From: Ulvibacterium marinum
GTDB taxonomy: Bacteria > Bacteroidota > Bacteroidia > Flavobacteriales > Flavobacteriaceae
Direction of reading: 5' to 3'
Assembly: GCF_003626755.1 (NCBI RefSeq)
Contig: NZ_RBCJ01000005.1
Span: 62,001 to 126,000 of the forward strand
DNA length: 64,000 bases
Under the pieces are notes generated by a model, which saw nothing but the letters and a program-made list of their open reading frames with translations, was not told where the DNA came from and did no database searches. This document shows positions 1 to 64,000 of the stretch, piece after piece (position 1 is the stretch's first letter; every line of letters starts with the position of its first letter). The position numbers were made by a program, and so were the translations under genes.

Positions 1-1
1 A

Positions 2-937
2 AGCCAGGTAATTCCTTTTATGGATAAATTTAAAATATTGTTGGGAAATGGGACTACTGTAGAAAATCTTATCGACTACGAACACGAGGAATTTTTCTAC
101 ACCGTAATCGATGGTACTCGGCGATGGGTAGTCTACAAAACACCAAATTCCGGTGTCACATCTAAAAACTCGAGCAATACACGAACCGAGCTGCACGAAA
201 AACGAGAGTGGACACCTGAACAAGGAGGGAAACTAACAGGCACCTGCAAAGTAATGCAAGTTTCCGTTTCTGGAGATGCAAGGGTCCCCGCCTCTTACTC
301 GGTGGTGATAGGGCAAATTCATAGTGGTGAAGGTCATGAAAATGAGCCGCTCAAAATATTTTACAAGAAATTTCCAGGACATGATAAAGGATCTGTATTC
401 TGGAATTATGAAATTAATACCGCCGGTGATGATAATTCCGGTCGATGGGATTTCTCGACCGCGGTATGGGGGTATGATATGTCCGTTACAAGTACGAGAA
501 AAGATGAGGTACCTGCCGAACCTGTGGACGGAATTGAACTAGGTGAAGAATTCAGTTATGAAATAAACGTATATGATGGCATCATGTACCTCACTTTTAA
601 AAGTGATAGTCACAAAACAAAGACATTTACGAAAAATCTCGTTGCGTCCGAATATGTAAATAAATCGGACCTGCCTGAACAGGTAAACAAATTATTTGTG
701 CCAATAGGACGGGATGGTACGGAAAGACCCACGGCCTACAAAGGGGAGCGAGGGTATTTCAAACAAGGAGTCTATAACCAAACTAACGGTAAAGGCCCTG
801 AAACAAATAGGGTTTGGAACGCAGGGGCAGAAACCTATGGGGGTGATATTGCCAAACAATACGAAAATGGCTGCTATACAGAAGTGTGGTTTAGAGAAGC
901 AACAGTCGGTTCGGGTACATCACCCGATATAAATTAA
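2..937 (+). CDS. PL7 alginate lyase (5' partial)
   Basis: Secreted endo-type alginate lyase that beta-eliminates alginate chains to unsaturated oligouronates. Numbering from the ATG at 20, the three hallmark blocks of family PL7 are visible: RTEL (residues 55-58), QIH (99-101) and YFKQGVYNQ (246-254). These supply the Arg, Gln, His and Tyr of the active site. In this family an Ile in QIH is generally linked to activity on G-containing blocks rather than pure poly-M. The frame is open from base 2 with no stop before the ATG at 20, so the true start and the signal peptide lie outside the window. Only the roughly 300-residue catalytic jelly roll is seen. It is the first gene of the alginate locus, 60 bp ahead of kdgF. 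Family certain, specificity inferred. Confidence 0.93.
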   Translation, partial: SQVIPFMDKFKILLGNGTTVENLIDYEHEEFFYTVIDGTRRWVVYKTPNSGVTSKNSSNTRTELHEKREWTPEQGGKLTGTCKVMQVSVSGDARVPASYSVVIGQIHSGEGHENEPLKIFYKKFPGHDKGSVFWNYEINTAGDDNSGRWDFSTAVWGYDMSVTSTRKDEVPAEPVDGIELGEEFSYEINVYDGIMYLTFKSDSHKTKTFTKNLVASEYVNKSDLPEQVNKLFVPIGRDGTERPTAYKGERGYFKQGVYNQTNGKGPETNRVWNAGAETYGGDIAKQYENGCYTEVWFREATVGSGTSPDIN

Positions 938-997
938 AAATTAACAACAAGAACCATGATTTATTCGGTTCCTATTATTTCAAATCAGACAAAAATT

Positions 998-1372
998 ATG
1001 AAACGATCTAGTGAGAAGTACGTTATCGCAAAAGATGTGGAATGGGAAGAGCTTGGTGGGGGTGTATCAAGAAAGTTCTTAGGTTACGATAACCAAATTA
1101 TGATGGTACGGGTAAAATTTGAAAAAGATGCATTAGGTTCGCCACATCAACACTTTCACACACAAGCTACCTATTGTGTGTCAGGTAAATTTGAATTCGA
1201 AATTGATGGAGAAAGGCAAATTGTTGAAGCAGGGGATGGCGTTTATATTGAGCCTAATTTATTGCACAGTGCAGTTTGTTTGGAAGAAGGGGAGTTGATT
1301 GACACATTTAGCCCCGTAAGAGAGGATTTTTTAAGTGGCGGAGAAGTATCTTATTTTGGGGATAAGTCATAA
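998..1372 (+). CDS. kdgF: KdgF, cupin converting unsaturated monouronate
   Basis: Single-domain cupin of about 124 residues. KdgF speeds the conversion of 4,5-unsaturated monouronates from alginate or pectin lyases into linear 4-deoxy-L-erythro-5-hexoseulose uronate (DEH). The metal site HxHxHxQ (PHQHFHTQ) is present with a further His in the NLLHS segment about 35 residues later, followed by the family-typical C-terminal segment DTFSPVREDFL. I prefer the ATG at 998 because the extra 14 residues from the ATG at 956 look like translated leader and the KdgF fold is only about 110 residues; 956 remains possible. It lies between the PL7 lyase and an SDR gene on the same strand, which fits the second step of alginate breakdown. 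Confidence 0.9.
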   Translation: MKRSSEKYVIAKDVEWEELGGGVSRKFLGYDNQIMMVRVKFEKDALGSPHQHFHTQATYCVSGKFEFEIDGERQIVEAGDGVYIEPNLLHSAVCLEEGELIDTFSPVREDFLSGGEVSYFGDKS

Positions 1373-1415
1373 TAAAGAGGCGCAAGATTATCATTTCCAA
1401 AATTAAATAAAGATT

Positions 1416-2180
1416 ATGAAAAACAAAATAAACGGAAAAAGCGTCCTCATCACCGCAGGTGCTCAAGGAATAGGAGAATCAATCACTCGACATTTCATTG
1501 ATAGTGGGGCCAATGTCGCTATCCATTATTTTTCCAGTGCCGAGACCGCTAACCAATTGGTCGAATACGCAATTGGCAAAGGACAAAAAGCGATAGCCAT
1601 ATCTGGGGACTTAACGAAAGAGGCCAATGCAAATGCACTGGTTGAAAAGACGGTAGAAGCGTTTGGTAGTTTAAACGTGCTCATTAATAACGCTGGTTCA
1701 CTTGTCGCACGTAACCTATTAAGTGAAATGGAGGCTGATTTTTGGCATAAGGTAATGGATATCAACCTCACTTCCATGATGTTTGTGACCCGTGCGGCTG
1801 CTCCCCACCTATCAAAAAATGAAAGCAGTAGTATCGTTAATTTGGCATCGCTCGCCGGGCGCAAAGGAGGTCATCATGGATCCTTGGCGTATGCTACCAG
1901 TAAAGGAGCCATCCTAACATTTACAAGGGCTCTTTCTTCGGAATTGGGAGGGCAAGGTATAAGGGTCAACGCCGTTGCACCAGGCCTCATTCTTGGTACT
2001 TCATTTCACGACACGCATACCACAAAAGAGTCTGCCGACGCAACCACGGCCAGTATTCCCATCCAACGAGCGGGTAACGCGGACGATGTGGCGCGTGCAG
2101 TTTTATATCTCGCGTCAGAATATGATGGCTTTATTACCGGTGCTACACTGGATATCAATGGCGGGGTATATAATATGTAG
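1416..2180 (+). CDS. SDR-family oxidoreductase of alginate locus
   Basis: Classical short-chain dehydrogenase/reductase, 254 aa. The cofactor motif is TAGAQGIG (13-20, with Ala in place of the usual first Gly), then NNAG (91-94) and the catalytic Ser145, Tyr159 (YATSK) and Lys163. The C terminus carries the family end motif DINGG. In alginate loci of flavobacteria an SDR next to kdgF is common and is a candidate uronate or DEH reductase; a second, unrelated-looking SDR at 9773 sits directly before KDG kinase and is the better DEH reductase candidate. The two may differ in NADH/NADPH use, or this one may act on another intermediate. Cytoplasmic, no signal peptide. Family certain, substrate inferred. 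Confidence 0.85.
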   Translation: MKNKINGKSVLITAGAQGIGESITRHFIDSGANVAIHYFSSAETANQLVEYAIGKGQKAIAISGDLTKEANANALVEKTVEAFGSLNVLINNAGSLVARNLLSEMEADFWHKVMDINLTSMMFVTRAAAPHLSKNESSSIVNLASLAGRKGGHHGSLAYATSKGAILTFTRALSSELGGQGIRVNAVAPGLILGTSFHDTHTTKESADATTASIPIQRAGNADDVARAVLYLASEYDGFITGATLDINGGVYNM

Positions 2181-2431
2181 GTCTGCAGATGTAATAAATT
2201 TCGCAAACAATACAGTATTTAAGTCAACATTTGTCAATTAGTTTCGCAGATAAGGCTTTCCAAAAACCCCTTTGCTAGCGGGCTAGGATATCGATATTTA
2301 TGGAATTTGCTCGTTCCTAAGGAATGGACATAATTAAGAATTTACCATTCTGTTAAACGTCATTCTGACGAATCCTCAAAAAACCAAGTCATAAAATTCA
2401 AAATAAATTTTTTTTTAACGAAACAATAACA

Positions 2432-2439
2432 TATATTTG
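2432..2439 (+). promoter_or_regulatory. Bacteroidota -7 box upstream of susC
   Basis: TATATTTG is an exact match to the Bacteroidota sigma-ABfr -7 consensus TAnnTTTG. No convincing -33 TTTG element is seen in the poly-T tract upstream. It overlaps the first operator-like box by two bases, so a bound regulator would block it. Confidence 0.5.
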
Positions 2440-2476
2440 GTAAACCAAATTGGTTAACCAGTATGGAAAACCAATT
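2438..2476 (+). promoter_or_regulatory. Triple TGGTNNACCA operator before susC
   Basis: Three back-to-back 13-bp units: TGGTAAACCAAAT (2438), TGGTTAACCAGTA (2451) and TGGAAAACCAATT (2464). Each has a TGGTNNACCA palindromic core (the third with one mismatch). TGGTNNACCA-like dyads are typical operators of FadR-subfamily GntR proteins, and the same perfect core TGGTTAACCA recurs at 7466 just before the locus gntR gene. The 13-bp period is not a whole helical turn, so adjacent boxes would face different sides of the DNA. Operator role is inferred. Confidence 0.7.
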
Positions 2477-2532
2477 TAACTCAACTTAAACTAATCAAAG
2501 TACAAGCGTATGAAATAATAAAGAAGTATAAA

Positions 2533-2560
2533 AAAAGGATGGGTGCACGCCCATCCTTTT
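2533..2560 (+). terminator. Leader hairpin before susC
   Basis: Perfect 11-bp stem (AAAAGGATGGG / CCCATCCTTTT) around the loop TGCACG. A- and T-runs flank both arms, so it could act as a weak terminator in either direction. It lies about 100 bp downstream of the presumed susC promoter and 190 bp before the start codon, so it may be an attenuator or an mRNA-stability element in the susC leader; it is far (350 bp) from the SDR stop. Confidence 0.55.
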
Positions 2561-2753
2561 CAAAAACGATTACTTCATTGTGAAGGGAAGTAATACTTAC
2601 ATGATACCGTAGATATCATATTCTTCAAAACTACAACAAACATTTGAAATTTTAGAATAGGTGTCTTTGGTGAATTCCATTTAACGTGCATAAAATATGT
2701 TAAATGCAAAAAACAAATATTGACTAACTTATTTTAACTAAAATTTAAATTTT

Positions 2754-5700
2754 ATGAAAATTACGCTATTAAAAAAGCTGTTGTTGTTTGGGGCATTGAT
2801 TTGCCTCTCTGCGATATCGGCTCAGACGGTAACGGGTACGGTTACTGATTCCAGCGGGCCGTTACCAGGTGCAAGCGTTGTGGTCCAAGGAACTACAAAT
2901 GGTACACAAACCGATTTCGATGGTAATTATTCATTGGACAATGTGGATGGCTCAGCTATTTTATCAATTAGTTATATCGGCTACGCTACCCAAGAAATTG
3001 CGGTCAATGGGCAGAGTGTAATAAATGTTACCCTGGCTGAGGATGCAAGCCAACTTGAAGAAGTAGTAGTGGTAGGTTATGGTACTCAAAAAAGAGCGAA
3101 TATTACAGGTTCTGTTGCCAAAGTAGGGGGTGCCGAGGTAGCGGCCATTCAAGCACCTCGTGTTGATGATGCACTAGCAGGTAAATTACCCGGTGTTTTG
3201 ATTCAAAACCAAAGTGGTGAACCTGGTGCAGATCCGAAAATTCAAGTTAGGGCGGCCTCATCGCTTTCGGGTGACTCAAATCCGTTAATTGTTGTGGACG
3301 GGTATCCAATCTCAGGAAGTCTGGCAACGGTGAATCCGAATGACATTCAAAGTTTGGAAGTTTTGAAAGATGCCGCCTCGGCTGCCATTTACGGTTCTCG
3401 GGGTGCAAACGGGGTGATCTTGGTGACCACTAAAAAAGGTAGGTCAGGTAAGGCGAATTTTAGTTACAATGCCTACACCAGCTTCTCACGGAAATATGTA
3501 GATGATATTGAAATGCTTAAGACTCCTGTAGAGTGGGCCAACGAATTGGAAACCAGCGCTTACGACCTTTCCGAAGTTGATCCGCAATTATTCGCATACA
3601 GACAAAACGCCCTTAGAAATGCGCCCGATGTCGTAAGTATGGAAGATTGGCTGTTCCAAGGCGGTTCTACGCAAAGCCATGACATTAGTGTAAGTGGAGG
3701 TAGCGAAAATGTGCGAGCCTTTGGTTCCTTGGGTTATCTGAACACAGAAGGTATTGTAAGGGGGCAAGGTTTTGAAAGAATAAATGCACGTTTAAACCTC
3801 GATGCCAAATTGGGCAAGAAATTAGAAGCAGGATTGAGTTTCAATGGATTTCGAGGTCATCAAGATATTGTACCTCATGACATGAGGGATCTCTTAAGGT
3901 CGTATAGTATTCACCCCATTTACCATACACAGGCATCAATTGATTTCGTTCAATCTCTAGACGCTCAAAGACAGGCATTGTTCGATGCAACGGGTGGTGC
4001 AAACATTCCAAGTGCTTTTGCAGACCCATTTGATAATGGTTATAGGGGAACCGGTAATATTACTTCAAGTATCAATGATTTAGTACCTGGAGATATTGCA
4101 CATGAATGGCATTATGGTAGAGCTCAAAATGGTATCGGTGGATCAGGGGATGCAGGTCCAGCGGCAAAGTTTGACAATGCGCGCAGGTATCAAAGGACAT
4201 ATTTTGGCAATGTAAGCTCGTACCTGCAATACGAAATCTTAGATGGCTTGAACGTAAAAACAGTTCTGGGTGGAGATTTTAGGGATGTCGAGGACTACTA
4301 TTATCAGGGTACTTTGGCAGATGCTCGTGAACGGAGCAATCAATCCGACCTGGATATTTCCAATATCAGAACATCTTCTTGGTTAAGTGAATCCACTTTG
4401 AATTTTGCCAAGGTTATAGGTAAGCATGATATAGCCGCCGTGGCGGGCTTTGAAATGCAGAATACCTATATAAGGGGAATTAGTTCTGTTGGAACAAATG
4501 TCCCTATTGGTCTTCCTCAAAATTATGGCCTATTCGACCCGGCAGATGTGATTTCAACAGAAATCGATGAGACAAGGTCAAGAAGAAGTGTTTTTGGAAG
4601 AATTCAGTATGCGTTTGACGGCCGTTATTTGATAACTGCATCGATTAGAAGAGACGGTGACTCTCGATTCGGAGCCAATAATCGGTTCGCAACTTTTCCG
4701 GCACTTTCAGTAGGTTGGAACATTCACAATGAATCTTTCTTAAAAGACAACGATTTCTTGAGCCAATTTAAATTGAGGTTCAGTACAGGTTCTTTGGGCA
4801 CCACTTCTTTCTTAGGGTCATACGACGCGTTGAGCTTGTTGAGTGCGGCGCCAACCGCTACCGGAACTGGATTTCTCATACCCAATAATGTAGCAAACCC
4901 TGATCTGACATGGCAGACGAATACAGAAACCAACTATGGTACAGATTTGGGATTTTTTAATAATCGTCTACGAATAGGGGTAGATTACTATACGTCCGAT
5001 ATAGAGGATATGTTAATTAACCAAAGTGTTTCTGAGGTGTTCGGTGTACCTTCCGTCGTACTGAATCGAGGTAATATAACAAGTTCCGGTTTGGAATTCG
5101 AACTGAATGCCAGTATTGTACAAGCGGAAGATTTTTCTTGGAGCCTTGGAGCAAACTTATCTACCGTTAACCAAGAAATCACCAGCTTGGGTGATTTGGA
5201 TGAACTACCTCGGGTAGTTTACGGTGGACCTAGTGGTAGAGGACCTGAGTTTAGAAATTATGTCGGTGGAGAACTTGGCGAAATGTGGGGGTATGCAGTA
5301 ACAGGAGAAGTTGAAACCATACATATCGCCGATCCATCTAGAAACATTGGATTCGGTAGCTCGGAATGGTACGTAGTGGATCAAAATGGTGACGGTGAAA
5401 TTACCTACGAAGGCGATTATGTCAAGCTAGGTTCTGCTACTCCTGATTTTTATTGGGGACTGTCGAGCAACTTAAATTATAGGAATTTCGATTTGTCCTT
5501 ACAGTTTCAAGGATCTGAAGGGGCAGAAGTTTACAATATCGATCCCATTTACTGGAAATCGCAATTTGGTGGTAGGCTACGTGATAGTTTTGATGCTAAT
5601 GGCGATGGTATTGCCGATGCCACTGGTCAATTTTATGAGCAGACTAGAAACGCCCATGGTTCAGGAATTCAGGATGCTTCTTATTTAGCCTTGAGAAACC

Positions 5701-5939
5701 TGACAATAGGATATACACTTAACTCGGATTTGACCAGTAAGATAGGTTTAAGCTCCTTGAGAGTATTTGCTGCAGGCACGAATCTGTTGTATTTATTCGG
5801 AGATAACTATACCTCATTTAATCCCGAAGGTGTGGAGACCACGAATTCTGGCTATCTCGGCCCGACGACCTACGGGTACCAAGAAGGTGCAAGCCCGATC
5901 GTAAGAAGCTTTACACTAGGTTTGAATGTTAATTTTTAA
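2754..5939 (+). CDS. susC: SusC-like TonB-dependent receptor (alginate oligosaccharides)
   Basis: Outer-membrane TonB-dependent transporter of the SusC/RagA family, 1061 aa. A signal peptide ends at about residue 23 (SAISAQ). A carboxypeptidase-regulatory-like beta domain follows (about 25-95), then the linker VVVVGYGTQKR (about 104-114), the plug domain with the SusC-typical VDGYPI and IYGSRGANGVI segments, and a beta barrel ending in Phe. It would import alginate oligomers into the periplasm with energy from TonB-ExbBD. The partner SusD lies directly downstream, and lyase and uronate-catabolic genes on both sides point to alginate as substrate. Probably controlled by the GntR-type regulator through the boxes at 2438-2476. 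Confidence 0.95.
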   Translation: MKITLLKKLLLFGALICLSAISAQTVTGTVTDSSGPLPGASVVVQGTTNGTQTDFDGNYSLDNVDGSAILSISYIGYATQEIAVNGQSVINVTLAEDASQLEEVVVVGYGTQKRANITGSVAKVGGAEVAAIQAPRVDDALAGKLPGVLIQNQSGEPGADPKIQVRAASSLSGDSNPLIVVDGYPISGSLATVNPNDIQSLEVLKDAASAAIYGSRGANGVILVTTKKGRSGKANFSYNAYTSFSRKYVDDIEMLKTPVEWANELETSAYDLSEVDPQLFAYRQNALRNAPDVVSMEDWLFQGGSTQSHDISVSGGSENVRAFGSLGYLNTEGIVRGQGFERINARLNLDAKLGKKLEAGLSFNGFRGHQDIVPHDMRDLLRSYSIHPIYHTQASIDFVQSLDAQRQALFDATGGANIPSAFADPFDNGYRGTGNITSSINDLVPGDIAHEWHYGRAQNGIGGSGDAGPAAKFDNARRYQRTYFGNVSSYLQYEILDGLNVKTVLGGDFRDVEDYYYQGTLADARERSNQSDLDISNIRTSSWLSESTLNFAKVIGKHDIAAVAGFEMQNTYIRGISSVGTNVPIGLPQNYGLFDPADVISTEIDETRSRRSVFGRIQYAFDGRYLITASIRRDGDSRFGANNRFATFPALSVGWNIHNESFLKDNDFLSQFKLRFSTGSLGTTSFLGSYDALSLLSAAPTATGTGFLIPNNVANPDLTWQTNTETNYGTDLGFFNNRLRIGVDYYTSDIEDMLINQSVSEVFGVPSVVLNRGNITSSGLEFELNASIVQAEDFSWSLGANLSTVNQEITSLGDLDELPRVVYGGPSGRGPEFRNYVGGELGEMWGYAVTGEVETIHIADPSRNIGFGSSEWYVVDQNGDGEITYEGDYVKLGSATPDFYWGLSSNLNYRNFDLSLQFQGSEGAEVYNIDPIYWKSQFGGRLRDSFDANGDGIADATGQFYEQTRNAHGSGIQDASYLALRNLTIGYTLNSDLTSKIGLSSLRVFAAGTNLLYLFGDNYTSFNPEGVETTNSGYLGPTTYGYQEGASPIVRSFTLGLNVNF

Positions 5940-5949
5940 TTACGAAATA

Positions 5950-7287
5950 ATGAAAAAAATGAAGATTACATATATCGTATTGGTACCAATGTTATTGATG
6001 ATGGCATGTGACAATGATTTGGATCAATTTCCACCCAAACAGTTAGAATCTAGTTCTTTGACAGATTATGCTGGTGCTTTGAATGCGGCATATCACTATC
6101 AGACCGGTACACCAACGCCATTGGCGATTATGGGTGACTTCAGGGCCGATAATATGCTGATGGATGAAGAACCCTATCCTGCATTTGACAGATTCAATGA
6201 AGATTTGGCAGGTGGGGATTTGGTAGAGCAATTTTTTCGACCGTTCTATATTAATTTGTACAAGGCAATCCTAAGCGCAAATAACGTAATAGATAATTCA
6301 GAGGATGCTACCGAAGTAGCTGAGGCTCGATTTGTAAGAGGCCTGTCTTATTTCAAGCTCGTGATGGTTTTTGGTGATGTAACCGTGAATCTATCACCCG
6401 CACCAGACGTATCCGATACGTCTATTTTGGTGAGACAACCAGCAGCTAGCGTTTATAGTGATATAATTATTCCGGACCTGCAAGCCGCAATATCTGGGCT
6501 GGATAATTCTGGACTAGGTAGTGGACGCGCGACCCAAATCGCTGCAAGAGGATTACTCGGAAAGATTCACATGTATCTGGGCGATTATGGTAATGCGGCA
6601 ACTGAACTTGCAGCTGTTATAAATGGAGCCGCCGCCGCAGGTATTAGTTTGGAAACCGACTTTGCCAATGTTGTCGCCGATGGTAATTCAGAGGTTATTT
6701 ACGCGACACAAGTATCATCCACAGTGCCCGATGTCTATACCGCAGGAACGGAATTTCCAGGGTGGTTCAGTGGAGGTGACACAAAATCGCTTACACCACT
6801 CGACCCTGACTTGGTGGCCGCTTTTGATGCTGTTGCCAATGATACACTAATAGGTGGAGACCTAAGAAGGGCATTGACGATCGATGAGGCGACAAGCACA
6901 GGAAATAAATATACCGGAGGTCTAGAACAGGATTGGATAGAACTGCGCTTATCCGACGTTATTTTAATGTACGCCGAAGCACTGAACGAAACAGGTTCTT
7001 CATCGACGGAGGTTTTGGGTCTTTTGGATGATATTAGAACCAGAGCAGGTTTGATTGTCTTGGATCCCGCAATCATTAATACGCAAGCCTTGGTAAGACA
7101 GGCCATTGCTGATGAAAGAAGATTGGAATTGGCCTTTGAAGGCCATAGATGGTTCGATTTGGTAAGAACAGGTACCGTCGATGCTGAAATGGGCGAAACG
7201 ATTAATCCGAATTATCACGTGTTTCCAATTCCAAACTCAGAAGTTCTGGCGAGTGGTGGAGTGATCACCCAAAACCCAGGATATTGA
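5950..7287 (+). CDS. susD: SusD-like glycan-binding lipoprotein
   Basis: RagB/SusD-family outer-membrane lipoprotein, about 445 aa, that caps the SusC channel and binds oligosaccharide. The start at 5950 (MKKMKITY) gives a proper lipoprotein signal with lipobox LMMAC, Cys20; an upstream ATG at 5926 overlaps the susC end and only adds eight residues. The C-terminal half has the family-typical segments RLSDVILMYAEALNE, DERRLELAFEGHRWFDLVR and a final VFPIPNSE...QNPGY. It is rather short for the family. It sits 10 bp after susC and must be cotranscribed. No recognisable binding-site residues can be assigned without a structure. Confidence 0.95.
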   Translation: MKKMKITYIVLVPMLLMMACDNDLDQFPPKQLESSSLTDYAGALNAAYHYQTGTPTPLAIMGDFRADNMLMDEEPYPAFDRFNEDLAGGDLVEQFFRPFYINLYKAILSANNVIDNSEDATEVAEARFVRGLSYFKLVMVFGDVTVNLSPAPDVSDTSILVRQPAASVYSDIIIPDLQAAISGLDNSGLGSGRATQIAARGLLGKIHMYLGDYGNAATELAAVINGAAAAGISLETDFANVVADGNSEVIYATQVSSTVPDVYTAGTEFPGWFSGGDTKSLTPLDPDLVAAFDAVANDTLIGGDLRRALTIDEATSTGNKYTGGLEQDWIELRLSDVILMYAEALNETGSSSTEVLGLLDDIRTRAGLIVLDPAIINTQALVRQAIADERRLELAFEGHRWFDLVRTGTVDAEMGETINPNYHVFPIPNSEVLASGGVITQNPGY

Positions 7288-7339
7288 AAATTGTTAGTTT
7301 TTTTAATTAGGTTGTTTGAGTTAGTTTTTTTGAAGAATT

Positions 7340-7365
7340 TGCCGGCCTGATTCTTTGGGCCGGCA
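7340..7365 (+). terminator. Hairpin after susD
   Basis: Perfect 8-bp GC-rich stem TGCCGGCC / GGCCGGCA with a 10-nt loop, 52 bp after the susD stop. The T-tract after it is short (GGTTTTCC), so it could be a terminator or a 3'-end stabiliser that lets the following regulator be expressed separately. Confidence 0.6.
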
Positions 7366-7452
7366 GGTTTTCCAAATCCTTGAAAAACCCTGTATTCGCT
7401 ATGGTTTTTAAAGTCTATAATACTTTTTTTAATTCAGTATTTTTCTTAGTTT

Positions 7453-7478
7453 TAACAAACCAATCTGGTTAACCAATT
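7453..7478 (+). promoter_or_regulatory. Operator-like boxes before gntR
   Basis: Two 13-bp units, TAACAAACCAATC (7453, degenerate left half) and TGGTTAACCAATT (7466, perfect palindromic core). The 19 bases 7457-7475 match 2442-2460 in front of susC at 17 positions. The box ends five bases before the GTG start, which suggests autoregulation by occlusion of the ribosome or promoter region. Confidence 0.65.
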
Positions 7479-7482
7479 AATA

Positions 7483-8211
7483 GTGACAGATATTAAACAG
7501 CATATGAAATTAGAAATCCTCACAAAAAACGAAAATCAAGAAATCCAGAATGGAATAATATCCAAGATTCGGGATTTGATAAATTATAAAAACTTAGAAC
7601 CTGGTGATAAACTACCTTCGGAACGAATGCTGGCAGAAAGATTCGAGGTAAGTAGAAGCAATCTAAGGGAAGCCATCCAAAAATTGGAATTCTATGGCAT
7701 ATTAAAGTCCAAACCGCAAAGTGGCACTTTCATCGCAGATATCGGGCAAGTGGCTATGAATGGTATGATCGAGGATATTTTAAGGCTCGAAGAACCTGAT
7801 TTCAAATCCTTGGTCGAGACAAGGATTTTGATGGAGCTTAAGACCGCTAGGCTTGCGGCACTTAGAAGAACAAAAGAAGATTTGAAGCAGATGCACGATG
7901 CCTTAATGGCATATAGCGAAAAAGTTATGAATGGAGAGGATGCCGTACAAGAAGATTTGCTTTTTCATTTGGCGATAGCCAAAGCAAGTGGCAATAGCAC
8001 CATGAATACGTTTATGTTAATTATAACGCCGGAGATAATCACCAATTTCGAGAAATATCATGTTTGCGATAAAAAAATGGCCTTTAGGGGTATTCAAGAA
8101 CACAGAGAAATCTATGAGGCGATCAAGGCACAGGATTCGCAATTGGCCAAAGAAAAAATGAAGGTCCATTTTAAAATGTTGTATCAGTACTGTTACGACA
8201 TAAAAGATTAA
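7483..8211 (+). CDS. FadR/GntR-family regulator of the alginate locus
   Basis: Cytoplasmic transcription factor, 242 aa. The N-terminal winged helix-turn-helix is clear (about 23-86), with the GntR signatures PGDKLPSERMLAERF and SRSNLREAIQKLE, the wing ending SGTFIAD. The C-terminal all-helical FCD ligand domain spans about 100-235. FCD regulators commonly sense sugar acids; here KDG or DEH is a plausible effector. The start is GTG at 7483; an ATG at 7504 would trim seven residues and leave more room after the operator-like box that ends at 7475. It most likely represses susC/D and itself via TGGTNNACCA boxes. Confidence 0.9.
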   Translation: MTDIKQHMKLEILTKNENQEIQNGIISKIRDLINYKNLEPGDKLPSERMLAERFEVSRSNLREAIQKLEFYGILKSKPQSGTFIADIGQVAMNGMIEDILRLEEPDFKSLVETRILMELKTARLAALRRTKEDLKQMHDALMAYSEKVMNGEDAVQEDLLFHLAIAKASGNSTMNTFMLIITPEIITNFEKYHVCDKKMAFRGIQEHREIYEAIKAQDSQLAKEKMKVHFKMLYQYCYDIKD

Positions 8212-8217
8212 AAAAAC

Positions 8218-8249
8218 GAAAAGATAAAATTGCACGCTTTTATCTTTTC
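8218..8249 (+). terminator. Hairpin after gntR
   Basis: Perfect 12-bp A/T-rich stem GAAAAGATAAAA / TTTTATCTTTTC around an 8-nt loop, seven bases after the gntR stop. Position and the T-rich right arm fit a terminator, though the stem is weak. The loop contains TGCACGC, also at the apex of the hairpin at 2533-2560. Confidence 0.55.
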
Positions 8250-8428
8250 AACACAATAGAAATACAGCAAAAAAATAGAAGGGAACCAATACTTAAATCT
8301 TATAGAGAATGCGATGGCATTGAAACCGTCGTCAAATGACTTCCAGAATTTTTTAGCTAGAAAACAAGTAAGTCGGGCAAGTTTAGGAGGTACTTGTCGC
8401 AGGATTACTATGCCTAAAATAAAATGAT

Positions 8429-9724
8429 ATGAAAATCAAAGGATTAAGATGGTGGGTCATAGGTCTGATTGCTCTGGCCACCGTAATCAATTACATTGAT
8501 CGTCAGGCGCTACCTGTACTTTGGCCCGATATTGCCGAGAATTTGTATCCCGATAAGACCGCTGATGAGCGAAAGGGAATCTATGCGATTATCTCAACAA
8601 TATTCATATTTGCCTATGCCTTTGGCCAAGCCATATTTGGAAAGATTTTCGACAAGCTTGGAACTCGGATCGGGTTTGCATTGTCGATTGGTTTTTGGTC
8701 AATTGCAACTGCGCTGCATGCTTTTGCAAAGGGAGTTGTAAGTCTCAGTATTTTCCGTGCAATATTAGGTGTTGCGGAAGCCGGAAACTGGCCCGGAGCG
8801 GCAAAGGGAAATGCAGAATGGTTTCCTACGAAGGAAAGGGCATTTGCGCAAGGTCTTTTCAATTCAGGTGCGGCCGTTGGGGGAATCATCGCCTTTCCCA
8901 CCATCGGATTATTGTCTGTTCATTTCAACTGGCAATGGATTTTCATATTGGTTGGTGTAACGGGCTTATTATGGCTTATTCCATGGTGGATTTTGGTAAA
9001 ATCCCCCCCTAAAAGACACCCTTGGATCACCAAAGAAGAGCGTGAATACATCTTGACCGGACAGAAAAACCAAGATTTGGACAAAGATGGGGAATTTGAT
9101 GACGGTTACAACCCTGAAACCGGTAAGATGCTAAGGCATAAAGAAAGTTGGGGCGTAATCATTGCGTCTGCTGCCCTTGACCCAATTTGGTGGTTGTTTA
9201 TCTTTTGGATACCCATTTACCTTAATGAGGTTTACGGAATGGATGTAAAAGCAATTGGGTTCTATGCTTGGGTACCTTATGTCGGTGCCATGATCGGAGC
9301 TTGGTTTGGAGGGCTTTTGGCACAAAACCGTATAAAAGCAGGTTGGTCGGTGAACAAAACGCGCAAGTTTGTAATCACACTCGGATGTTTAATCATGTTA
9401 CCTACTTTAATCGCAATGGCAAATCCGGGAGGACCGGTAACCGCTGTGCTTCTAATGGCAGTCATATTATTCGGTTTCCAAACCGCGATCGGCAATGTGC
9501 AGACCTTGCCCAGTGATCTGTTCGGCGGAAAAACAGTCGGCACACTTTCAGGATTTGCAGGTATGGCCGCCAAGTTAGGAGCATTTGGCCTAACAGCATT
9601 GGTTCCTTGGCTTACATCAGGGGGCAATTATACACCGGCATTTATTATCGGAGCAGCGTTGGCTATAATAACTATGGCCAGTATATGGATATTATGCCCT
9701 AAAATAGAACCATTAAAACCCTAG
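8429..9724 (+). CDS. MFS uronate transporter (ExuT/ACS family)
   Basis: Inner-membrane major facilitator of the anion:cation symporter family, 431 aa with about 12 membrane segments. The first segment carries INYIDRQALPVLWPDI, typical of hexuronate and glucarate carriers, and the family motif GxAEAGNWPGAAK follows near residue 110-122. Two transmembrane halves flank a polar loop (about 190-235). In an alginate locus it probably brings DEH or related monouronates from periplasm to cytoplasm, ahead of DEH reductase. It starts 217 bp after gntR, with no operator-like box in that gap. The following SDR begins 48 bp after its stop. Family clear, exact substrate inferred. Confidence 0.88.
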   Translation: MKIKGLRWWVIGLIALATVINYIDRQALPVLWPDIAENLYPDKTADERKGIYAIISTIFIFAYAFGQAIFGKIFDKLGTRIGFALSIGFWSIATALHAFAKGVVSLSIFRAILGVAEAGNWPGAAKGNAEWFPTKERAFAQGLFNSGAAVGGIIAFPTIGLLSVHFNWQWIFILVGVTGLLWLIPWWILVKSPPKRHPWITKEEREYILTGQKNQDLDKDGEFDDGYNPETGKMLRHKESWGVIIASAALDPIWWLFIFWIPIYLNEVYGMDVKAIGFYAWVPYVGAMIGAWFGGLLAQNRIKAGWSVNKTRKFVITLGCLIMLPTLIAMANPGGPVTAVLLMAVILFGFQTAIGNVQTLPSDLFGGKTVGTLSGFAGMAAKLGAFGLTALVPWLTSGGNYTPAFIIGAALAIITMASIWILCPKIEPLKP

Positions 9725-9772
9725 GGTTGATAAAAAATGAAAAACAAGAATAAATTATAAAATTAGAATGGC

Positions 9773-10534
9773 ATGAGCAATAAAGGAAGAGTAGCAGTAA
9801 TAACCGGCGCAACAGGGGGCATAGGCTTCGCAGTAGCCAAAAGATTAGGGCGAGACGGATATAACGTAGTTCTAAATGGCATCGAAGATGAAGCGGGTGC
9901 CAAGCGAGTAGAAGAGCTCACCGCTGAGGGTACTACTGCCGAATATTATGGCTTTGACGTTACTAGCGACGAGGCAGTTACCTCAAATATTAAATCAATC
10001 GGTGAAAAGTATGGGAGGATTGACGTACTTGTAAACAATGCAGGTGGACTTGGCGGCAGGTCTCGATTTGAAGAAATGACCACGGATTTTTATCGATTCG
10101 TAATGGCTTTAAACCTAGATTCGGTGTTTTTCGCTTCCAGAGCGGCGATACCTTTTCTTAAAAAAGGGGAGAATGCAACTATTATCAACTATACCTCGAT
10201 TGCAGGATGGAACGCAGGAGGGCCAGGTGCTGGAATCTACGGTACCTCAAAAGCAGGAGTTCATGCCATTACCAGGGCATTGGCCAAAGATCTGGCCGAA
10301 TATGGAATCAGGGTCAATGCAGTCTCGCCGGGTACAATCGATACGCCTTTCCATGCACAAATCAAATCGACCAAGCCCGAGGTATTCGCTTCATGGAAAA
10401 ATAACATTTTGTTGGGACGATTGGGACAACCTGAAGATGTAGCATCCGTTGTTTCGTTCTTGGCGAGCGGTGATGCTTCTTTTTTAACAGCGGAAACCAT
10501 CCAAATTACCGGAGGTCAAGGTTTGGGGATTTAA
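9773..10534 (+). CDS. SDR, probable DEH reductase
   Basis: Classical SDR, 253 aa, with TGATGGIG (11-18), NNAG (88-91), Ser142, Tyr156 (YGTSK) and Lys160. Known alginate pathways reduce DEH to 2-keto-3-deoxy-D-gluconate (KDG) with such an enzyme (DehR / A1-R type). Its position directly between the uronate importer and KDG kinase makes it the main candidate for that step. Cofactor choice cannot be read with certainty: the loop after the second strand is NVVLNGIEDE, without an obvious basic residue for NADPH. It belongs to the tight gene string 9773-14799, probably one transcript. Confidence 0.88.
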   Translation: MSNKGRVAVITGATGGIGFAVAKRLGRDGYNVVLNGIEDEAGAKRVEELTAEGTTAEYYGFDVTSDEAVTSNIKSIGEKYGRIDVLVNNAGGLGGRSRFEEMTTDFYRFVMALNLDSVFFASRAAIPFLKKGENATIINYTSIAGWNAGGPGAGIYGTSKAGVHAITRALAKDLAEYGIRVNAVSPGTIDTPFHAQIKSTKPEVFASWKNNILLGRLGQPEDVASVVSFLASGDASFLTAETIQITGGQGLGI

Positions 10535-10568
10535 AACATAAAAGTTTGTTGTACAATATCTACTATAA

Positions 10569-11615
10569 ATGAAAAAAGTAGTCACTTTTGGAGAGATAAT
10601 GCTTCGACTGGCTCCTGAAGGATTTTTAAGGTTTTCACAGGCAAACAGTTTTGATGTCGTTTATGGCGGAGGTGAGTCCAATGTAGCGGTTTCTTTGGCC
10701 AACTATGATGTGCCTGTGGATTTTGTCACCAGGCTGCCTGACAACGATATTGGCCATTGTGCTCTGATGGAGATGCGCAAAAGAGGAGTCGGTACTGATA
10801 AGATAATTTACGGTGGCGATAGGCTTGGTATTTATTTTTTGGAAGCAGGTGCCGTAAGTCGTGGTAGCAAAGTAGTCTATGATCGAGCACATTCTGCAAT
10901 GGCCGAAATTGAAGCTGGTATGGTGGATTGGAAATCGGTATTTGATGGTGTGCGATGGTTCCATTGGACAGGAATAACACCTGCAATCTCTCAAGGAGCT
11001 GCAGATGCCTGTTTGGAAGCGGTAAAAATTGCCAGTGATATGGGAGTTACCATTTCAACAGATCTGAATTATCGTGCCAAGCTCTGGAAATACTGTGATG
11101 ACGGCAAACGGGAAGAAATTATGTCTGAACTGACTGCCTATTGTGATGTTGTTTTGGGCAATGAGGAAGATGCCGAGAAACACTTCGGAATAAAGCCCGA
11201 GGGATTGGATATTACTACCCAAGGTGAGCATGTTAAGGCCGAGGCTTTTCTATCGGTCTGCAAACAGATGATGAAACGTTTTCCAAGGGCTAAAAAAGTA
11301 ATCACAACACTACGGGGTTCATTATCCGCATCCCACAATACGTGGGCTGGGGTGCTTTATGACGGAAAGACCATGTATAAGTCCCCAGAATATCAAATTA
11401 CCCATATAGTCGACCGTGTAGGCGGAGGCGATTCTTTTATGGGAGGATTAATTTATGGATTGCTAAAATATCCTGATGATGATCAGAATGCATTGAACTT
11501 TGCGGTAGCCGCATCCTGCTTGAAACATACGATTAAAGGAGATGCTAATTTGGCAACGGTTTCAGAAGTGGAGAAATTGATGGGTGGTGATGCATCAGGT
11601 AGGGTAACTAGATAA
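10569..11615 (+). CDS. kdgK: 2-keto-3-deoxygluconate kinase (PfkB family)
   Basis: Ribokinase-fold sugar kinase, 348 aa, phosphorylating KDG to KDPG with ATP. The N-terminal GGGESNVA motif (33-40) and the PfkB signature DRVGGGDSFMGG (282-293) with catalytic base Asp288 are intact. The segment TDLNYRAKLW (164-173) is characteristic of KDG kinases rather than fructokinases. A slightly long C-terminal tail follows the fold. It is 34 bp after the SDR and 4 bp before the PFK gene, so translational coupling with the latter is likely. Cytoplasmic. Confidence 0.93.
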   Translation: MKKVVTFGEIMLRLAPEGFLRFSQANSFDVVYGGGESNVAVSLANYDVPVDFVTRLPDNDIGHCALMEMRKRGVGTDKIIYGGDRLGIYFLEAGAVSRGSKVVYDRAHSAMAEIEAGMVDWKSVFDGVRWFHWTGITPAISQGAADACLEAVKIASDMGVTISTDLNYRAKLWKYCDDGKREEIMSELTAYCDVVLGNEEDAEKHFGIKPEGLDITTQGEHVKAEAFLSVCKQMMKRFPRAKKVITTLRGSLSASHNTWAGVLYDGKTMYKSPEYQITHIVDRVGGGDSFMGGLIYGLLKYPDDDQNALNFAVAASCLKHTIKGDANLATVSEVEKLMGGDASGRVTR

Positions 11616-11619
11616 ATAA

Positions 11620-12843
11620 ATGACTTCAAAAAAGTCCATATTGATCATTTGTGGTGGTGGCCCTGCCCCTGGTATCAATGCTGTTATCAGTACGGTTGCA
11701 AAGATTTTTCTGAAAGACGGTTATCGCGTACTAGGTCTTCATGAAGGCTTTAAAGGGATATTTTCTGAAAACCCTTCAATCAAGGAATTCGATTTCCCTC
11801 ACGCTGACCGTATTTTCAGTCGGGGCGGTTCGACCTTGATTATGAGCCGTTTCAAGCCAAAGAACGAAAAGCTAAACACTAACCTTTTTTTTAACAACAA
11901 CGTAAAACTGTTGGTCAGTATTGGTGGCGATGATACCGCCTCTACGGCCAACAGGATTACGGATTTTCTTCGCAAGGAAGGCATCGTGATTTCCAATATT
12001 CACGTTCCCAAAACAATTGACAACGATTTACCACTTCCTGATAGAAATCCCACTTTTGGTTTTCACTCCGCGAAGGACGAGGGGGTCCGTATCGGGAACA
12101 CCACCTATGAAGACGCCAGAACCAGCAATAATTGGTTTGTCATGTCAACCATGGGCCGATCGGCGGGCCATTTGGCCTTTGGCATTGCCACAAGCTGCCA
12201 TTTTCCGATGATGGTCATTCCTGAGATGTTTGATAAGACCGATATTACCTTCGATAAAGTGGTCCGTTTGGTGATTTCATCCATGGTCAAAAGAAAGATA
12301 GAGAATATTCATTATGGAGTTGCTCTAATTAGCGAAGGAGTGTTCCATATTTTACCTGACTCTGAAATAAAGAATTGTGGTATCAACTTTACTTATGATG
12401 AACATGGTCATCCTGAATTAGGTAATGTAAGCAAGTCACACATTTTTAATGTACTTGTCCAGGCCCGTTTAAAGGAACTGGGTATTAAGATTAAGAGCCG
12501 ACCAGTGGAGTTGGGATATGAGCTCCGCTGTTGTAGACCGATTGGTTTTGATTTGACCCTATGTACTTTATTGGGCTTGGGGGTAAAGAAGCTTTTTGAT
12601 GATAGGCTTAGCGGATGTATTGTAACTGCAAACTCGCGAGGTGAAGTGACACCGCTTTTTTTGAATGATTTACAGGATGAGCAGGGCAAAATAGTTCCGC
12701 GACTGGTGAATATCAATTCGGAATTTGCCCGACTCTGTTTCCAAAATTTGAACTATTTGAGTGAATCCGACTATGATGGTGCAAGCACATACCTAAAGAA
12801 CCCCGAAAAATACGATTTTGATAAAATTCTAACTGAGGCATAG
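11620..12843 (+). CDS. Phosphofructokinase, PPi-type residues
   Basis: PFK-A fold enzyme, 407 aa, interconverting fructose-6-phosphate and fructose-1,6-bisphosphate. The phosphoryl-donor loop reads GGDDT (102-106), with Asp105 where ATP enzymes have Gly, and the active-site loop is PKTIDND (130-136), with Lys131; Asp plus Lys at these places is the mark of PPi-dependent PFK. The MGR motif is at 178-180. The PPi reaction is reversible, so it could run toward gluconeogenesis, useful when cells grow on alginate and obtain only triose and pyruvate. It lies 4 bp after kdgK and 6 bp before eda, an unusual place for a PFK. Some PFK-fold proteins have other substrates, so activity is inferred. Confidence 0.85.
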   Translation: MTSKKSILIICGGGPAPGINAVISTVAKIFLKDGYRVLGLHEGFKGIFSENPSIKEFDFPHADRIFSRGGSTLIMSRFKPKNEKLNTNLFFNNNVKLLVSIGGDDTASTANRITDFLRKEGIVISNIHVPKTIDNDLPLPDRNPTFGFHSAKDEGVRIGNTTYEDARTSNNWFVMSTMGRSAGHLAFGIATSCHFPMMVIPEMFDKTDITFDKVVRLVISSMVKRKIENIHYGVALISEGVFHILPDSEIKNCGINFTYDEHGHPELGNVSKSHIFNVLVQARLKELGIKIKSRPVELGYELRCCRPIGFDLTLCTLLGLGVKKLFDDRLSGCIVTANSRGEVTPLFLNDLQDEQGKIVPRLVNINSEFARLCFQNLNYLSESDYDGASTYLKNPEKYDFDKILTEA

Positions 12844-12849
12844 TATATT

Positions 12850-13518
12850 ATGGCACAATTCTCAAGAATAGAAGTGGCAACCGCAATGAAGGAAACCGGA
12901 ATGGTACCTTTGTTTTATCATCCCGATGTGGAATTGGGAAAAAAGGTACTCAAGGCCTGTTATGATGGCGGTGCACGGTTGATGGAATTTACCGCAAGGG
13001 GCGATTTTGCCTTTGAGGTTTTTTCCGAGCTGAACAAATATGGGCTGAAAGAACTTCCAGGCATGATAATGGGAGTGGGATCCATCACCGATGCCGGAGG
13101 TGCCTCAATGTACCTGCAAATGGGGGCAAATTTTATCGTTACCCCGTCTCTGCGAGAAGACATCGCCATAGTCTGCAATCGCAGAAAAGTACTTTGGTCT
13201 CCCGGATGCGGTTCATTGACAGAAATCAATAAGGCCGAAGAACTAGGTTGCGAGATTATCAAGTTGTTTTCAGGCTCAACATATGGGCCAGACTTTGTCA
13301 AAGCAATCAGGGGGCCACAACCATGGACGAGCATCATGCCTACTGGCGGGGTCAACACCGAGGAAGCGAATTTGAGGGCTTGGTTTGAAGCTGGTGTGAC
13401 CTGTGTAGGTATGGGGTCAAAGCTGATAAGCAAAGACATCTTGGCAAACAAAGATTTTGAAAACTTGGAAAATCTGGTGAGAAATACACTAGGCACCATC
13501 AATAAAGTAAGAAACTGA
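12850..13518 (+). CDS. eda: KDPG aldolase
   Basis: Class I aldolase of the Entner-Doudoroff pathway, 222 aa, cleaving KDPG to pyruvate and glyceraldehyde-3-phosphate. Family landmarks: catalytic Glu46 (LMEFTARG), the SPGCGS segment near 117-122, the Schiff-base Lys138 (EIIKLFSGS) and the phosphate-binding PTGGV (164-168). It completes the pathway encoded by the upstream genes. It begins 6 bp after PFK and its stop is 3 bp before the next start, so the string is surely cotranscribed. Cytoplasmic trimeric TIM barrel expected. Confidence 0.94.
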   Translation: MAQFSRIEVATAMKETGMVPLFYHPDVELGKKVLKACYDGGARLMEFTARGDFAFEVFSELNKYGLKELPGMIMGVGSITDAGGASMYLQMGANFIVTPSLREDIAIVCNRRKVLWSPGCGSLTEINKAEELGCEIIKLFSGSTYGPDFVKAIRGPQPWTSIMPTGGVNTEEANLRAWFEAGVTCVGMGSKLISKDILANKDFENLENLVRNTLGTINKVRN

Positions 13519-13521
13519 TTT

Positions 13522-14799
13522 GTGAATAACCGGCAACTTGAAAAAAAATCCTTCCTAAAAAAGCTGATTGCAATTATCTTGGCCTTCGGCCCTGGGATAT
13601 TCGCCATCGGCTATACGATTGGTACGGGCAGCGTAACTTCTATGATTGTTGCCGGTAGCACCTACGGAATGCAGCTGTTGTGGGTACTGTTGTTGAGCTG
13701 TTTCTTTTCAGGTATTCTCATATATGTTTACGGAAATTATACATTGATTACGGGGGAAACAGCCTTATTTGCATTTAAAAATCACTTGAAATGGGGCAAG
13801 GCCATGGCGATTCTGATTATCATAGGAATTGCTTTCGGCCAGTGGAATTCGTTGATGGGAATCATGGGTATTTCTGCCAATATCATCTATGAGATATTTG
13901 CCATTTATTTTCCGCAGATCGTTCAGTACAAATATGAAACGGTGATAGGTATTGCTGTAGTGGTAACCGCCATTTTTTATGCGCTGCTTCTGGTAGGCAA
14001 ATACACCTTTTTTGAAAAGATCCTTGTCATTTTTGTAACTATCATGGGGCTTTCTTTTATGATATCCCTTTTTATGGTATATCCACTACCATCTGATGTG
14101 TTAAAAGGACTTGTCCCGAGTATTCCCGAAGTAAAAGGCGGCAAGATGTTGGTTGCCGCATTCGTGGGCACAACGATGGCGGCGGCTACCTTTTTGTCGC
14201 GTCCGCTTTTCGTAAAGGGTAAAGGTTGGACAATAAATAATCTAAAAACACAAAAAAAGGATGCCATTATTGCTGCAATTCTGGTATTTGTCATAAGTGC
14301 CGCTATAATGGCTGTTGCTACGGGAGCCCTCTTTTATGATGGAAAACCCGTAATTAAAGTCTTGGACATGGTAAATACTTTGGAACCAGTTGCTGGTAAA
14401 TTTGCCTTGACCCTTTTCTTTTTTGGAACCCTAAGTGCCGGGCTTTCATCAATTTTCCCCATTCTATTGATTGTCCCCATTTTAATTGCTGACTACCAAT
14501 CTGGAGAATTAGATACAAGTTCGAGACAATTTAAGATTATCACTGCCTTTGCCTGCTTATTTGCCTTGATTGTTCCAGTGTTTGGATCAAACCCTGTCGA
14601 GATACAGATTTTTTCACAGATTTTCAATGTTTTTGTACTTCCGTTAGTGATTGTGGGAATCATGTTCTTGATCAACAACGGAAAACTTATGAAAGGGCAC
14701 AAGACCAGCTTGGTAATCAATATTGGGCTGGTACTTGCTTTTATTTTTTCTTGTGTCATATCCTATAATGGGGTATCTGCATTGCTTGGCTTTTTTTAA
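13522..14799 (+). CDS. Nramp-fold transporter lacking metal-site residues
   Basis: Polytopic inner-membrane protein of the Nramp family, 425 aa, about 11 membrane segments. The start is GTG at 13522, 3 bp after the eda stop; no nearby ATG exists. The first segment keeps the family GPG...GY lead-in (23-31), but the metal motif DPGN is replaced by IGTG (33-36). In the sixth segment the metal-binding Met-Pro-His is replaced by Ala-Ala-Ala within GTTMAAATF (216-224). It therefore should not carry Mn2+/Fe2+ like canonical Nramp. Being last in a tight operon for uronate catabolism suggests it moves an organic acid or another ion; that is inference. Automated tools would call it a divalent metal transporter. 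Confidence 0.8.
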   Translation: MNNRQLEKKSFLKKLIAIILAFGPGIFAIGYTIGTGSVTSMIVAGSTYGMQLLWVLLLSCFFSGILIYVYGNYTLITGETALFAFKNHLKWGKAMAILIIIGIAFGQWNSLMGIMGISANIIYEIFAIYFPQIVQYKYETVIGIAVVVTAIFYALLLVGKYTFFEKILVIFVTIMGLSFMISLFMVYPLPSDVLKGLVPSIPEVKGGKMLVAAFVGTTMAAATFLSRPLFVKGKGWTINNLKTQKKDAIIAAILVFVISAAIMAVATGALFYDGKPVIKVLDMVNTLEPVAGKFALTLFFFGTLSAGLSSIFPILLIVPILIADYQSGELDTSSRQFKIITAFACLFALIVPVFGSNPVEIQIFSQIFNVFVLPLVIVGIMFLINNGKLMKGHKTSLVINIGLVLAFIFSCVISYNGVSALLGFF

Positions 14800-15036
14800 A
14801 GGGTGCAGCCAAATTGTTCAAAAGAGTATTTAGAGCAATGAATAGCAAGCCATAAAGACATTTGAAATGATAAATTGAAAAAGTTTGAAATTATTTAATC
14901 TCCACACAGTTTCTAAAATCCTAGCTTGCTGCTGGGTAGTAATTCATTCTTATTATAATCAGTATCGTTCCCTTGTAGAGATTGAATTATCGAATTTGGA
15001 AATAAAGACCCAATTCATTTATGTAGAGAAAACAGT
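14800..15036. other. Intergenic gap, end of alginate operon
   Basis: No gene, no strong hairpin and no copy of the tRNA-Pro 3' end was seen here. Both flanking genes point into this gap (operon on +, integrase remnant on -). Confidence 0.4.
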
Positions 15037-16348
15037 TTAAGGAATCACTCTAACATCAGTTGGCTTTTTTCTTTTTGACTTCATTACATCCATCGAATTC
15101 TGCATATCCTCACCTACTTTCTTTGCAACCACTTTGGCATAAACTTGAGTAGTGGAAAGTTTGGTATGGTCTAAGAGTTTAGAGACGGTTTCAATAGGTA
15201 CATCGTTGGAAAGTGTAATAGCTGTAGCGAAGGTGTGTCTCGCTATATGAAATGTCAAATTTTTTATGAATCCCGCATGTTTTGGAAATATCTTTTAAGA
15301 TACAATTGATCATATGATTGGTGTAAGTAGGCAACAACCTTTGATCAGTTATGACCTCAAGGGCTTCTTTGTACTTGTCGATAATTTCCTTGGCCTTCGG
15401 CAACAACGGAATTTTTAGAGGTTCGTCAGTTTTGGTTCGCTTGGTGTACAACCAATCATTGCCATCAATGCCCTTTGCTAGATGACCAGCTCTTAAGCCG
15501 TGAACATCAACGTAGGAGAGACCAGTGTAGCAGGCAAAAGTGAAAAGGTCTTTGATTTTCTCGTAACTTGGAGTATTAAACGAAGTATCTTCAATGGGCC
15601 TTATTTCCCGTTCCGTCAGAAATTGGCGTTTGGTTTTTTTGAACTTTAGTTTGTAATTGTCAAAGGGGTCTTTATCCAACCACTCCAAACGAACAGCTAA
15701 CCTTTACATCTTTTTAAGTCGTTCCATGTGCTTCATCGCCCCGTTGTTAGAACACTTAGTTCTAATGGTAGGTTTGTACCTCCTTAAATATTGTTCAAAA
15801 TCAACAATGAAACGGTAACTCAATTTTTTCAGTTTGATATCATTTACACCATATTCCGGTTTTAAGAACAGTTTTAGACTCCGTTCCGTAATTCCATAAT
15901 TTTTCATTGTTCCCTTTTTTAGAGAAGTATGCATCGTAGTATTATGATAACGGACAAGTTCCAATAGCGTTTTACCATCCTCATTATCACCTAAATATTT
16001 GGAGCGTATGGCGGAGGCGGTAACTAATTGATTTTCATACAACAGTTGTCTATGGCACTCATGAATTTTGGTATAGACTTGGTCAAGGTATTTATTGAGC
16101 GATTGGATATTTTGAGAATATCCCCTTCCTCTCTTCTTATTGTTGCCCCAAAGCGCATAGGGAATATCCCGATTTAAACTCATTTCCTTCACGGTTCCAT
16201 TAGAAATAATGCGAACATAAAGGATGACATTTTCTGAAATTTTTCTGTGTTTTCGAGTAAAGAATAGCACTGATAATCTACTGTTGTTGTGCGTGTTATA
16301 CGTCTTTAAGTTAATAATTAAGGTCGGTAAAGACGAAAGCCAAATCAC
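15037..16348 (-). pseudogene. Broken tyrosine recombinase (integrase)
   Basis: Remnant of a Bacteroidota-type site-specific integrase of about 430 codons. The N-terminal arm and core-binding parts run from 16348 to an in-frame TAA at 15704-15706. The same frame resumes as RLAVRLEWLDKDPFD and carries the catalytic-domain start (ACYTGLSYVDV). A frame change then occurs in a run of six A's (minus strand) at about 15260-15266, after which HIARHTFAT, LLDHTK and the nucleophile Tyr in VYAK are all present. Removing one A restores the frame. In the first block a Ser stands where many recombinases have Arg, as in IntDOT-like enzymes. It sits just beyond the 3' end of a tRNA-Pro gene, a classic integration position. 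One stop plus one frameshift argues for decay rather than error. Confidence 0.85.
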
Positions 16349-16491
16349 TTTTAAAAGCTACTTAAAGTTACAACAATTACAGTACCAAACTGTTCCCGTA
16401 TAGGACACATTTTATATGGTTTCAGATGGTTTTGTTTGATATGCTTAAAAACACAAAACACTGAAAATCATAAGATTAACAGTGCTTTGAT

Positions 16492-16508
16492 ACCACTTGA
16501 AAAGTGGT
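16492..16508 (-). terminator. Small hairpin after tRNA-Pro
   Basis: Seven-bp stem ACCACTT / AAGTGGT with a 3-nt loop, starting four bases beyond the 3' end of the tRNA on the minus strand. It may terminate the tRNA transcript or be part of an old attachment site. No long T-run follows. Confidence 0.4.
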
Positions 16509-16511
16509 TCG

Positions 16512-16585
16512 TCGGGATGACAGGATTTGAACCTGCGACCCCACGCCCCCCAGGCGTGTGCGCTACCGGGCTGCGCTACATCCCG
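16512..16585 (-). tRNA. tRNA-Pro (anticodon GGG)
   Basis: A full 74-nt cloverleaf reads on the minus strand: acceptor CGGGATG / CATCCCG with discriminator A, D arm GCGC...GCGC, anticodon stem CACGC / GCGTG around the loop CTGGGGG (anticodon GGG), and T arm GCAGG-TTCAAAT-CCTGT. CCA is not encoded. Its 3' end faces the broken integrase gene. Confidence 0.95.
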
Positions 16586-17126
16586 TACTCAGTGTAAATA
16601 TAATGTCCGATGGACATTTTAGCAAAAGAACCTATCGCGTGTCGGTCTTAGCTTGTTTTACACCATATCCGATATCTCTGCACTGGCCCTTAATGAATGG
16701 ACCATCGTTTCGATAACAGGTTTGCAAACTTAGCAAAGTTGGACAGAAATACACCCCTTCTTATTAAAAAATTAGTTCAGGTTTTCAATCCATCTAAAAA
16801 GACACTCCGCCCAGCCGCTTGAGTAAAGGCAGTTCTCGGTTAATAAAACCCAATCCGGACATCCCAAGAACAGGATGGTACATCGGGTGGTTAAACTCGC
16901 TGAATAGGAGAGGAAGAAAATAACCGTTAGTTAAACACCCATCCCAGCATATGAAGCCTTTACGCCCATTCACCTCATATTCGTCGAAAAAGTTAGCTAA
17001 AAACCATAGTATCCATTATCTTAACCCCTAACCCAGTATAGTTGTACCAATGGGTTTGTTTAAACCGATTTAGGTCGTTAGCCCTATTTTTTTGGATTTT
17101 GTTATCTTAGTTTTTGTTTCCCTTTT
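16586..17126. other. 541-bp gap without a clear gene
   Basis: Holds a perfect 7-bp hairpin (AATGTCC gat GGACATT, 16602-16618) and a 73-codon open frame on the minus strand (16794-17015) that lacks a plausible start codon upstream of an internal Met and has no recognised family. The last 100 bp before the next gene are T-rich and should carry its promoter. Otherwise nothing is recognised. Confidence 0.4.
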
Positions 17127-17144
17127 TTGTTGAATGTTGTTTCT

Positions 17145-20100
17145 ATGATACATCAATTTTTAAAGAGCCTAAGGATTGCCTTGGTATCAAAAAATGCATG
17201 CAGGGTATCCCTGACGGTGCTATTTCTCATTGGATGTGGTAAAACCAAACAAAAAGGAGGGCTACTTGCGGAAAATACGGTTCCGGAAGTCGTAGATTTC
17301 AATTATCATGTAAAACCTATTCTTTCGGACAAATGTTTTGCGTGCCATGGGCCCGATAAGGCCAACCAAAAGGCCAATTTACGATTGGACACGGAGGAAG
17401 GTGCTTTTACCACCTTGTTGGAATCTGGAGGTCATCCCATTGTACCGGGTGATTTGGATAATAGTGAGGCGTATCAGCGTATTATATCCCCAGATCCGGA
17501 ACTGAAAATGCCTCCTACGGAATTCAATATAAGCCTTACGCCTTACGAAATCGAAGTATTGGAAAAATGGATCAGCCAAGGGGCCGAATACAAACCACAT
17601 TGGGCCTTTACCCCACTTGCCGAGGTGAAGGTGCCCGAAATAGGGGAAACGACCCGGGCCATTAATCCTATTGATCACTTTATTCTTGACAAATTAGAGC
17701 AAATGGGATTAGACCAGTCCCCGGAAGCTACAAAGGAGGAGTTGATCCGCAGACTAAGCTTTGACCTCTTGGGTCTCCCGCCCACCCTGGAAGAGATCAA
17801 TGCCTTTGTCCAAGATAAATCCCCAAATGCCTATGAAAAACTGGTCGATAGAATACTGAACTCTCCGCATTACGGAGAACGGATGGCCAGTGAATGGCTG
17901 GATGTGGCACGATATGCCGATTCCCATGGTTACCAAGACGATAAGCCAAGAACCATGTGGCCCTGGCGCGATTGGGTGGTACAGGCCCATAACCAGAATT
18001 TGCCCTATGATGATTTTGTGACCTGGCAATTAGCAGGAGATTTATTGCCCAATCCCACTTTTGAGCAAAAACTGGCCACTGGTTTTAATAGGAATCACGC
18101 CATTTCCCAGGAGGGCGGTATCATTGAGGAGGAATATCTTGCTGAGTATGTTGCAGATCGTGTGCAAACCTTTGGAACCGCTTTTATAGGGCTTACACTG
18201 CAATGCGCACGATGCCATGACCACAAATACGATCCGCTGTCCCAAAAGGAATTCTATGAAATGTTCGCTTTTTTCAACAATGTAAATGAAAGGGGAAGAA
18301 TCGGCTATTTTGACTTGGCCCCCACACCCTCCATAAAGTACGAAAACAAATTACTGGAAAAAGAGATTAGCGATATCCAAAAAATGGTGGCCCAACTGGA
18401 AGGAGCACAGGCCCACTTCGCTCACGAGATCGGGGAGCAAGCCCTAAAGGAATGGTTTTTCGCTTTGGATTGGGAGTCCTTAAAAAAGGAAAAGCTGGCA
18501 TCGCACTATAAAATGGATTTCCAGGAATCGGGATCGATGAAAGACGAAATTACCGGAACCCTTTCCGGTACCCTAAACGACAAGCTGGATGCACACATCC
18601 CCTACCCCTTGGTAGTTGAGGGAAAATATGAAAAAGCCCTGGCCTTTAATGGCGCCAATGCCCTGGTCATTGGGGACATTGGCGATTTTGAGCACAACAC
18701 TGAATTTTCCCTGGGGGCCTGGATCAATTCCGCGGAAAACCCAAAGTTAAAATCCGGTATTATCTCCAGGCGCAACGGGGAGCAATATCAAGGAGGGTAT
18801 GGCATTTATCTGGATAAGGACAATACCTTGCGTATGGAACTCGTACACTCCAGGGACCATCATATAGCCGTGAAAACCAAGGTAAAAATTCCCAATCACA
18901 AATGGACACATGTTTTTGCCACTTATGATGGCTCTGGCCGGGCCTCCGGCGTAAAACTATATGTAAACGGGCAACCACGATCTACTACAATAGCTGCGGA
19001 TCAATTGGAGGGAAAAAGTATTTTGGTGGGCAACCAACCTACTATAGGCCATTGGATGGCCAGGGCAATCGATAGAAGCGGTTACGGAGGTCTCACAGGT
19101 GCCATTGACGAGGTTGTCCTCTACGGGAAGGAAGTAAATCCTTTAGAAGTACAGTACCTATTCGGTTCCCGGCCCAGTTTTGAACCAGAATGGGCCTACA
19201 CCCTGCACCGCAACAGGGAAAACATAGCATGGATGGCTCTCAAGGAAAACTTATCCGATCTTAAGGGTAAGGACACCACCATTCCCCAAGTGATGATTAT
19301 GGAGGAGATGGATAGCATAAGACCTGCCTATATCTTGGATCGCGGAGTGTATGATGCCAAATTAGATACAGTGCAACGCGGCACCCCACAGGCCATCCTT
19401 GCCTTTTCCAAGGAGTTGCCCCAAAATAGATTGGGGCTCTCCCAATGGCTGTTCAACCCTCAAAACCCTTTGACTGCCAGGGTCATTGTAAATAGGATGT
19501 GGCAGACCATTTTTGGTAAGGGGTTGGTGCGTACCCCTGAGGATTTCGGAAATCAAGGGGCGCTGCCCTCCCATCCGGCCCTGCTGAATTGGCTGGCCCT
19601 GGATTTTATGAACCACGAATGGGATGTGAAAAGGCTGTTGAAACAGCTTGTTATGACGGCCACATATCGACAGTCTTCTAAGATGAAGAAGACCTACAGC
19701 ATGGATCCCGAGAACATTCTTTTGGCTCGGGGGCCCTATAAAAAACTAACGGCCGAAATGATGCGGGATCAAGCCCTTGTATCCAGTGGACTGTTGAACT
19801 ACAAAATTGGCGGGAAGTGGGTAAAGCCATATCAACCCCCTGGAATCTGGAAAGATTTGGCCAATCAGATCGGCGAAAACAAGTATCGCCAAAGTAAAGG
19901 GAAGGATTTATACCGAAGAAGTATATACACCTATTGGAAACGAACCATTCCCGTACCCTCAATGCTTACTTTTGATGCTTCGGAACGGGCCATGTGCACC
20001 GTTAAACGGCAAGCGACCAGCACCCCGCTGCAATCCTTGGTATTGTTGAACGATCCACAATATACCGAGGCATCCCGTGTCCTTGCGCAGAAAGTAATCA

Positions 20101-20363
20101 AAATGTCCCAGGTACTGGAGGAGCGGATCGGCCTGGCCTTCGAGAGCATTATCTCCAGAACCCCTTCCGAAAAAGAAATTGCGCTGCTTTCCCAGGTTTA
20201 CCATAGTGAATTGGAGCGGTTTATCACAGAAGAAGGAAACGACTCTAAAATTATCAGCATTGGTCGGTCAAAGGCAGATACCACCTTGGACAAAAACCAA
20301 TTGGCGGCCCTGACCGTTGTGGTAAGTGCCATATTTAATCTGGATGAGGCCAAACATGCCTAA
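17145..20363 (+). CDS. PSCyt1-DUF1549-LamG-DUF1553 lipoprotein
   Basis: Large exported protein, about 1072 aa from the ATG at 17145 (an in-frame TTG at 17127 adds six residues). The lipoprotein signal ends FLIGC (Cys31). Domains in order: planctomycete-type cytochrome c (CFACH, Cys64-Cys67-His68), DUF1549 (about 180-385, itself with a second CxxCH, CARCH at 354-358), a LamG/concanavalin-like insert (about 490-685) and DUF1553 (about 765-1045). Such proteins are abundant in planctomycetes and in marine Bacteroidota next to sulfatases. They bind covalent heme but have no established reaction. It heads a three-gene string with DUF1501 and DUF2231-cytochrome proteins, likely one periplasmic redox complex. 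Domain calls are firm; function is unknown. Confidence 0.88.
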   Translation: MIHQFLKSLRIALVSKNACRVSLTVLFLIGCGKTKQKGGLLAENTVPEVVDFNYHVKPILSDKCFACHGPDKANQKANLRLDTEEGAFTTLLESGGHPIVPGDLDNSEAYQRIISPDPELKMPPTEFNISLTPYEIEVLEKWISQGAEYKPHWAFTPLAEVKVPEIGETTRAINPIDHFILDKLEQMGLDQSPEATKEELIRRLSFDLLGLPPTLEEINAFVQDKSPNAYEKLVDRILNSPHYGERMASEWLDVARYADSHGYQDDKPRTMWPWRDWVVQAHNQNLPYDDFVTWQLAGDLLPNPTFEQKLATGFNRNHAISQEGGIIEEEYLAEYVADRVQTFGTAFIGLTLQCARCHDHKYDPLSQKEFYEMFAFFNNVNERGRIGYFDLAPTPSIKYENKLLEKEISDIQKMVAQLEGAQAHFAHEIGEQALKEWFFALDWESLKKEKLASHYKMDFQESGSMKDEITGTLSGTLNDKLDAHIPYPLVVEGKYEKALAFNGANALVIGDIGDFEHNTEFSLGAWINSAENPKLKSGIISRRNGEQYQGGYGIYLDKDNTLRMELVHSRDHHIAVKTKVKIPNHKWTHVFATYDGSGRASGVKLYVNGQPRSTTIAADQLEGKSILVGNQPTIGHWMARAIDRSGYGGLTGAIDEVVLYGKEVNPLEVQYLFGSRPSFEPEWAYTLHRNRENIAWMALKENLSDLKGKDTTIPQVMIMEEMDSIRPAYILDRGVYDAKLDTVQRGTPQAILAFSKELPQNRLGLSQWLFNPQNPLTARVIVNRMWQTIFGKGLVRTPEDFGNQGALPSHPALLNWLALDFMNHEWDVKRLLKQLVMTATYRQSSKMKKTYSMDPENILLARGPYKKLTAEMMRDQALVSSGLLNYKIGGKWVKPYQPPGIWKDLANQIGENKYRQSKGKDLYRRSIYTYWKRTIPVPSMLTFDASERAMCTVKRQATSTPLQSLVLLNDPQYTEASRVLAQKVIKMSQVLEERIGLAFESIISRTPSEKEIALLSQVYHSELERFITEEGNDSKIISIGRSKADTTLDKNQLAALTVVVSAIFNLDEAKHA

Positions 20364-20393
20364 GTCCCGTTTTTATTTATAATACCTAATTGT

Positions 20394-21854
20394 ATGAAAA
20401 ATCCGTATTCAGAGCATCTCCATATGATGAATAGGAGGCACTTTTTGTCAAAGACCAGTTTGGGCATCGGCGGAATGGCACTAGGTTCCTTATTGGGGTG
20501 TAGTGCTCCCTCAAAAGAAGAGACCCTTACCGGATCGGCAACCAAATCATTGCCCGTAACCCATTTTGCGCCAAAGGCCAAAAGGGTCATCTACTTGTTT
20601 CAGAGCGGAGGCCCCTCCCAGATAGAACTTTTTGATTACAAACCTTTGCTCAAGAAAATGCGTGGGCAGAATCTCCCGGAATCCGTACGCCAAGGCCAAC
20701 GACTCACCGGGATGACCTCAGGACAATCCTCCTTTCCCCTGGCCCCTTCCCTATTTAGTTTTAAACAACATGGCCAAAGCGGTGCCTGGGTGAGCGATCT
20801 TATGCCCCATACGGCCAAAGTGGCGGATGAACTGTGCTTTATTAAATCGATGCATACCGAGGCCATAAACCACGATCCGGCCATCACCTTTTTTCAAACG
20901 GGATCTCAGCAGGCCGGAAGGCCCAGTATTGGATCTTGGCTCAGTTATGGCTTGGGCAGTATGAACGAAAACCTGCCTATGTTCAGCGTACTGCTCTCCC
21001 GTGGTTCGCAACGTCCACAGCCCATATATTCAAGGCTTTGGGGCAATGGTTTCCTGGCCTCCCAGCATCAGGGGGTGCAATTCCGGTCCGGTAAGGATCG
21101 TGTACTGTATTTGCAAAACCCGGAAGGGGTAAGTGCCGCTTCAAGAAGACAGGTACTGGATGTATTGGCCCAAATGAACGATATGCGCCTGGACGATTTC
21201 GGAGATCCGGAAATCCGATCCCGGATATCCCAATATGAAATGGCCTATAAAATGCAGACCTCGGTACCCGAGGTTACCGACCTTTCCAGTGAACCGGACG
21301 AAATTTTTGAACTGTACGGGGAAGATGCCAGAAAACCCGGTACCTATGCGGCCAACTGCCTTTTGGCCCGTAGAATGGCGGAACGGGACGTTAAATTCGT
21401 ACAGCTCTATCACATGGGATGGGATCAACACACCGATCTGCCCAGAAACATTACCTTGCAGTGCAAGGATACAGACCGGGCCTCTGCCGCTTTGGTGACC
21501 GATTTAAAAAGACGAGGACTCTTGGATGATACCCTTGTCATTTGGGGAGGCGAGTTCGGACGCACCAACTTCAGTCAAGGTACCCTAACAGATACCAATT
21601 ACGGGCGCGATCACCATCCCAGGTGTTTTACCATTTGGATGGCCGGTGGGGGAATAAAGCCGGGCATCACCTACGGGGAAACGGACGATTTTAGTTATAA
21701 CATTACCCGAAACCCTGTGCATGTACATGATTTTCAGGCAACACTTTTACATCAAATGGGAATAGATCATGAGCGATTGACCTTTAAACATCAGGGGCGT
21801 CGGTACCGATTGACCGATGTACATGGCCATGTGGTAAAGGACATCCTGGCATAG
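20394..21854 (+). CDS. DUF1501 family exported protein
   Basis: 486 aa. The N terminus has a twin-arginine signal (NRRHFLSKTSLGIGG, Arg14-Arg15) ending in a possible lipobox GSLLGC (Cys36), so it is exported folded through Tat, consistent with a bound metal or cofactor. DUF1501 has a sulfatase/alkaline-phosphatase-like fold. Visible conserved parts are VIYLFQSGGPSQIELFDYKP, the NHDPAITFFQTG block, LYHMGWDQHTDLP and IWGGEFGRTNFSQG, followed by GRDHHPRCFTIWMAGGG. The gene starts 30 bp after the DUF1549/1553 gene; this pairing is very frequent across phyla. Substrate is unknown. Confidence 0.88.
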   Translation: MKNPYSEHLHMMNRRHFLSKTSLGIGGMALGSLLGCSAPSKEETLTGSATKSLPVTHFAPKAKRVIYLFQSGGPSQIELFDYKPLLKKMRGQNLPESVRQGQRLTGMTSGQSSFPLAPSLFSFKQHGQSGAWVSDLMPHTAKVADELCFIKSMHTEAINHDPAITFFQTGSQQAGRPSIGSWLSYGLGSMNENLPMFSVLLSRGSQRPQPIYSRLWGNGFLASQHQGVQFRSGKDRVLYLQNPEGVSAASRRQVLDVLAQMNDMRLDDFGDPEIRSRISQYEMAYKMQTSVPEVTDLSSEPDEIFELYGEDARKPGTYAANCLLARRMAERDVKFVQLYHMGWDQHTDLPRNITLQCKDTDRASAALVTDLKRRGLLDDTLVIWGGEFGRTNFSQGTLTDTNYGRDHHPRCFTIWMAGGGIKPGITYGETDDFSYNITRNPVHVHDFQATLLHQMGIDHERLTFKHQGRRYRLTDVHGHVVKDILA

Positions 21855-21904
21855 AATGAAATCAAGACATATCCCGAACATCCCACTTACTAAAAATGTA
21901 GCGT

Positions 21905-23230
21905 TTGGAAAATCAGGTTAGTGATTTTGTACTTTTTATTGGCAGGTTCCATCCTTTGGTAGTGCATTTGCCCATTGGCTTTTTGATTCTTGCGGTTATC
22001 CTTGGGATATCCTCTAAGTTTGAAACGTTCAAAGGTGCCTACCACCTCTTGGATCTTACCTTATGGCTTGGTGCCCTTAGTGCCGCCATGGCCTGTGTAA
22101 TGGGGTATATGTTGTCTTTGGAAGGCGGTTATAATACGGACACCGTATTCCTGCATCAGTGGGGAGGTATTGCCCTGGCGATTCTCGCATTCGCCCTGTT
22201 GGCCTATAGAAAGAAGGCCAAGATTCGACCGCTTGTACAAAGGATCGGTTTTGTTGTATTGCTGTTGCTGCTTTTGTATACCGGGCATCTGGGCGGTAAC
22301 CTTACGCACGGTTCTTCCTATCTCTTTCAATACGCCCCGAATCCAGTGCGCAAAATGGCCGGATTTCCGCCCAAGATCAATCGCGTCCACAAGGAAATTA
22401 CACATATCGATTCCGCCCTGGTTTTCGAGGATATCATCACCCCTATTTTGGACGCCCGCTGCATAACTTGCCACAATAACGATAAAATAAAGGGAGACCT
22501 CTTATTGACATCTTTTGAAAGTGTAATGAAAGGTGGGGAATCCGGTGATGCCATAATTCCTGGAAATAGTGCGGAGAGTGAACTTTTTAAGCGAATTACC
22601 TTGCCCCATGATCATGAGGATTTTATGCCTCCAGAGGGAAAAGCGCCCTTGTCCAAGGAACAGATAGGTTTTATGGAATGGTGGATAGATTCCGGGGCAA
22701 AAACGAACGCCACCTTGGCCGACTTGAGCGCCAGTGGGGAAATACGGGACAAATTGGAGAAATACTTGAAAATTGGCAAGTACAATACCATACTCAACAA
22801 TCCCATAGACCCCATAAATCCATCCGTTGTGGACGATTTAAGAGCATCCGGGTTCAACCTGGCCTCCTTGTCCGAAAATCTAAACTATCTGGAGGTGTCC
22901 GCCAAAATTGGGCAAAAGATTTCCATGAATCAGCTTGAGAAACTTACAAAAGCGAAATCACATATCGTACATCTGGACTTGAAAAATAGTGGTATTACAG
23001 ATGAGTCACTGACCATTATCAACACTTTACCCAATCTTATACGGTTGCGTTTAGACCAAAACCCCATAACGGATGATGGGATCCGCAAGTTGACCGATCT
23101 TTCAAATCTGGAATACCTAAACCTCTCCTTTACCAATATCTCCAATGCATCCCTAGCTTTGGTGAAGGATTACAAAAACCTTAAACAAGTCTATCATTAC
23201 AAGACCGATGTTTCGGGAACCGAGGAATAG
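21905..23230 (+). CDS. DUF2231-cytochrome c-LRR fusion protein
   Basis: 441 aa, start TTG at 21905 (no usable ATG close by). An N-terminal membrane part with four hydrophobic segments (about 8-145) fits DUF2231 and contains histidines near membrane faces (RFHPLVVHLP, GHLGG, NLTHG). It is followed by a cytochrome-c-like domain with CITCH (Cys186-Cys189-His190) and the PSCyt1-typical IPGNSAESELFKRITLP and MPPEGKAPL, then leucine-rich repeats (about 335-430). Probably the membrane anchor and electron relay for the two preceding exported proteins. Start lies 50 bp after DUF1501. Fusion with LRRs suggests protein contact. Function unknown. Confidence 0.8.
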   Translation: MENQVSDFVLFIGRFHPLVVHLPIGFLILAVILGISSKFETFKGAYHLLDLTLWLGALSAAMACVMGYMLSLEGGYNTDTVFLHQWGGIALAILAFALLAYRKKAKIRPLVQRIGFVVLLLLLLYTGHLGGNLTHGSSYLFQYAPNPVRKMAGFPPKINRVHKEITHIDSALVFEDIITPILDARCITCHNNDKIKGDLLLTSFESVMKGGESGDAIIPGNSAESELFKRITLPHDHEDFMPPEGKAPLSKEQIGFMEWWIDSGAKTNATLADLSASGEIRDKLEKYLKIGKYNTILNNPIDPINPSVVDDLRASGFNLASLSENLNYLEVSAKIGQKISMNQLEKLTKAKSHIVHLDLKNSGITDESLTIINTLPNLIRLRLDQNPITDDGIRKLTDLSNLEYLNLSFTNISNASLALVKDYKNLKQVYHYKTDVSGTEE

Positions 23231-23235
23231 GGAGG

Positions 23236-24159
23236 TTAATCTCTAGTTTCCATCCACTCGAACAGACGCTCCGTCCATCCCCTTAAATGGGGATCCTTCC
23301 TAGCTAGGGAGAAACCATGTCCTCCTTCCGGATAGACATGTAAAGTAGCCGACACACCCTTATCCTTCAATGCCTTGAAAAAGAGCAAGCTATTCTCTAC
23401 CGGAACCCCTGTGTCATCCATAGCGTGAATCAAAAGCGTTCTAGGTGTTTCAGAAGTTACCTGTAATTCATTGGAAAAATGTCTTTCCAATTCGGAATCG
23501 GGATTTTCGCCAAGTAAGGCCTTCTGGGAACCGGAATGTTTTTCGACTTGAGTAAACGTAATCACGGGATAGATTAGGGCCATAAAATCCGGTCTGGCAC
23601 TGAAAGCATCCACGGTATCTTGTCCTTCATACACTTTTTCATTAAAATGAGTGCCTAAGGTAGAGGCGGCATGTCCTCCAGCGGAAAAGCCCATAATCCC
23701 AATTTTATCAGGGTCTATATTAAACTCTTTGGCCTTACTTCGCACCAAACGTATGGCCCGTTGCCCATCTATCAAGGGAACATTATGTTTTTCCGTAACC
23801 GATTTTGAAGTTGGCAAGCGGTATTTGACCACAATACCGGCAATACCTTTTCCATTCAAAAATTTAGCAATATCCGTTCCTTCCCAATCATACGCCAAAA
23901 TATGATAGCCCCCTCCGGGAAAAATAAGCATGGCCTGTCCCGTAGCATTACTTTGGGCAGGTAAATACACTTCAATGGTGGGCTCCTGTACCTTACTTAT
24001 CCTTAAAATACCATTACGTTTATGAATTTCCTTTTCATCGGTCTCTATCCGATTGGGAATCTTGTCCTCGGGCCATAATGGAATAATGGTGTCCTGTGCT
24101 TTCATCTCCATGGAAAATTGTGTTAAAAATAAAAGGGATGCGAAAAAGAGTGTTCTCAT
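23236..24159 (-). CDS. Secreted alpha/beta hydrolase (acetylesterase-like)
   Basis: 307 aa with a Sec signal ending near KAQ (residues 20-22). The fold landmarks are the oxyanion GGGY (82-85), nucleophile Ser159 in GFSAGGH, an acidic residue in HAMDDTGVP and His in EGGHGFS. This arrangement matches bacterial BD-FAE-like and xylan/carbohydrate acetylesterases. It is the last gene of a minus-strand string starting at 29486 and would remove acetyl groups from a glycan. It ends 5 bp from the convergent DUF2231 gene. Hydrolase family is clear; the deacetylase role is inferred. Confidence 0.82.
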   Translation of the reverse strand: MRTLFFASLLFLTQFSMEMKAQDTIIPLWPEDKIPNRIETDEKEIHKRNGILRISKVQEPTIEVYLPAQSNATGQAMLIFPGGGYHILAYDWEGTDIAKFLNGKGIAGIVVKYRLPTSKSVTEKHNVPLIDGQRAIRLVRSKAKEFNIDPDKIGIMGFSAGGHAASTLGTHFNEKVYEGQDTVDAFSARPDFMALIYPVITFTQVEKHSGSQKALLGENPDSELERHFSNELQVTSETPRTLLIHAMDDTGVPVENSLLFFKALKDKGVSATLHVYPEGGHGFSLARKDPHLRGWTERLFEWMETRD

Positions 24160-24173
24160 AATCTAAATGTTTT

Positions 24174-25685
24174 TCATATTCCAGGGATAGGGTCTTCCGG
24201 TAGAATCTTGTTTCCTTGCCAAAAAGGTTGTCCATCCCTATATTCCAAAATTCTTAAGTAATTGCCTACATGCGGAGGGGTATTGACTTTTGGCAGCCAT
24301 TTGCCAAGGTTGTCCGCAATGGGCCTAAATTGGGCATCAGAAATCAAATTATTCCATTCATTGGGATCCTTCTTCATATCATATAACTCCTCACTGCCGT
24401 CGGCATAACGAATATACCGCCAATCTTTAGTTCGTATGGTATGGTTGTTCCAATTATTGGTAGTAATGGCCGGCCAAGGTCTATGCGTGTTAGGATTCCC
24501 GAATTGAGGCAACAAACTATGGCCCTCCAAGTCTGTTTTTTGAGGAAGTCCGCACAAGTCGTTCAATGTGGGATAAACATCCAAAAGTTCCACCGGAAAA
24601 TCATAGGTTCCACCTTCCACGATATTAGGACCAGCAAAAATCAAAGGTACCCTTGTAGAACGTTCCCACAGGGTATTCTTACCCGTAATTTCCTTTTCTC
24701 CCAAGTGGTATCCATGATCGGACCAGAGTACTACAATCGTATTCTTGGACTGTCCATTGGCTTCAAGTGCATCCAGTACCTTTCCTACTTGGCTATCGAC
24801 AAAGCTAATAGCAGCCAGATAGGCTTGTACCAAATTCTTATGTTGTCCATTTTCAAGGGTCCATTTTAATCGTGGTTCAGGCACGTCCCAATGGTTATAC
24901 CAGGAGGACCGAGGGGTATCCTCCCTATCGTTCTCCAAAATGGGAGGAAGCTGTAGGTTTTCCTTGGGATATAGATCGTACCATTCCTCTGGGGAGTATA
25001 AAGGGACATGGGGCAGGAAAAAACCAACGGATAAAAAATAGGGCGACTTCGGTTGGCCATTCAAAACATCTACGGCCCAACTAGCTACCTCCCAATCCGA
25101 AGTCTCCTCGGCCTTCAAAGGAAACTTGCCCCAATCCATTAACGGATTGTTGCCTCCGGGAGTAGTTCCAATTATTTTTGAGGGTGGTTTGGTCTTTACC
25201 CTAGAACCAGGACCCAGACTATCGAATTCAGTATCGGTATCCCTTCTGCCATATCCGCCATGAAAAATTTTTCCGGCAGAAAAGGTAGTATACCCATTTT
25301 TGGAAAAGTATTGCGGCAAGGTCACAATGTCCTTTAATTCCGGGACATCCCTAATTGAGGGCGAAAGACCGTAAACTCCAGTAGTAGATGGCCTATACCC
25401 CGTAAGTATACTGGTCCGCGACGGATTGCAGATGGGGCTTTGGGTATGTGCATTGGTAAACAATACGCCCCGGGATGCCAATCGATCTATGTTAGGGGTC
25501 CTTACCTGCGGATGTCCCTTTAGGCAACCTACCCAATCGTTAAGGTCATCGATAGCGATGAAAAGTACATTGGGGTTATCAGTATGGGGAGGTATTTCAC
25601 TTTCTGCCTTGTTATCCTTGCAGGAAGTACAAATTATACCAGCCACACAAACGAGAATCCCAAAAACAAAATTTTTACTCATCAC
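24174..25685 (-). CDS. Sulfatase, iduronate-2-sulfatase-like
   Basis: Exported type I sulfatase, 503 aa, probably a lipoprotein (Cys22 after IICTS). The formylglycine signature is CNPSRTSILTG with Cys86, to be converted by an anaerobic or aerobic FGE encoded elsewhere. NVLFIAIDDLNDWVGC and TPNIDRLASRG hold the metal-binding Asp pair. The overall pattern (TTFSAGKIFHGG, VPLYSPEEWYDLYP, LWSDHGYHLGE) resembles iduronate-2-sulfatase, SulfAtlas S1_7-like. It overlaps the 3' end of the upstream dipeptidase gene by 11 bp, so the two are translationally coupled. Substrate is probably a sulfated marine polysaccharide; subfamily is my reading of motifs only. Confidence 0.88.
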   Translation of the reverse strand: MMSKNFVFGILVCVAGIICTSCKDNKAESEIPPHTDNPNVLFIAIDDLNDWVGCLKGHPQVRTPNIDRLASRGVLFTNAHTQSPICNPSRTSILTGYRPSTTGVYGLSPSIRDVPELKDIVTLPQYFSKNGYTTFSAGKIFHGGYGRRDTDTEFDSLGPGSRVKTKPPSKIIGTTPGGNNPLMDWGKFPLKAEETSDWEVASWAVDVLNGQPKSPYFLSVGFFLPHVPLYSPEEWYDLYPKENLQLPPILENDREDTPRSSWYNHWDVPEPRLKWTLENGQHKNLVQAYLAAISFVDSQVGKVLDALEANGQSKNTIVVLWSDHGYHLGEKEITGKNTLWERSTRVPLIFAGPNIVEGGTYDFPVELLDVYPTLNDLCGLPQKTDLEGHSLLPQFGNPNTHRPWPAITTNNWNNHTIRTKDWRYIRYADGSEELYDMKKDPNEWNNLISDAQFRPIADNLGKWLPKVNTPPHVGNYLRILEYRDGQPFWQGNKILPEDPIPGI

Positions 25686-26403
25686 ATGGCCATTTGAAGT
25701 TAGCTACCTTATCATTTGATGCTACTCCCAGATTATAATGCCACCACTCGGTCCTAATGGACCAAAAGCCATGTTTTTCCATGGTTTCTTTCAACAACTT
25801 GCGATTGTCCAAAATTTCCTGAGGCAAATCGGTATTATCATGATAGGCCTTTTTACCAAAGAAATCAAAGTCAGTTCCCATATCCAATTCTTCTCCATCC
25901 AAGGTTTCCAAAGTAATGTCCACTGCCCCACCTTTATTGTGAATCGATCCTTTTTTGGGATCGGCAACATACTGCGGATTGGGAACAATTTCCCACATCT
26001 TGTACTGTACGGAATTGGGTCGATAACAGTCGAAGAATTTGATTCTAACCTCCTTGGTTTTAAAATCGGCATTTGCTGCTAATAGGGCCTTTGCTGTTTT
26101 TACACGGGTGTAACATTCCGCACAGTCGTATACCTTCTCCTTTAGAAAGTTATTGGTCGTTGCATACCGGAGGTCATAGGCAAAACCATCACTAAAATCG
26201 GCTAGACGAACAAAAGTAGTATCGGCCAGACCTTCAAAGGAGCGAAAGACTTTTTCGGGCAAGGAAAGTTCAGGGATAATGGTATCTACCCTATTTACCT
26301 TGTGCTTCATGGATTCCTTAGCTTCTCTATTTTGGGATGGGTTTTCCCTACAGGCAATAACCAGCAGAATAAAACAAGCCACATATTGAAAGTACTTCAT
26401 CAA
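25675..26403 (-). CDS. VanX-like D-Ala-D-Ala dipeptidase lipoprotein (M15D)
   Basis: Zinc dipeptidase of peptidase family M15D, 242 aa. Lipobox VIAC gives Cys18, so it is membrane-anchored in the periplasm. The family residues are present: YDLRYATTNNF (Arg79), zinc ligands His155 and Asp162 in SIHNKGGAVD, base Glu219 and ligand His222 in EWWHY. It hydrolyses D-alanyl-D-alanine or similar dipeptides from peptidoglycan turnover. Placement between a sulfatase (11-bp overlap) and a beta-lactamase-fold hydrolase is unusual for a glycan locus and hints at a cell-wall or peptidoglycan link. Not necessarily a vancomycin-resistance gene: no VanH or VanA ligase is nearby. Confidence 0.88.
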   Translation of the reverse strand: MMKYFQYVACFILLVIACRENPSQNREAKESMKHKVNRVDTIIPELSLPEKVFRSFEGLADTTFVRLADFSDGFAYDLRYATTNNFLKEKVYDCAECYTRVKTAKALLAANADFKTKEVRIKFFDCYRPNSVQYKMWEIVPNPQYVADPKKGSIHNKGGAVDITLETLDGEELDMGTDFDFFGKKAYHDNTDLPQEILDNRKLLKETMEKHGFWSIRTEWWHYNLGVASNDKVANFKWPCDE

Positions 26404-26482
26404 AAATCAGACTATCATATTTAACAAAAAAACATGCTATCCACGAAATGCACATGGACAACCTTGAACCTAAAACCTGAAA

Positions 26483-27652
26483 CTATTTTTTAAACGCCAA
26501 GGCCATTCTTTTAAAGAATTCGTTGTAAACAAATGGTTTTCCCTTTACGGGATTTCCATCCTCTCCCCTACGGACAAAGACCATATCCCATTCGGGAATT
26601 ACAAAACACATATTGTTGTGGAGCCCACTGGCGTAATATAATGATTTTGGGGCATCGGGCATGTGGTATTTTCCGGTAGGCATCATTCCGTTTACCCACC
26701 AATTGTAACCATAGCAGCCCCGTCCATCCACATTGTTTCTATCCGTATCCGCCACTTTATCCGTAAAAACCTGGTTTTGGGTCGCTTTTGCAACCCATTC
26801 CTTGGATAATAATTGTGTTCCATCCCAATTGCCCTCGTTCAAATAAAAATGACCAAAACGTGCCAGCTGCTCCGCATTGATCATAACATTGGTACAACCA
26901 TTATTGATTTCCACGCCATTTACTTCCTGTTCCGGATTCCATTGGTATTCACCAATACCGATTGCCTTCCCGATGTTTTCATCAAAAATGGACTTCAAGG
27001 TCTTGCCCGTGTGCATGGTGAGCAAACGTCCGAACATCATCTGTGCCTCATCCCAATAGGCATATTCGGTTCCAGGGGCAAAGAGAGGGGTATCAATGGC
27101 ATAAGGTGTCCAAGACCAATCCTCGCTCACTTCATTCCAACGTGTGGAACCTTTCCCACTGTAACCGGAAGTCATGCTCGAAAAATGTTTGAGCTGTACC
27201 TTGGGATACAATTCAGCCATAGCGGTGTCTATTTCCTTGGCATAGGTATCCTCGGAGAGAACACCCTGATCGGTCAAAATTCCAAGTACAGTGCTGGTAA
27301 AGGACTTACTCGAAGAATAGATATTATGTTTTTTATAAATACTGTCCCCTTGGTAAATGACATACCCTTTTCTGGCTATGAATACTTCTTCCAAGCCATC
27401 TTCCCCAGATTCGGAAGCTAAATAATCCAAAGCTTCCTGAAGCTTTTTACTATCAATTCCCAGTGCTTCCGGACTTTTTTCCTCCCATTTGTCTTTTGGA
27501 AAAACCATAACAAGGTCTTTCTTTTTTTCCTCTTTACATGAGATGAGAAAAAATAATCCCACCAACATCAAAAGTGAGATATCCTTATACTCCCCAAATT
27601 CCAAAACTAGGCCTACAAAATTCCTCATTTCGTATTTTTTATTTACGCGCAA
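26483..27652 (-). CDS. Serine hydrolase, beta-lactamase fold (lipoprotein)
   Basis: Class C-like beta-lactamase-family hydrolase, up to 389 aa. The SxxK active-site motif is SSSK (Ser113-Lys116 from the longest start). The longest start overlaps the previous gene by 14 bp; a start at 27568 gives MLVGLFFLISC, an almost perfect lipoprotein signal, and may be the real one. The YxN element appears as YWD in EYAYWDEAQ, and GYNWWVNG lies near the KTG position. Members act as esterases, D-aminopeptidases or unknown hydrolases rather than antibiotic-degrading enzymes. It sits directly after the DUF5060 gene in the minus-strand string. Substrate unknown. Confidence 0.78.
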   Translation of the reverse strand: MRVNKKYEMRNFVGLVLEFGEYKDISLLMLVGLFFLISCKEEKKKDLVMVFPKDKWEEKSPEALGIDSKKLQEALDYLASESGEDGLEEVFIARKGYVIYQGDSIYKKHNIYSSSKSFTSTVLGILTDQGVLSEDTYAKEIDTAMAELYPKVQLKHFSSMTSGYSGKGSTRWNEVSEDWSWTPYAIDTPLFAPGTEYAYWDEAQMMFGRLLTMHTGKTLKSIFDENIGKAIGIGEYQWNPEQEVNGVEINNGCTNVMINAEQLARFGHFYLNEGNWDGTQLLSKEWVAKATQNQVFTDKVADTDRNNVDGRGCYGYNWWVNGMMPTGKYHMPDAPKSLYYASGLHNNMCFVIPEWDMVFVRRGEDGNPVKGKPFVYNEFFKRMALAFKK

Positions 27653-29486
27653 TTACAATTACCCAATCCTTATTACTTTGGCCATTATATGAGGATAACT
27701 CCACACTGTTGGGTTTGGTAATCTTCCAGCCATCATTCTGTTTATCATATAATTTCCCTCCTTCCTTGGGGTCGTAAAAAGCGATGGTAAAGGCACCATC
27801 TCCAATGGTCAGTTCCGTTGTCTCGCCCTTGGGCAGATACACCACATAAATTTCGTCTTTTTTGGCGAGGCAATAAGCTTTGGGATTGCTCAATAACTCA
27901 TCATGACCCTTCATTTCCCAAAAAGGAAGATGGTCTTGAAAAAACTTTTTCGCATTGCTGCTGATTCCCCACCATGTATCACGCGTCCTAAAATTCTCTG
28001 CGGCCATATCGTTATTAGGCGTGTCCAATCCACCGAAATACCAAGAGGTTCCGGCACCTCCTGCCATCAATGTTCCCCAAAGACTGGTCCTCATTACCTG
28101 AGCATAATTATTGTTAGCTGCCGTATCCGTGGTTACCCCAATATCCCAATGCCCAATCTTATCCAAATACACCACCCACGGCCTGTTCTTTTTTACCGAT
28201 AAATCCCTCCACTTTTTTACTTCTTGATGTACCTCGGTAGTATCGAACATCTGTAAAGAGGGAATCTCAAAATCCTTGTATCCTAACAAGGGAGTCAAGG
28301 TCTCCTTAATAGGGTCCAAGGGACGGCCTTCCATTCGTTTACCTGTTACCCGAACATGGTTATGTACCGCTATGGGATGGTCATACGGATCCAGATTGCG
28401 AATGTAGGAGGCATAGCTCTTTAGTTGCTTGCTCGTCCGGTTGGTCTCTTCCCCTAAGTTCCAGACTACGCCAAGATGATGTCCGAAACGAGCAACCAAT
28501 TCCTTGTAAAAGAGTTTGCGTTCCAGACCTAGTTCTCCCTTGTTCAAGATAGTGTCGTTTTCCGTTTCCTGAGTAAAAACGTTCATGGCAATGCCCAATC
28601 CATCCATATGGGTAAAGACCTTTTCCCATTGGGCCAACTTACTCACATCGTATTGTATCTGTTCGTCAGGAGCTATCCAGGGCCATACATCGTTACCGTC
28701 TCCATGTTCGTTCATCACCAAAAAATACAAACTGTTCATTCCCTTGGAAGCCATATAATTCAATGCCCCGATAATGGCCTTCCCTTTTCCGTTACCCCAA
28801 GTGGGGTCGCCCTCTTTCCAATCGTCCCTATGGGTCGGATATTCATGTAAACCATTATTCAAAGTTGGTGTGGCGGCACCGCCATTGTCAAATGTTCCAT
28901 CGAACTCGTGATATGCCAAAAAGTTTTCGGGACTACCTACCCCATTTTTCAAAAAGGCCCTGCCTGTTTCACCTTCCCTTAAATAGTGCTCTCCTGTATA
29001 TTGCAAGCGACCTGTTTTATAAAATCCAGATGCCAAGGAATCCACCGGGGTAATTTCAAATGTTCCTTTCGTTTTCCAAAGGGTATTTGTTGTTCCATCT
29101 GCCTTAATCGCTATTCCCTTTCCATGAAGCATTTGGGATTCAAAAGTCCACGTACCGGAGTCCGAAGGTGAAAATTTTACCTGCCATTTGTTGCCGGAAG
29201 CAGCTCCAGTATGGGCAGCTTTGCCATCCGCAGCAAAAAAACCATGAACGGGAATGGTGTCCCTTTCATGAATAAAACGTGTAATAAGGCTATAATTCAA
29301 AAAAGGATTGATGCTATCCTTCTCGGAAACCTGTGGCCCGTCAAAAGTTATTGTAACCGGCTGCCATTTTTTAAAATTACCTTCTATGGTATAGTTCTTT
29401 GCAGTCTTCCTTTCACTACAGGAATTTAGGCAAAAAAACAAGACTAGGACCAAGCCAAATATTCTTGGCCATTTTGGGTATCGCAT
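27639..29486 (-). CDS. DUF5060 glycoside-hydrolase-like lipoprotein
   Basis: 615 aa, lipoprotein (Cys23 in FFCLNSC). An N-terminal beta-sandwich DUF5060 domain (about 30-150) is followed by a TIM-barrel part (about 160-520) and a C-terminal beta domain resembling the collagen-binding-like module common after such barrels. The segment VVWNLGEETN (Glu346/Glu347) is a good candidate for the acid/base, as in clan A glycosidases; PWVVYLDKIGHWD and GAGTSWYFGG are conserved in the family. Probably a surface or periplasmic glycosidase acting on a modified algal glycan. It is the promoter-proximal gene of the minus-strand operon, divergent from the GH1 gene across 164 bp. Activity not proven for this family as a whole. 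Confidence 0.8.
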   Translation of the reverse strand: MRYPKWPRIFGLVLVLFFCLNSCSERKTAKNYTIEGNFKKWQPVTITFDGPQVSEKDSINPFLNYSLITRFIHERDTIPVHGFFAADGKAAHTGAASGNKWQVKFSPSDSGTWTFESQMLHGKGIAIKADGTTNTLWKTKGTFEITPVDSLASGFYKTGRLQYTGEHYLREGETGRAFLKNGVGSPENFLAYHEFDGTFDNGGAATPTLNNGLHEYPTHRDDWKEGDPTWGNGKGKAIIGALNYMASKGMNSLYFLVMNEHGDGNDVWPWIAPDEQIQYDVSKLAQWEKVFTHMDGLGIAMNVFTQETENDTILNKGELGLERKLFYKELVARFGHHLGVVWNLGEETNRTSKQLKSYASYIRNLDPYDHPIAVHNHVRVTGKRMEGRPLDPIKETLTPLLGYKDFEIPSLQMFDTTEVHQEVKKWRDLSVKKNRPWVVYLDKIGHWDIGVTTDTAANNNYAQVMRTSLWGTLMAGGAGTSWYFGGLDTPNNDMAAENFRTRDTWWGISSNAKKFFQDHLPFWEMKGHDELLSNPKAYCLAKKDEIYVVYLPKGETTELTIGDGAFTIAFYDPKEGGKLYDKQNDGWKITKPNSVELSSYNGQSNKDWVIVIARK

Positions 29487-29650
29487 CGGTTATGGTTTGA
29501 TGTATCGCTGTTCAATATAGGTATATTTTTAAATTCCCTAATGACGCATCCCATCATTTTCATACTTGAAAATGTCGGAATACCATTAGTTATTTCGGGC
29601 ATTTTTAATGACTTTTATAATCTAATCAACGGAACAGAATTGAAAAAAAC
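29487..29650. promoter_or_regulatory. Divergent promoter region DUF5060 / GH1
   Basis: 164-bp A/T-rich gap between two divergent operons. It must hold both promoters. I see TTTG-like elements (for example at 29507) but no arrangement clear enough to call a -33/-7 pair. Confidence 0.4.
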
Positions 29651-31060
29651 ATGCTAAAATTTCCAAAGGACTTTGTCTGGGGCTCCGCGACCTCGAGCCA
29701 TCAAATAGAAGGAGGTGCCGCTCAAGATGGCCGTTCCTGGAGCATCTGGGATGCACATTCCCATATCCCGGGTAGAACCCACAAGGGCGATACCGCTGAT
29801 GTTGCGTGCGATCATTACAATAAATACAAGGAGGATGTACGACTCATGGCGGATTTAGGGCTCAAGGCCTACCGGTTTTCGATATCTTGGAGCAGGATAC
29901 AGCCAGATGGGCAAGGCGATATAAACCCTAAGGGCATAGCCTTTTATAACAATCTTATTGATGAATTGCTAAAGCACAATATAACGCCTTGGATTACCTT
30001 GTACCATTGGGATCTGCCCCTAGCGCTACAGACAGAAAAGGACGGTTGGCTCAATCCAGAAATTGCGGACTCCTTCGCCCAATATGCCGGAATTTGTTTT
30101 GGGCATTTCGGCGACCGGGTAAAAAATTGGATTACACTGAATGAACCCTGGGTCGTGGCCATATTGGGGCATGGTGAAGGTATTTTTGCTCCGGGCCGAA
30201 AGTCCAAGGACGAACCCTACCAAGTGGCCCATCAATTGCTCCGTGCCCATGGAAAGGCCGTGCAATTATATAGGGGAAAATATCAGACCGCTCAAAAGGG
30301 GCAAATCGGAATAACCAATAACTGTGATTGGCGAGAACCGCTTACTAATTCCGAAGCGGATAAGGATGCCGCCCAACGGTCCTTGGAATTTTTTCTCGGA
30401 TGGTTTGCGGACCCTATATATTTTGGGGATTACCCTCAGGTAATGAAAGATCGGGTCGGTGATAGGCTTCCAAAGTTTACCAAGGAGGATATCGCTTTAA
30501 TAAAAGGATCCTCGGATTTTTTTGGGTTAAATCACTACACGGGCCTATATGCATCCGATGTGGATCCAGATGCAGATGTTCAAAATGAAGTTTATGGAAA
30601 CGGCGGCATTTTTGAAGATCAATATGTGCAACTCACCGCTGATCCAAAATGGGAAATGACCACCATGAAATGGGCCATCCTGCCTTGGGGTTGCCGCAAA
30701 TTAATAGAATGGGTCAGCAATCGTTATGGAAACCCTCCCTTATACATCACAGAAAATGGATGCGCCTTGGATGACAAATTGGAAAATGGGGAAGTAAAAG
30801 ATACCGTTCGCAAGGAATATATTGAGGGTTATCTGGCCGCTTGCCATAAGGCGCTGCAAAAAGGAGTGAACCTAAAAGGCTATTTCGTATGGTCTTTTAT
30901 GGACAATTTTGAATGGGCACACGGCTACTCCAAACGTTTTGGTATCCACTATGTGGATTATACTACTTTGGAGCGGACCCCTAAAAACTCGGCCCTTTGG
31001 TTCAAGCACGTAATAGCCGATAATGGTTTTGAATTATCTATCCCTGATGTTAAAATATGA
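29651..31060 (+). CDS. GH1 beta-glycosidase
   Basis: Family GH1 retaining beta-glycosidase, 469 aa, full length. The acid/base is Glu165 in TLNEPW and the nucleophile Glu368 in ITENG; WGSATSSHQIEG and FSISWSRIQP are the usual N-terminal blocks and MDNFEWAHGYSKRFG the aglycone-site block. No signal peptide is visible, so it likely works in the cytoplasm on imported disaccharides (glucosides, galactosides or fucosides). The gene ends by a 4-bp overlap (ATGA) with the sulfatase that follows, meaning coupled translation of a cytoplasmic enzyme with an exported one. Family certain, sugar specificity open. Confidence 0.93.
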   Translation: MLKFPKDFVWGSATSSHQIEGGAAQDGRSWSIWDAHSHIPGRTHKGDTADVACDHYNKYKEDVRLMADLGLKAYRFSISWSRIQPDGQGDINPKGIAFYNNLIDELLKHNITPWITLYHWDLPLALQTEKDGWLNPEIADSFAQYAGICFGHFGDRVKNWITLNEPWVVAILGHGEGIFAPGRKSKDEPYQVAHQLLRAHGKAVQLYRGKYQTAQKGQIGITNNCDWREPLTNSEADKDAAQRSLEFFLGWFADPIYFGDYPQVMKDRVGDRLPKFTKEDIALIKGSSDFFGLNHYTGLYASDVDPDADVQNEVYGNGGIFEDQYVQLTADPKWEMTTMKWAILPWGCRKLIEWVSNRYGNPPLYITENGCALDDKLENGEVKDTVRKEYIEGYLAACHKALQKGVNLKGYFVWSFMDNFEWAHGYSKRFGIHYVDYTTLERTPKNSALWFKHVIADNGFELSIPDVKI

Positions 31061-32847
31061 TTATGTTTAAAAAGTCAATATTTCTTTGTGCGGTAATCTT
31101 GTTTATGGCCGTTGGTTGCAAAACGGATCATAAAGAATCCGCGCCCATAGCCAATTCCAAAAAACCGAACATTGTCCTAATCATAGCCGATGACCAAGGT
31201 TGGGGTGACTTAAGCAGCAATGGTAATACCAATCTCTCTACCCCTCATATCGATGCGCTTGCCAAAAATGGGGTTTCATTTAAAAACTTCTATGTACAAC
31301 CTGTCTGCTCCCCTACTCGTGCCGAATTGCTAACTGGGCGTTATTTTCCAAGGTTAGGGGTATTCGATACCTCTGCCGGTGGCGAGCGTATGAATTTAGG
31401 GGAGACCACTTTGGCAGAAATCCTAAAAGGCTATGGTTATGCCACCGCCGCTTACGGCAAATGGCATAATGGTATGCAACCGCCTTACCATCCCAATTCC
31501 CGTGGATTTGATGATTACTATGGATTTACCTCGGGGCATTGGGGCAACTACTTTAGCCCCATGTTGGAACGCAATGGTGAAATTACCAAAGGGGAAGGCT
31601 TTTTAGTGGACGACCTGACCAATAAGGGATTGGAGTTTATCACAAAACATCAGACCAAATCCTTTTTCCTATACCTACCTTACAATACACCACATAGTCC
31701 TATGCAAGTACCAGATGCCTATTGGGATCGATTTGAAAACAAAGACTTGGCACTGACTTATCACGGCGAAGAAGCCGAGGACCTGAATTTTACCAAGGCG
31801 GCCCTGGCCATGGTGGAGAATATAGATTATAATGTAGGTAGGATTACGCAAAAACTTCAAGAACTGGATTTGGAAAAAAACACCATAATTATCTACATGA
31901 CGGATAACGGTCCCAATGGATTCCGATGGAACGGAGGTATGCGCGGTAAGAAGGGTTGGGTAGACGAAGGTGGAGTACGAAGTCCGTTCTTCATACAGTG
32001 GAAGGACTCGTTGCCTGCCGGAAAAGAAATCAATGAGATTGCCGGAGCTATTGACATCCTTCCCACTTTGGCCGAAATGACCGGAGTTCATTCAAAAACA
32101 GAAAGGCCTTTGGACGGCAAGGATCTAACGCCTTTAATATGGTCAAACGGTAAGGATTGGCAACCTCGGTTAATCTACAACCACTGGGGCGGCAAGACCA
32201 GTGTTCGCTCCCAAAAGTATCGTTTGGACAATGAAAATCAATTGTACGATATGGAAAATGACCCCGGACAGACCACGGATATTTCCAAATGGGATCAAAA
32301 GGTTGCCGACACCTTGATCAAGGCCAAGAGCGAATGGCTGGCCGAGGTACATCCTAAATTGCCTCGAGAAGAGGACAATCGTCCTTTTACCTTGGGCAGT
32401 CCAGACCACCAATTTACCCAAATACCGGCCAGGGATGGTATTCCCCATGGAAATATAGAACGGAGCAACCGATACCCCAACAATACTTTTTTTACCAATT
32501 GGAAGAGTGAAAGAGATTCCATTACCTGGAATGTGGAAGTATTGTCGGATGGCGAATTTGATGTGACACTCTATTATACCTGCGAGGCAGAAAATACAGG
32601 TTCCACCATTGAACTCAGCCTGGGAAACAGTAAAGTTTCGACCAAAATTATGGAAGCCTATAATCCACCCCTTACCGGAATGGAAAATGATCGTACCCCG
32701 CGCATGGAATCCTATGTCAAAGATTTTAAACCTATTAATTTAGGGACTATCGCCCTAAAAAAAGGTCGAGGCAACTTAACGCTAAAAGCTTTGGAAATTC
32801 CAGGGGACCAAGCTATTGATGTACGACTTTTGATGTTCAGCAAATGA
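31057..32847 (+). CDS. Arylsulfatase-type sulfatase with C-terminal extension
   Basis: Exported type I sulfatase, 596 aa, lipoprotein (Cys21 in FMAVGC). The formylglycine motif is CSPTRAELLTGR with Cys84; NIVLIIADDQGWGD and TPHIDALAKNG give the calcium-site residues, and TAAYGKWHNG the catalytic Lys/His. The overall pattern resembles arylsulfatases A/B. Beyond the usual sulfatase end (about residue 440) there is an extra beta-rich tail of some 150 residues, perhaps a carbohydrate-binding or attachment domain. The start overlaps GH1 by 4 bp; the second Met (two codons in) is equally possible. Desulfation before or together with GH1 action on the same glycan is inferred. Confidence 0.88.
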   Translation: MIMFKKSIFLCAVILFMAVGCKTDHKESAPIANSKKPNIVLIIADDQGWGDLSSNGNTNLSTPHIDALAKNGVSFKNFYVQPVCSPTRAELLTGRYFPRLGVFDTSAGGERMNLGETTLAEILKGYGYATAAYGKWHNGMQPPYHPNSRGFDDYYGFTSGHWGNYFSPMLERNGEITKGEGFLVDDLTNKGLEFITKHQTKSFFLYLPYNTPHSPMQVPDAYWDRFENKDLALTYHGEEAEDLNFTKAALAMVENIDYNVGRITQKLQELDLEKNTIIIYMTDNGPNGFRWNGGMRGKKGWVDEGGVRSPFFIQWKDSLPAGKEINEIAGAIDILPTLAEMTGVHSKTERPLDGKDLTPLIWSNGKDWQPRLIYNHWGGKTSVRSQKYRLDNENQLYDMENDPGQTTDISKWDQKVADTLIKAKSEWLAEVHPKLPREEDNRPFTLGSPDHQFTQIPARDGIPHGNIERSNRYPNNTFFTNWKSERDSITWNVEVLSDGEFDVTLYYTCEAENTGSTIELSLGNSKVSTKIMEAYNPPLTGMENDRTPRMESYVKDFKPINLGTIALKKGRGNLTLKALEIPGDQAIDVRLLMFSK

Positions 32848-32862
32848 CATAAAGTAGTCATC

Positions 32863-33459
32863 TTATTCTGGAATGACGATATATTCGTCAGCGGTCAATC
32901 GATATTGCTCAAATTTAATTTTGCCATTGGTCTTATTGATTTCCAGTTTAATCCACCCGACCAAAAAGTCTTCGTTCTCCTTTACCCGAATTCCGAGGTA
33001 GTAAGGGTTGGAATTGAATTCACTATTCACGGTCCATTCGTCCGGCCAAATGCCATCCGCTGCTTGTGTTATTTCCGCAATGGTTACTGAACCATCATCA
33101 TTCCATTTGTCAGGCTGTTTAGGGGCACTCCAAATGGTGTCTTGAGGCCGGTTAAAGAGAATTTGGACCGATAGGTCTTCATTGTTCCTTACAAGAACGG
33201 TGCTGTCATCCAAGGATTTCAAATCACCTGAAATAAATAGTCCACTTGCATCTATACCGTCCCAGACCCCCATACCATAATCAATTTGAAAATCGTCTAC
33301 CGAATCGGCATTCAAATCATAGCTTACGGCATCTGGAACCTCTGGATTGTTCTGTCCAAAACCTTCAACTTTTTGGATACCGCCACCATTGTCATTTTTC
33401 CCACAGCTTACGATTATTATGGGTAGAAGTGAGAAAAGCAATACATACACCCTTTTCAT
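32863..33459 (-). CDS. Hypothetical lipoprotein
   Basis: 198 aa, no recognised family. A clean lipoprotein signal ends IIIVSC (Cys19), followed by a Gly/Asn-rich linker and a globular part rich in Asp, Trp and beta-prone sequence. The stretch DLNADSVDDFQIDYG looks like a calcium-binding FG-GAP/dockerin-like Asp loop. It converges with the sulfatase gene on its left (15 bp apart) and is probably monocistronic. Likely an outer-membrane-anchored surface or periplasmic protein. Confidence 0.75.
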   Translation of the reverse strand: MKRVYVLLFSLLPIIIVSCGKNDNGGGIQKVEGFGQNNPEVPDAVSYDLNADSVDDFQIDYGMGVWDGIDASGLFISGDLKSLDDSTVLVRNNEDLSVQILFNRPQDTIWSAPKQPDKWNDDGSVTIAEITQAADGIWPDEWTVNSEFNSNPYYLGIRVKENEDFLVGWIKLEINKTNGKIKFEQYRLTADEYIVIPE

Positions 33460-33573
33460 AGATCTGTTTATGCATCGGATTACACTACTAAGATAACAGA
33501 TTTACTTTTTGGTTGCGTTTCGCATTGTCTTCCCTAAAATTGTCCTAGTCCTAGGTTTTTAGGCATCTGTGCA

Positions 33574-35088
33574 CTATTCCCGTTTTTGAAGTGTGTATTC
33601 CTTTTTAAAGGTGCCATTCCGGATTAATGCCATATACATCAGGCTATCCGTAGGGTTTCTTTCAAATTTTATTTTGTTCGGAAATTCGTCCATTAAAAAA
33701 GTGGAATCTCCAATATATATAAGTTCAGAATACTCCTTTCCCAAAAAAGAAGGTGCCATTAGCAATTTTTTATCGTTTGAAATTATTTCAATTTCTACGT
33801 CGAACAGGACATCCTGGTAGTTCCCCGTGGCCCAACTTATGAAATCGTCGGGAACTTCCTGTTCATTTTTTCGATCCATTGGCAAATACCATCCATGGGC
33901 CTTAATAATGCTGCTCTTAAACTTATCCAGCACGGGAATTCTATTCCCGTTGGGACCGTTTCCAAAAAATGCCATGCCATTACCTCCATCCATTGTTCCG
34001 TATATATGGCCTCCTATACCTGTGTTGGCCCCGCCATGGGAAAACCATTCATAGTTCCCAAAGCCATATCTTCTCTCCCAGCCCAAACTCCATCCGCCCA
34101 TAACCTTGGATGTTACTATTTCTGTTACCCTTTGGGAGACATTGTGGGAAATCACTGTGTTACCCTCATTTCGTAATGCATTTTGCATTTCTATTAAAAA
34201 AAGTGACATATCCGTGGGTGTAGACCACAGTCCGGACGCGGATACCTGCGGGGTAATTGGAATACCGGTACGGATAGTTTTGCCATTTTCATCATGGGCC
34301 TTTGCCACATTGCTTGGAAACCCCTCTTCATTGGGCTGACGCATCGTGGTATTTTTTAAACCCAAGGGCATAAAGAGGTGTTCTTCGGCCAAATGGGCCA
34401 ACGATCTTCCTAAATGGTCTTCTATTGCCATTTGGGCAATTACATACCCCCCTCCACTGTACTTCCACCATGTACCGGGAACAAATACAAAATCGATTTC
34501 TGTATCGTATCCAGGAATTTGACCTTTTAAACTATGGACTATTGTTGGGATGGTGTCCCCTTCATAAAAATCTACAAACCCGCCCTGTGTAGTACCTGCC
34601 GTATGACTTAGCAGGTGCTCAAGGGTAAGAACGGTATCCTTCAAAAACTTACTGTCCGGAAGCTTCCACCTTTTTAGATAGCCGGACACCGGGGCTTTTA
34701 GATCAATCAAACCCTTTTCCTCTAAAACAGCGAATAAGGTAGCCGTTATCGGTTTTGAAATGGAAGCTGTTGAAAACGCTGTATTCCCATCAATTTTTTC
34801 ATCCGTTGCTACTTCTTTTATTCCCCATGAGTCTTTCCAAACAATTTTATAGTCTTCAAATACGGCTACACTCAATCCGATTAAACCGGATTCTTCCATG
34901 GCTTCCACAATAGAATAATACGTGGTGTCATTCTTTAAAAGGTTATGAATGGCCTTTTCTTTCTTTTGTGTTGAAGCTTCTCCGGAATTATGGGATGTAC
35001 ATCCAAAAATCAATGCCAAAAGCATTAAAATAATTCGACGAAAATCCTTCATTATTCTGGCACCTAAGCAATTTGTGTCAACTTTCAT
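33574..35088 (-). CDS. Serine hydrolase, beta-lactamase fold, coupled to BlaR1-like sensor
   Basis: Class C beta-lactamase-family protein, 504 aa, lipoprotein (LIFGC, Cys30). The SxxK motif is SISK (Ser109-Lys112), YSGGGY takes the YxN place and HGG the third motif; a C-terminal beta domain (about 400-504) follows, as in many D-aminopeptidase/esterase-like members. The start at 35088 overlaps the sensor stop by 4 bp; an internal ATG at 35052 gives a tighter signal peptide. As third gene of the BlaI-BlaR1 string it is the probable regulated output. True beta-lactam hydrolysis is doubtful. Confidence 0.85.
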   Translation of the reverse strand: MKVDTNCLGARIMKDFRRIILMLLALIFGCTSHNSGEASTQKKEKAIHNLLKNDTTYYSIVEAMEESGLIGLSVAVFEDYKIVWKDSWGIKEVATDEKIDGNTAFSTASISKPITATLFAVLEEKGLIDLKAPVSGYLKRWKLPDSKFLKDTVLTLEHLLSHTAGTTQGGFVDFYEGDTIPTIVHSLKGQIPGYDTEIDFVFVPGTWWKYSGGGYVIAQMAIEDHLGRSLAHLAEEHLFMPLGLKNTTMRQPNEEGFPSNVAKAHDENGKTIRTGIPITPQVSASGLWSTPTDMSLFLIEMQNALRNEGNTVISHNVSQRVTEIVTSKVMGGWSLGWERRYGFGNYEWFSHGGANTGIGGHIYGTMDGGNGMAFFGNGPNGNRIPVLDKFKSSIIKAHGWYLPMDRKNEQEVPDDFISWATGNYQDVLFDVEIEIISNDKKLLMAPSFLGKEYSELIYIGDSTFLMDEFPNKIKFERNPTDSLMYMALIRNGTFKKEYTLQKRE

Positions 35089-36821
35089 CTATCAATGCCC
35101 CCGTTGGCCAATAGATAATCGACAACTTCCTTATGTCCGTTCTTACGGGCCATTTTTAGGGCGGTGCGTACCCTTGGAGGATCGGCAGAGGTGTCAGTGC
35201 AAATTTTGTTTACATCGGCACTATTTTTTACCAGAAATTTAACCACTTCTAGGTGTCCTTGTTCAGAGGCGTTGATCAAAGGGGTCTCATCTCCCATAAT
35301 TTCATAGTTCACGTTGGCTCCTGCGGTCACCAAATATTTTACAATTTCCAAGTGCCCACCTTTAGAAGCCATAATTAGTGGGTTTCCATCGCCTTCAACA
35401 CCCCTTTCAATATCTGCGCCCATTTTTTGTAGTGTCTTTACCATAGCCAAATTTCCATTACTCGTGGCGTGGATCATAGCATTGCCATCGCCAGGGAAAT
35501 CTTTATTCATATCTGCACCCTTGTCCGCTAAAAGTTGTAGCAATTCCATATTATCGGCATCAGCGGCCAGCCATACGGGATGACCATCCGCCTGCGACCC
35601 AAGATCAGGATCGGCTCCATTGTTCAATAAAAATTTCGCAATTTCAAATTTTCCATGGATAATTGCGTTGGTCAAAGCAGTGCCATCGCCCTTCACAAAC
35701 TCATTTACATCCTCTCCTTGTTGTACCAGTGTTTTCACTTTTTCCAAATTCCCTTTTCGTACAGCTAGCAACAGCGCAGGTAAATCTCCGTCCTCCACAT
35801 CAACATTAACATCAAAGTTAAAATCAACAGCTGTGGAAACATCGGTTTGGGTTGCCACGGAAACATCGGTTTGGGCCACTGCAGAAAATGGTTTGTTCAA
35901 TACCAAAAGTATGGCGAATACTACTGGTGCTATGAAGGTGTACTTCCAATAATTGTACGGGTTCGATTTTTTTGTGTTCATCATGATGATTCGTTTTTTG
36001 ATTAATGACTGATTATAATTTGATGTAATTGAAAGCGGTTTTTGGGTAGTTGCAATGTTTAAAAGGTTCATTTGATATTCTTGCGGAGGTATTTCCGAAG
36101 TGCGCAACACAAAACTATCAGTAAGGTATTCCAAGTTTTTTTCTACGTCCTTTCGGAAGAACCATGCTATTGGATTGAACCAAAACACAATAGTGGCCAT
36201 TTCGGCCAACAATAGATCAATGGAATGCCATTGATACACATGGACTTTCTCATGCGCCAGTATCTGTTCATATTCTTTATAATCATGCTTCTTGGGGTCG
36301 ATAAATATAAAATTGAAAAAGGAGCAAGGTTCAACAATACGGTCGGAATTAACGATTACGGTTTTACCTTCACGGATTGTATCAGCATGCCTTCCAGTTT
36401 TTCGTAAAACCCCGAATATCTGGAAAATGAAATGAAACATTAAAACAAGTACTCCAAATCCATAGAACAACAATACCCAAAACCAAAACCCTCTCTTAAT
36501 GTCCTTAGGTGCATTCTCGTTTACAAACTGTACTCCTGCATCTTGGATATTTGGGTTGGGCATATCCACCCCTATAGTGGGTTTTTCATTTGTAGCAATA
36601 GGATCAATAGTGTTTTGGGCCTTTTCCACAAAGGAGTTCACCACCCCTTGATGGTTTACCAATTCGGGAAGTGTTATAAATGGGACGATGAAGGTCAACA
36701 CCAAACATCCCACCAAATAAAAGCGATTGAGACCAAAAAAGCTTTCCTTGGAAAGAAAGAGTTTATAGAATGCCCAAAGGACGAAGAGTACCAGGGATGC
36801 CTTTATCAAAAATACCATCAT
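35085..36821 (-). CDS. BlaR1-type M56 metalloprotease with ankyrin-repeat sensor
   Basis: 578 aa. The N-terminal membrane-embedded M56 peptidase has segments at about 5-25, 35-52, 113-135 and 293-310, with the zinc motif HEKVH (His190-His194) and the downstream FWFNPIAWFFRKDVEKNLEY block. In BlaR1/MecR1 the last membrane helix is followed by an extracytoplasmic penicillin-binding domain. Here that place is taken by seven ankyrin repeats (about 348-578, e.g. GHLEIVKYLVTAGANVN). Known members cleave the BlaI-type repressor when the sensor is engaged; the blaI-like gene lies directly upstream with a 4-bp overlap. Ankyrin repeats suggest a protein or peptide signal instead of a beta-lactam. Confidence 0.88.
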   Translation of the reverse strand: MMVFLIKASLVLFVLWAFYKLFLSKESFFGLNRFYLVGCLVLTFIVPFITLPELVNHQGVVNSFVEKAQNTIDPIATNEKPTIGVDMPNPNIQDAGVQFVNENAPKDIKRGFWFWVLLFYGFGVLVLMFHFIFQIFGVLRKTGRHADTIREGKTVIVNSDRIVEPCSFFNFIFIDPKKHDYKEYEQILAHEKVHVYQWHSIDLLLAEMATIVFWFNPIAWFFRKDVEKNLEYLTDSFVLRTSEIPPQEYQMNLLNIATTQKPLSITSNYNQSLIKKRIIMMNTKKSNPYNYWKYTFIAPVVFAILLVLNKPFSAVAQTDVSVATQTDVSTAVDFNFDVNVDVEDGDLPALLLAVRKGNLEKVKTLVQQGEDVNEFVKGDGTALTNAIIHGKFEIAKFLLNNGADPDLGSQADGHPVWLAADADNMELLQLLADKGADMNKDFPGDGNAMIHATSNGNLAMVKTLQKMGADIERGVEGDGNPLIMASKGGHLEIVKYLVTAGANVNYEIMGDETPLINASEQGHLEVVKFLVKNSADVNKICTDTSADPPRVRTALKMARKNGHKEVVDYLLANGGIDR

Positions 36822-37189
36822 GACCGCTTGTTATTTTTTGATTTGATAATACCTATCAGTTCCTCTATCTCTTGATCTGAGAGATTTTCCTGTTTGGCAA
36901 AATGTGCCATCATTTTTGGTAACGAATTCCCAAAGTATTTTTCCTTTATGCCCTTTATCTGCTCCTGCCGATAGACCTCCATGGGGATTATAGCTCTGTA
37001 CCGGTCCGTATTGCCCAACTTTTCGGATGTTAGAAAGCCTTTCTTCACTAAAATCTTTATCAACGTAGCAACGGTATTATAATGCGGTTTGGGCTCTTGG
37101 AGTTCCGCGACTACCTCACGAATAAAAGCATTTTCCAGACGCCATATCACTTGCATAATCTGATCTTCCTTTTCCGTAAGTTTTTTCAT
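36818..37189 (-). CDS. BlaI/MecI-family repressor
   Basis: 123-aa winged-helix dimeric repressor: LTEKEDQIMQVIWRLENAFIR at the N terminus, recognition region HYNTVATLIKILVKKGFL, then the C-terminal dimerisation helices that hold the protease-cleavage site in this family. It should bind the two TACTAA-N4-TTAGTA sites 24 bp upstream of its own start and be removed when the M56 protease downstream is activated. It overlaps that gene by 4 bp (ATGA). Confidence 0.92.
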   Translation of the reverse strand: MKKLTEKEDQIMQVIWRLENAFIREVVAELQEPKPHYNTVATLIKILVKKGFLTSEKLGNTDRYRAIIPMEVYRQEQIKGIKEKYFGNSLPKMMAHFAKQENLSDQEIEELIGIIKSKNNKRS

Positions 37190-37213
37190 GGTGGTAGTTT
37201 AACAAATCAAAAC

Positions 37214-37250
37214 TACTAATAATTTAGTAATTCTACTAATTTTTTAGTAG
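37214..37250 (-). promoter_or_regulatory. Paired BlaI-type operators
   Basis: Two perfect inverted repeats, TACTAATAATTTAGTA (37214-37229) and TACTAATTTTTTAGTA (37234-37249), each TACTAA-N4-TTAGTA. They are spaced 20 bp start to start, two helical turns, as in staphylococcal bla/mec operators, and lie in front of the blaI-like gene. They are very probably the repressor sites. Confidence 0.8.
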
Positions 37251-37292
37251 ATTAAATTATGAGCGTTCCATTTCAGAGGATTGAATAAAAAA

Positions 37293-38918
37293 TTAAGGGT
37301 TATATTCTAAAATCTCACTGTCCCTATATCCTATCCTTTCGGCTTTGGCCTCAAAAGATAGTGTCTTGGGCAATGGGCTTGTATAAATATTCCAGATGGA
37401 GTCCTGATTTTTTTTCCAGACAATGGTAGCGTCCGCCTTTTTGGCTAATAAACGAATACTATCGTTCCTTTCCTCTACTTCTAATGGGCGTAACTTAAGC
37501 TGTTCCCCATCAGGCAGCCACTTGGAAATCAAATCCGTTTCAGGATATCGGCCTAAATCATTGGTCTCTTTCATCCAATTCTCAAGCACACCTCGTAGAT
37601 GGACCAGAGTATCCTTAAATTCAGCTTTGCCCACCAAGTTGTTCAACTCATAGGGGTCGTTTTGTAAATCATATAATTCCTCCTCAGGCTTTGGAGCTTT
37701 TAACCAAAGGGATTGCGCTTCATTTAGCTTGCCTTCCGAATACAACTTGTTGAGTTCCCGCATTAGAGGCATTTGCTCCCGATAGGATACGGGTATGGCA
37801 TGTGGCAACTCCGTGTTGAAGCTTTTAATATACTTATATCTCGCAGAACGTACGGCACGTAGCCTATCATACAGTTCATCAAAACGGTCTGAGGAATGAA
37901 AGGTGTATTGAGGTTTTTCAGTGGCCTCAAATTCCCCAAATTGCGCTGTGCCCTGCATCACCTTGGGCGGTTCTATTCCTACCAGGGAAAGTACGGTGGG
38001 AGCGAAATCAATAAAACTGATCAAACGATCATCGAAACTACCGGCATCCCTATTTTTTGGAAATTTAATGACCAAGGGCACTTTAAGCCCCGTATCGTAC
38101 AACGCACGCTTATGCCTCGGGAAAGGCCCGCCATGATCGCCGTAAAAGAAAATGATACTATTCTCATAGAGCCCATCTTCTTTTAGATCTTGGATAATCT
38201 CCCCGACCTGATCATCCATACGTCTAAGATTGCTGTAATTTACCGCAATATCATGACGAACAATCTCGGTATCCGGAAAATAGGGCGGAACGGAAACGGA
38301 TTCAGGTGAAACAAATAATGTACTGTCCCCTTTCTTCCAAATTCCGGATTCATGGCAAACGGAAAAATTAAATACGGTAAAAAAGGGTTGCCCTTCTTTC
38401 CTTTTTCGCCAATGTCTTTCATTGCTACTTTCGTCCCAGGCCGCATCGGTCTTTTCAAAATTGTAGTCTTCTTTGGGGCCATTGGCCGTATAGTATCCTT
38501 GCTTTCTTAAATACTCGGTAAACATCCGTGTGCCCGGGGGTACTATCGGCGAATAACTCGGGATACGTATTGTAGGTTCGTTGCCTTCCTGTTTCCACGG
38601 GGCATGGGTCCGCATGTTATGGGTTCCCAAAGTAGTCGGGTACATACCCGTGATAATAGAACTACGGGCAGGAGCACAAACCGGCACTGGGGCAACTGCA
38701 TTGGTAAAGGTAATTCCATCTTGTGCCAAGTTCTCCAGATTTGGGAGTGAAATGGTACTGTCCCCATACATGGCAAAGCGCTCAGGGGATTGGTCTTCAG
38801 CCACCAGCCAAACAATATTGGGCAGATTTTGCTTCTTTTCGTTTGCAATGGTTTTTTTCTTTTCTGAGCAGTTTAAAAGAAAAAGCGCAAGTAAAACTAG
38901 GGCCGAATGTTTTTTCAT
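37293..38918 (-). CDS. Sulfatase, sulfamidase-like
   Basis: Exported type I sulfatase, 541 aa, lipoprotein (FLLNC, Cys17). The formylglycine motif is CAPARSSIITG with Cys81; NIVWLVAEDQSPE carries the metal-binding acids and FFYGDHGGPFPRHKR is the C-terminal metal block. This pattern (AEDQSP, THNMRTHAPW) matches heparan N-sulfatase-like enzymes (SulfAtlas S1_8-like in my reading), although marine homologues act on algal sulfates. It stands alone: a terminator-like hairpin lies upstream, and its 3' end is 103 bp from the blaI-like start, across the operators. Its regulation by BlaI is possible only by read-through. Confidence 0.87.
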   Translation of the reverse strand: MKKHSALVLLALFLLNCSEKKKTIANEKKQNLPNIVWLVAEDQSPERFAMYGDSTISLPNLENLAQDGITFTNAVAPVPVCAPARSSIITGMYPTTLGTHNMRTHAPWKQEGNEPTIRIPSYSPIVPPGTRMFTEYLRKQGYYTANGPKEDYNFEKTDAAWDESSNERHWRKRKEGQPFFTVFNFSVCHESGIWKKGDSTLFVSPESVSVPPYFPDTEIVRHDIAVNYSNLRRMDDQVGEIIQDLKEDGLYENSIIFFYGDHGGPFPRHKRALYDTGLKVPLVIKFPKNRDAGSFDDRLISFIDFAPTVLSLVGIEPPKVMQGTAQFGEFEATEKPQYTFHSSDRFDELYDRLRAVRSARYKYIKSFNTELPHAIPVSYREQMPLMRELNKLYSEGKLNEAQSLWLKAPKPEEELYDLQNDPYELNNLVGKAEFKDTLVHLRGVLENWMKETNDLGRYPETDLISKWLPDGEQLKLRPLEVEERNDSIRLLAKKADATIVWKKNQDSIWNIYTSPLPKTLSFEAKAERIGYRDSEILEYNP

Positions 38919-38973
38919 ACTGAAGCCAATTGATGTTGGATTGAAATTAACCTTTTAACCTTATGATAGAAAG

Positions 38974-38998
38974 CCCTTCCTTTTTTAAAAAGGAAGGG
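38974..38998 (-). terminator. Terminator after tandem-barrel gene
   Basis: Ten-bp stem CCCTTCCTTT / AAAGGAAGGG with a short T/A loop, 30 bp after the stop of the minus-strand gene at 39028. Flanking A/T runs fit an intrinsic terminator separating it from the sulfatase. Confidence 0.7.
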
Positions 38999-39027
38999 GC
39001 AAAATAATATGCATCTATGCTGTGGTA

Positions 39028-40617
39028 CTACTTCCTTAAGCCCTTCAAATATTCAAAACTTGGGGATATTTGTTCTACTGAACGGGATGATTCATCCTCA
39101 ATGAACATATAATCGATGTCCATTTTTTTAGCCTCTTTTACAATGGCTTCAATATCAATTTGCCCCGTACCCAAGACCACATTGGTCTCTACATCGGATG
39201 TACCGTTTTGATTTCCCTTAACTCCCTTTTTACAATCCTTAAGGTGCATCAATTTGAACTCCTTAGGATACTTCCGCAACCAGGCTACAGGATCCTCACC
39301 TGGATGGGCAAACCAATACACATCCATCTCAAAATCGAAATGGTCGGAATTCTTGATCATATAATCCATTAACAATTCGCCATTATGTGGACGAAACTCA
39401 TAACCATGGGGATGGTAGGCAAGCGTAATACCTTCATCTTCCAATTTCTTTCCCGCTTTGTTGAAAACGTCCAATGCCAATTTTGTTTCCTTGATGGTGA
39501 AAATGGTATCATTATGTGGAATCCAAAAACATACGGCGTATTTGGCTCCATATTCCTTGGCTCTTTTGATTACGGTTTCGGGCGAATTTTGAAGCTCCTC
39601 AAAAGGGGCACTTACACTAACTATTTTCAAATCGTTTTTTGCCAACATTCCTTTGTACTCTTCCATGGTATAACCATAGGTACCATCGTTCCCGTCCTCC
39701 AGATTATGTATACCCCAACTCTTGATCTTGGCAAAAGTGCCGGGTACATCATTTGGGAACACATTGCGCAAACTGTAGATTTGCAACCCAATTTCCGGTT
39801 CATCCAAGCTCCTTAGATATTCAAGACTAGGGGGCACCTGTTCAACCACCCTGGATGATTCGTCTTCTATGAACATGTATTCAATACCGAGTTTTTTGGC
39901 TTCTGCCACAGTTCCTGCAATGTCCACTTGGCCCTGGCCTAAAATTACATTGGTTTCCACGTCTTCATGTCCGGTATTGTTTCCTTCTATACCGTGTTCC
40001 ATATCCTTTAAATGCATTAAGGTAAATTTATCCGGATATTTTTTCATAAGGGCAAGGGGGTCGGCACCACCGTGGTGTGCCCAAAATACATCCAGTTCAA
40101 AAGTGTAATCCGTAGCATTTTGAGCCATATAGTCGAACAAGGTACCATCTTTCCAAGGCCGAAATTCATACCCATGGGGATGATACGCCAAAATTAATCC
40201 ATGTTCCTTTAGCTTTTTACCGGCTCTATTAAAAACTTTTGTAGCATGCTCGGTCTCTTCCAAATCCCATTTGTTATCGTCATGGGGTACCCACGCACAC
40301 ATTACATATTTGGCATCAAAAGCCTTTGCATTTTTTATCACTTTATCCACGTTGTTCTCCAAGTCCCCAAAGCCTGCGCCCACACTTACTACATCCAGAT
40401 TGTTCTCGGTAAGCATTTTTTTAAAATCTTCCATAGGAAGTCCGTAGGTACCGCCTCCTTCTATTTTGGTTATTCCCCAACCCTTAATGATTTTCAATGT
40501 GCCGGGGACATCTTCCTTAAACTGGTTTCGAAGGCTATATAATTGCAAACCTACCTCTTGGGCCGATACGGGAATAACAAAAAACAGTATCCCTACTAAA
40601 GTCAATAAATGTTTCAT
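39028..40617 (-). CDS. Secreted tandem-duplicated xylose-isomerase-like TIM barrel
   Basis: 529 aa from the ATG at 40617 (an upstream in-frame ATG at 40692 would add 25 residues and spoil the signal peptide). Sec signal ends PVSAQ. The rest is two consecutive copies of a sugar-phosphate isomerase/epimerase (AP-endonuclease family 2) barrel, about 20-275 and 276-529. Aligned blocks: LQLYSLRN / LQIYSLRN, LAYHPHGYEFRP in both, KLMHLKD-type, and FIEDESSR in both, so metal-site His/Glu/Asp residues look kept in each. Exported relatives next to GMC or Gfo/Idh oxidoreductases are candidates for 3-keto-glycoside lyases or isomerases. It is followed upstream by subunit-3 and GMC genes. Confidence 0.85.
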   Translation of the reverse strand: MKHLLTLVGILFFVIPVSAQEVGLQLYSLRNQFKEDVPGTLKIIKGWGITKIEGGGTYGLPMEDFKKMLTENNLDVVSVGAGFGDLENNVDKVIKNAKAFDAKYVMCAWVPHDDNKWDLEETEHATKVFNRAGKKLKEHGLILAYHPHGYEFRPWKDGTLFDYMAQNATDYTFELDVFWAHHGGADPLALMKKYPDKFTLMHLKDMEHGIEGNNTGHEDVETNVILGQGQVDIAGTVAEAKKLGIEYMFIEDESSRVVEQVPPSLEYLRSLDEPEIGLQIYSLRNVFPNDVPGTFAKIKSWGIHNLEDGNDGTYGYTMEEYKGMLAKNDLKIVSVSAPFEELQNSPETVIKRAKEYGAKYAVCFWIPHNDTIFTIKETKLALDVFNKAGKKLEDEGITLAYHPHGYEFRPHNGELLMDYMIKNSDHFDFEMDVYWFAHPGEDPVAWLRKYPKEFKLMHLKDCKKGVKGNQNGTSDVETNVVLGTGQIDIEAIVKEAKKMDIDYMFIEDESSRSVEQISPSFEYLKGLRK

Positions 40618-40759
40618 TTTACATATGTCTTTAATTATTGGAAATCCTTCCGAATCCCGTTTTACGGGATGGTGCCCTCTTCCGAATAGCAATATAATGA
40701 ATCGTTAGATGCTGAATGTACTCTCTGGATAAACAATTTAGAAGAAGGGATGCTTCGTA

Positions 40760-41476
40760 CTATGTCAATAGATTACCCTTATCGTCCCATTCAGCTAGTA
40801 CACCGCGTTTGCTTTGATCTACACATTTGGCTATCCATTCCGGGTCATAGGCCACGCCGTGCTGGTCCAGTACGTCTTGGGGAACGCCATCCCATACATT
40901 GGGCTGGTTTCCTTTATATCCTAAATCGGCTATGCCTACTTTTGAGGTATAGTATCCCGTCATGGTAAGTGCCCGCATCAAATGGAAGAATTGAATTTCA
41001 AGAGGTTGTTCATCCAAAGGAACTTCCATATCATGAAAGCAAATGGTATCCAAAATCTGTTTCTGTTGCTCTAAGGTGGCCGATTTGAATTCGGTACCGA
41101 ATTCCGTATTGCTTTTATGATCCAACCACATTAAACCGCCCAACAAGGTGTTCTGCATTTCTGGAACATCCTTGCCCATAAATTCAATAAATTCAGGCAC
41201 TTTCGCCTCTATAGGGCCGCCATGCGGGTCCTTTGGAGGCAAAATCACCGTACTCAAAATGGCTATGGTCTCCATCTCATGATCATTGAACAACTGTTCC
41301 GCATTCAATTTTTCTATACGCTCCAGTTCTTCCGGTGTTCTACCAAAATATTTGGTGTCGCCCGCAGCCGGTATTTCTTCTGTTACCGCACCACCTTCCG
41401 TGTTGCAGCCATGGAAGGCCAAAGCCGATGCACCGGCCCCAAGAATAATGGTCTGTATACTTTTTCTTCTATCCAT
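40760..41476 (-). CDS. Gluconate 2-dehydrogenase subunit 3 family protein
   Basis: 238 aa small subunit partnering GMC dehydrogenases. The N terminus MDRRKSIQTIILGAGAS is Tat-like and is followed by a lipobox-like FHGC (Cys24), so it can carry the folded flavoprotein, which has no signal of its own, through Tat as a hitch-hiker. The family block ILSTVILPPKDPHGGPIEAKV and FFHLMRALTMTGYYTS are visible. It starts 2 bp after the GMC stop on the minus strand. Role in export and assembly is known for the family; the substrate is that of the large subunit. Confidence 0.88.
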   Translation of the reverse strand: MDRRKSIQTIILGAGASALAFHGCNTEGGAVTEEIPAAGDTKYFGRTPEELERIEKLNAEQLFNDHEMETIAILSTVILPPKDPHGGPIEAKVPEFIEFMGKDVPEMQNTLLGGLMWLDHKSNTEFGTEFKSATLEQQKQILDTICFHDMEVPLDEQPLEIQFFHLMRALTMTGYYTSKVGIADLGYKGNQPNVWDGVPQDVLDQHGVAYDPEWIAKCVDQSKRGVLAEWDDKGNLLT

Positions 41477-41478
41477 GC

Positions 41479-43203
41479 CTAAATATTTTGTTGTTTCAAT
41501 TGCTCAATAATGTAATCACTCGCCCTCCATGACAAGGCCATAATAGTCCAGGTACAGTTCTTGTCCGCTTGGGAAACAAAGGGCCCTGCATCTACTATAA
41601 ATACATTGTCCACATCATGCAATTGTTGGAATTTATTGGTAACCGAAGTCTTTGGATCATCACCCATACGTGTAGTACCAACTTCGTGAATAATTTTTCC
41701 AGGGGCCAATAGGCCATAATTTTGGTCTTTATCTGGTTTATCACCCAAAGGTTCTCCTCCCATATTGTGCAAAATCTCCTCAAAGGTATCCTGCATGTGC
41801 TTGGCTTGTTTTACTTCCAAATCCGACCATTTGTAATTGAACTTTAAAACGGGAATACCGAATTGATCCACCGTAGTCGGGTCTATTTCGCAATAGTTTT
41901 CCTTTCTGGCAACACCTTCTCCACGGCCGGACATCCCAACAACGGAACCATAATACTTTTTAACATCCTCCCTTAAACTATCGCCATAGCCTCCTACTGG
42001 AAGTCCAAAAAACTTATTGAATTCATTTGGGTTCATGGCAAACCCATAATTGGGCTGACCCATACCGCCCCAAATTTCAATATGGTAACCTCTGGGGAAA
42101 TCCAATTTGGAATTATCGCCCCACCAAGGTGAGTACACATGCATACCTCCTACCCCGTCTTCATTGTAGGACACCTTTCTGTTCATCAAGGCCGGAATAA
42201 ATCCCGCACGACTGGCACCGGTAGAATCGTGGAGGTATTTGCCCATGACATCACTGCTATTGCCAAGACCATTGGGATGCTGTTTACTTTTACTATTCAA
42301 AAGAATACGGGCAGAACTACAGGCCGACGCCGCCAGAACTACTACCTTACCCTTTAGTTTATATTCTTTCCTATCGTCTTTACTGATATAGGATACCCCA
42401 GTGGCCTTGCCCTCTTCGTTTGTGGTTACCTCACGGACCACGGAGTTTACAAAAATCTTGACTTTACCCCCGTTTTTCTGTGCAGGGAAGATCAAACAAC
42501 TGCCTGCTGAAAAATCCGCATACACCGAACATGAACGTCCACACTGTCCACAATAAAAACATACCCCTCGATCATTGTTAATTTTTTTGGTCAACATGGA
42601 CATTCGGGAGGGATAGACCGGAACCCCACTCTTTTTGGCTCCTTCAATGTAAAAGAGTTCATGTAACCTAGGCTTTGGTGGTGGAAGAAAAAAGCCATCG
42701 GGATCGTTTTCAAGACCTTCATTGGTACCAAATACCCCGATCAGTTTATCCACTTTGTCATAATAGGGTTTAACATCCTCGTAACCAATGGGCCAGTCAT
42801 CACCATGCCCGTCCCGGGTCTTGCCCTTAAAATCCTTTGGTCCAAAACGCAACGAAATGCGCCCCCAATGATTGGTCCGACCTCCTAGCATATGTGAACG
42901 AAACCAGTGAAATTCGGTGCCTTCCGCATGGGTATACGGCTCGCCTTCTATCTCCCATCCGCCATAGGCCATATCCCATTCTCCAAAGGCCCTATCCGTT
43001 CCTGCGCCTCTTCGTGGTGATTCATAAGGCCATTTCAACTGGGTCATGGTCTTTGGATCGGCCGGATCAAAAAATGGACCAGCTTCAACAACCGCAACAT
43101 TGAGTCCGGCATCTGCCAGCTGTTTAGTAGCCATTCCGCCACCTGCTCCCGAACCTACGATAATAACGTCATATACTTCGGAAGATTCTTTAATCTGCAT
43201 CAT
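41479..43203 (-). CDS. GMC-family FAD sugar dehydrogenase with Cys cluster motif
   Basis: 574 aa flavoprotein. FAD-binding GSGAGGGMATKQLA (18-31) and the C-terminal GMC block VDAGPFVSQADKNCTWTIMAL with TRMGDDP are clear. Between them, Cys215, Cys218, Cys221 and Cys225 form CX2CX2CX3C, an Fe-S-cluster-like spacing; FAD-glucose dehydrogenases with a small gamma subunit do carry an Fe-S cluster in the catalytic subunit. There is no signal peptide; export with subunit 3 is expected. It probably oxidises a sugar hydroxyl (for example C3 of a glycoside) and passes electrons to a cytochrome encoded elsewhere. Divergent promoter region of about 250 bp follows upstream. Start MMQIK at 43203 or one codon later. 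Confidence 0.88.
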   Translation of the reverse strand: MMQIKESSEVYDVIIVGSGAGGGMATKQLADAGLNVAVVEAGPFFDPADPKTMTQLKWPYESPRRGAGTDRAFGEWDMAYGGWEIEGEPYTHAEGTEFHWFRSHMLGGRTNHWGRISLRFGPKDFKGKTRDGHGDDWPIGYEDVKPYYDKVDKLIGVFGTNEGLENDPDGFFLPPPKPRLHELFYIEGAKKSGVPVYPSRMSMLTKKINNDRGVCFYCGQCGRSCSVYADFSAGSCLIFPAQKNGGKVKIFVNSVVREVTTNEEGKATGVSYISKDDRKEYKLKGKVVVLAASACSSARILLNSKSKQHPNGLGNSSDVMGKYLHDSTGASRAGFIPALMNRKVSYNEDGVGGMHVYSPWWGDNSKLDFPRGYHIEIWGGMGQPNYGFAMNPNEFNKFFGLPVGGYGDSLREDVKKYYGSVVGMSGRGEGVARKENYCEIDPTTVDQFGIPVLKFNYKWSDLEVKQAKHMQDTFEEILHNMGGEPLGDKPDKDQNYGLLAPGKIIHEVGTTRMGDDPKTSVTNKFQQLHDVDNVFIVDAGPFVSQADKNCTWTIMALSWRASDYIIEQLKQQNI

Positions 43204-43449
43204 GTATTTATTCTGATTGGTTTACGAATTAATTTTGTGTGGTATAAGTTACATCTTTTCTCCAAAGATGAAATAACGATTTCCTGTTTGAAGAAAAAAT
43301 TGAAATAAAAGACAAAAAATGATAAAGAATATTCACTAAACTTTGATGTGAACAACGAAAAGCCGAGTATTCTTCCATATTCCCATAACTCTACAGCTAT
43401 GCGCTCTATATTCTTTATTTTCAGGGTATTTTCTATTATCATATATTGA

Positions 43450-44328
43450 TTATAATACGCGTTTGATTCCTGAAAAATCCTGACGATATTGGGTCGGGGT
43501 ACGACCTTTACTTTTTCTGAATACCCTGTTGAAATTTGCAATGCTATTGAAACCGCACATAAAAGCGATTTCGGAGATACTCAAATCCTTTTCGATCAAC
43601 CAGCGGGAAGCATAACCTATCCGGACATCGTTTAAATATTCAACAAAAGTCTTCCCGGTTCTTTTCTTAATAAATCGATTAAAGGAAACATTGCTCATAT
43701 TGAGCATCTCTGAAACTTCCGATAAGGTTATTTTTGAGTGATAGTTTTCTTGGATATATTCATAGAGTTGTTTGATCTTGTCGCTATTCTCAAAATTTTC
43801 TAGATGTATGGTCGATGTGGACAGTAGTCGCTGGTTCCTGGAATTAGCAAGATCGTACAATATGGAAAGTAGTTCCAAAAAATAATCGATCCCGCCCAAT
43901 TTGGAGACCTTGACTATCCTAGGGGCCATGGCCCTAGTAGTTTCCTCCGAAAACAAAATACCATGTAAGGAACGGTCGAACAAGTCCTTTAAAGGTTTCA
44001 TTATGGTCCTTCTCAAAAAAGCATCATCAAACAAGTCTTCATGAAACTGTATAGTAACCTCACGAATATCTTTTTGGGTGCATTTGTGCTGTTCCCACCC
44101 ATGATATAGACTAGAGCCGATTAGGACAAGCTCTATATCTTCTATTTCTTCAATGCTATCCCCAACTATACGTTGCACACCTTTTCCTCCCGAAATAAAG
44201 TTAAGCTCCATTTCCGGATGGAAATGGACCGGGAAGTCAAAAAAATCCTTGGTCCTATCAAAGACCAAAAAACTATCCAAACTGGATAAAGGGGTAATCT
44301 CGCGATGTATTTTTTTTAGAATTTCCAA
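43450..44328 (-). CDS. AraC-family regulator
   Basis: 292 aa. N-terminal cupin-like ligand domain (FPVHFHPEMELNFISGG, about 32-48) and C-terminal double helix-turn-helix (about 185-285) with LSEVSEMLNMSNVSFNRFIK and the family signature ISEIAFMCGFNSIANFNRVFRK. It is divergent from the SSS symporter-GH130 pair across 200 bp and is the natural candidate to control it; control of the GMC operon 246 bp downstream is also possible. Cupin-type AraC proteins usually activate in response to a sugar. Confidence 0.9.
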   Translation of the reverse strand: MEILKKIHREITPLSSLDSFLVFDRTKDFFDFPVHFHPEMELNFISGGKGVQRIVGDSIEEIEDIELVLIGSSLYHGWEQHKCTQKDIREVTIQFHEDLFDDAFLRRTIMKPLKDLFDRSLHGILFSEETTRAMAPRIVKVSKLGGIDYFLELLSILYDLANSRNQRLLSTSTIHLENFENSDKIKQLYEYIQENYHSKITLSEVSEMLNMSNVSFNRFIKKRTGKTFVEYLNDVRIGYASRWLIEKDLSISEIAFMCGFNSIANFNRVFRKSKGRTPTQYRQDFSGIKRVL

Positions 44329-44529
44329 GAATTATCCTATTATTTTGCCGGATTTAGTCATTCAAATGATAAAATCCTATCAGGGCAATATTAACAATTT
44401 TTTTAGATTTGAAATTAGATTTAGCCTAAAAATATCGTCTAAAATTGTCAATACTTTAAAAATCAATATTTTGATTTATTGTTTTAACGATCTTTTTCTG
44501 TCCCTCATCGAACAAAACGTCAATAACGT

Positions 44530-46353
44530 ATGCTACAAGGCGTAGATATTGTAATAATACTTGCCTATCTCCTGGCCACCGTTATTATAGGTCTGGTACT
44601 ACGCAAGAAAGCGCAACAAAGCAAGGACGATTATCTCCTAGGGGGCAAATCCCTGCCCTGGTATATGTTGGGCCTGTCCAACGCTTCTGGAATGTTCGAT
44701 ATTTCAGGGACGATGTGGCTGGTGACCCTAACCTTTGTTTATGGGCTAAAAAGCATTTGGATCCCTTGGCTATGGCCGGTTTTCAATCAAGTATTCTTAA
44801 TGGTATACCTCTCTGCGTGGCTAAGAAGGTCCAATGTCACTACGGGAGCGGAATGGATTTTCTTCCGTTTTGGAGAAGGGAAAGGTGGTAAATGGTCACA
44901 TACGGTAGTGGTCCTATTCGCCATAGTTAGTTGTTTGGGATTCCTTGCCTATGGATTTATAGGTTTGGGGAAGTTTGTAGAAATCTTTATCCCTTGGGAA
45001 GCTGTAAGCGCTTATATTCCCTTTGACATCGCTCCAAAATTTGTCCCCCATTTTTACGGTACGATATTTACCTTGTTCGCGGTTTTCTATTCTGTTTTGG
45101 GTGGAATGTCCGGAATTGTATGGACCGATCTTTTACAATTTACCATAATGACCATTTCTTCCATTGCCATTGCTGTAATCGCATGGGTAGCGATGGGAGA
45201 GCATACCCTGACCGTACCGGAAGGTTGGATGGATCCCTTTTTTGGATGGAACCTGGACATAGACTGGACCGGGATTATTTCCGAGGTGAACGAGAAAATA
45301 ACTTCCGATGGTTTTTCTTTATTTACCATTTTCTTCATGCTATGCGTGTTCAAAGGAATCCTTTCCAGTGTTGCCGGACCAGCACCCAATTACGACATGC
45401 AAAAGATACTATCGACCAAATCGCCCAAGGATGCGGCCAAAATGAGCGGTTTTGTCTCCTTGGCCCTTATGCCTACCCGGTATCTAATGATAGGTGGTTT
45501 TGGCATCTTAGGCATTCTTTTTTACGATCAGTTGGACCTACAGCGTGGAGGGGTTATTGATTTTGAGCAGATTTTGCCTTCAGCCATTAGCCAATTTGTG
45601 CCTGTTGGATTAATGGGCCTATTATTGGCAGGTCTCTTGGCAGCTTTTATGAGCACTTTTGCAGGGACATTGAATGCTGCCCAGGCCTATTTGGTCAATG
45701 ATATTTACTTGCGCTATAAAAAAGATGCCAAGCCAAAGCAGGTCAATAGAATGAATTACGCCAGTGGAATTGTAGTTGTAATCGTAAGTATTGTCCTTGG
45801 CTTTTATGTAAAGGACGTAAATTCCATAACACAGTGGATTGTGTCAGCCCTTTGGGGAGGCTATATCGTGTCCAATATTCTAAAATGGCACTGGTGGCGT
45901 TTTAATGGAGAAGGCTATTTCTGGGGCATGTTATCCGGGTTGGTCCCAGCCATACTTTTCCCCTTGATATTCCCCGAAACCTTGGAATTGTATCTTTTTC
46001 CACTGTTGCTCGTTATTACCGCGTTAGGTTGTATTATTGGAACCTACACTGGAGCTCCCACCGAAGAGTCTAAGCTTATCGATTTTTATAAGAAAACACG
46101 TCCCTGGGGCTTTTGGAAACCTATTGAATCCAAGGTTTTGGCCAAAGATCCCAATTTCAAAAAGAATACGCTCTTTAAGAAGGATATGTTCAACGTTTCT
46201 GTGGGCGTTATTGCCCAAACCTTATTGGTCATCATACCCCTGTACCTTATCCTTAGGGAGTATTATTCCTTATTGATATGCTTGGGTCTTCTGGCCATAT
46301 GTGGAATCTTGCTTAAAAAACTATGGTGGGACAAATTAGACCAACAACTTTAA
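44530..46353 (+). CDS. Sodium:solute symporter (SSS), probable sugar importer
   Basis: Inner-membrane SSS-family carrier, 607 aa, about 14 hydrophobic segments. The first block DDYLLGGKSLPWYMLGLS and the SGMFDISGTMW segment are typical of the sodium-glucose-like branch, and GLMGLLLAGLLAAFMSTFAGTLNAAQAYLVND carries the conserved second sodium-site Ser region. It lies 15 bp before the GH130 gene and so likely imports mannobiose, mannosylglucose or a similar disaccharide. The start is ATG at 44530, two bases beyond a TG-rich leader. Substrate inferred from the partner. Confidence 0.88.
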   Translation: MLQGVDIVIILAYLLATVIIGLVLRKKAQQSKDDYLLGGKSLPWYMLGLSNASGMFDISGTMWLVTLTFVYGLKSIWIPWLWPVFNQVFLMVYLSAWLRRSNVTTGAEWIFFRFGEGKGGKWSHTVVVLFAIVSCLGFLAYGFIGLGKFVEIFIPWEAVSAYIPFDIAPKFVPHFYGTIFTLFAVFYSVLGGMSGIVWTDLLQFTIMTISSIAIAVIAWVAMGEHTLTVPEGWMDPFFGWNLDIDWTGIISEVNEKITSDGFSLFTIFFMLCVFKGILSSVAGPAPNYDMQKILSTKSPKDAAKMSGFVSLALMPTRYLMIGGFGILGILFYDQLDLQRGGVIDFEQILPSAISQFVPVGLMGLLLAGLLAAFMSTFAGTLNAAQAYLVNDIYLRYKKDAKPKQVNRMNYASGIVVVIVSIVLGFYVKDVNSITQWIVSALWGGYIVSNILKWHWWRFNGEGYFWGMLSGLVPAILFPLIFPETLELYLFPLLLVITALGCIIGTYTGAPTEESKLIDFYKKTRPWGFWKPIESKVLAKDPNFKKNTLFKKDMFNVSVGVIAQTLLVIIPLYLILREYYSLLICLGLLAICGILLKKLWWDKLDQQL

Positions 46354-46368
46354 AATATCCGACTAATT

Positions 46369-47556
46369 ATGATAACCGTTAACAGTGCAAAAAAAATCAA
46401 GAACTATAACGCCTTGATGGAAAATCACAAAACGCTTATCCAAAAAAGGAATATGCCCATTAGCGAGGGTAACAGAATTTACAACAGATATGAAAACCCC
46501 ATTATAACTGCTGCGCACACCCCAATACATTGGCGATACGATCTTAGTCATCAAACCAACCCGCATGGATTGGAACGTATAGGTATAAATGCTGCTTTTA
46601 ATGCCGGAGCTATTAAATGGCAGGGAAAATATCTTTTGATGGTGAGAGTGGAAGGTAATGACCGAAAATCATTCTTTGCCTTTGCGCAAAGTGACAATGG
46701 ACTGGATAATTTCAAATTTTGGGACAAACCCTTTTTACTTCCGCAAAATGCAAATCCGGACATCAATGCTTATGATATGCGCTTGGTTAGGCATGAAGAC
46801 GGTTTTATCTATGGTATTTTTTGTTCCGAACGAAAAGATCCCAATGCCTTGAAAACCGATACTTCCGCCGCCATAGCCAACGCAGGGATCATTCGATCAA
46901 AGGACCTTCAAAATTGGGAACGTCTCCCGGACCTCATCTCGAATTCCAAACAACAACGCAACGTAACCCTTCATCCCGAGTTTGTAAATGGAAAGTACGC
47001 TATTTATACCAGACCACAGGACGGTTTTATAGAGACAGGTTCAGGAGGAGGAATAGGTCTAGGGTTTATTGAGAAGATGACCTATCCTAAAGTAAAAGAT
47101 GAAGTAATCATAAACAACAAACAGTACCATACGGTTTATGAGCTTAAAAACGGTCAAGGGCCATCACCATTAAAAACTAAGGAAGGTTGGTTGCACCTGG
47201 CGCACGGTGTACGTAATACAGCGGCCGGACTGCGTTACGTACTCTATATGTTCATGACAGATTTAAATGATATTACCAAGGTTATACATCAACCCGGGGG
47301 ATACTTCATGGCCCCTAACGATACGGAAATTTATGGGGATGTGGGCAATGTCCTATTTTGCAATGGATGGATTGCCAATGAAGATGGTAAGGTCTTTATT
47401 TATTATGCCTCTTCGGATACACGGATGCATGTGGCCACCTCCACTATAGATATTTTGGTGGACTATTGCAAAAATACCCCGCAAGATAAATTGAGCACCA
47501 ATGGTTCCGTTGAAAATATTCTGACATTGATTGAAAAGAACAAGGGATTATATTAA
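46369..47556 (+). CDS. GH130 mannosylglucose phosphorylase-like
   Basis: 395-aa five-bladed propeller enzyme of GH130, most like subfamily 1 (4-O-beta-D-mannosyl-D-glucose phosphorylase). The N-terminal RYENPIITAAHTPIHWRYDL and LERIGINAAFNAGAIKW blocks, the phosphate-site ARG-like segments and GQGPSPLKTKEGWLHLAHGV are all seen. It would phosphorolyse the beta-mannosyl bond to mannose-1-phosphate in the cytoplasm (no signal peptide). Bacteroidota beta-mannan pathways pair this enzyme with a mannobiose 2-epimerase, which is not in the window. The SSS symporter gene precedes it by 15 bp and a terminator follows. Confidence 0.88.
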   Translation: MITVNSAKKIKNYNALMENHKTLIQKRNMPISEGNRIYNRYENPIITAAHTPIHWRYDLSHQTNPHGLERIGINAAFNAGAIKWQGKYLLMVRVEGNDRKSFFAFAQSDNGLDNFKFWDKPFLLPQNANPDINAYDMRLVRHEDGFIYGIFCSERKDPNALKTDTSAAIANAGIIRSKDLQNWERLPDLISNSKQQRNVTLHPEFVNGKYAIYTRPQDGFIETGSGGGIGLGFIEKMTYPKVKDEVIINNKQYHTVYELKNGQGPSPLKTKEGWLHLAHGVRNTAAGLRYVLYMFMTDLNDITKVIHQPGGYFMAPNDTEIYGDVGNVLFCNGWIANEDGKVFIYYASSDTRMHVATSTIDILVDYCKNTPQDKLSTNGSVENILTLIEKNKGLY

Positions 47557-47597
47557 AATATTCCACTTTATTTGTTTAGTTTTTTGAGTTTGTAAAC

Positions 47598-47633
47598 GGC
47601 ACTCTTGAACACTTTGTCAAGGGTGTCTTTTTT
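47598..47633 (+). terminator. Intrinsic terminator after GH130 gene
   Basis: Eleven-bp stem GGCACTCTTGA / TCAAGGGTGTC (two G-U wobbles in RNA), 8-nt loop, then a run of six T's. It ends the symporter-GH130 transcript and lies just before the convergent DUF255 gene. Confidence 0.8.
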
Positions 47634-47639
47634 GAATAA

Positions 47640-49748
47640 TCAGAAGTCGCGCAGCTGTACCATGGCTTCATCTACGGTCTTCACCGGGAGTTTACAGGTA
47701 CTGTTCTGACATACATAAACAAAGGTACCATCCTCTTTATACCGGTCCTTGAATAAAGGAAGGTCACTTTCCGATAGACTGCCCACTACCAAAGTATTTG
47801 GAATGGATTTTTGATTCAGGTTGTTTACCAAAGGAAGTGCATTTTTACCGACCACTGCAATTTCGTAATAGGGAAAGGTGTTGTGTAGCAACAGCGTATT
47901 CCATTTGGAATAGCTTGCCGCACTTTCCCCAACCGATGGCATCATGGAAGAAAGCATGGATTTTGATTTTTCCAAAAACCGGGTATCGTAAAGTAGATGC
48001 CCCAAAACAAACAAATTATGCGCCATTACCGCATTGGGAGAAGGCAAGACCCCATCATCCGTTTTAATGATCCGAGCGATAAGTTCATTATTCTTATTAT
48101 AGTGGTACATTCCCGAAGCTTGATCCAGAAATTGGTCCTGTACTTTATCGGATAAGGCCTGAGCAAAATTCAGATATGAAGTTTCCAAGGTTACAACATA
48201 TAAGTTCAGTGATGCATCAGCTAAAAAAGCATAATCCTCCAAAAACCCCCCAATATGCCTTCCACCTTCCTTATAGGAATGGATAAGTTCCCCGTTTTGA
48301 TAACTTTTTTCCGTGAGAAATCTAAATATGGCCTTGGCCTTTTCTAAATGTTTCCTCTGACCAAATGCCTTATATGCATCTACAAAACCATTGATCAAAA
48401 GGGCGTTCCAGGAAGTAATGACCTTATCATCCAAACCTGGACGTATGCGCTGCTTCCGGGCTTCCAGAAGCTGTTCTTTCCAGCTTTTTCTAGCAGAATT
48501 CAAAGCGTTCCGCGAAATATCATTTTCTTTGGAAAAATCCGCATCCTCCACCGACTTATGGAGCACATAGGTATCCTCCTCCCAGGCATCTTCTGCCCTT
48601 ATATTGTAGTATTTTGCAAACAGTTCAAAGTCTTCATCCAAAACAGATTGGAGCTCCTCTTTCCCCCATGTATAAAATTTCCCTTCTTCTCCCTCACTAT
48701 CCGCGTCCATAGCGGCATAATATCCCCCTTTCGGATGCTTCATCTCCCTTTCCAAAAAAGCTATGGTTTCCAACACCTTATCCCTATATTCCAACTCTTT
48801 GTAAACGGTAAAGGCCTTTGAATAAAGACTTAAGGCCTGGGCATTGTCATACAACATCTTTTCAAAGTGCGGTACTTTCCAGCGTGTATCCGTACTATAG
48901 CGAAAAAACCCTCCTCCGATGTGGTCATAAATTCCGCCCGATAATATTTTGTCCAATGTATTTTTTACATGGGCCTTGACCAGATCGTCCTTGGCCAAAA
49001 GTGCGTAGTCCATTAGAAAATCCAGATTTACCGGAATCATGAATTTTTGTTCTCCTTGATCTCCGCCCCATTCCAAATCCCAAAAAGGCTTCCAGCTATC
49101 CACACTTTTGTGCAAGGCATCTTCGTTTAATAGTTCAAAATCCGTTGACGGTGCTATCAAATTGACCTCTTGTATACCCTGGGCGACCATATCCGAATAT
49201 TCGGCAGCCTTCTCCGGATTATTTGTATACATGTCGCTGACTTTGGACAAGACTTGCATCCATTGATTTTTTGTATGATATGTATTCCCGTATAAGGGTT
49301 TCCCGTTCGGCAATGTAATTACGTTCAAAGGCCATCCTGAGTTGCTGTCGATAAGTCGTACAAAGGTTTGGTAAATGTTGTCTATATCGGGGCGTTCTTC
49401 CCGATCTACTTTTATACTAATGAAGTTGTCGTTCATTATTTTAGCCACCTCTTCATCCTCAAACGTCTCTTCCTCCATAACATGGCACCAATGACAGGAA
49501 GAATATCCTATACTGACCAAAACCAACTTGTTTTCCTTTTTGGCTTCGTCCAGGGCTTCCTGGCTCCATGGGCGCCAATTTACGGGGTTATGGGCATGCT
49601 GTAATAAATATGGACTCGTTTCATTGACCAAGGCGTTGGTATACTTATGTACCGAGGATAGTTTTTTGGCTTTTTCCTTACACGAGAAGATGACAAATAG
49701 AAATACAAGGAAATAGGTTACATGAAAACGTTGCATCATGGATATCAA
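47640..49748 (-). CDS. DUF255 thioredoxin-like / YyaL-SSP411 family protein
   Basis: 702 aa. Lipoprotein signal (IFSC, Cys23), a thioredoxin-fold domain (about 35-160) with the redox motif CHWC (Cys84-Cys87) and [14 protein letters not shown], then a long alpha/alpha-barrel resembling GlcNAc 2-epimerase/mannan-type toroids (about 230-600). The family is widespread (human SPATA20) with unknown reaction. [23 protein letters not shown] is a family-conserved stretch. Most bacterial members are cytoplasmic; the lipoprotein signal here is unusual. Convergent with the GH130 gene. Function not assigned. Confidence 0.85.
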
Positions 49749-49803
49749 CTAATAGTAATCGCTAAAATACCGTTTTAAGATACAACGATATGTTAACGTA
49801 CTG

Positions 49804-51192
49804 CTATTGTTTTTCGCTTGTAAAACTGGAAACTGGTAGTCCCGCCCCGTTAAACAAGTTTGGTTCGGCAATATTGTTCCACGCATAGCGGACCTTATTG
49901 GGCACTTTTACCTCTTTTGAAGACAGGATTATCCTATCATTTTTAATAATTGCCTTGGCCGGATAAAATTGGCCGTCATCGCCCGCTATTTCAAAATGGG
50001 TAATCTTTTTCCCTTTGGAAAATAGGCCTTCTGCATTGTCAAAAGTGACTTCTACTTTTTTTCCTTGAATGCTCATTGTATTAAATAACGGACTATGAAC
50101 AACACCCTCAATCTCTTTATAATGCTCCTTCAGGGCAATGTTTGCCATCCGAAGTCCAACATCCTGTTTATTTGGCGGATGAATGTCATCTATGGTAGCA
50201 ATATCACTGGTAACCACCATTCCACTATTGGGAATCATTTTTAAGGCCCTTCGCTGCTGATCACGAATCAATACACCCACTTCTTCGGTACCATATTTAT
50301 AGGGCGCAATCTGTACATAATAAAATGGAAACTCATACCCCCATACACTTCTCCATGAAGCTACCATTTCGGAAAATAGCTTTGCATAGGTACTATAGTT
50401 TGCCGTATTGGACTCTCCCTGATACCATATGGTACCCGCTATCCTAAAAGGGACTATGGGATATACCATAGCATTGTAAAGTGCCGCTGTAAATCCCGGA
50501 CTCCATTTATTATTTTCCACTGCTTTGGCAGCCTCTTTAAGATCCATATGATTCTCGAATACGGATACAGGCGTCCAAACTTCTGCGGGCGTACCGCCCC
50601 AAGCATTGTCTATTAAACCTATGGGCACATTTAATTCCCCTTGAAGCCTACGTGCAAAAAGGTATGCCACGGCACTAAAATCCTTCATGGTATCCGGGGT
50701 ACAGACTTCCCAGCTTCCGGGAACACTTTCTTGTGGAAATTCCGAAGTACGTTTGGGAATGGTGAGCAATCTGATGTTCGGGTAATCCGCATTTTTAATC
50801 TCTTCTTCGGCATTATCGATCCCTGCACCGGTCGTAGCGCTCCATTCCATATTGGACTGTCCGGAACAAAGCCATACCTCACCCACCAAAATATTTTGTA
50901 GCACAATTTCATTATCTCCCTTAATGGTAATTGTGAAGGGACCACCGGCTTCTGGGGTGGTTACAAGAACTTTCCATTTGGTATCCAGAGCGGTCTTGAC
51001 CGTATATTGCTTTTGGTCCCATCCTGTGGTAATTGTAACCTCTTCATTCAAATTGCCCCATCCCCAGAAAGCCACTTCCGCATTTCGCTGTAAGACCATA
51101 TTGTCCGAAAAGATATTGGGAAGCGTCACTTCTGCCTTTGACAAATGGATACTTGACAAAAAAATCAGCAGAATAAAAAGTTTGGTCTTCAT
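49804..51192 (-). CDS. Sialate O-acetylesterase-like exported esterase
   Basis: About 462 aa from the ATG at 51192 (a start at 51210 adds six residues). Sec signal ends near SKA. SASA-family SGNH hydrolase: nucleophile Ser in CSGQSNMEWSA, block WYQGESNT and the His-containing DDIHPPNK close to the C-terminal end. It removes O-acetyl groups from sugars; in marine bacteria the target is more likely a plant or algal glycan than sialic acid. Divergent from the Gfo/Idh gene across 113 bp that contains a direct repeat, so the two may be co-regulated. Confidence 0.85.
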   Translation of the reverse strand: MKTKLFILLIFLSSIHLSKAEVTLPNIFSDNMVLQRNAEVAFWGWGNLNEEVTITTGWDQKQYTVKTALDTKWKVLVTTPEAGGPFTITIKGDNEIVLQNILVGEVWLCSGQSNMEWSATTGAGIDNAEEEIKNADYPNIRLLTIPKRTSEFPQESVPGSWEVCTPDTMKDFSAVAYLFARRLQGELNVPIGLIDNAWGGTPAEVWTPVSVFENHMDLKEAAKAVENNKWSPGFTAALYNAMVYPIVPFRIAGTIWYQGESNTANYSTYAKLFSEMVASWRSVWGYEFPFYYVQIAPYKYGTEEVGVLIRDQQRRALKMIPNSGMVVTSDIATIDDIHPPNKQDVGLRMANIALKEHYKEIEGVVHSPLFNTMSIQGKKVEVTFDNAEGLFSKGKKITHFEIAGDDGQFYPAKAIIKNDRIILSSKEVKVPNKVRYAWNNIAEPNLFNGAGLPVSSFTSEKQ

Positions 51193-51202
51193 AATCTTAA
51201 GG

Positions 51203-51248
51203 TTTAGCACAATTGTTACTAAATATACTTATTTAGCACAAATTGTTA
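51203..51248. promoter_or_regulatory. Direct repeat in divergent promoter
   Basis: TTTAGCACAATTGTTA (51203-51218) and TTTAGCACAAATTGTTA (51232-51248), near-identical copies 29 bp apart; the first contains the palindrome ACAATTGT. They lie between the divergent esterase and Gfo/Idh genes and are probable binding sites of an unidentified regulator. Confidence 0.55.
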
Positions 51249-51305
51249 ACATTATATTTTCTAAAATGATTTCAATATCTTTAGTACCAACAGATAACCG
51301 ATACA

Positions 51306-52685
51306 ATGGCAAATAAAGATTCAAACATTAAAAGAAGACAATTTCTCAAAGGTACAACGGCGGCCATGGTGCTCTCCTCTTTCGGAGCTTATGGTTTTGA
51401 TTTAATGAACAAAGAAAAACCTGTCCGTGTTGGACTTATAGGAACGGGATGGTATGGAAAGAGCGATCTTTTTCGTTTGATCCAAGTGGCTCCCGTAGAA
51501 GTGGTTTCCCTGTGCGATCCGGACAACAACTTGCTTACAGAGGCTGCCGAATTAGTAAGTCAACGCCAGAAATCAGGTAAAAAACCTAAACTCTACTCCG
51601 ACTATCGAAAGATGCTTGCAAAAAAAGATTTGGACTTGGTCCTTGTGGGGAGTCCGGATCACTGGCACGCACTACATGGTATTGAAGCTATGAAATCCGG
51701 TGCCCATGTATATTTGCAAAAGCCGATAAGTGTAGATGTAATGGAAGGAGAGGCTCTTGTAGCGGCGGCAAGAAAATATAACCGTGTGGTCCAAATTGGT
51801 ACCCAACGTAAAAGCACACCCCATCTGATCGATGCTAAAAAGCGCGTTGTAGATGCTGGACTATTAGGGAAAATATCCCACGTGGAAATGTGTTGCTACT
51901 TTCATATGAGGGCCAATGGTAATCCCCCTGTACAGGAGGTTCCTGATTTTTTGGACTATGAGATGTGGACCGGTCCCGCGCCACTACGTCCGTATGATGG
52001 CATACCCCATAAGCGATGGTGGCGTACTTTCATGGAATATGGGAATGGTATAATGGGAGACATGTGTGTTCATATGTTGGATACGGTCCGTTGGATGCTG
52101 GATCTGGGATGGCCCAATAAAATTAGCTCTACTGGAGGTATTTATGTTCAGAAAGATGGAAAATCCAATATAGCGGATACCCAAAGTGCGGTATTCGAAT
52201 ATGACGGTCTTAACTGTGTATGGCAGCATCGTTCTTGGGGTAGCCCGGCAGATCCGGAATACCCTTGGTCTTTTAAATTGTATGGGGATAAAGGAACGTT
52301 GGCCGGCAGTACCATGCAGGCAGATTTTATTCCCTATGGCGATGGGGAACCGATACACTTTGATGTTTTGTACGAGAAAGAAAAATATCCTGAGGACGTT
52401 ACCGAAAAAGATATTGAATTGAATGCGGCCCCTGCGACCCGTTGGCATATGAACGATTGGCTATCGGCCATCGATAAAGGCACTTTACCTGTGGCAGATG
52501 TTTTGGACGGACACATCTCCACGGCCAGCTGTATTCTTGCCAATATGGCAATGGATTTGAAAAGACCCTTGGTATACGATCCCGAAAAAAGAATAGTGGT
52601 CAACGATCCGGAAGCTACAGCACTATTGCAAAGGCCATATCGAGGGGATTGGGAACATCCGCATCCCGATCAGTTTGAAAACTGA
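51306..52685 (+). CDS. Gfo/Idh/MocA oxidoreductase, Tat-exported
   Basis: 459 aa. Twin-arginine leader KRRQFLKGTTAAMVLSSFG (from residue 9) precedes a Rossmann domain with GLIGTGWYGKSD and the family lysine motif LQKPISVDV, then the C-terminal alpha/beta substrate domain (about 180-459) with MGDMCVHMLDT. Export of a nicotinamide enzyme is known for this family when the cofactor is bound before Tat transport. Likely acts on a sugar or glycoside in the periplasm, possibly in 3-oxidation or a redox-neutral glycosidase-type reaction. Divergent from the esterase. Confidence 0.88.
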   Translation: MANKDSNIKRRQFLKGTTAAMVLSSFGAYGFDLMNKEKPVRVGLIGTGWYGKSDLFRLIQVAPVEVVSLCDPDNNLLTEAAELVSQRQKSGKKPKLYSDYRKMLAKKDLDLVLVGSPDHWHALHGIEAMKSGAHVYLQKPISVDVMEGEALVAAARKYNRVVQIGTQRKSTPHLIDAKKRVVDAGLLGKISHVEMCCYFHMRANGNPPVQEVPDFLDYEMWTGPAPLRPYDGIPHKRWWRTFMEYGNGIMGDMCVHMLDTVRWMLDLGWPNKISSTGGIYVQKDGKSNIADTQSAVFEYDGLNCVWQHRSWGSPADPEYPWSFKLYGDKGTLAGSTMQADFIPYGDGEPIHFDVLYEKEKYPEDVTEKDIELNAAPATRWHMNDWLSAIDKGTLPVADVLDGHISTASCILANMAMDLKRPLVYDPEKRIVVNDPEATALLQRPYRGDWEHPHPDQFEN

Positions 52686-52725
52686 TTGTTGAGCCTATTT
52701 AATCATCGGTTCGGATTCCTATTAC

Positions 52726-54204
52726 TTATTCCGCCCAAATCGGGAGTTCGACGGTAATACCCATAATGGGCAATATAAAATAATATAGCAGCAACGGAAG
52801 TACCACGATACAAATTAGGTTTAACCAAAAACCTGTTTTTGCCATATCCGCTACTCGAATCCGACCACTTGCAAAAATAACGGTATTTGTACCTGTACCG
52901 GAAGGCATCATAAACGCAAACGAGCATGCAAAGGTTGCCGGGACCATGATTAATAGTGGATTTATACTGCCTGCAACTCCCATTGCCGCTAATACCGGTA
53001 GAAATATCGTAGCGGTAGCCGTGTTGGAGTTTACCTCCGTGATGAAGATAATTAGGGCAACAATACCCAATAAGATGAGGAATTCAGGAAGGTTGCCCAT
53101 AAATAAAAAAGAGTTGCCCATCCACTCTGCCAGACCCGTACTTTTGAATCCGGAACCCAGGGCCAAGCCACCTCCCAGGAACATGGCCACTCCCCAAGGC
53201 ACACTACTCGCAGTTCTCCAATCCATTAGTTTACCATCTTTCCCATCACCAATTAAAAACAAAAGGATAGCGCCAAAAAGTGCCACCGTACTATCATGTA
53301 CATAATCTGCTACTCCCAAAAGGCTGCCCCATCCAGAAAGAACAAAATCACCGATAATAAAGTCTTTTCTAAAAACCCAACCCAGGGCAGTAAGTAAAAA
53401 AATAATGAATACTCTTTTCTCTCCACTACTCATTTTCCCTAAGCGATTCATTTCATGGACAAGACCGAAATTGGCCAATTTTGCATCCTTTTGGATTTTC
53501 AAGAACGAGACTAGATAGATCCAAATAACAGGAATGAAAATAGCAACCAACGGTAAAGCTATTTTCATCCAGTCCACAAAACCAATTTCCGGTGCATCCG
53601 GATATAGTTTGTCCATTAATCCTGCAAAAACCAAGTTGGGCGGGGTCCCGATAAGGGTACCGGTTCCTCCAACACTGGCGGCATAGGCAATGCCTAAAAG
53701 GAGTGCCAGTCCAAAATTCCCTACATTATTTTCTTTCTGTTTTTCAATTAGTGATGTAGCAATGGGTAACATGATCAAAACCACGGCCATATTTGTAATC
53801 CACATGGATAAAAGTGCTGTGGCCACCATGAAACCTAAAATAATCTTCCGTTGACCCGTACCTAAAAGACCTATGGTACGCAACGCTATTCTTTTATGAA
53901 GATTTTGCTTCTCTACACCTTTGGCCAAGATAAAAGCTCCCAAAAGCATAAGCACATAATCGTGACCGTAGACCTTGGTAGTCTCAGCAGAATTCAGGAT
54001 ACCCAGGGTGGGAAACAATACCACCGGCAAAAATGCGGTAACATAAATGGGAATAGCTTCGGTAACCCACCAAACAATCATTAACAGGGCGATGGCCCCC
54101 ATCTTTTTTCCTTCCAAGGAAAGTGCGGCCGGTGTAGGTAGAATGAGGATTGCCAAAAACAACAGTATGCCAAGCCAGAGACCGGTTCTATTGCTAGATT
54201 TCAT
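52726..54204 (-). CDS. SLC13/DASS sodium:dicarboxylate or sulfate symporter
   Basis: Inner-membrane transporter, 492 aa, about 11-12 helices. Both SLC13-type sodium/substrate clamshell motifs are seen: GTGTLIGTPPNLVF (SNT-like motif in the first half) and SNTATATIFLPVLAAMG in the second half, with GTGTNTVIFASG near the end. Such carriers move succinate/citrate-type acids or sulfate. With three sulfatases in the window sulfate is conceivable, but the sequence alone does not decide. It is convergent with Gfo/Idh and has its own promoter region before the nucleoside hydrolase gene. Confidence 0.88.
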   Translation of the reverse strand: MKSSNRTGLWLGILLFLAILILPTPAALSLEGKKMGAIALLMIVWWVTEAIPIYVTAFLPVVLFPTLGILNSAETTKVYGHDYVLMLLGAFILAKGVEKQNLHKRIALRTIGLLGTGQRKIILGFMVATALLSMWITNMAVVLIMLPIATSLIEKQKENNVGNFGLALLLGIAYAASVGGTGTLIGTPPNLVFAGLMDKLYPDAPEIGFVDWMKIALPLVAIFIPVIWIYLVSFLKIQKDAKLANFGLVHEMNRLGKMSSGEKRVFIIFLLTALGWVFRKDFIIGDFVLSGWGSLLGVADYVHDSTVALFGAILLFLIGDGKDGKLMDWRTASSVPWGVAMFLGGGLALGSGFKSTGLAEWMGNSFLFMGNLPEFLILLGIVALIIFITEVNSNTATATIFLPVLAAMGVAGSINPLLIMVPATFACSFAFMMPSGTGTNTVIFASGRIRVADMAKTGFWLNLICIVVLPLLLYYFILPIMGITVELPIWAE

Positions 54205-54338
54205 GGGTATGACTTAATATCCAAATTTTTTTTGAGAACATACCACACATTTTTTTGTACTTTGATTTACCAAAAGTATTGTAGTTGAAATTGAACGGAC
54301 GGCCTTCTCTCCTGTCACTTACCGGAAGATGGGTTGAA

Positions 54339-55238
54339 CTAAAGTTTTTCCAACTTGGCAACAATACGATCAAAACAATCGTTTAGAAACTTCTCTTTAT
54401 CGATATCCTTGTAGAGATATACTTCTTTATTCTCAAAGACATCCACTTTTACTTCGGTTACCCATTCCGGATGTAACATGGCCTCTATCAAGGCAATATC
54501 CCAAAGCACGCGTTCTTCCCTTCCCCCATCATCATGATCAAACCAATGTTGTACCAGATAATCTCCCAAGTCATGCTTGCCCGCCAAACGTTTTTTGGTT
54601 TCCGAGAACTTGGATTTCATCTGATTTACCTCACTCACAGGGAGAATATGCATTTCCACCTCAGAGGATAACAGTAATTCAGCAGCTTGCGGATCCATCA
54701 TGGGATTGAAATCGGTTCGCTTGGAGCTATTGTTCTTAAAGTCATAGGTGGTACCCAACCAGTATAATTTTATTTTCGAACTAATGGTCGGGTCAATAAA
54801 AACAGCTGAGGCAACATTAGTAAGGGCCCCAAGGGCTACAATGGTCAATTTTTCTCCAGCCGTCTGAAGATGTGCCTCCTTAATAATGTTGTATGTCGCC
54901 GCAGAATGCAATGCCATATCCCCCCAATCATACATTCTTCGGTGCCCTCCCCGCAAAAGTTTTGTATTCTCCGGTTTTAAATAAGCCACCAATACCTGGT
55001 TTATCCTGTGGCCTTCTTCCATACTACGATCCGAAGTCCATTGGCTGGCCTGCCATTGTGTAGCGTTCAACGCCTGAATTTCCCAAGTGGGCTCTGCAAA
55101 GGCGCGAACTATGGCAAATGGGTCGTCTACCTCATTAGCGGTGTCCGCATCCAAAATAATCTTGGTCTTTTCCTGGGCCTGCCCTGTAGACATTTCAAAA
55201 AAAACCAAGGTTAATAGAGATAACACGTAAAGTTTCAT
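54339..55238 (-). CDS. Exported nucleoside hydrolase-like protein
   Basis: 299 aa. Signal peptide ends about TGQA (residues 18-21). The N-glycosidase calcium motif DADTANEVDD (residues 30-39) is intact and LTIVALGALTNVA follows, as in inosine-uridine-preferring nucleoside hydrolases. The distal catalytic His region reads VLWDIALIEAMLHPEW, close to the usual pattern but with Trp-Asp in place of His-Asp, so activity or specificity may differ. Exported members in Bacteroidota act on nucleosides or other N- or O-ribosides. Single-gene unit. Confidence 0.82.
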   Translation of the reverse strand: MKLYVLSLLTLVFFEMSTGQAQEKTKIILDADTANEVDDPFAIVRAFAEPTWEIQALNATQWQASQWTSDRSMEEGHRINQVLVAYLKPENTKLLRGGHRRMYDWGDMALHSAATYNIIKEAHLQTAGEKLTIVALGALTNVASAVFIDPTISSKIKLYWLGTTYDFKNNSSKRTDFNPMMDPQAAELLLSSEVEMHILPVSEVNQMKSKFSETKKRLAGKHDLGDYLVQHWFDHDDGGREERVLWDIALIEAMLHPEWVTEVKVDVFENKEVYLYKDIDKEKFLNDCFDRIVAKLEKL

Positions 55239-55461
55239 GGTTGGTAATATGAGATATTGTTAGTTTATCGCTAATATATCCAATACTTTTAGAAAACCTT
55301 TCCTGGATAATATCAAAAAAGTAGGTTTTGGTAGTTTTGTAACGGAAAATGTCAAAAACAAGTTAACCCTTATTATTTATAGCCCTTACTTGTTCTGTAA
55401 TTAGTTCTGTTTAGGGGGAAGGGCAAATTTTTAAATCAAGAACGTATTAAGTCAAACCAAA

Positions 55462-55893
55462 ATGAAAAATCTATTTGTATTAGCCTTCATATTGATTCAA
55501 GTTTCATGTCAGCACCAAGTTTCGGAAAAAGAGGATATTAGCGCTATCCGCAATCTTTTGGAGACGCAGGCAAAATCGTGGTCCAACCATGATATTGAAG
55601 GTTTTATGGAAGGATATCTAAAATCCGATTCCATAGCTTACTTTGGGAGCGGCAGTATGCGATACGGCTATCAGGCCATGTTGGATGGTTATAAAGAAAG
55701 GTATCCTACCAAAGCCCATACCGGAACACTTGCGTTTACGCTTCATGATATTTCAAAAATTAGTGAAGATGCCTATTGGGTAATGGGCGAATATCATTTG
55801 ACCCGGGAAGTTGGCGATGCCAATGGAACCTTTATGATCGTTCTTAAACGTATCAACGGTGAGTGGAAAATCATAGGTGACTCTTCCTGTTAA
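55462..55893 (+). CDS. SnoaL/DUF4440-like small lipoprotein
   Basis: 143 aa, lipoprotein signal ending IQVSC (Cys16). The rest is an NTF2-like alpha+beta cone: helix IRNLLETQAKSWSNHDIEGFMEGYLKSD-type start, then SYFGSGSMRYGY, and the terminal strand FMIVLKRINGEWKIIGDSSC typical of DUF4440. Could be a binding protein or small enzyme; no catalytic residues are assigned. Divergent from the nucleoside hydrolase, convergent with the hydroxyproline operon (14 bp). Confidence 0.82.
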   Translation: MKNLFVLAFILIQVSCQHQVSEKEDISAIRNLLETQAKSWSNHDIEGFMEGYLKSDSIAYFGSGSMRYGYQAMLDGYKERYPTKAHTGTLAFTLHDISKISEDAYWVMGEYHLTREVGDANGTFMIVLKRINGEWKIIGDSSC

Positions 55894-55907
55894 CCAGGAT
55901 TAAGGAA

Positions 55908-57161
55908 TTAGTTGAATTTTCGATCAGGGCTAAAGGGCGTAAGATCCATATCCGGCTTTACATCATCTATGAGCTGTTGTACAAATTTACCCGTTGCGGG
56001 GCCCAAGCTCCAGCCCATCATGGCGTGGCCGGTGGCTATAAGCAGGTTGGGAAAGCCGTTGAACTTGCCTATGTAGGGTAACCCGTCCGGGGAAACAGGG
56101 CGTAGTCCCATCTTGGCCTTACTTTTTTCTTCGGCTGTTATTTCAAGTTCAGGGTAAAACCGCCGTGCACCCTTGGCAATGGCCGCTACGCGCTCCTGAC
56201 GTATGATATGGTTTATACCAGAAAATTCCATGGTCCCAGCAAATCGGGTAAACCCCCGCATTGGGGTGACCGCCATTTTGGCTTCCATTAGGATGGCGGG
56301 TAGGGTAATTCCGGTATCCCTAGATACATTTATACTATACCCTTTACCCGCTTGAAGCGGTAAAACTTTTCCCAGTATTTTGGCGAGCTTGCCACTCCAA
56401 GATCCTGCAGCAAGCACTATTTCATCTCCACTATAGGAGTTTTTCGAGGTTTGTACTTCGGTTATTTTATCATCCTTTACTATTATATCTCGTACCTCTT
56501 CATCAATTTTAAACTTTACACCAACACGCTTTAGATATTCTACCATTTTGGGCATGAACTCTGTGGGGGTAGTATGTCCATCACATTCATAATAAATTGC
56601 TCCTTTCGCATCGATCTTCACATCGGGTTGCAGTCGCCCAAGGTCTTTAGCATCCATTTCGGAAACTTCCAGACCCAGTTTCCCCGCCTTCTGTGCTACA
56701 TCTAGTTCATGCTCTAATGCAGCATTTGTTTGGTAGAGCATTAATAGTCCTTTACGTTCCAATTGAAAATCACCCAAGTCTCCTGAGGTCTTGATATCCT
56801 GAAAAAGCTCCCGACTCAAAAGATTGATTTCCTTAATGATGGGAATGGCTCTTTCCACCTTAGCCTTGGTCGAAGATTTATGGAAATACCAGGACCATTT
56901 TAAGAAATCCAGGTCCCAACGCGGTTTGATGTATAGAGGACTGGAAGAATCCATCATCCATTTCAGTCCCTGTATTAAAACACCGGGCGCGGCCAGGGGG
57001 ATGATATGACTAGGTGTTAAATATCCCGCATTTACAAAGGAAGCCCCAGAACTGATATCAGATTTGTCGATAACCGTAACCTCATGTCCCGCCTTACTTA
57101 AAAAATAGGCGGAGCTTAACCCAATTATACCCCCTCCGATAATTACAACCTTTCTTCCCAT
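55908..57161 (-). CDS. D-amino-acid oxidase/dehydrogenase family (D-hydroxyproline)
   Basis: 417-aa FAD enzyme of the DAO/DadA family with VVIIGGGIIGLSSAYFLSKAG at the N terminus and the C-terminal GLRPVSPDGLPYIG and TGHAMMGWSLGPATGK blocks. In this gene context it should oxidise cis-4-hydroxy-D-proline to 1-pyrroline-4-hydroxy-2-carboxylate. It is the last gene of a four-gene minus-strand operon, one base after the epimerase stop. Cytoplasmic face of the membrane, electrons probably to the quinone pool as for other bacterial dehydrogenases of this kind. Confidence 0.88.
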   Translation of the reverse strand: MGRKVVIIGGGIIGLSSAYFLSKAGHEVTVIDKSDISSGASFVNAGYLTPSHIIPLAAPGVLIQGLKWMMDSSSPLYIKPRWDLDFLKWSWYFHKSSTKAKVERAIPIIKEINLLSRELFQDIKTSGDLGDFQLERKGLLMLYQTNAALEHELDVAQKAGKLGLEVSEMDAKDLGRLQPDVKIDAKGAIYYECDGHTTPTEFMPKMVEYLKRVGVKFKIDEEVRDIIVKDDKITEVQTSKNSYSGDEIVLAAGSWSGKLAKILGKVLPLQAGKGYSINVSRDTGITLPAILMEAKMAVTPMRGFTRFAGTMEFSGINHIIRQERVAAIAKGARRFYPELEITAEEKSKAKMGLRPVSPDGLPYIGKFNGFPNLLIATGHAMMGWSLGPATGKFVQQLIDDVKPDMDLTPFSPDRKFN

Positions 57162-57162
57162 A

Positions 57163-58173
57163 CTAAATTACCTGAAACCCATAGGCATAGGGATCGTCCT
57201 CATCTATGGTTATGGTATTATGCCCATAGATTCTTGCCCAGCCCTTTATACTAGGTTTAATAGCTGTTTCTCCCAACAGTGTTGTCTCCTGCTCTACCCT
57301 TCCCTCAAATTTGGATCCGATAAAACTTTCATGTACAAAAGTTTCCCCAATGGAAAGTCTCCCTTTGGCGTGCCATTGGGCCATTCGTGCGGAAGTACCC
57401 GTTCCACAAGGTGATCGGTCAATGGCCTTATCTCCATAAAATACCGCATTACGGGCAGTGGCTTCCTGGGAAAGGGTATCTCCCGACCACATAATGTGAC
57501 TCACATTCCTGATCGTATTGTCTTCGGGATGGATGAATCGGTCAGGGTACTTAAGATTGATTTTCTCCCGGATTTCTTGGCTAAACCGAATCAATTCACT
57601 GGCCGAAAAGTCCTGTAGACCCGAAAAATTAGGTTGGGTATCAAAAATGGCATAGAAGTTACCTCCATAGGCTACATCAAATTCCAGTTCCCCCAAGGCA
57701 GTACTGGCTATGGTAAGCTCCGAAGCTGCTAGATAGGATTTCACATTGGTCAGCTTTACCCATTCCACTTTTTTATTTTCCGTTAACCTATACTCAATTT
57801 CAACGAGGCCTGCTGGAGTTTCCAAACGTATTTGCCCCGGAACTTTTGGGGTAATAATATCCTCTTCGAGTGCAATAGTGACGCTACCAATAGTACCATG
57901 GCCACACATAGGTAGGCAACCGCTCGTTTCTATAAAAAGAATGCCTATATCGTTATTGGAATCCATTGGCGGGTACAGGATGCTTCCACTCATCATATCG
58001 TGACCACGGGGCTCGAACATAAGCCCTCTCCGAATCCAGTCGTATTCCTTTATAAAATGCTGTCTTTTCTCAGCCATATTGGAACCTTTCAGTTCCGGCC
58101 CGCCGGTCTTGACCAATCTTACCGGATTTCCACAAGTATGTGCATCTATACAATCAAATCTGTGTATGGACAT
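57163..58173 (-). CDS. 4-hydroxyproline 2-epimerase (proline racemase family)
   Basis: About 336 aa from MSIHRFDCID at 58173 (58188 adds five residues). Both catalytic cysteines are present: in PMCGHGTIGS and in DRSPCGTGTSARMA (Cys95 and Cys261 from the longer start). Two Cys exclude the trans-3-hydroxyproline dehydratase branch, which has Thr at the first site; epimerase rather than proline racemase is favoured by the neighbours. Converts trans-4-hydroxy-L-proline to cis-4-hydroxy-D-proline, the first step of catabolism of collagen-type or algal extensin hydroxyproline. Cytoplasmic. Confidence 0.92.
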   Translation of the reverse strand: MSIHRFDCIDAHTCGNPVRLVKTGGPELKGSNMAEKRQHFIKEYDWIRRGLMFEPRGHDMMSGSILYPPMDSNNDIGILFIETSGCLPMCGHGTIGSVTIALEEDIITPKVPGQIRLETPAGLVEIEYRLTENKKVEWVKLTNVKSYLAASELTIASTALGELEFDVAYGGNFYAIFDTQPNFSGLQDFSASELIRFSQEIREKINLKYPDRFIHPEDNTIRNVSHIMWSGDTLSQEATARNAVFYGDKAIDRSPCGTGTSARMAQWHAKGRLSIGETFVHESFIGSKFEGRVEQETTLLGETAIKPSIKGWARIYGHNTITIDEDDPYAYGFQVI

Positions 58174-58274
58174 GTCGAAATAAGTCAAAATTTACTGGGC
58201 TATTTAATCTAGGAGATGGTATAGTTCCTTTACTTGCACCAATCACCAAAACAATAAAGATTCCCGCCAAGTAG

Positions 58275-59858
58275 TCAAATTTTTGAAGTAGTATATTTTC
58301 CATCCACCAAGCGCATTATGCCTAAAGGATTATTATCTTTCAAGGCATCCGGCAAATGATTTTGCGGCCAATTCTGATACGAAACAGGTCTTACCCAACG
58401 TTGAATAGCAGAAGTTCCGACGGAAGTAAAACGACTATCCGTACTCGCCGGAAAGGGTCCGCCATGTTGCATTGAGGGACAGACTTCCACACCGGTAGGC
58501 ACCCCGTTAAAGATTAAACGCCCTACCCTATTCTTAAGCGCCTCAACAACAGGACCATAATTCTCCAGCTCTTCTTCATTCCCTAAAACAGTCCCCGTCA
58601 ATTGGCCTTCCAGTTGATCGATTACCTTCTCCAGTTCATCCGTATTCTCGCATTGCACCAGAACGGAGAACGGTCCAAAAACCTCTTGATGTAATTTGGG
58701 GTTGGCCATAAAATCCGACCCGTCTACCTTTAATATCCGTTGCTTTCCATAGTTAGGTGGTACTTCCGTATCAAAGGAAGCCACTACTTCAGTTTTGGAT
58801 TGGGAAGAGAGTTCTTCTTTTCCTTTTTCGTATCCCTTGTGAATATTGGGGTGCAACATGCATCCCGGTTCAATTTTTTCTATCTCTTTTCCCAAAATGG
58901 AACCAAACTCTTCCAATTCTTTGCCTTTAACACCTAAAAGCAATCCTGGATTGGTGCAAAATTGTCCCGCTCCCAGTGTAATAGAGCCTGCGTAACTTTT
59001 TGCCCAATCCTCCCCCTTTGCCATTAATGCTCCCGGCAATGCAACAACAGGATTAATACTTCCCATTTCGGCAAAAACGGGTATGGGCTCCTTACGCTCA
59101 TTAGCCAATTGGTACAGCGCCGTTCCACCTCGTATACTTCCCGTAAAACCTACACCCTTAACATTAGGATGCATAACCAGTTTCTGACCTACTTCGATTC
59201 CACTACTATTGAGATTGGAAAATACACCGTCCGGCATTCCCGTTCGTTCAACCGCACGGATCATGGCTGAAGCCACCAGTTCTCCCGTACCTGCATGCAT
59301 GGGATGACTTTTTACAATAACCGGACACCCGGCTGCAAGCGCACTCGCCGTATCCCCGCCGGCCGTTGAAAAAGCCAGAGGAAAATTACTTGATCCAAAA
59401 ACGGCGATAGGGCCAATAGGCACCTGCATTTTTCGAATATCCGTTTTAGGTAGAGGCTGACGTTCTGGTTGTGCCGTGTCTATGGTAGCATCTATCCAAG
59501 ATCCTTCTTCCAACAAATTGGCAAAGGCTCGCAATTGGCCCATAGTACGGCCTCGCTCACCTTTTGCCCGACCTTCTGGAAGCCCGGATTCTTTCATATA
59601 GCTTTCTATCAACACATCACCAAGACCTTCTATTTCCTCCGCAATAGCGATTAGAAAATCAGCCCTTTGTTCCCCGGACGTATTCTTATACACTTTGAAA
59701 GCGGATTGTGCCTTCTCTGCGGCTGTATCAATTTCCCCATCCGTAGCTTCATGAAAATTCCATTCTGTTGGAATATTCAATTTTGGGTCGAACGTATTAA
59801 AGGTAATATTACCCTTTGCCGAAAGTTCATTACCTATATAATTTTTGCCCGTTATCAT
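58275..59858 (-). CDS. 2-oxoglutarate semialdehyde dehydrogenase (ALDH family)
   Basis: About 527 aa from MITGKNYIGNE at 59858; the longer frame to 59924 adds a basic stretch that does not look like protein. NAD(P)-dependent aldehyde dehydrogenase: catalytic Glu in PVFAEMGSINPV and catalytic Cys in GAGQFCTNPG, cofactor block FGSSNFPLAFSTAGGDTASAL. This pattern belongs to the 2,5-dioxovalerate (KGSA) dehydrogenase type. It makes 2-oxoglutarate in the final step of hydroxyproline breakdown. Lies between the deaminase and epimerase genes. Confidence 0.9.
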   Translation of the reverse strand: MITGKNYIGNELSAKGNITFNTFDPKLNIPTEWNFHEATDGEIDTAAEKAQSAFKVYKNTSGEQRADFLIAIAEEIEGLGDVLIESYMKESGLPEGRAKGERGRTMGQLRAFANLLEEGSWIDATIDTAQPERQPLPKTDIRKMQVPIGPIAVFGSSNFPLAFSTAGGDTASALAAGCPVIVKSHPMHAGTGELVASAMIRAVERTGMPDGVFSNLNSSGIEVGQKLVMHPNVKGVGFTGSIRGGTALYQLANERKEPIPVFAEMGSINPVVALPGALMAKGEDWAKSYAGSITLGAGQFCTNPGLLLGVKGKELEEFGSILGKEIEKIEPGCMLHPNIHKGYEKGKEELSSQSKTEVVASFDTEVPPNYGKQRILKVDGSDFMANPKLHQEVFGPFSVLVQCENTDELEKVIDQLEGQLTGTVLGNEEELENYGPVVEALKNRVGRLIFNGVPTGVEVCPSMQHGGPFPASTDSRFTSVGTSAIQRWVRPVSYQNWPQNHLPDALKDNNPLGIMRLVDGKYTTSKI

Positions 59859-59970
59859 GAATGATTTTTTTATAACTATTTTCCGTAAACGTTTTTTTTG
59901 CAGTCCTTCGAAGATAAAAAACAAACGCTAAAAGGGAGTCTATTATCCAGAATTTCTCTTGCGGAGAAAA

Positions 59971-60900
59971 TCATTCGATAGATTTGGCCAACGACCTATA
60001 CTCCGGTAATTCTGGTCGCGTACGTAGCCCCTCATCTATAATCTTTAGGACGCGGTCCCGATCCTGACCTTCCAGTTTCAATCTGGGGGCCCTCACATGT
60101 TCAGTGCCTATACCGGTAGCCACTTCAGCCAACTTGATGTTCTGTACCAACTGTGGGCTAATGTCCAGCTCCAAAAGTGGTAGGAACCAACGGTATATTT
60201 CAGTAGCCTCCTTAATCTTGCCCGCTTTGGCCAGCTCATAAATAGCGACCGTCTCCGCAGGGAAGGCACAAACCAATCCGGCTACCCATCCGTCCGCTCC
60301 TAGCAAAAGGCTTTCCAAGGCAAGTGGATCCACTCCAGTAAGAATTTTTAAACGCTCCCCAAACCTATTCCGTAACCTGCCAATGTTAATGATATCCCGA
60401 GTGGACTCCTTTACCGCTCCTATATTTTTAAGCTCCAGTAACTCCTCGAACATATCACAGGTTACCTCAATTTTATAATCCACGGGATTATTATATATCA
60501 TTATAGGTAAACCACTATTTTGGGCCACCTCCTTAAAATAGACCACGGTCTCATGGTCCGTTGCCTTATACCGCATAGGTGGTAGTACCATCAAAGCATC
60601 TGCTCCGTGCTTTTCCGCATTTTGAGCCGCAGAAATGGCTGCCTTGGTCGCCTGCTCCGCTATGGTCATTACTACCGGTATGCTGCCGGATACAGTCTCT
60701 AGGGTCTCCTTTATCAAAATCTCCTTTTCATCTTCAACGAGTGTACTTGCCTCTCCTAAGGACCCTCCTAAAACAATGCCGTGTACCCCGGCATCCATTT
60801 GAGCTTCGATGTTCTTGTTGAACATTTTTAAATCCAGTGTATCGTCCTCCGTGAATTTAGTAGTTATCGCAGGCATCACGCCTTCCCATTGTACTTTCAT
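59971..60900 (-). CDS. 1-pyrroline-4-hydroxy-2-carboxylate deaminase (DHDPS family)
   Basis: 309-aa TIM-barrel enzyme of the DapA/NAL superfamily: GGSLGEASTL (the usual GTTGE-like loop), conserved Tyr in IMIYNNP and Schiff-base Lys in GAVKEST. The DHDPS-family member of hydroxyproline operons removes water and ammonia from 1-pyrroline-4-hydroxy-2-carboxylate to give 2-oxoglutarate semialdehyde. First gene of the operon. True DapA is unlikely with these neighbours. Confidence 0.88.
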   Translation of the reverse strand: MKVQWEGVMPAITTKFTEDDTLDLKMFNKNIEAQMDAGVHGIVLGGSLGEASTLVEDEKEILIKETLETVSGSIPVVMTIAEQATKAAISAAQNAEKHGADALMVLPPMRYKATDHETVVYFKEVAQNSGLPIMIYNNPVDYKIEVTCDMFEELLELKNIGAVKESTRDIINIGRLRNRFGERLKILTGVDPLALESLLLGADGWVAGLVCAFPAETVAIYELAKAGKIKEATEIYRWFLPLLELDISPQLVQNIKLAEVATGIGTEHVRAPRLKLEGQDRDRVLKIIDEGLRTRPELPEYRSLAKSIE

Positions 60901-61128
60901 GATTATACTATATTGGAATTTATGGGGAAACTAATTCTTACCTAAAAGATACGCAAGAAAACTAGGGTTCAAAATTGAAATATTTATATCCTTTTCTTGA
61001 TAAGGGGATAAATTTAGTCTCATTATCACACTTCCACTTGTTTTTTGGAAAGGGGAAATGGCACAAATTTATACAAGTCTGGCCATTGGAGATTCGAAGG
61101 AAGGTTAAATCAAACTATAATCCTTGAT

Positions 61129-63210
61129 TTAGTTCCTGTTCACCCTGAAGGTGATTCTCCTATTGGTAATTACGTTTGTAGGCGGTATAAGGTTCACCTG
61201 TACATCCACGGATGGATTATCGGTCGTAGTATTTGAATCTGTTTGATCCTGGGTATTGGATATGGTGTTGGTGTAGGTCATGGAAGTAAGATGAATATTT
61301 GTAATGTATGCCCTGGCCACAAGGGTCATAGTAACCAGTTCGCCTCCTGTCATTGTGCCTATGCTCCAATTGGGATAACTGAAAGATCCCTTTGATACCG
61401 TAGCGGAAACAAAATCCAGCCCGTTTGGCAATATGTCAGTAATCTGAAGATTTGTCAATGGATCAAACCCTAAACTTTCGACCGTTATATCAAAGGACAC
61501 CAATTCACCGTCGTTTACTACCAAATCCGTAGTTGACTTGTTCAAAACAACATCGGGATTACAGTAATATACTTGAATTGCGTTGGAGTCATAGCTACAG
61601 GAACCTTTCGTGACCCTAAGAAAATACTCACCGGCAGTCGTGGCCGAATAAGTAGGTGACGTAGCTCCCGGAATCAAAACACTATTGCCATACCATTGAT
61701 AAGCGTCAAAAACCTCGCCTCCAGAAACCTCTAAAGTAGAACCTGGCAAACAATTGCTACCGCTTATCTGAAGATTTACATTAGGCAAGGTATCAAAGCC
61801 TGAGAAATATCCTGCCAATCCCCTTGCGCCGTTAAAGCCAAAAAAACCGACCGCAATAGGGCCCGTAGATTGAACGCTTACATCCCCGGTCAAATTGGGG
61901 ACGTAGAAGGTCTTCCAATCCGAGGTTCCTGCCACCGCATTCGATGAAGGCAAAGTAACGGTACCCGTTCCATCAGTAACAGTAATATTGCTATCAGGTG
62001 TTGTTGTCGATGCAATTATGGTAACACCTCCGGAAACGTTTATACCAGCGGCATCCCTGATATCAGGAATATTGTCCATGGTATCTGGCAGAAGGCAGTT
62101 TACCGGTGCCACAAAATTCAACCCTTGTGTATACACTTGGCTTGAACCAGCTATACATTGGTAGGCATAAACATCCTCTGAGGTCTGCACGTACATGTTG
62201 GCCCCTACCGAATTGGAAGAGTAGTTGCTACCAGGTATCTCAAAATAGTCACCATTGTTGATGGTCGCTATAGGTGTGACCGATCCGTTTACATAGATTT
62301 CCGTATTGTCCTGTGTACCGATGATCAGTGGAAATTCAGTCTCTCCACCTGATCCCCCATTTCCGCGAACAAACACATAATCCCTACCGAGACTGCTCTC
62401 GGGTACGGGTTGATCAATCCCTGCATCCCGGTTACTTGCTCCGGCTTCTCGCCCATAATTCAGTGAGCCGCTACTGATAACAATATCCTTGTCGGAAACG
62501 ATTGAGGCGCCAATCCAACCATCTTCATGGGCCGGGGTCGGGGAATTGCCAATATAGGTTTCAAAGACAAAGGATTCATTGGCATCCAAAACAATTTGAT
62601 AACTATCCGCAGTAATTCCGGCAACATTGGATCCTACCCGAAATTCACAACCGGAATCATATCCAAAGACATCGATTGTGGTATTGTCCTCGGTGGCCAT
62701 AATACCCAAAGTATTGGATTTTGAAACATGGCTTCCTAAGTTGGGAACGCCACCCCATTTAAAACTTGTCCCCAGGGCAGCCCTCCCTTTGGAGGTCAAC
62801 GAAGCTGCTTGGGAACCTGATCTCCCCCTATAGTTTACATAAAAGCTGTTACCTCCCGGAGCTTCAAAACGCAACCCGCTATTGGTCAATACTACACCTG
62901 TATTGGTATTGTTTACCAAGGTTATGTTGTTATCCCCATTCGCAAGATTGTATGTGGCTGGAGTCGTGTTGGAAATCGAAAAGGACGTAATCGGCGTAGC
63001 ATTTGTGCCTTGATAGACATTAACCGTAAAAGAGGTGTTCTCCGGAGTAGATAGGTAAACCGCCTGCTGCTGAATTGCACCATTGTTCTGCCCTTGTTTG
63101 AGCGGTGGTAAGTAATGCAAATCGCTGAGCTGCCCATAGGAAATGAATCCTACCAACGAAAAAAGAAGAAAAAGATACTTTTTTTGAAACCACATCCTGA
63201 AAACAGGCAT
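61129..63210 (-). CDS. Exported IgGFc-binding-like/DUF11 surface protein
   Basis: 693 aa, signal peptide ending ISYGQ (about residue 26). The first 450 residues resemble the IgGFc-binding-protein N-terminal beta domain (repeated hydrophobic strands, DNTTIDVFGYDSGCEFR-type blocks). Then comes an Ig-like Cys-containing region (about 480-545) and one DUF11 repeat (VVNDGELVSFDITVESLG and DILPNGLDFVSA). It ends TNRRITFRVNRN, a short tail common on flavobacterial DUF11 proteins. It follows the type IX-secreted gene by 6 bp in the same operon, so the two probably form a cell-surface or adhesion pair. Confidence 0.8.
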   Translation of the reverse strand: MPVFRMWFQKKYLFLLFSLVGFISYGQLSDLHYLPPLKQGQNNGAIQQQAVYLSTPENTSFTVNVYQGTNATPITSFSISNTTPATYNLANGDNNITLVNNTNTGVVLTNSGLRFEAPGGNSFYVNYRGRSGSQAASLTSKGRAALGTSFKWGGVPNLGSHVSKSNTLGIMATEDNTTIDVFGYDSGCEFRVGSNVAGITADSYQIVLDANESFVFETYIGNSPTPAHEDGWIGASIVSDKDIVISSGSLNYGREAGASNRDAGIDQPVPESSLGRDYVFVRGNGGSGGETEFPLIIGTQDNTEIYVNGSVTPIATINNGDYFEIPGSNYSSNSVGANMYVQTSEDVYAYQCIAGSSQVYTQGLNFVAPVNCLLPDTMDNIPDIRDAAGINVSGGVTIIASTTTPDSNITVTDGTGTVTLPSSNAVAGTSDWKTFYVPNLTGDVSVQSTGPIAVGFFGFNGARGLAGYFSGFDTLPNVNLQISGSNCLPGSTLEVSGGEVFDAYQWYGNSVLIPGATSPTYSATTAGEYFLRVTKGSCSYDSNAIQVYYCNPDVVLNKSTTDLVVNDGELVSFDITVESLGFDPLTNLQITDILPNGLDFVSATVSKGSFSYPNWSIGTMTGGELVTMTLVARAYITNIHLTSMTYTNTISNTQDQTDSNTTTDNPSVDVQVNLIPPTNVITNRRITFRVNRN

Positions 63211-63216
63211 TTTAGT

Positions 63217-64000
63217 TTAACGATACAGGGTGAAATTACCTACGAACTCACGCTCATCCTCAATACCGTTAAGCTTAATGATATACCAATAGTCTCCCGT
63301 AGGTAGACCATTGAATTTGTATTGTCCATCCCAACTGTCTTGATTGCCCTGGAATTGAAAAATATTTCTTCCGTAGCGGTCAAAGATCTTTATGAAAATA
63401 TTGGGGTATTGTTCTATATTTCGTGGAGCCCATGAATCATTGTTACCATCCCCATCCGGAGTAAAGAAATTTGGAATTTCGATATCTATGAATTCCATGA
63501 AAATCTCTTGGGTAATACTACATCCGTTTTCATCGGTTACCGTTACGGTATATGTACCGGTCTCGCGGATATAATACGCCTGATCCGTGGTAGGAGGCTC
63601 ATCATTGAAGATAAAAGTGTAATTGCCCGATCCACCCAATGCTTCGGTACTTATTTGGTTAATATCGCCCTCGCGGAGTTGCAATTCCAAAGGGTCAAAA
63701 ATAGTGACCTCGAACGGAAAGGTTGTGGAACATCCATTACTATGAACTACCGTAATGATATGAGGTCCACCCGTAAGATTTTCAAAAACAGGCTCCAACT
63801 GCATATCCAAGGGTTCATCGGTGTCCAGACCGTAAAGTACCTCATTGGAAATACTGGGATCCTGAAAAACAATCTGTACGGAATTTGATGTGCTTCCTTG
63901 AGGATCGCATTCATACTGAACTACCGCCTCACCAGCTAGGTTAACCCCGCTCTGTACTTGGAATACCTCGGTAATTTCGCATCCATTCGCATCTTTGATA
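63217..64000 (-). CDS. Type IX-secreted gliding-motility-type protein (partial)
   Basis: C-terminal about 260 residues of a large protein; the frame stays open to the window end, so the start lies beyond 64000. Tandem beta domains of about 80-90 residues (each with GCSTTFPFEVTIFDP or NGCSITQEIFMEF-like ends) precede the conserved type B C-terminal domain: IPNFFTPDGDGNNDSW, IKIFDRYGRNIFQF, then WDGQYKFNGLPTGDYWYIIKL, ending FVGNFTLYR. Type B CTDs direct secretion by the T9SS and attachment to the cell surface. Probably a SprB-like adhesin. Confidence 0.9.
   Translation of the reverse strand, partial: IKDANGCEITEVFQVQSGVNLAGEAVVQYECDPQGSTSNSVQIVFQDPSISNEVLYGLDTDEPLDMQLEPVFENLTGGPHIITVVHSNGCSTTFPFEVTIFDPLELQLREGDINQISTEALGGSGNYTFIFNDEPPTTDQAYYIRETGTYTVTVTDENGCSITQEIFMEFIDIEIPNFFTPDGDGNNDSWAPRNIEQYPNIFIKIFDRYGRNIFQFQGNQDSWDGQYKFNGLPTGDYWYIIKLNGIEDEREFVGNFTLYR

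Follow-up and report, generated by a model that had tools for sequence, protein, structure and literature searches.

Described systems

Nramp proteins are usually named and modelled as metal carriers. Uncharacterised Nramp-related groups without the DPGN and MPH motifs, paraphyletic to the canonical metal carriers, are described in PMC12873925, which also reports that EleNRMT moves Mg2+, and outgroup or orphan Nramp types are described in PMC9606685 and PMC10606218. A family member tied to growth on an organic acid has been reported already, as PxpT of C. glutamicum is needed for growth on 5-oxoproline, with metal not excluded in the available part of PMC13274462. For B. subtilis YcsG/MntG, which lies outside the canonical group, overproduction raised cellular Mn2+ and MntR binds the promoter of the ycsG operon, and the authors regard the 5-oxoproline evidence for YcsG as limited (PMC10448178). 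In the open-licence literature, searched by title and opening of the abstract, we found no report of an Nramp-type sugar-acid carrier, and the transporter mentions in the available portions of PMC5613140 and PMC12323373 held nothing usable on the gene discussed here.

The NRL gene and its operon

The stretch of DNA analysed, which we call the window, is 64,000 nucleotides long and comprises positions 62,001-126,000 of contig NZ_RBCJ01000005.1 of Ulvibacterium marinum, a marine bacterium that degrades seaweed. The main genes from 20 to 14799 are co-directional and form a putative operon, to judge from gene direction. The last of them, with an intact frame, encodes an Nramp-related carrier that we refer to as NRL. 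The genes are:

20-937, plus strand: PL7 alginate lyase (PF08787, 165.7 bits), open at the window edge and perhaps beginning upstream
956-1372, plus strand: KdgF-like cupin (PF07883), the KdgF name being suggested by domain, place and size
1416-2180, plus strand: SDR3, a second SDR, which co-occurs with NRL in genome searches
2754-5939, plus strand: SusC (Pfam)
5926-7287, plus strand: SusD (Pfam)
7483-8211, plus strand: GntR/FCD regulator (Pfam, NCBIfam)
8429-9724, plus strand: MFS carrier of galactonate/hexuronate type (TIGR00893, 254.7 bits, below the cut-off of 395)
9773-10534, plus strand: SDR adjoining the MFS and KdgK genes, probable DEH reductase (Pfam, NCBIfam)
10569-11615, plus strand: KdgK-type PfkB kinase (PF00294; NF041633, 481 bits, below the cut-off of 700)
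11620-12843, plus strand: PPi-type phosphofructokinase-like gene (PF00365; best NCBIfam match NF041103, 330.8 bits, below the cut-off of 550)
12850-13518, plus strand: Eda, KDPG aldolase (NF005499, 374.2 bits, cut-off 275)
13522-14799, plus strand: NRL, 425 aa, GTG start (Pfam, predicted model, Foldseek)

DEH reductases are among the 60 best solved relatives of the SDR at 9773-10534, alongside many other SDRs, and the PDB matches of both window SDRs are too general to separate DEH reductase from uronate reductase. None of the 12 genes matches PxpA in Pfam or NCBIfam. The PPi-type phosphofructokinase-like gene is present in the operons of some relatives and missing from others.

A first-pass annotation of the window had NRL starting 3 bp past eda and closing the operon. 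The eda stop ends at 13518, leaving bases 13519-13521 between the two genes, and NRL is indeed the last of the plus-strand run, as the ORFs of 130 aa or longer that come next, starting at 15191, are on the opposite strand. Just past NRL, at 15191-16348, there are two adjoining minus-strand ORFs, one matching phage integrase SAM-like and arm-binding domains and the other without a Pfam match, which are perhaps a split tyrosine integrase.

NRL scores 202.6 bits against the Nramp profile PF01566 (cut-off 29.8), 73.5 bits against NF037982, “Nramp family divalent metal transporter” (cut-off 50), and 80.2 bits against the MntH model (cut-off 430). Automatic naming would thus make NRL a metal carrier, and the warning in the first-pass annotation that such naming hides the gene as a divalent metal transporter was well placed. 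The AlphaFold2 model, built on 44 aligned sequences, has a mean pLDDT of 82.8 and a pTM of 0.83, and its best PDB matches in Foldseek are DraNramp, EleNRMT and BfraNramp with TMq about 0.7-0.8 (0.73-0.80 for ranks 1 to 8). By PF01566 NRL belongs to the Nramp/SLC11 family, and the predicted model has the LeuT-type fold.

Loss of the metal-site motifs

NRL was aligned with E. coli MntH, to which it is 20% identical, and at profile level with solved Nramps. The features that matter are:

13621-13632, plus strand: GTGS at residues 34-37, where helix 1 of canonical Nramps has DPGN (alignments, conservation)
14179-14187, plus strand: AAA at residues 220-222, where helix 6 of canonical Nramps has MPH (alignments, conservation)
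14200-14202, plus strand: Arg227, invariant, aligned with H216 of E. coli MntH (alignment, conservation)

The GPG context of Nramp helix 1 is retained, as the first-pass annotation had it. It was also right that DPGN is lost, with the correction that the counterpart is GTGS at 34-37 and not IGTG at 33-36, one residue off, and its replacement of MPH by AAA is found in both the MntH and the solved-Nramp alignments. The helix-3 residues D109 and E112 of MntH align to S110 and G113 of NRL, and H216 to R227. NRL therefore has neither the DPGN, nor the MPH, nor the helix-3 acids of the Nramp/SLC11 metal transporters, and it also lacks the helix-1 Asp of the NRMT proteins, as the Asp of 7qia pairs with Gly34 in the profile alignment.

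Conservation was assessed over 144 rows with identities of 50% or more, made up of the window row, 60 family loci, 80 loci from a wider scan and 3 from a phylum search, sets which overlap so that some genomes are counted twice. GTGS, G113 and R227 are each kept in all 144, QWNS at 107-110 in 141, and residues 220-222 are AAA in 110, ASA in 31 and AAP in 3. As the replacements are conserved across these rows, the loss of the motifs is not a matter of chance. GTGS and R227 are again invariant in a more distant set of 44 rows, of which 43 keep G113, with 107-110 and 220-222 differing by group. A further 11 rows, PxpT-like or other, have GPGT (9) or GPGS (2) at 34-37, and 10 of them have VPY and His at the same positions as AAA and Arg227.

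NRL is thus an Nramp-fold protein without the usual metal motifs. The small GTGS/AAA site together with Arg227 could instead hold a carboxylate, the charge of the pocket being judged from the alignment.

One alternative is that the substrate of NRL is still a divalent cation (Mn2+, Mg2+ or Ca2+), moved by way of a different site, and that the gene is found in alginate loci on account of the divalent cations bound by alginate and the metal needs of the pathway enzymes. The Nramp fold and family favour it, as do the Mn2+ phenotypes of the distant relative YcsG/MntG with MntR at its operon promoter (PMC10448178), the Mg2+ transport of EleNRMT (PMC12873925) and the chelation of divalent metals by the G blocks of alginate (PMC8286568). 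The genome of the window (G000) also has six proteins over the Nramp cut-off (L001-L006), and DPGN is absent from the N-terminal 60 residues of all six, so that no canonical Mn2+ Nramp was found among them. Yet NRL has no acid at the MntH-aligned positions of helices 1, 3 and 6, has Arg in place of H216 and Gly34 in place of the Asp of EleNRMT, and the gene position discussed below is one that it has in common with a gluconate symporter and not with a metal carrier. We consider transport of a cation to be rather unlikely.

Relatives and their gene neighbourhood

Each of our genome searches scored a small number of top candidates from a permissive initial screen, and a gene is called absent when that search did not find it at the cut-off given. 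NRL has matches at 1e-20 in 237 of 397 genomes of the family, and an orthologue of at least 57% identity in 60 of them, including the window's own; one more genome, with only a 116-residue piece, was excluded. In a sample of the phylum 21 of 395 genomes match at 1e-40. A wider genome scan matched at least 593 stretches with at least 575 relatives, of which the best 80 are 71-89% identical to NRL; these 80 have titles that we take to be mostly those of Flavobacteriaceae, and include records titled Labilibaculum, Cytophaga sp. and Bacteroidia bacterium.

A simple ORF caller and BLAST at 1e-10 served to identify marker genes, with the window operon and the alginate locus L076 as references, some of the SDR and GntR matches being of low identity. 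We call a locus a uronate operon if it has at least two of KdgK, Eda, MFS, SDR and GntR, and an alginate-lyase locus if it has at least two of PL6, PL7, PL17, KdgF and a gluconokinase-6PGDH fusion. The 60 orthologue loci (59 family genomes) comprise 24 uronate operons, 26 alginate-lyase loci, 2 that are both and 8 that are neither, so that 52 of 60 have one context or the other. For the best 80 of the relatives in the wider scan the figures are 48, 22, 2 and 8, the two sets sharing genomes and some loci ending at contig edges. In contrast, 9 PxpT-like loci have no marker except for one PFK match, and 15 loci of a group of about 40% identity have no match for lyase, KdgF, KdgK or MFS, with a NagB-like gene in 14 and an amidohydrolase in 14.

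Of the 60 genomes with NRL, 46 have the PL17 lyase (1e-150), as against 35 of the 337 that lack NRL (Fisher p about 1e-25, kinship not accounted for), and in 37 of the 46 genomes having both the lyase is within 25 kb of NRL. The window's own genome is among the 14 of 60 NRL genomes without PL17 at that cut-off. Conversely 35 of the 81 PL17 genomes have no NRL, which seems therefore to be dispensable for the use of alginate. It had been proposed at the outset to look for sugar-acid genes beside NRL homologues, with occurrence free of such operons to count against the idea; within the family neither the contexts of the loci nor the PL17 distribution count against it.

Other arrangements point to sugar acids again, by independent paths. 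In L241 (58% identity) the gene adjoins those for 2-keto-3-deoxygalactonokinase, an Eda-like aldolase and a lactonase, and in L102 (57%) it adjoins GntR, dehydrogenase, gluconokinase and 6PGDH genes and a GntP-like ORF, these two lying within the sister branch of the alginate group in the tree. At 8683-11257 of L144 eda is followed by a tandem pair of NRL genes that belong to different groups and are 36-37% and 89% identical to that of the window, and in L119 (genome G314) a different paralogue of about 40% identity stands after eda. NRL is linked to sugar-acid catabolism by its gene neighbourhood.

Some more distant relatives have other surroundings. L243 (51-52% identity) adjoins sulfatase and metallophosphatase genes and has a weak MR_MLE dehydratase-like match, which is too slight a set to be informative. 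The GTGS paralogue of L244-L249, which come from a different family within the phylum, is found in SusC/D-type loci, accompanied in L247 by a NagB-like gene, an SSF carrier, GH2 and GH20. Several of the six loci of the window's genome adjoin catabolic genes, including PxpA (PF03746) beside L001, an amidohydrolase with a NagB-like gene, and sulfatases with a GH88-like gene. A search of plasmids gave 35 records with NRL relatives, all below 60% identity, and a 38% relative at 807178-808415 of CP054241.1 is in a record labelled as an E. coli plasmid, perhaps mis-assigned or contaminated.

It could be argued that NRL carries some other small organic solute made or used in these loci, such as pyruvate, acetate or an amino acid, and that it may be an exporter. 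PxpT, of a separate group, is needed for growth on 5-oxoproline (PMC13274462), and there are GTGS paralogues adjoining amidohydrolase, GFO/IDH and NagB-like genes and others near GH2, GH20 and an SSF carrier. However the orthologues themselves stay with uronate or alginate genes in 52 of 60 loci, and sugar-acid kinases recur in four arrangements, so that we think such a solute very unlikely.

The MFS carrier

The window operon has a second carrier gene, that for the MFS protein, and the presence of this other candidate counts against the sugar-acid reading of NRL. Many of the 20-kb loci have no MFS match. The idea that NRL replaces the MFS carrier was nevertheless rejected, as a search of 30 genomes with no MFS match in the retrieved NRL locus gave an MFS homologue (1e-60) in all 30. 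In 22 of them it shares a contig with NRL, at a distance of 11-21 kb as counted by hand.

NRL could still import the unsaturated monomer or DEH, or move KDG, as a second carrier beside MFS for the same compound. Such import would be one form of C6 sugar-acid uptake, and our confidence in the two overlaps. NRL follows eda and kdgK not only in the window but also in many other loci, which is in keeping with it, and the DEH carrier of Flavobacterium sp. UMI-01 is said in PMC5334617 to be unidentified. However the review PMC8286568 gives monomer uptake in such loci to MFS carriers, and with an MFS homologue present in all 30 genomes searched a second carrier for DEH or monomer would be redundant; the distribution of SDR3 and the place beside gluconokinase that NRL shares with GntP point to a separate branch. 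We see a second DEH or KDG carrier as a somewhat unlikely outcome.

SDR3, the gluconokinase-6PGDH fusion and GntP

Among PL17 genomes SDR3 (at least 79% identity) is present in 33 of 46 with NRL and 2 of 35 without, and it is present in 40 of all 60 NRL genomes. The surroundings of PL17 in 20 of the 35 genomes that lack NRL include SDR3 once (L274), and the fusion at 50% identity or more not at all, with one match at 35%.

The gluconokinase-6PGDH fusion (1e-180) is found in 40 of 397 genomes, 22 of 60 with NRL and 18 of 337 without. The association loosens when PL17 genomes are taken by themselves, with the fusion in 20 of 46 that have NRL and 6 of 35 that lack it; fusions of at least 65% identity are in 18 with NRL and 2 without. 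The gene directly downstream of the fusion in the 40 genomes is NRL in 21, GntP in 12 and neither in 7, with gaps of 34-65 bases to NRL and -70 to 25 to GntP. GntP was found at 1e-40 in only one of the 21 genomes with the fusion-NRL pair, and there elsewhere in the genome. For G168, which is among the 21, the match is confined to the 6PGDH part and holds three stops. The GntP of L280 scores 445.5 bits against TIGR00791, gluconate:H+ symporter (cut-off 292.75). G260 and G163, which have a close fusion and no NRL, have no polytopic protein beside it in the 6 kb examined.

The occurrence of NRL and GntP in the same place after the fusion suggests that they have the same or a neighbouring job. This applies to one subgroup of the orthologues and not to the window's own operon; the window's genome has no fusion, with gluconokinase-like and 6PGDH-like genes on another contig, and has three weaker GntP relatives (31-38%). 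Nor can the 21 pairs be treated as independent, since the 8 tree rows with the fusion-type arrangement, of which 6 have the fusion itself, group as a single clade with SH-aLRT 99, in a tree of 54 rows made by a quick method and having some long branches. The arrangement is therefore probably due to one event, not 21.

Proposed function

We think it reasonably probable that NRL is an inner-membrane secondary carrier, with no divalent metal at the usual central site, that imports a C6 sugar acid derived from alginate. NRL would be an alternating-access carrier of LeuT type with the Nramp fold, and in its small neutral site (GTGS, AAA) Arg227 could pair with the carboxylate. Both transport and its inward direction are inferred. 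The most likely substrates are aldonates or uronates that feed KDG kinase and aldolase, or gluconokinase and 6PGDH.

Reduction of the aldehyde of L-guluronate gives D-gluconate, just as reduction of D-glucuronate gives L-gulonate. The acid might be D-gluconate itself, or L-guluronate to be reduced by SDR3 to D-gluconate. In its most specific form the proposal would be that the GTGS/Arg clade of Bacteroidota are sugar-acid carriers, and that NRL of alginate loci imports saturated L-guluronate, which SDR3 converts to D-gluconate and the fusion to ribulose 5-phosphate, giving an undescribed second branch of alginate use with a metal-free Nramp fold as its carrier; this we put forward as speculation that is unlikely to be correct in full. 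The hexuronate review PMC6353982, in the part available, describes alginate monomers only by way of DEH.

The first-pass annotation had suggested an Nramp member repurposed for an organic acid. The link with a sugar-acid operon stands, but the order implied by “repurposed” may be backwards, as the groups without DPGN and MPH are paraphyletic to the canonical carriers (PMC12873925). As a wider speculation of the same kind, transport of organic solutes might be older in the Nramp family than that of metals.

If there is indeed a sugar-acid clade, then many “divalent metal transporter” labels in marine Bacteroidota would be incorrect. There would also be a second candidate for the inner-membrane step of alginate use, which is now assigned mostly by annotation, and closely related folds in which to ask how a LeuT-type site shifts between metal ion and organic anion.

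Comparison with known systems

The canonical Nramp/MntH (SLC11) proteins share with NRL the PF01566 family, the predicted fold (TMq about 0.7-0.8 to DraNramp) and the GPG context of helix 1, but have DPGN for GTGS, MPH for AAA, Asp and Glu for Ser and Gly in helix 3, and H216 for Arg. The NRMT Mg2+ carriers are also related, EleNRMT (7qia) being the best PDB match to the single sequence (2.4e-16) and reaching TMq 0.80 with the predicted model, but EleNRMT keeps the helix-1 Asp where NRL has Gly34. The GntP gluconate:H+ symporters occupy the same place after the gluconokinase-6PGDH fusion, but are of a different protein family (PF02447). The alginolytic systems of Alteromonas are like that of the window in having an Nramp gene in an alginate locus, which is labelled “metal-ion transporter” in PMC6431674, the likeness to NRL resting on that figure-legend label.

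PxpT/YcsG is like NRL in being an Nramp-family protein of catabolic operons. The PxpT-like loci, so labelled from a Pfam-checked PxpA beside the copy in the window's genome and elsewhere from the sizes of downstream genes, differ in being 26-30% identical to NRL and in having GPGT, VPY and His in the place of Arg227, and 5 PxpT-like rows form a group separate from NRL in the 54-row quick tree (SH-aLRT 92). NRL itself has no PxpA match among the 12 window genes from 20 to 14799 and is not on that branch. NRL bears on the dispute over whether YcsG carries 5-oxoproline or Mn2+.
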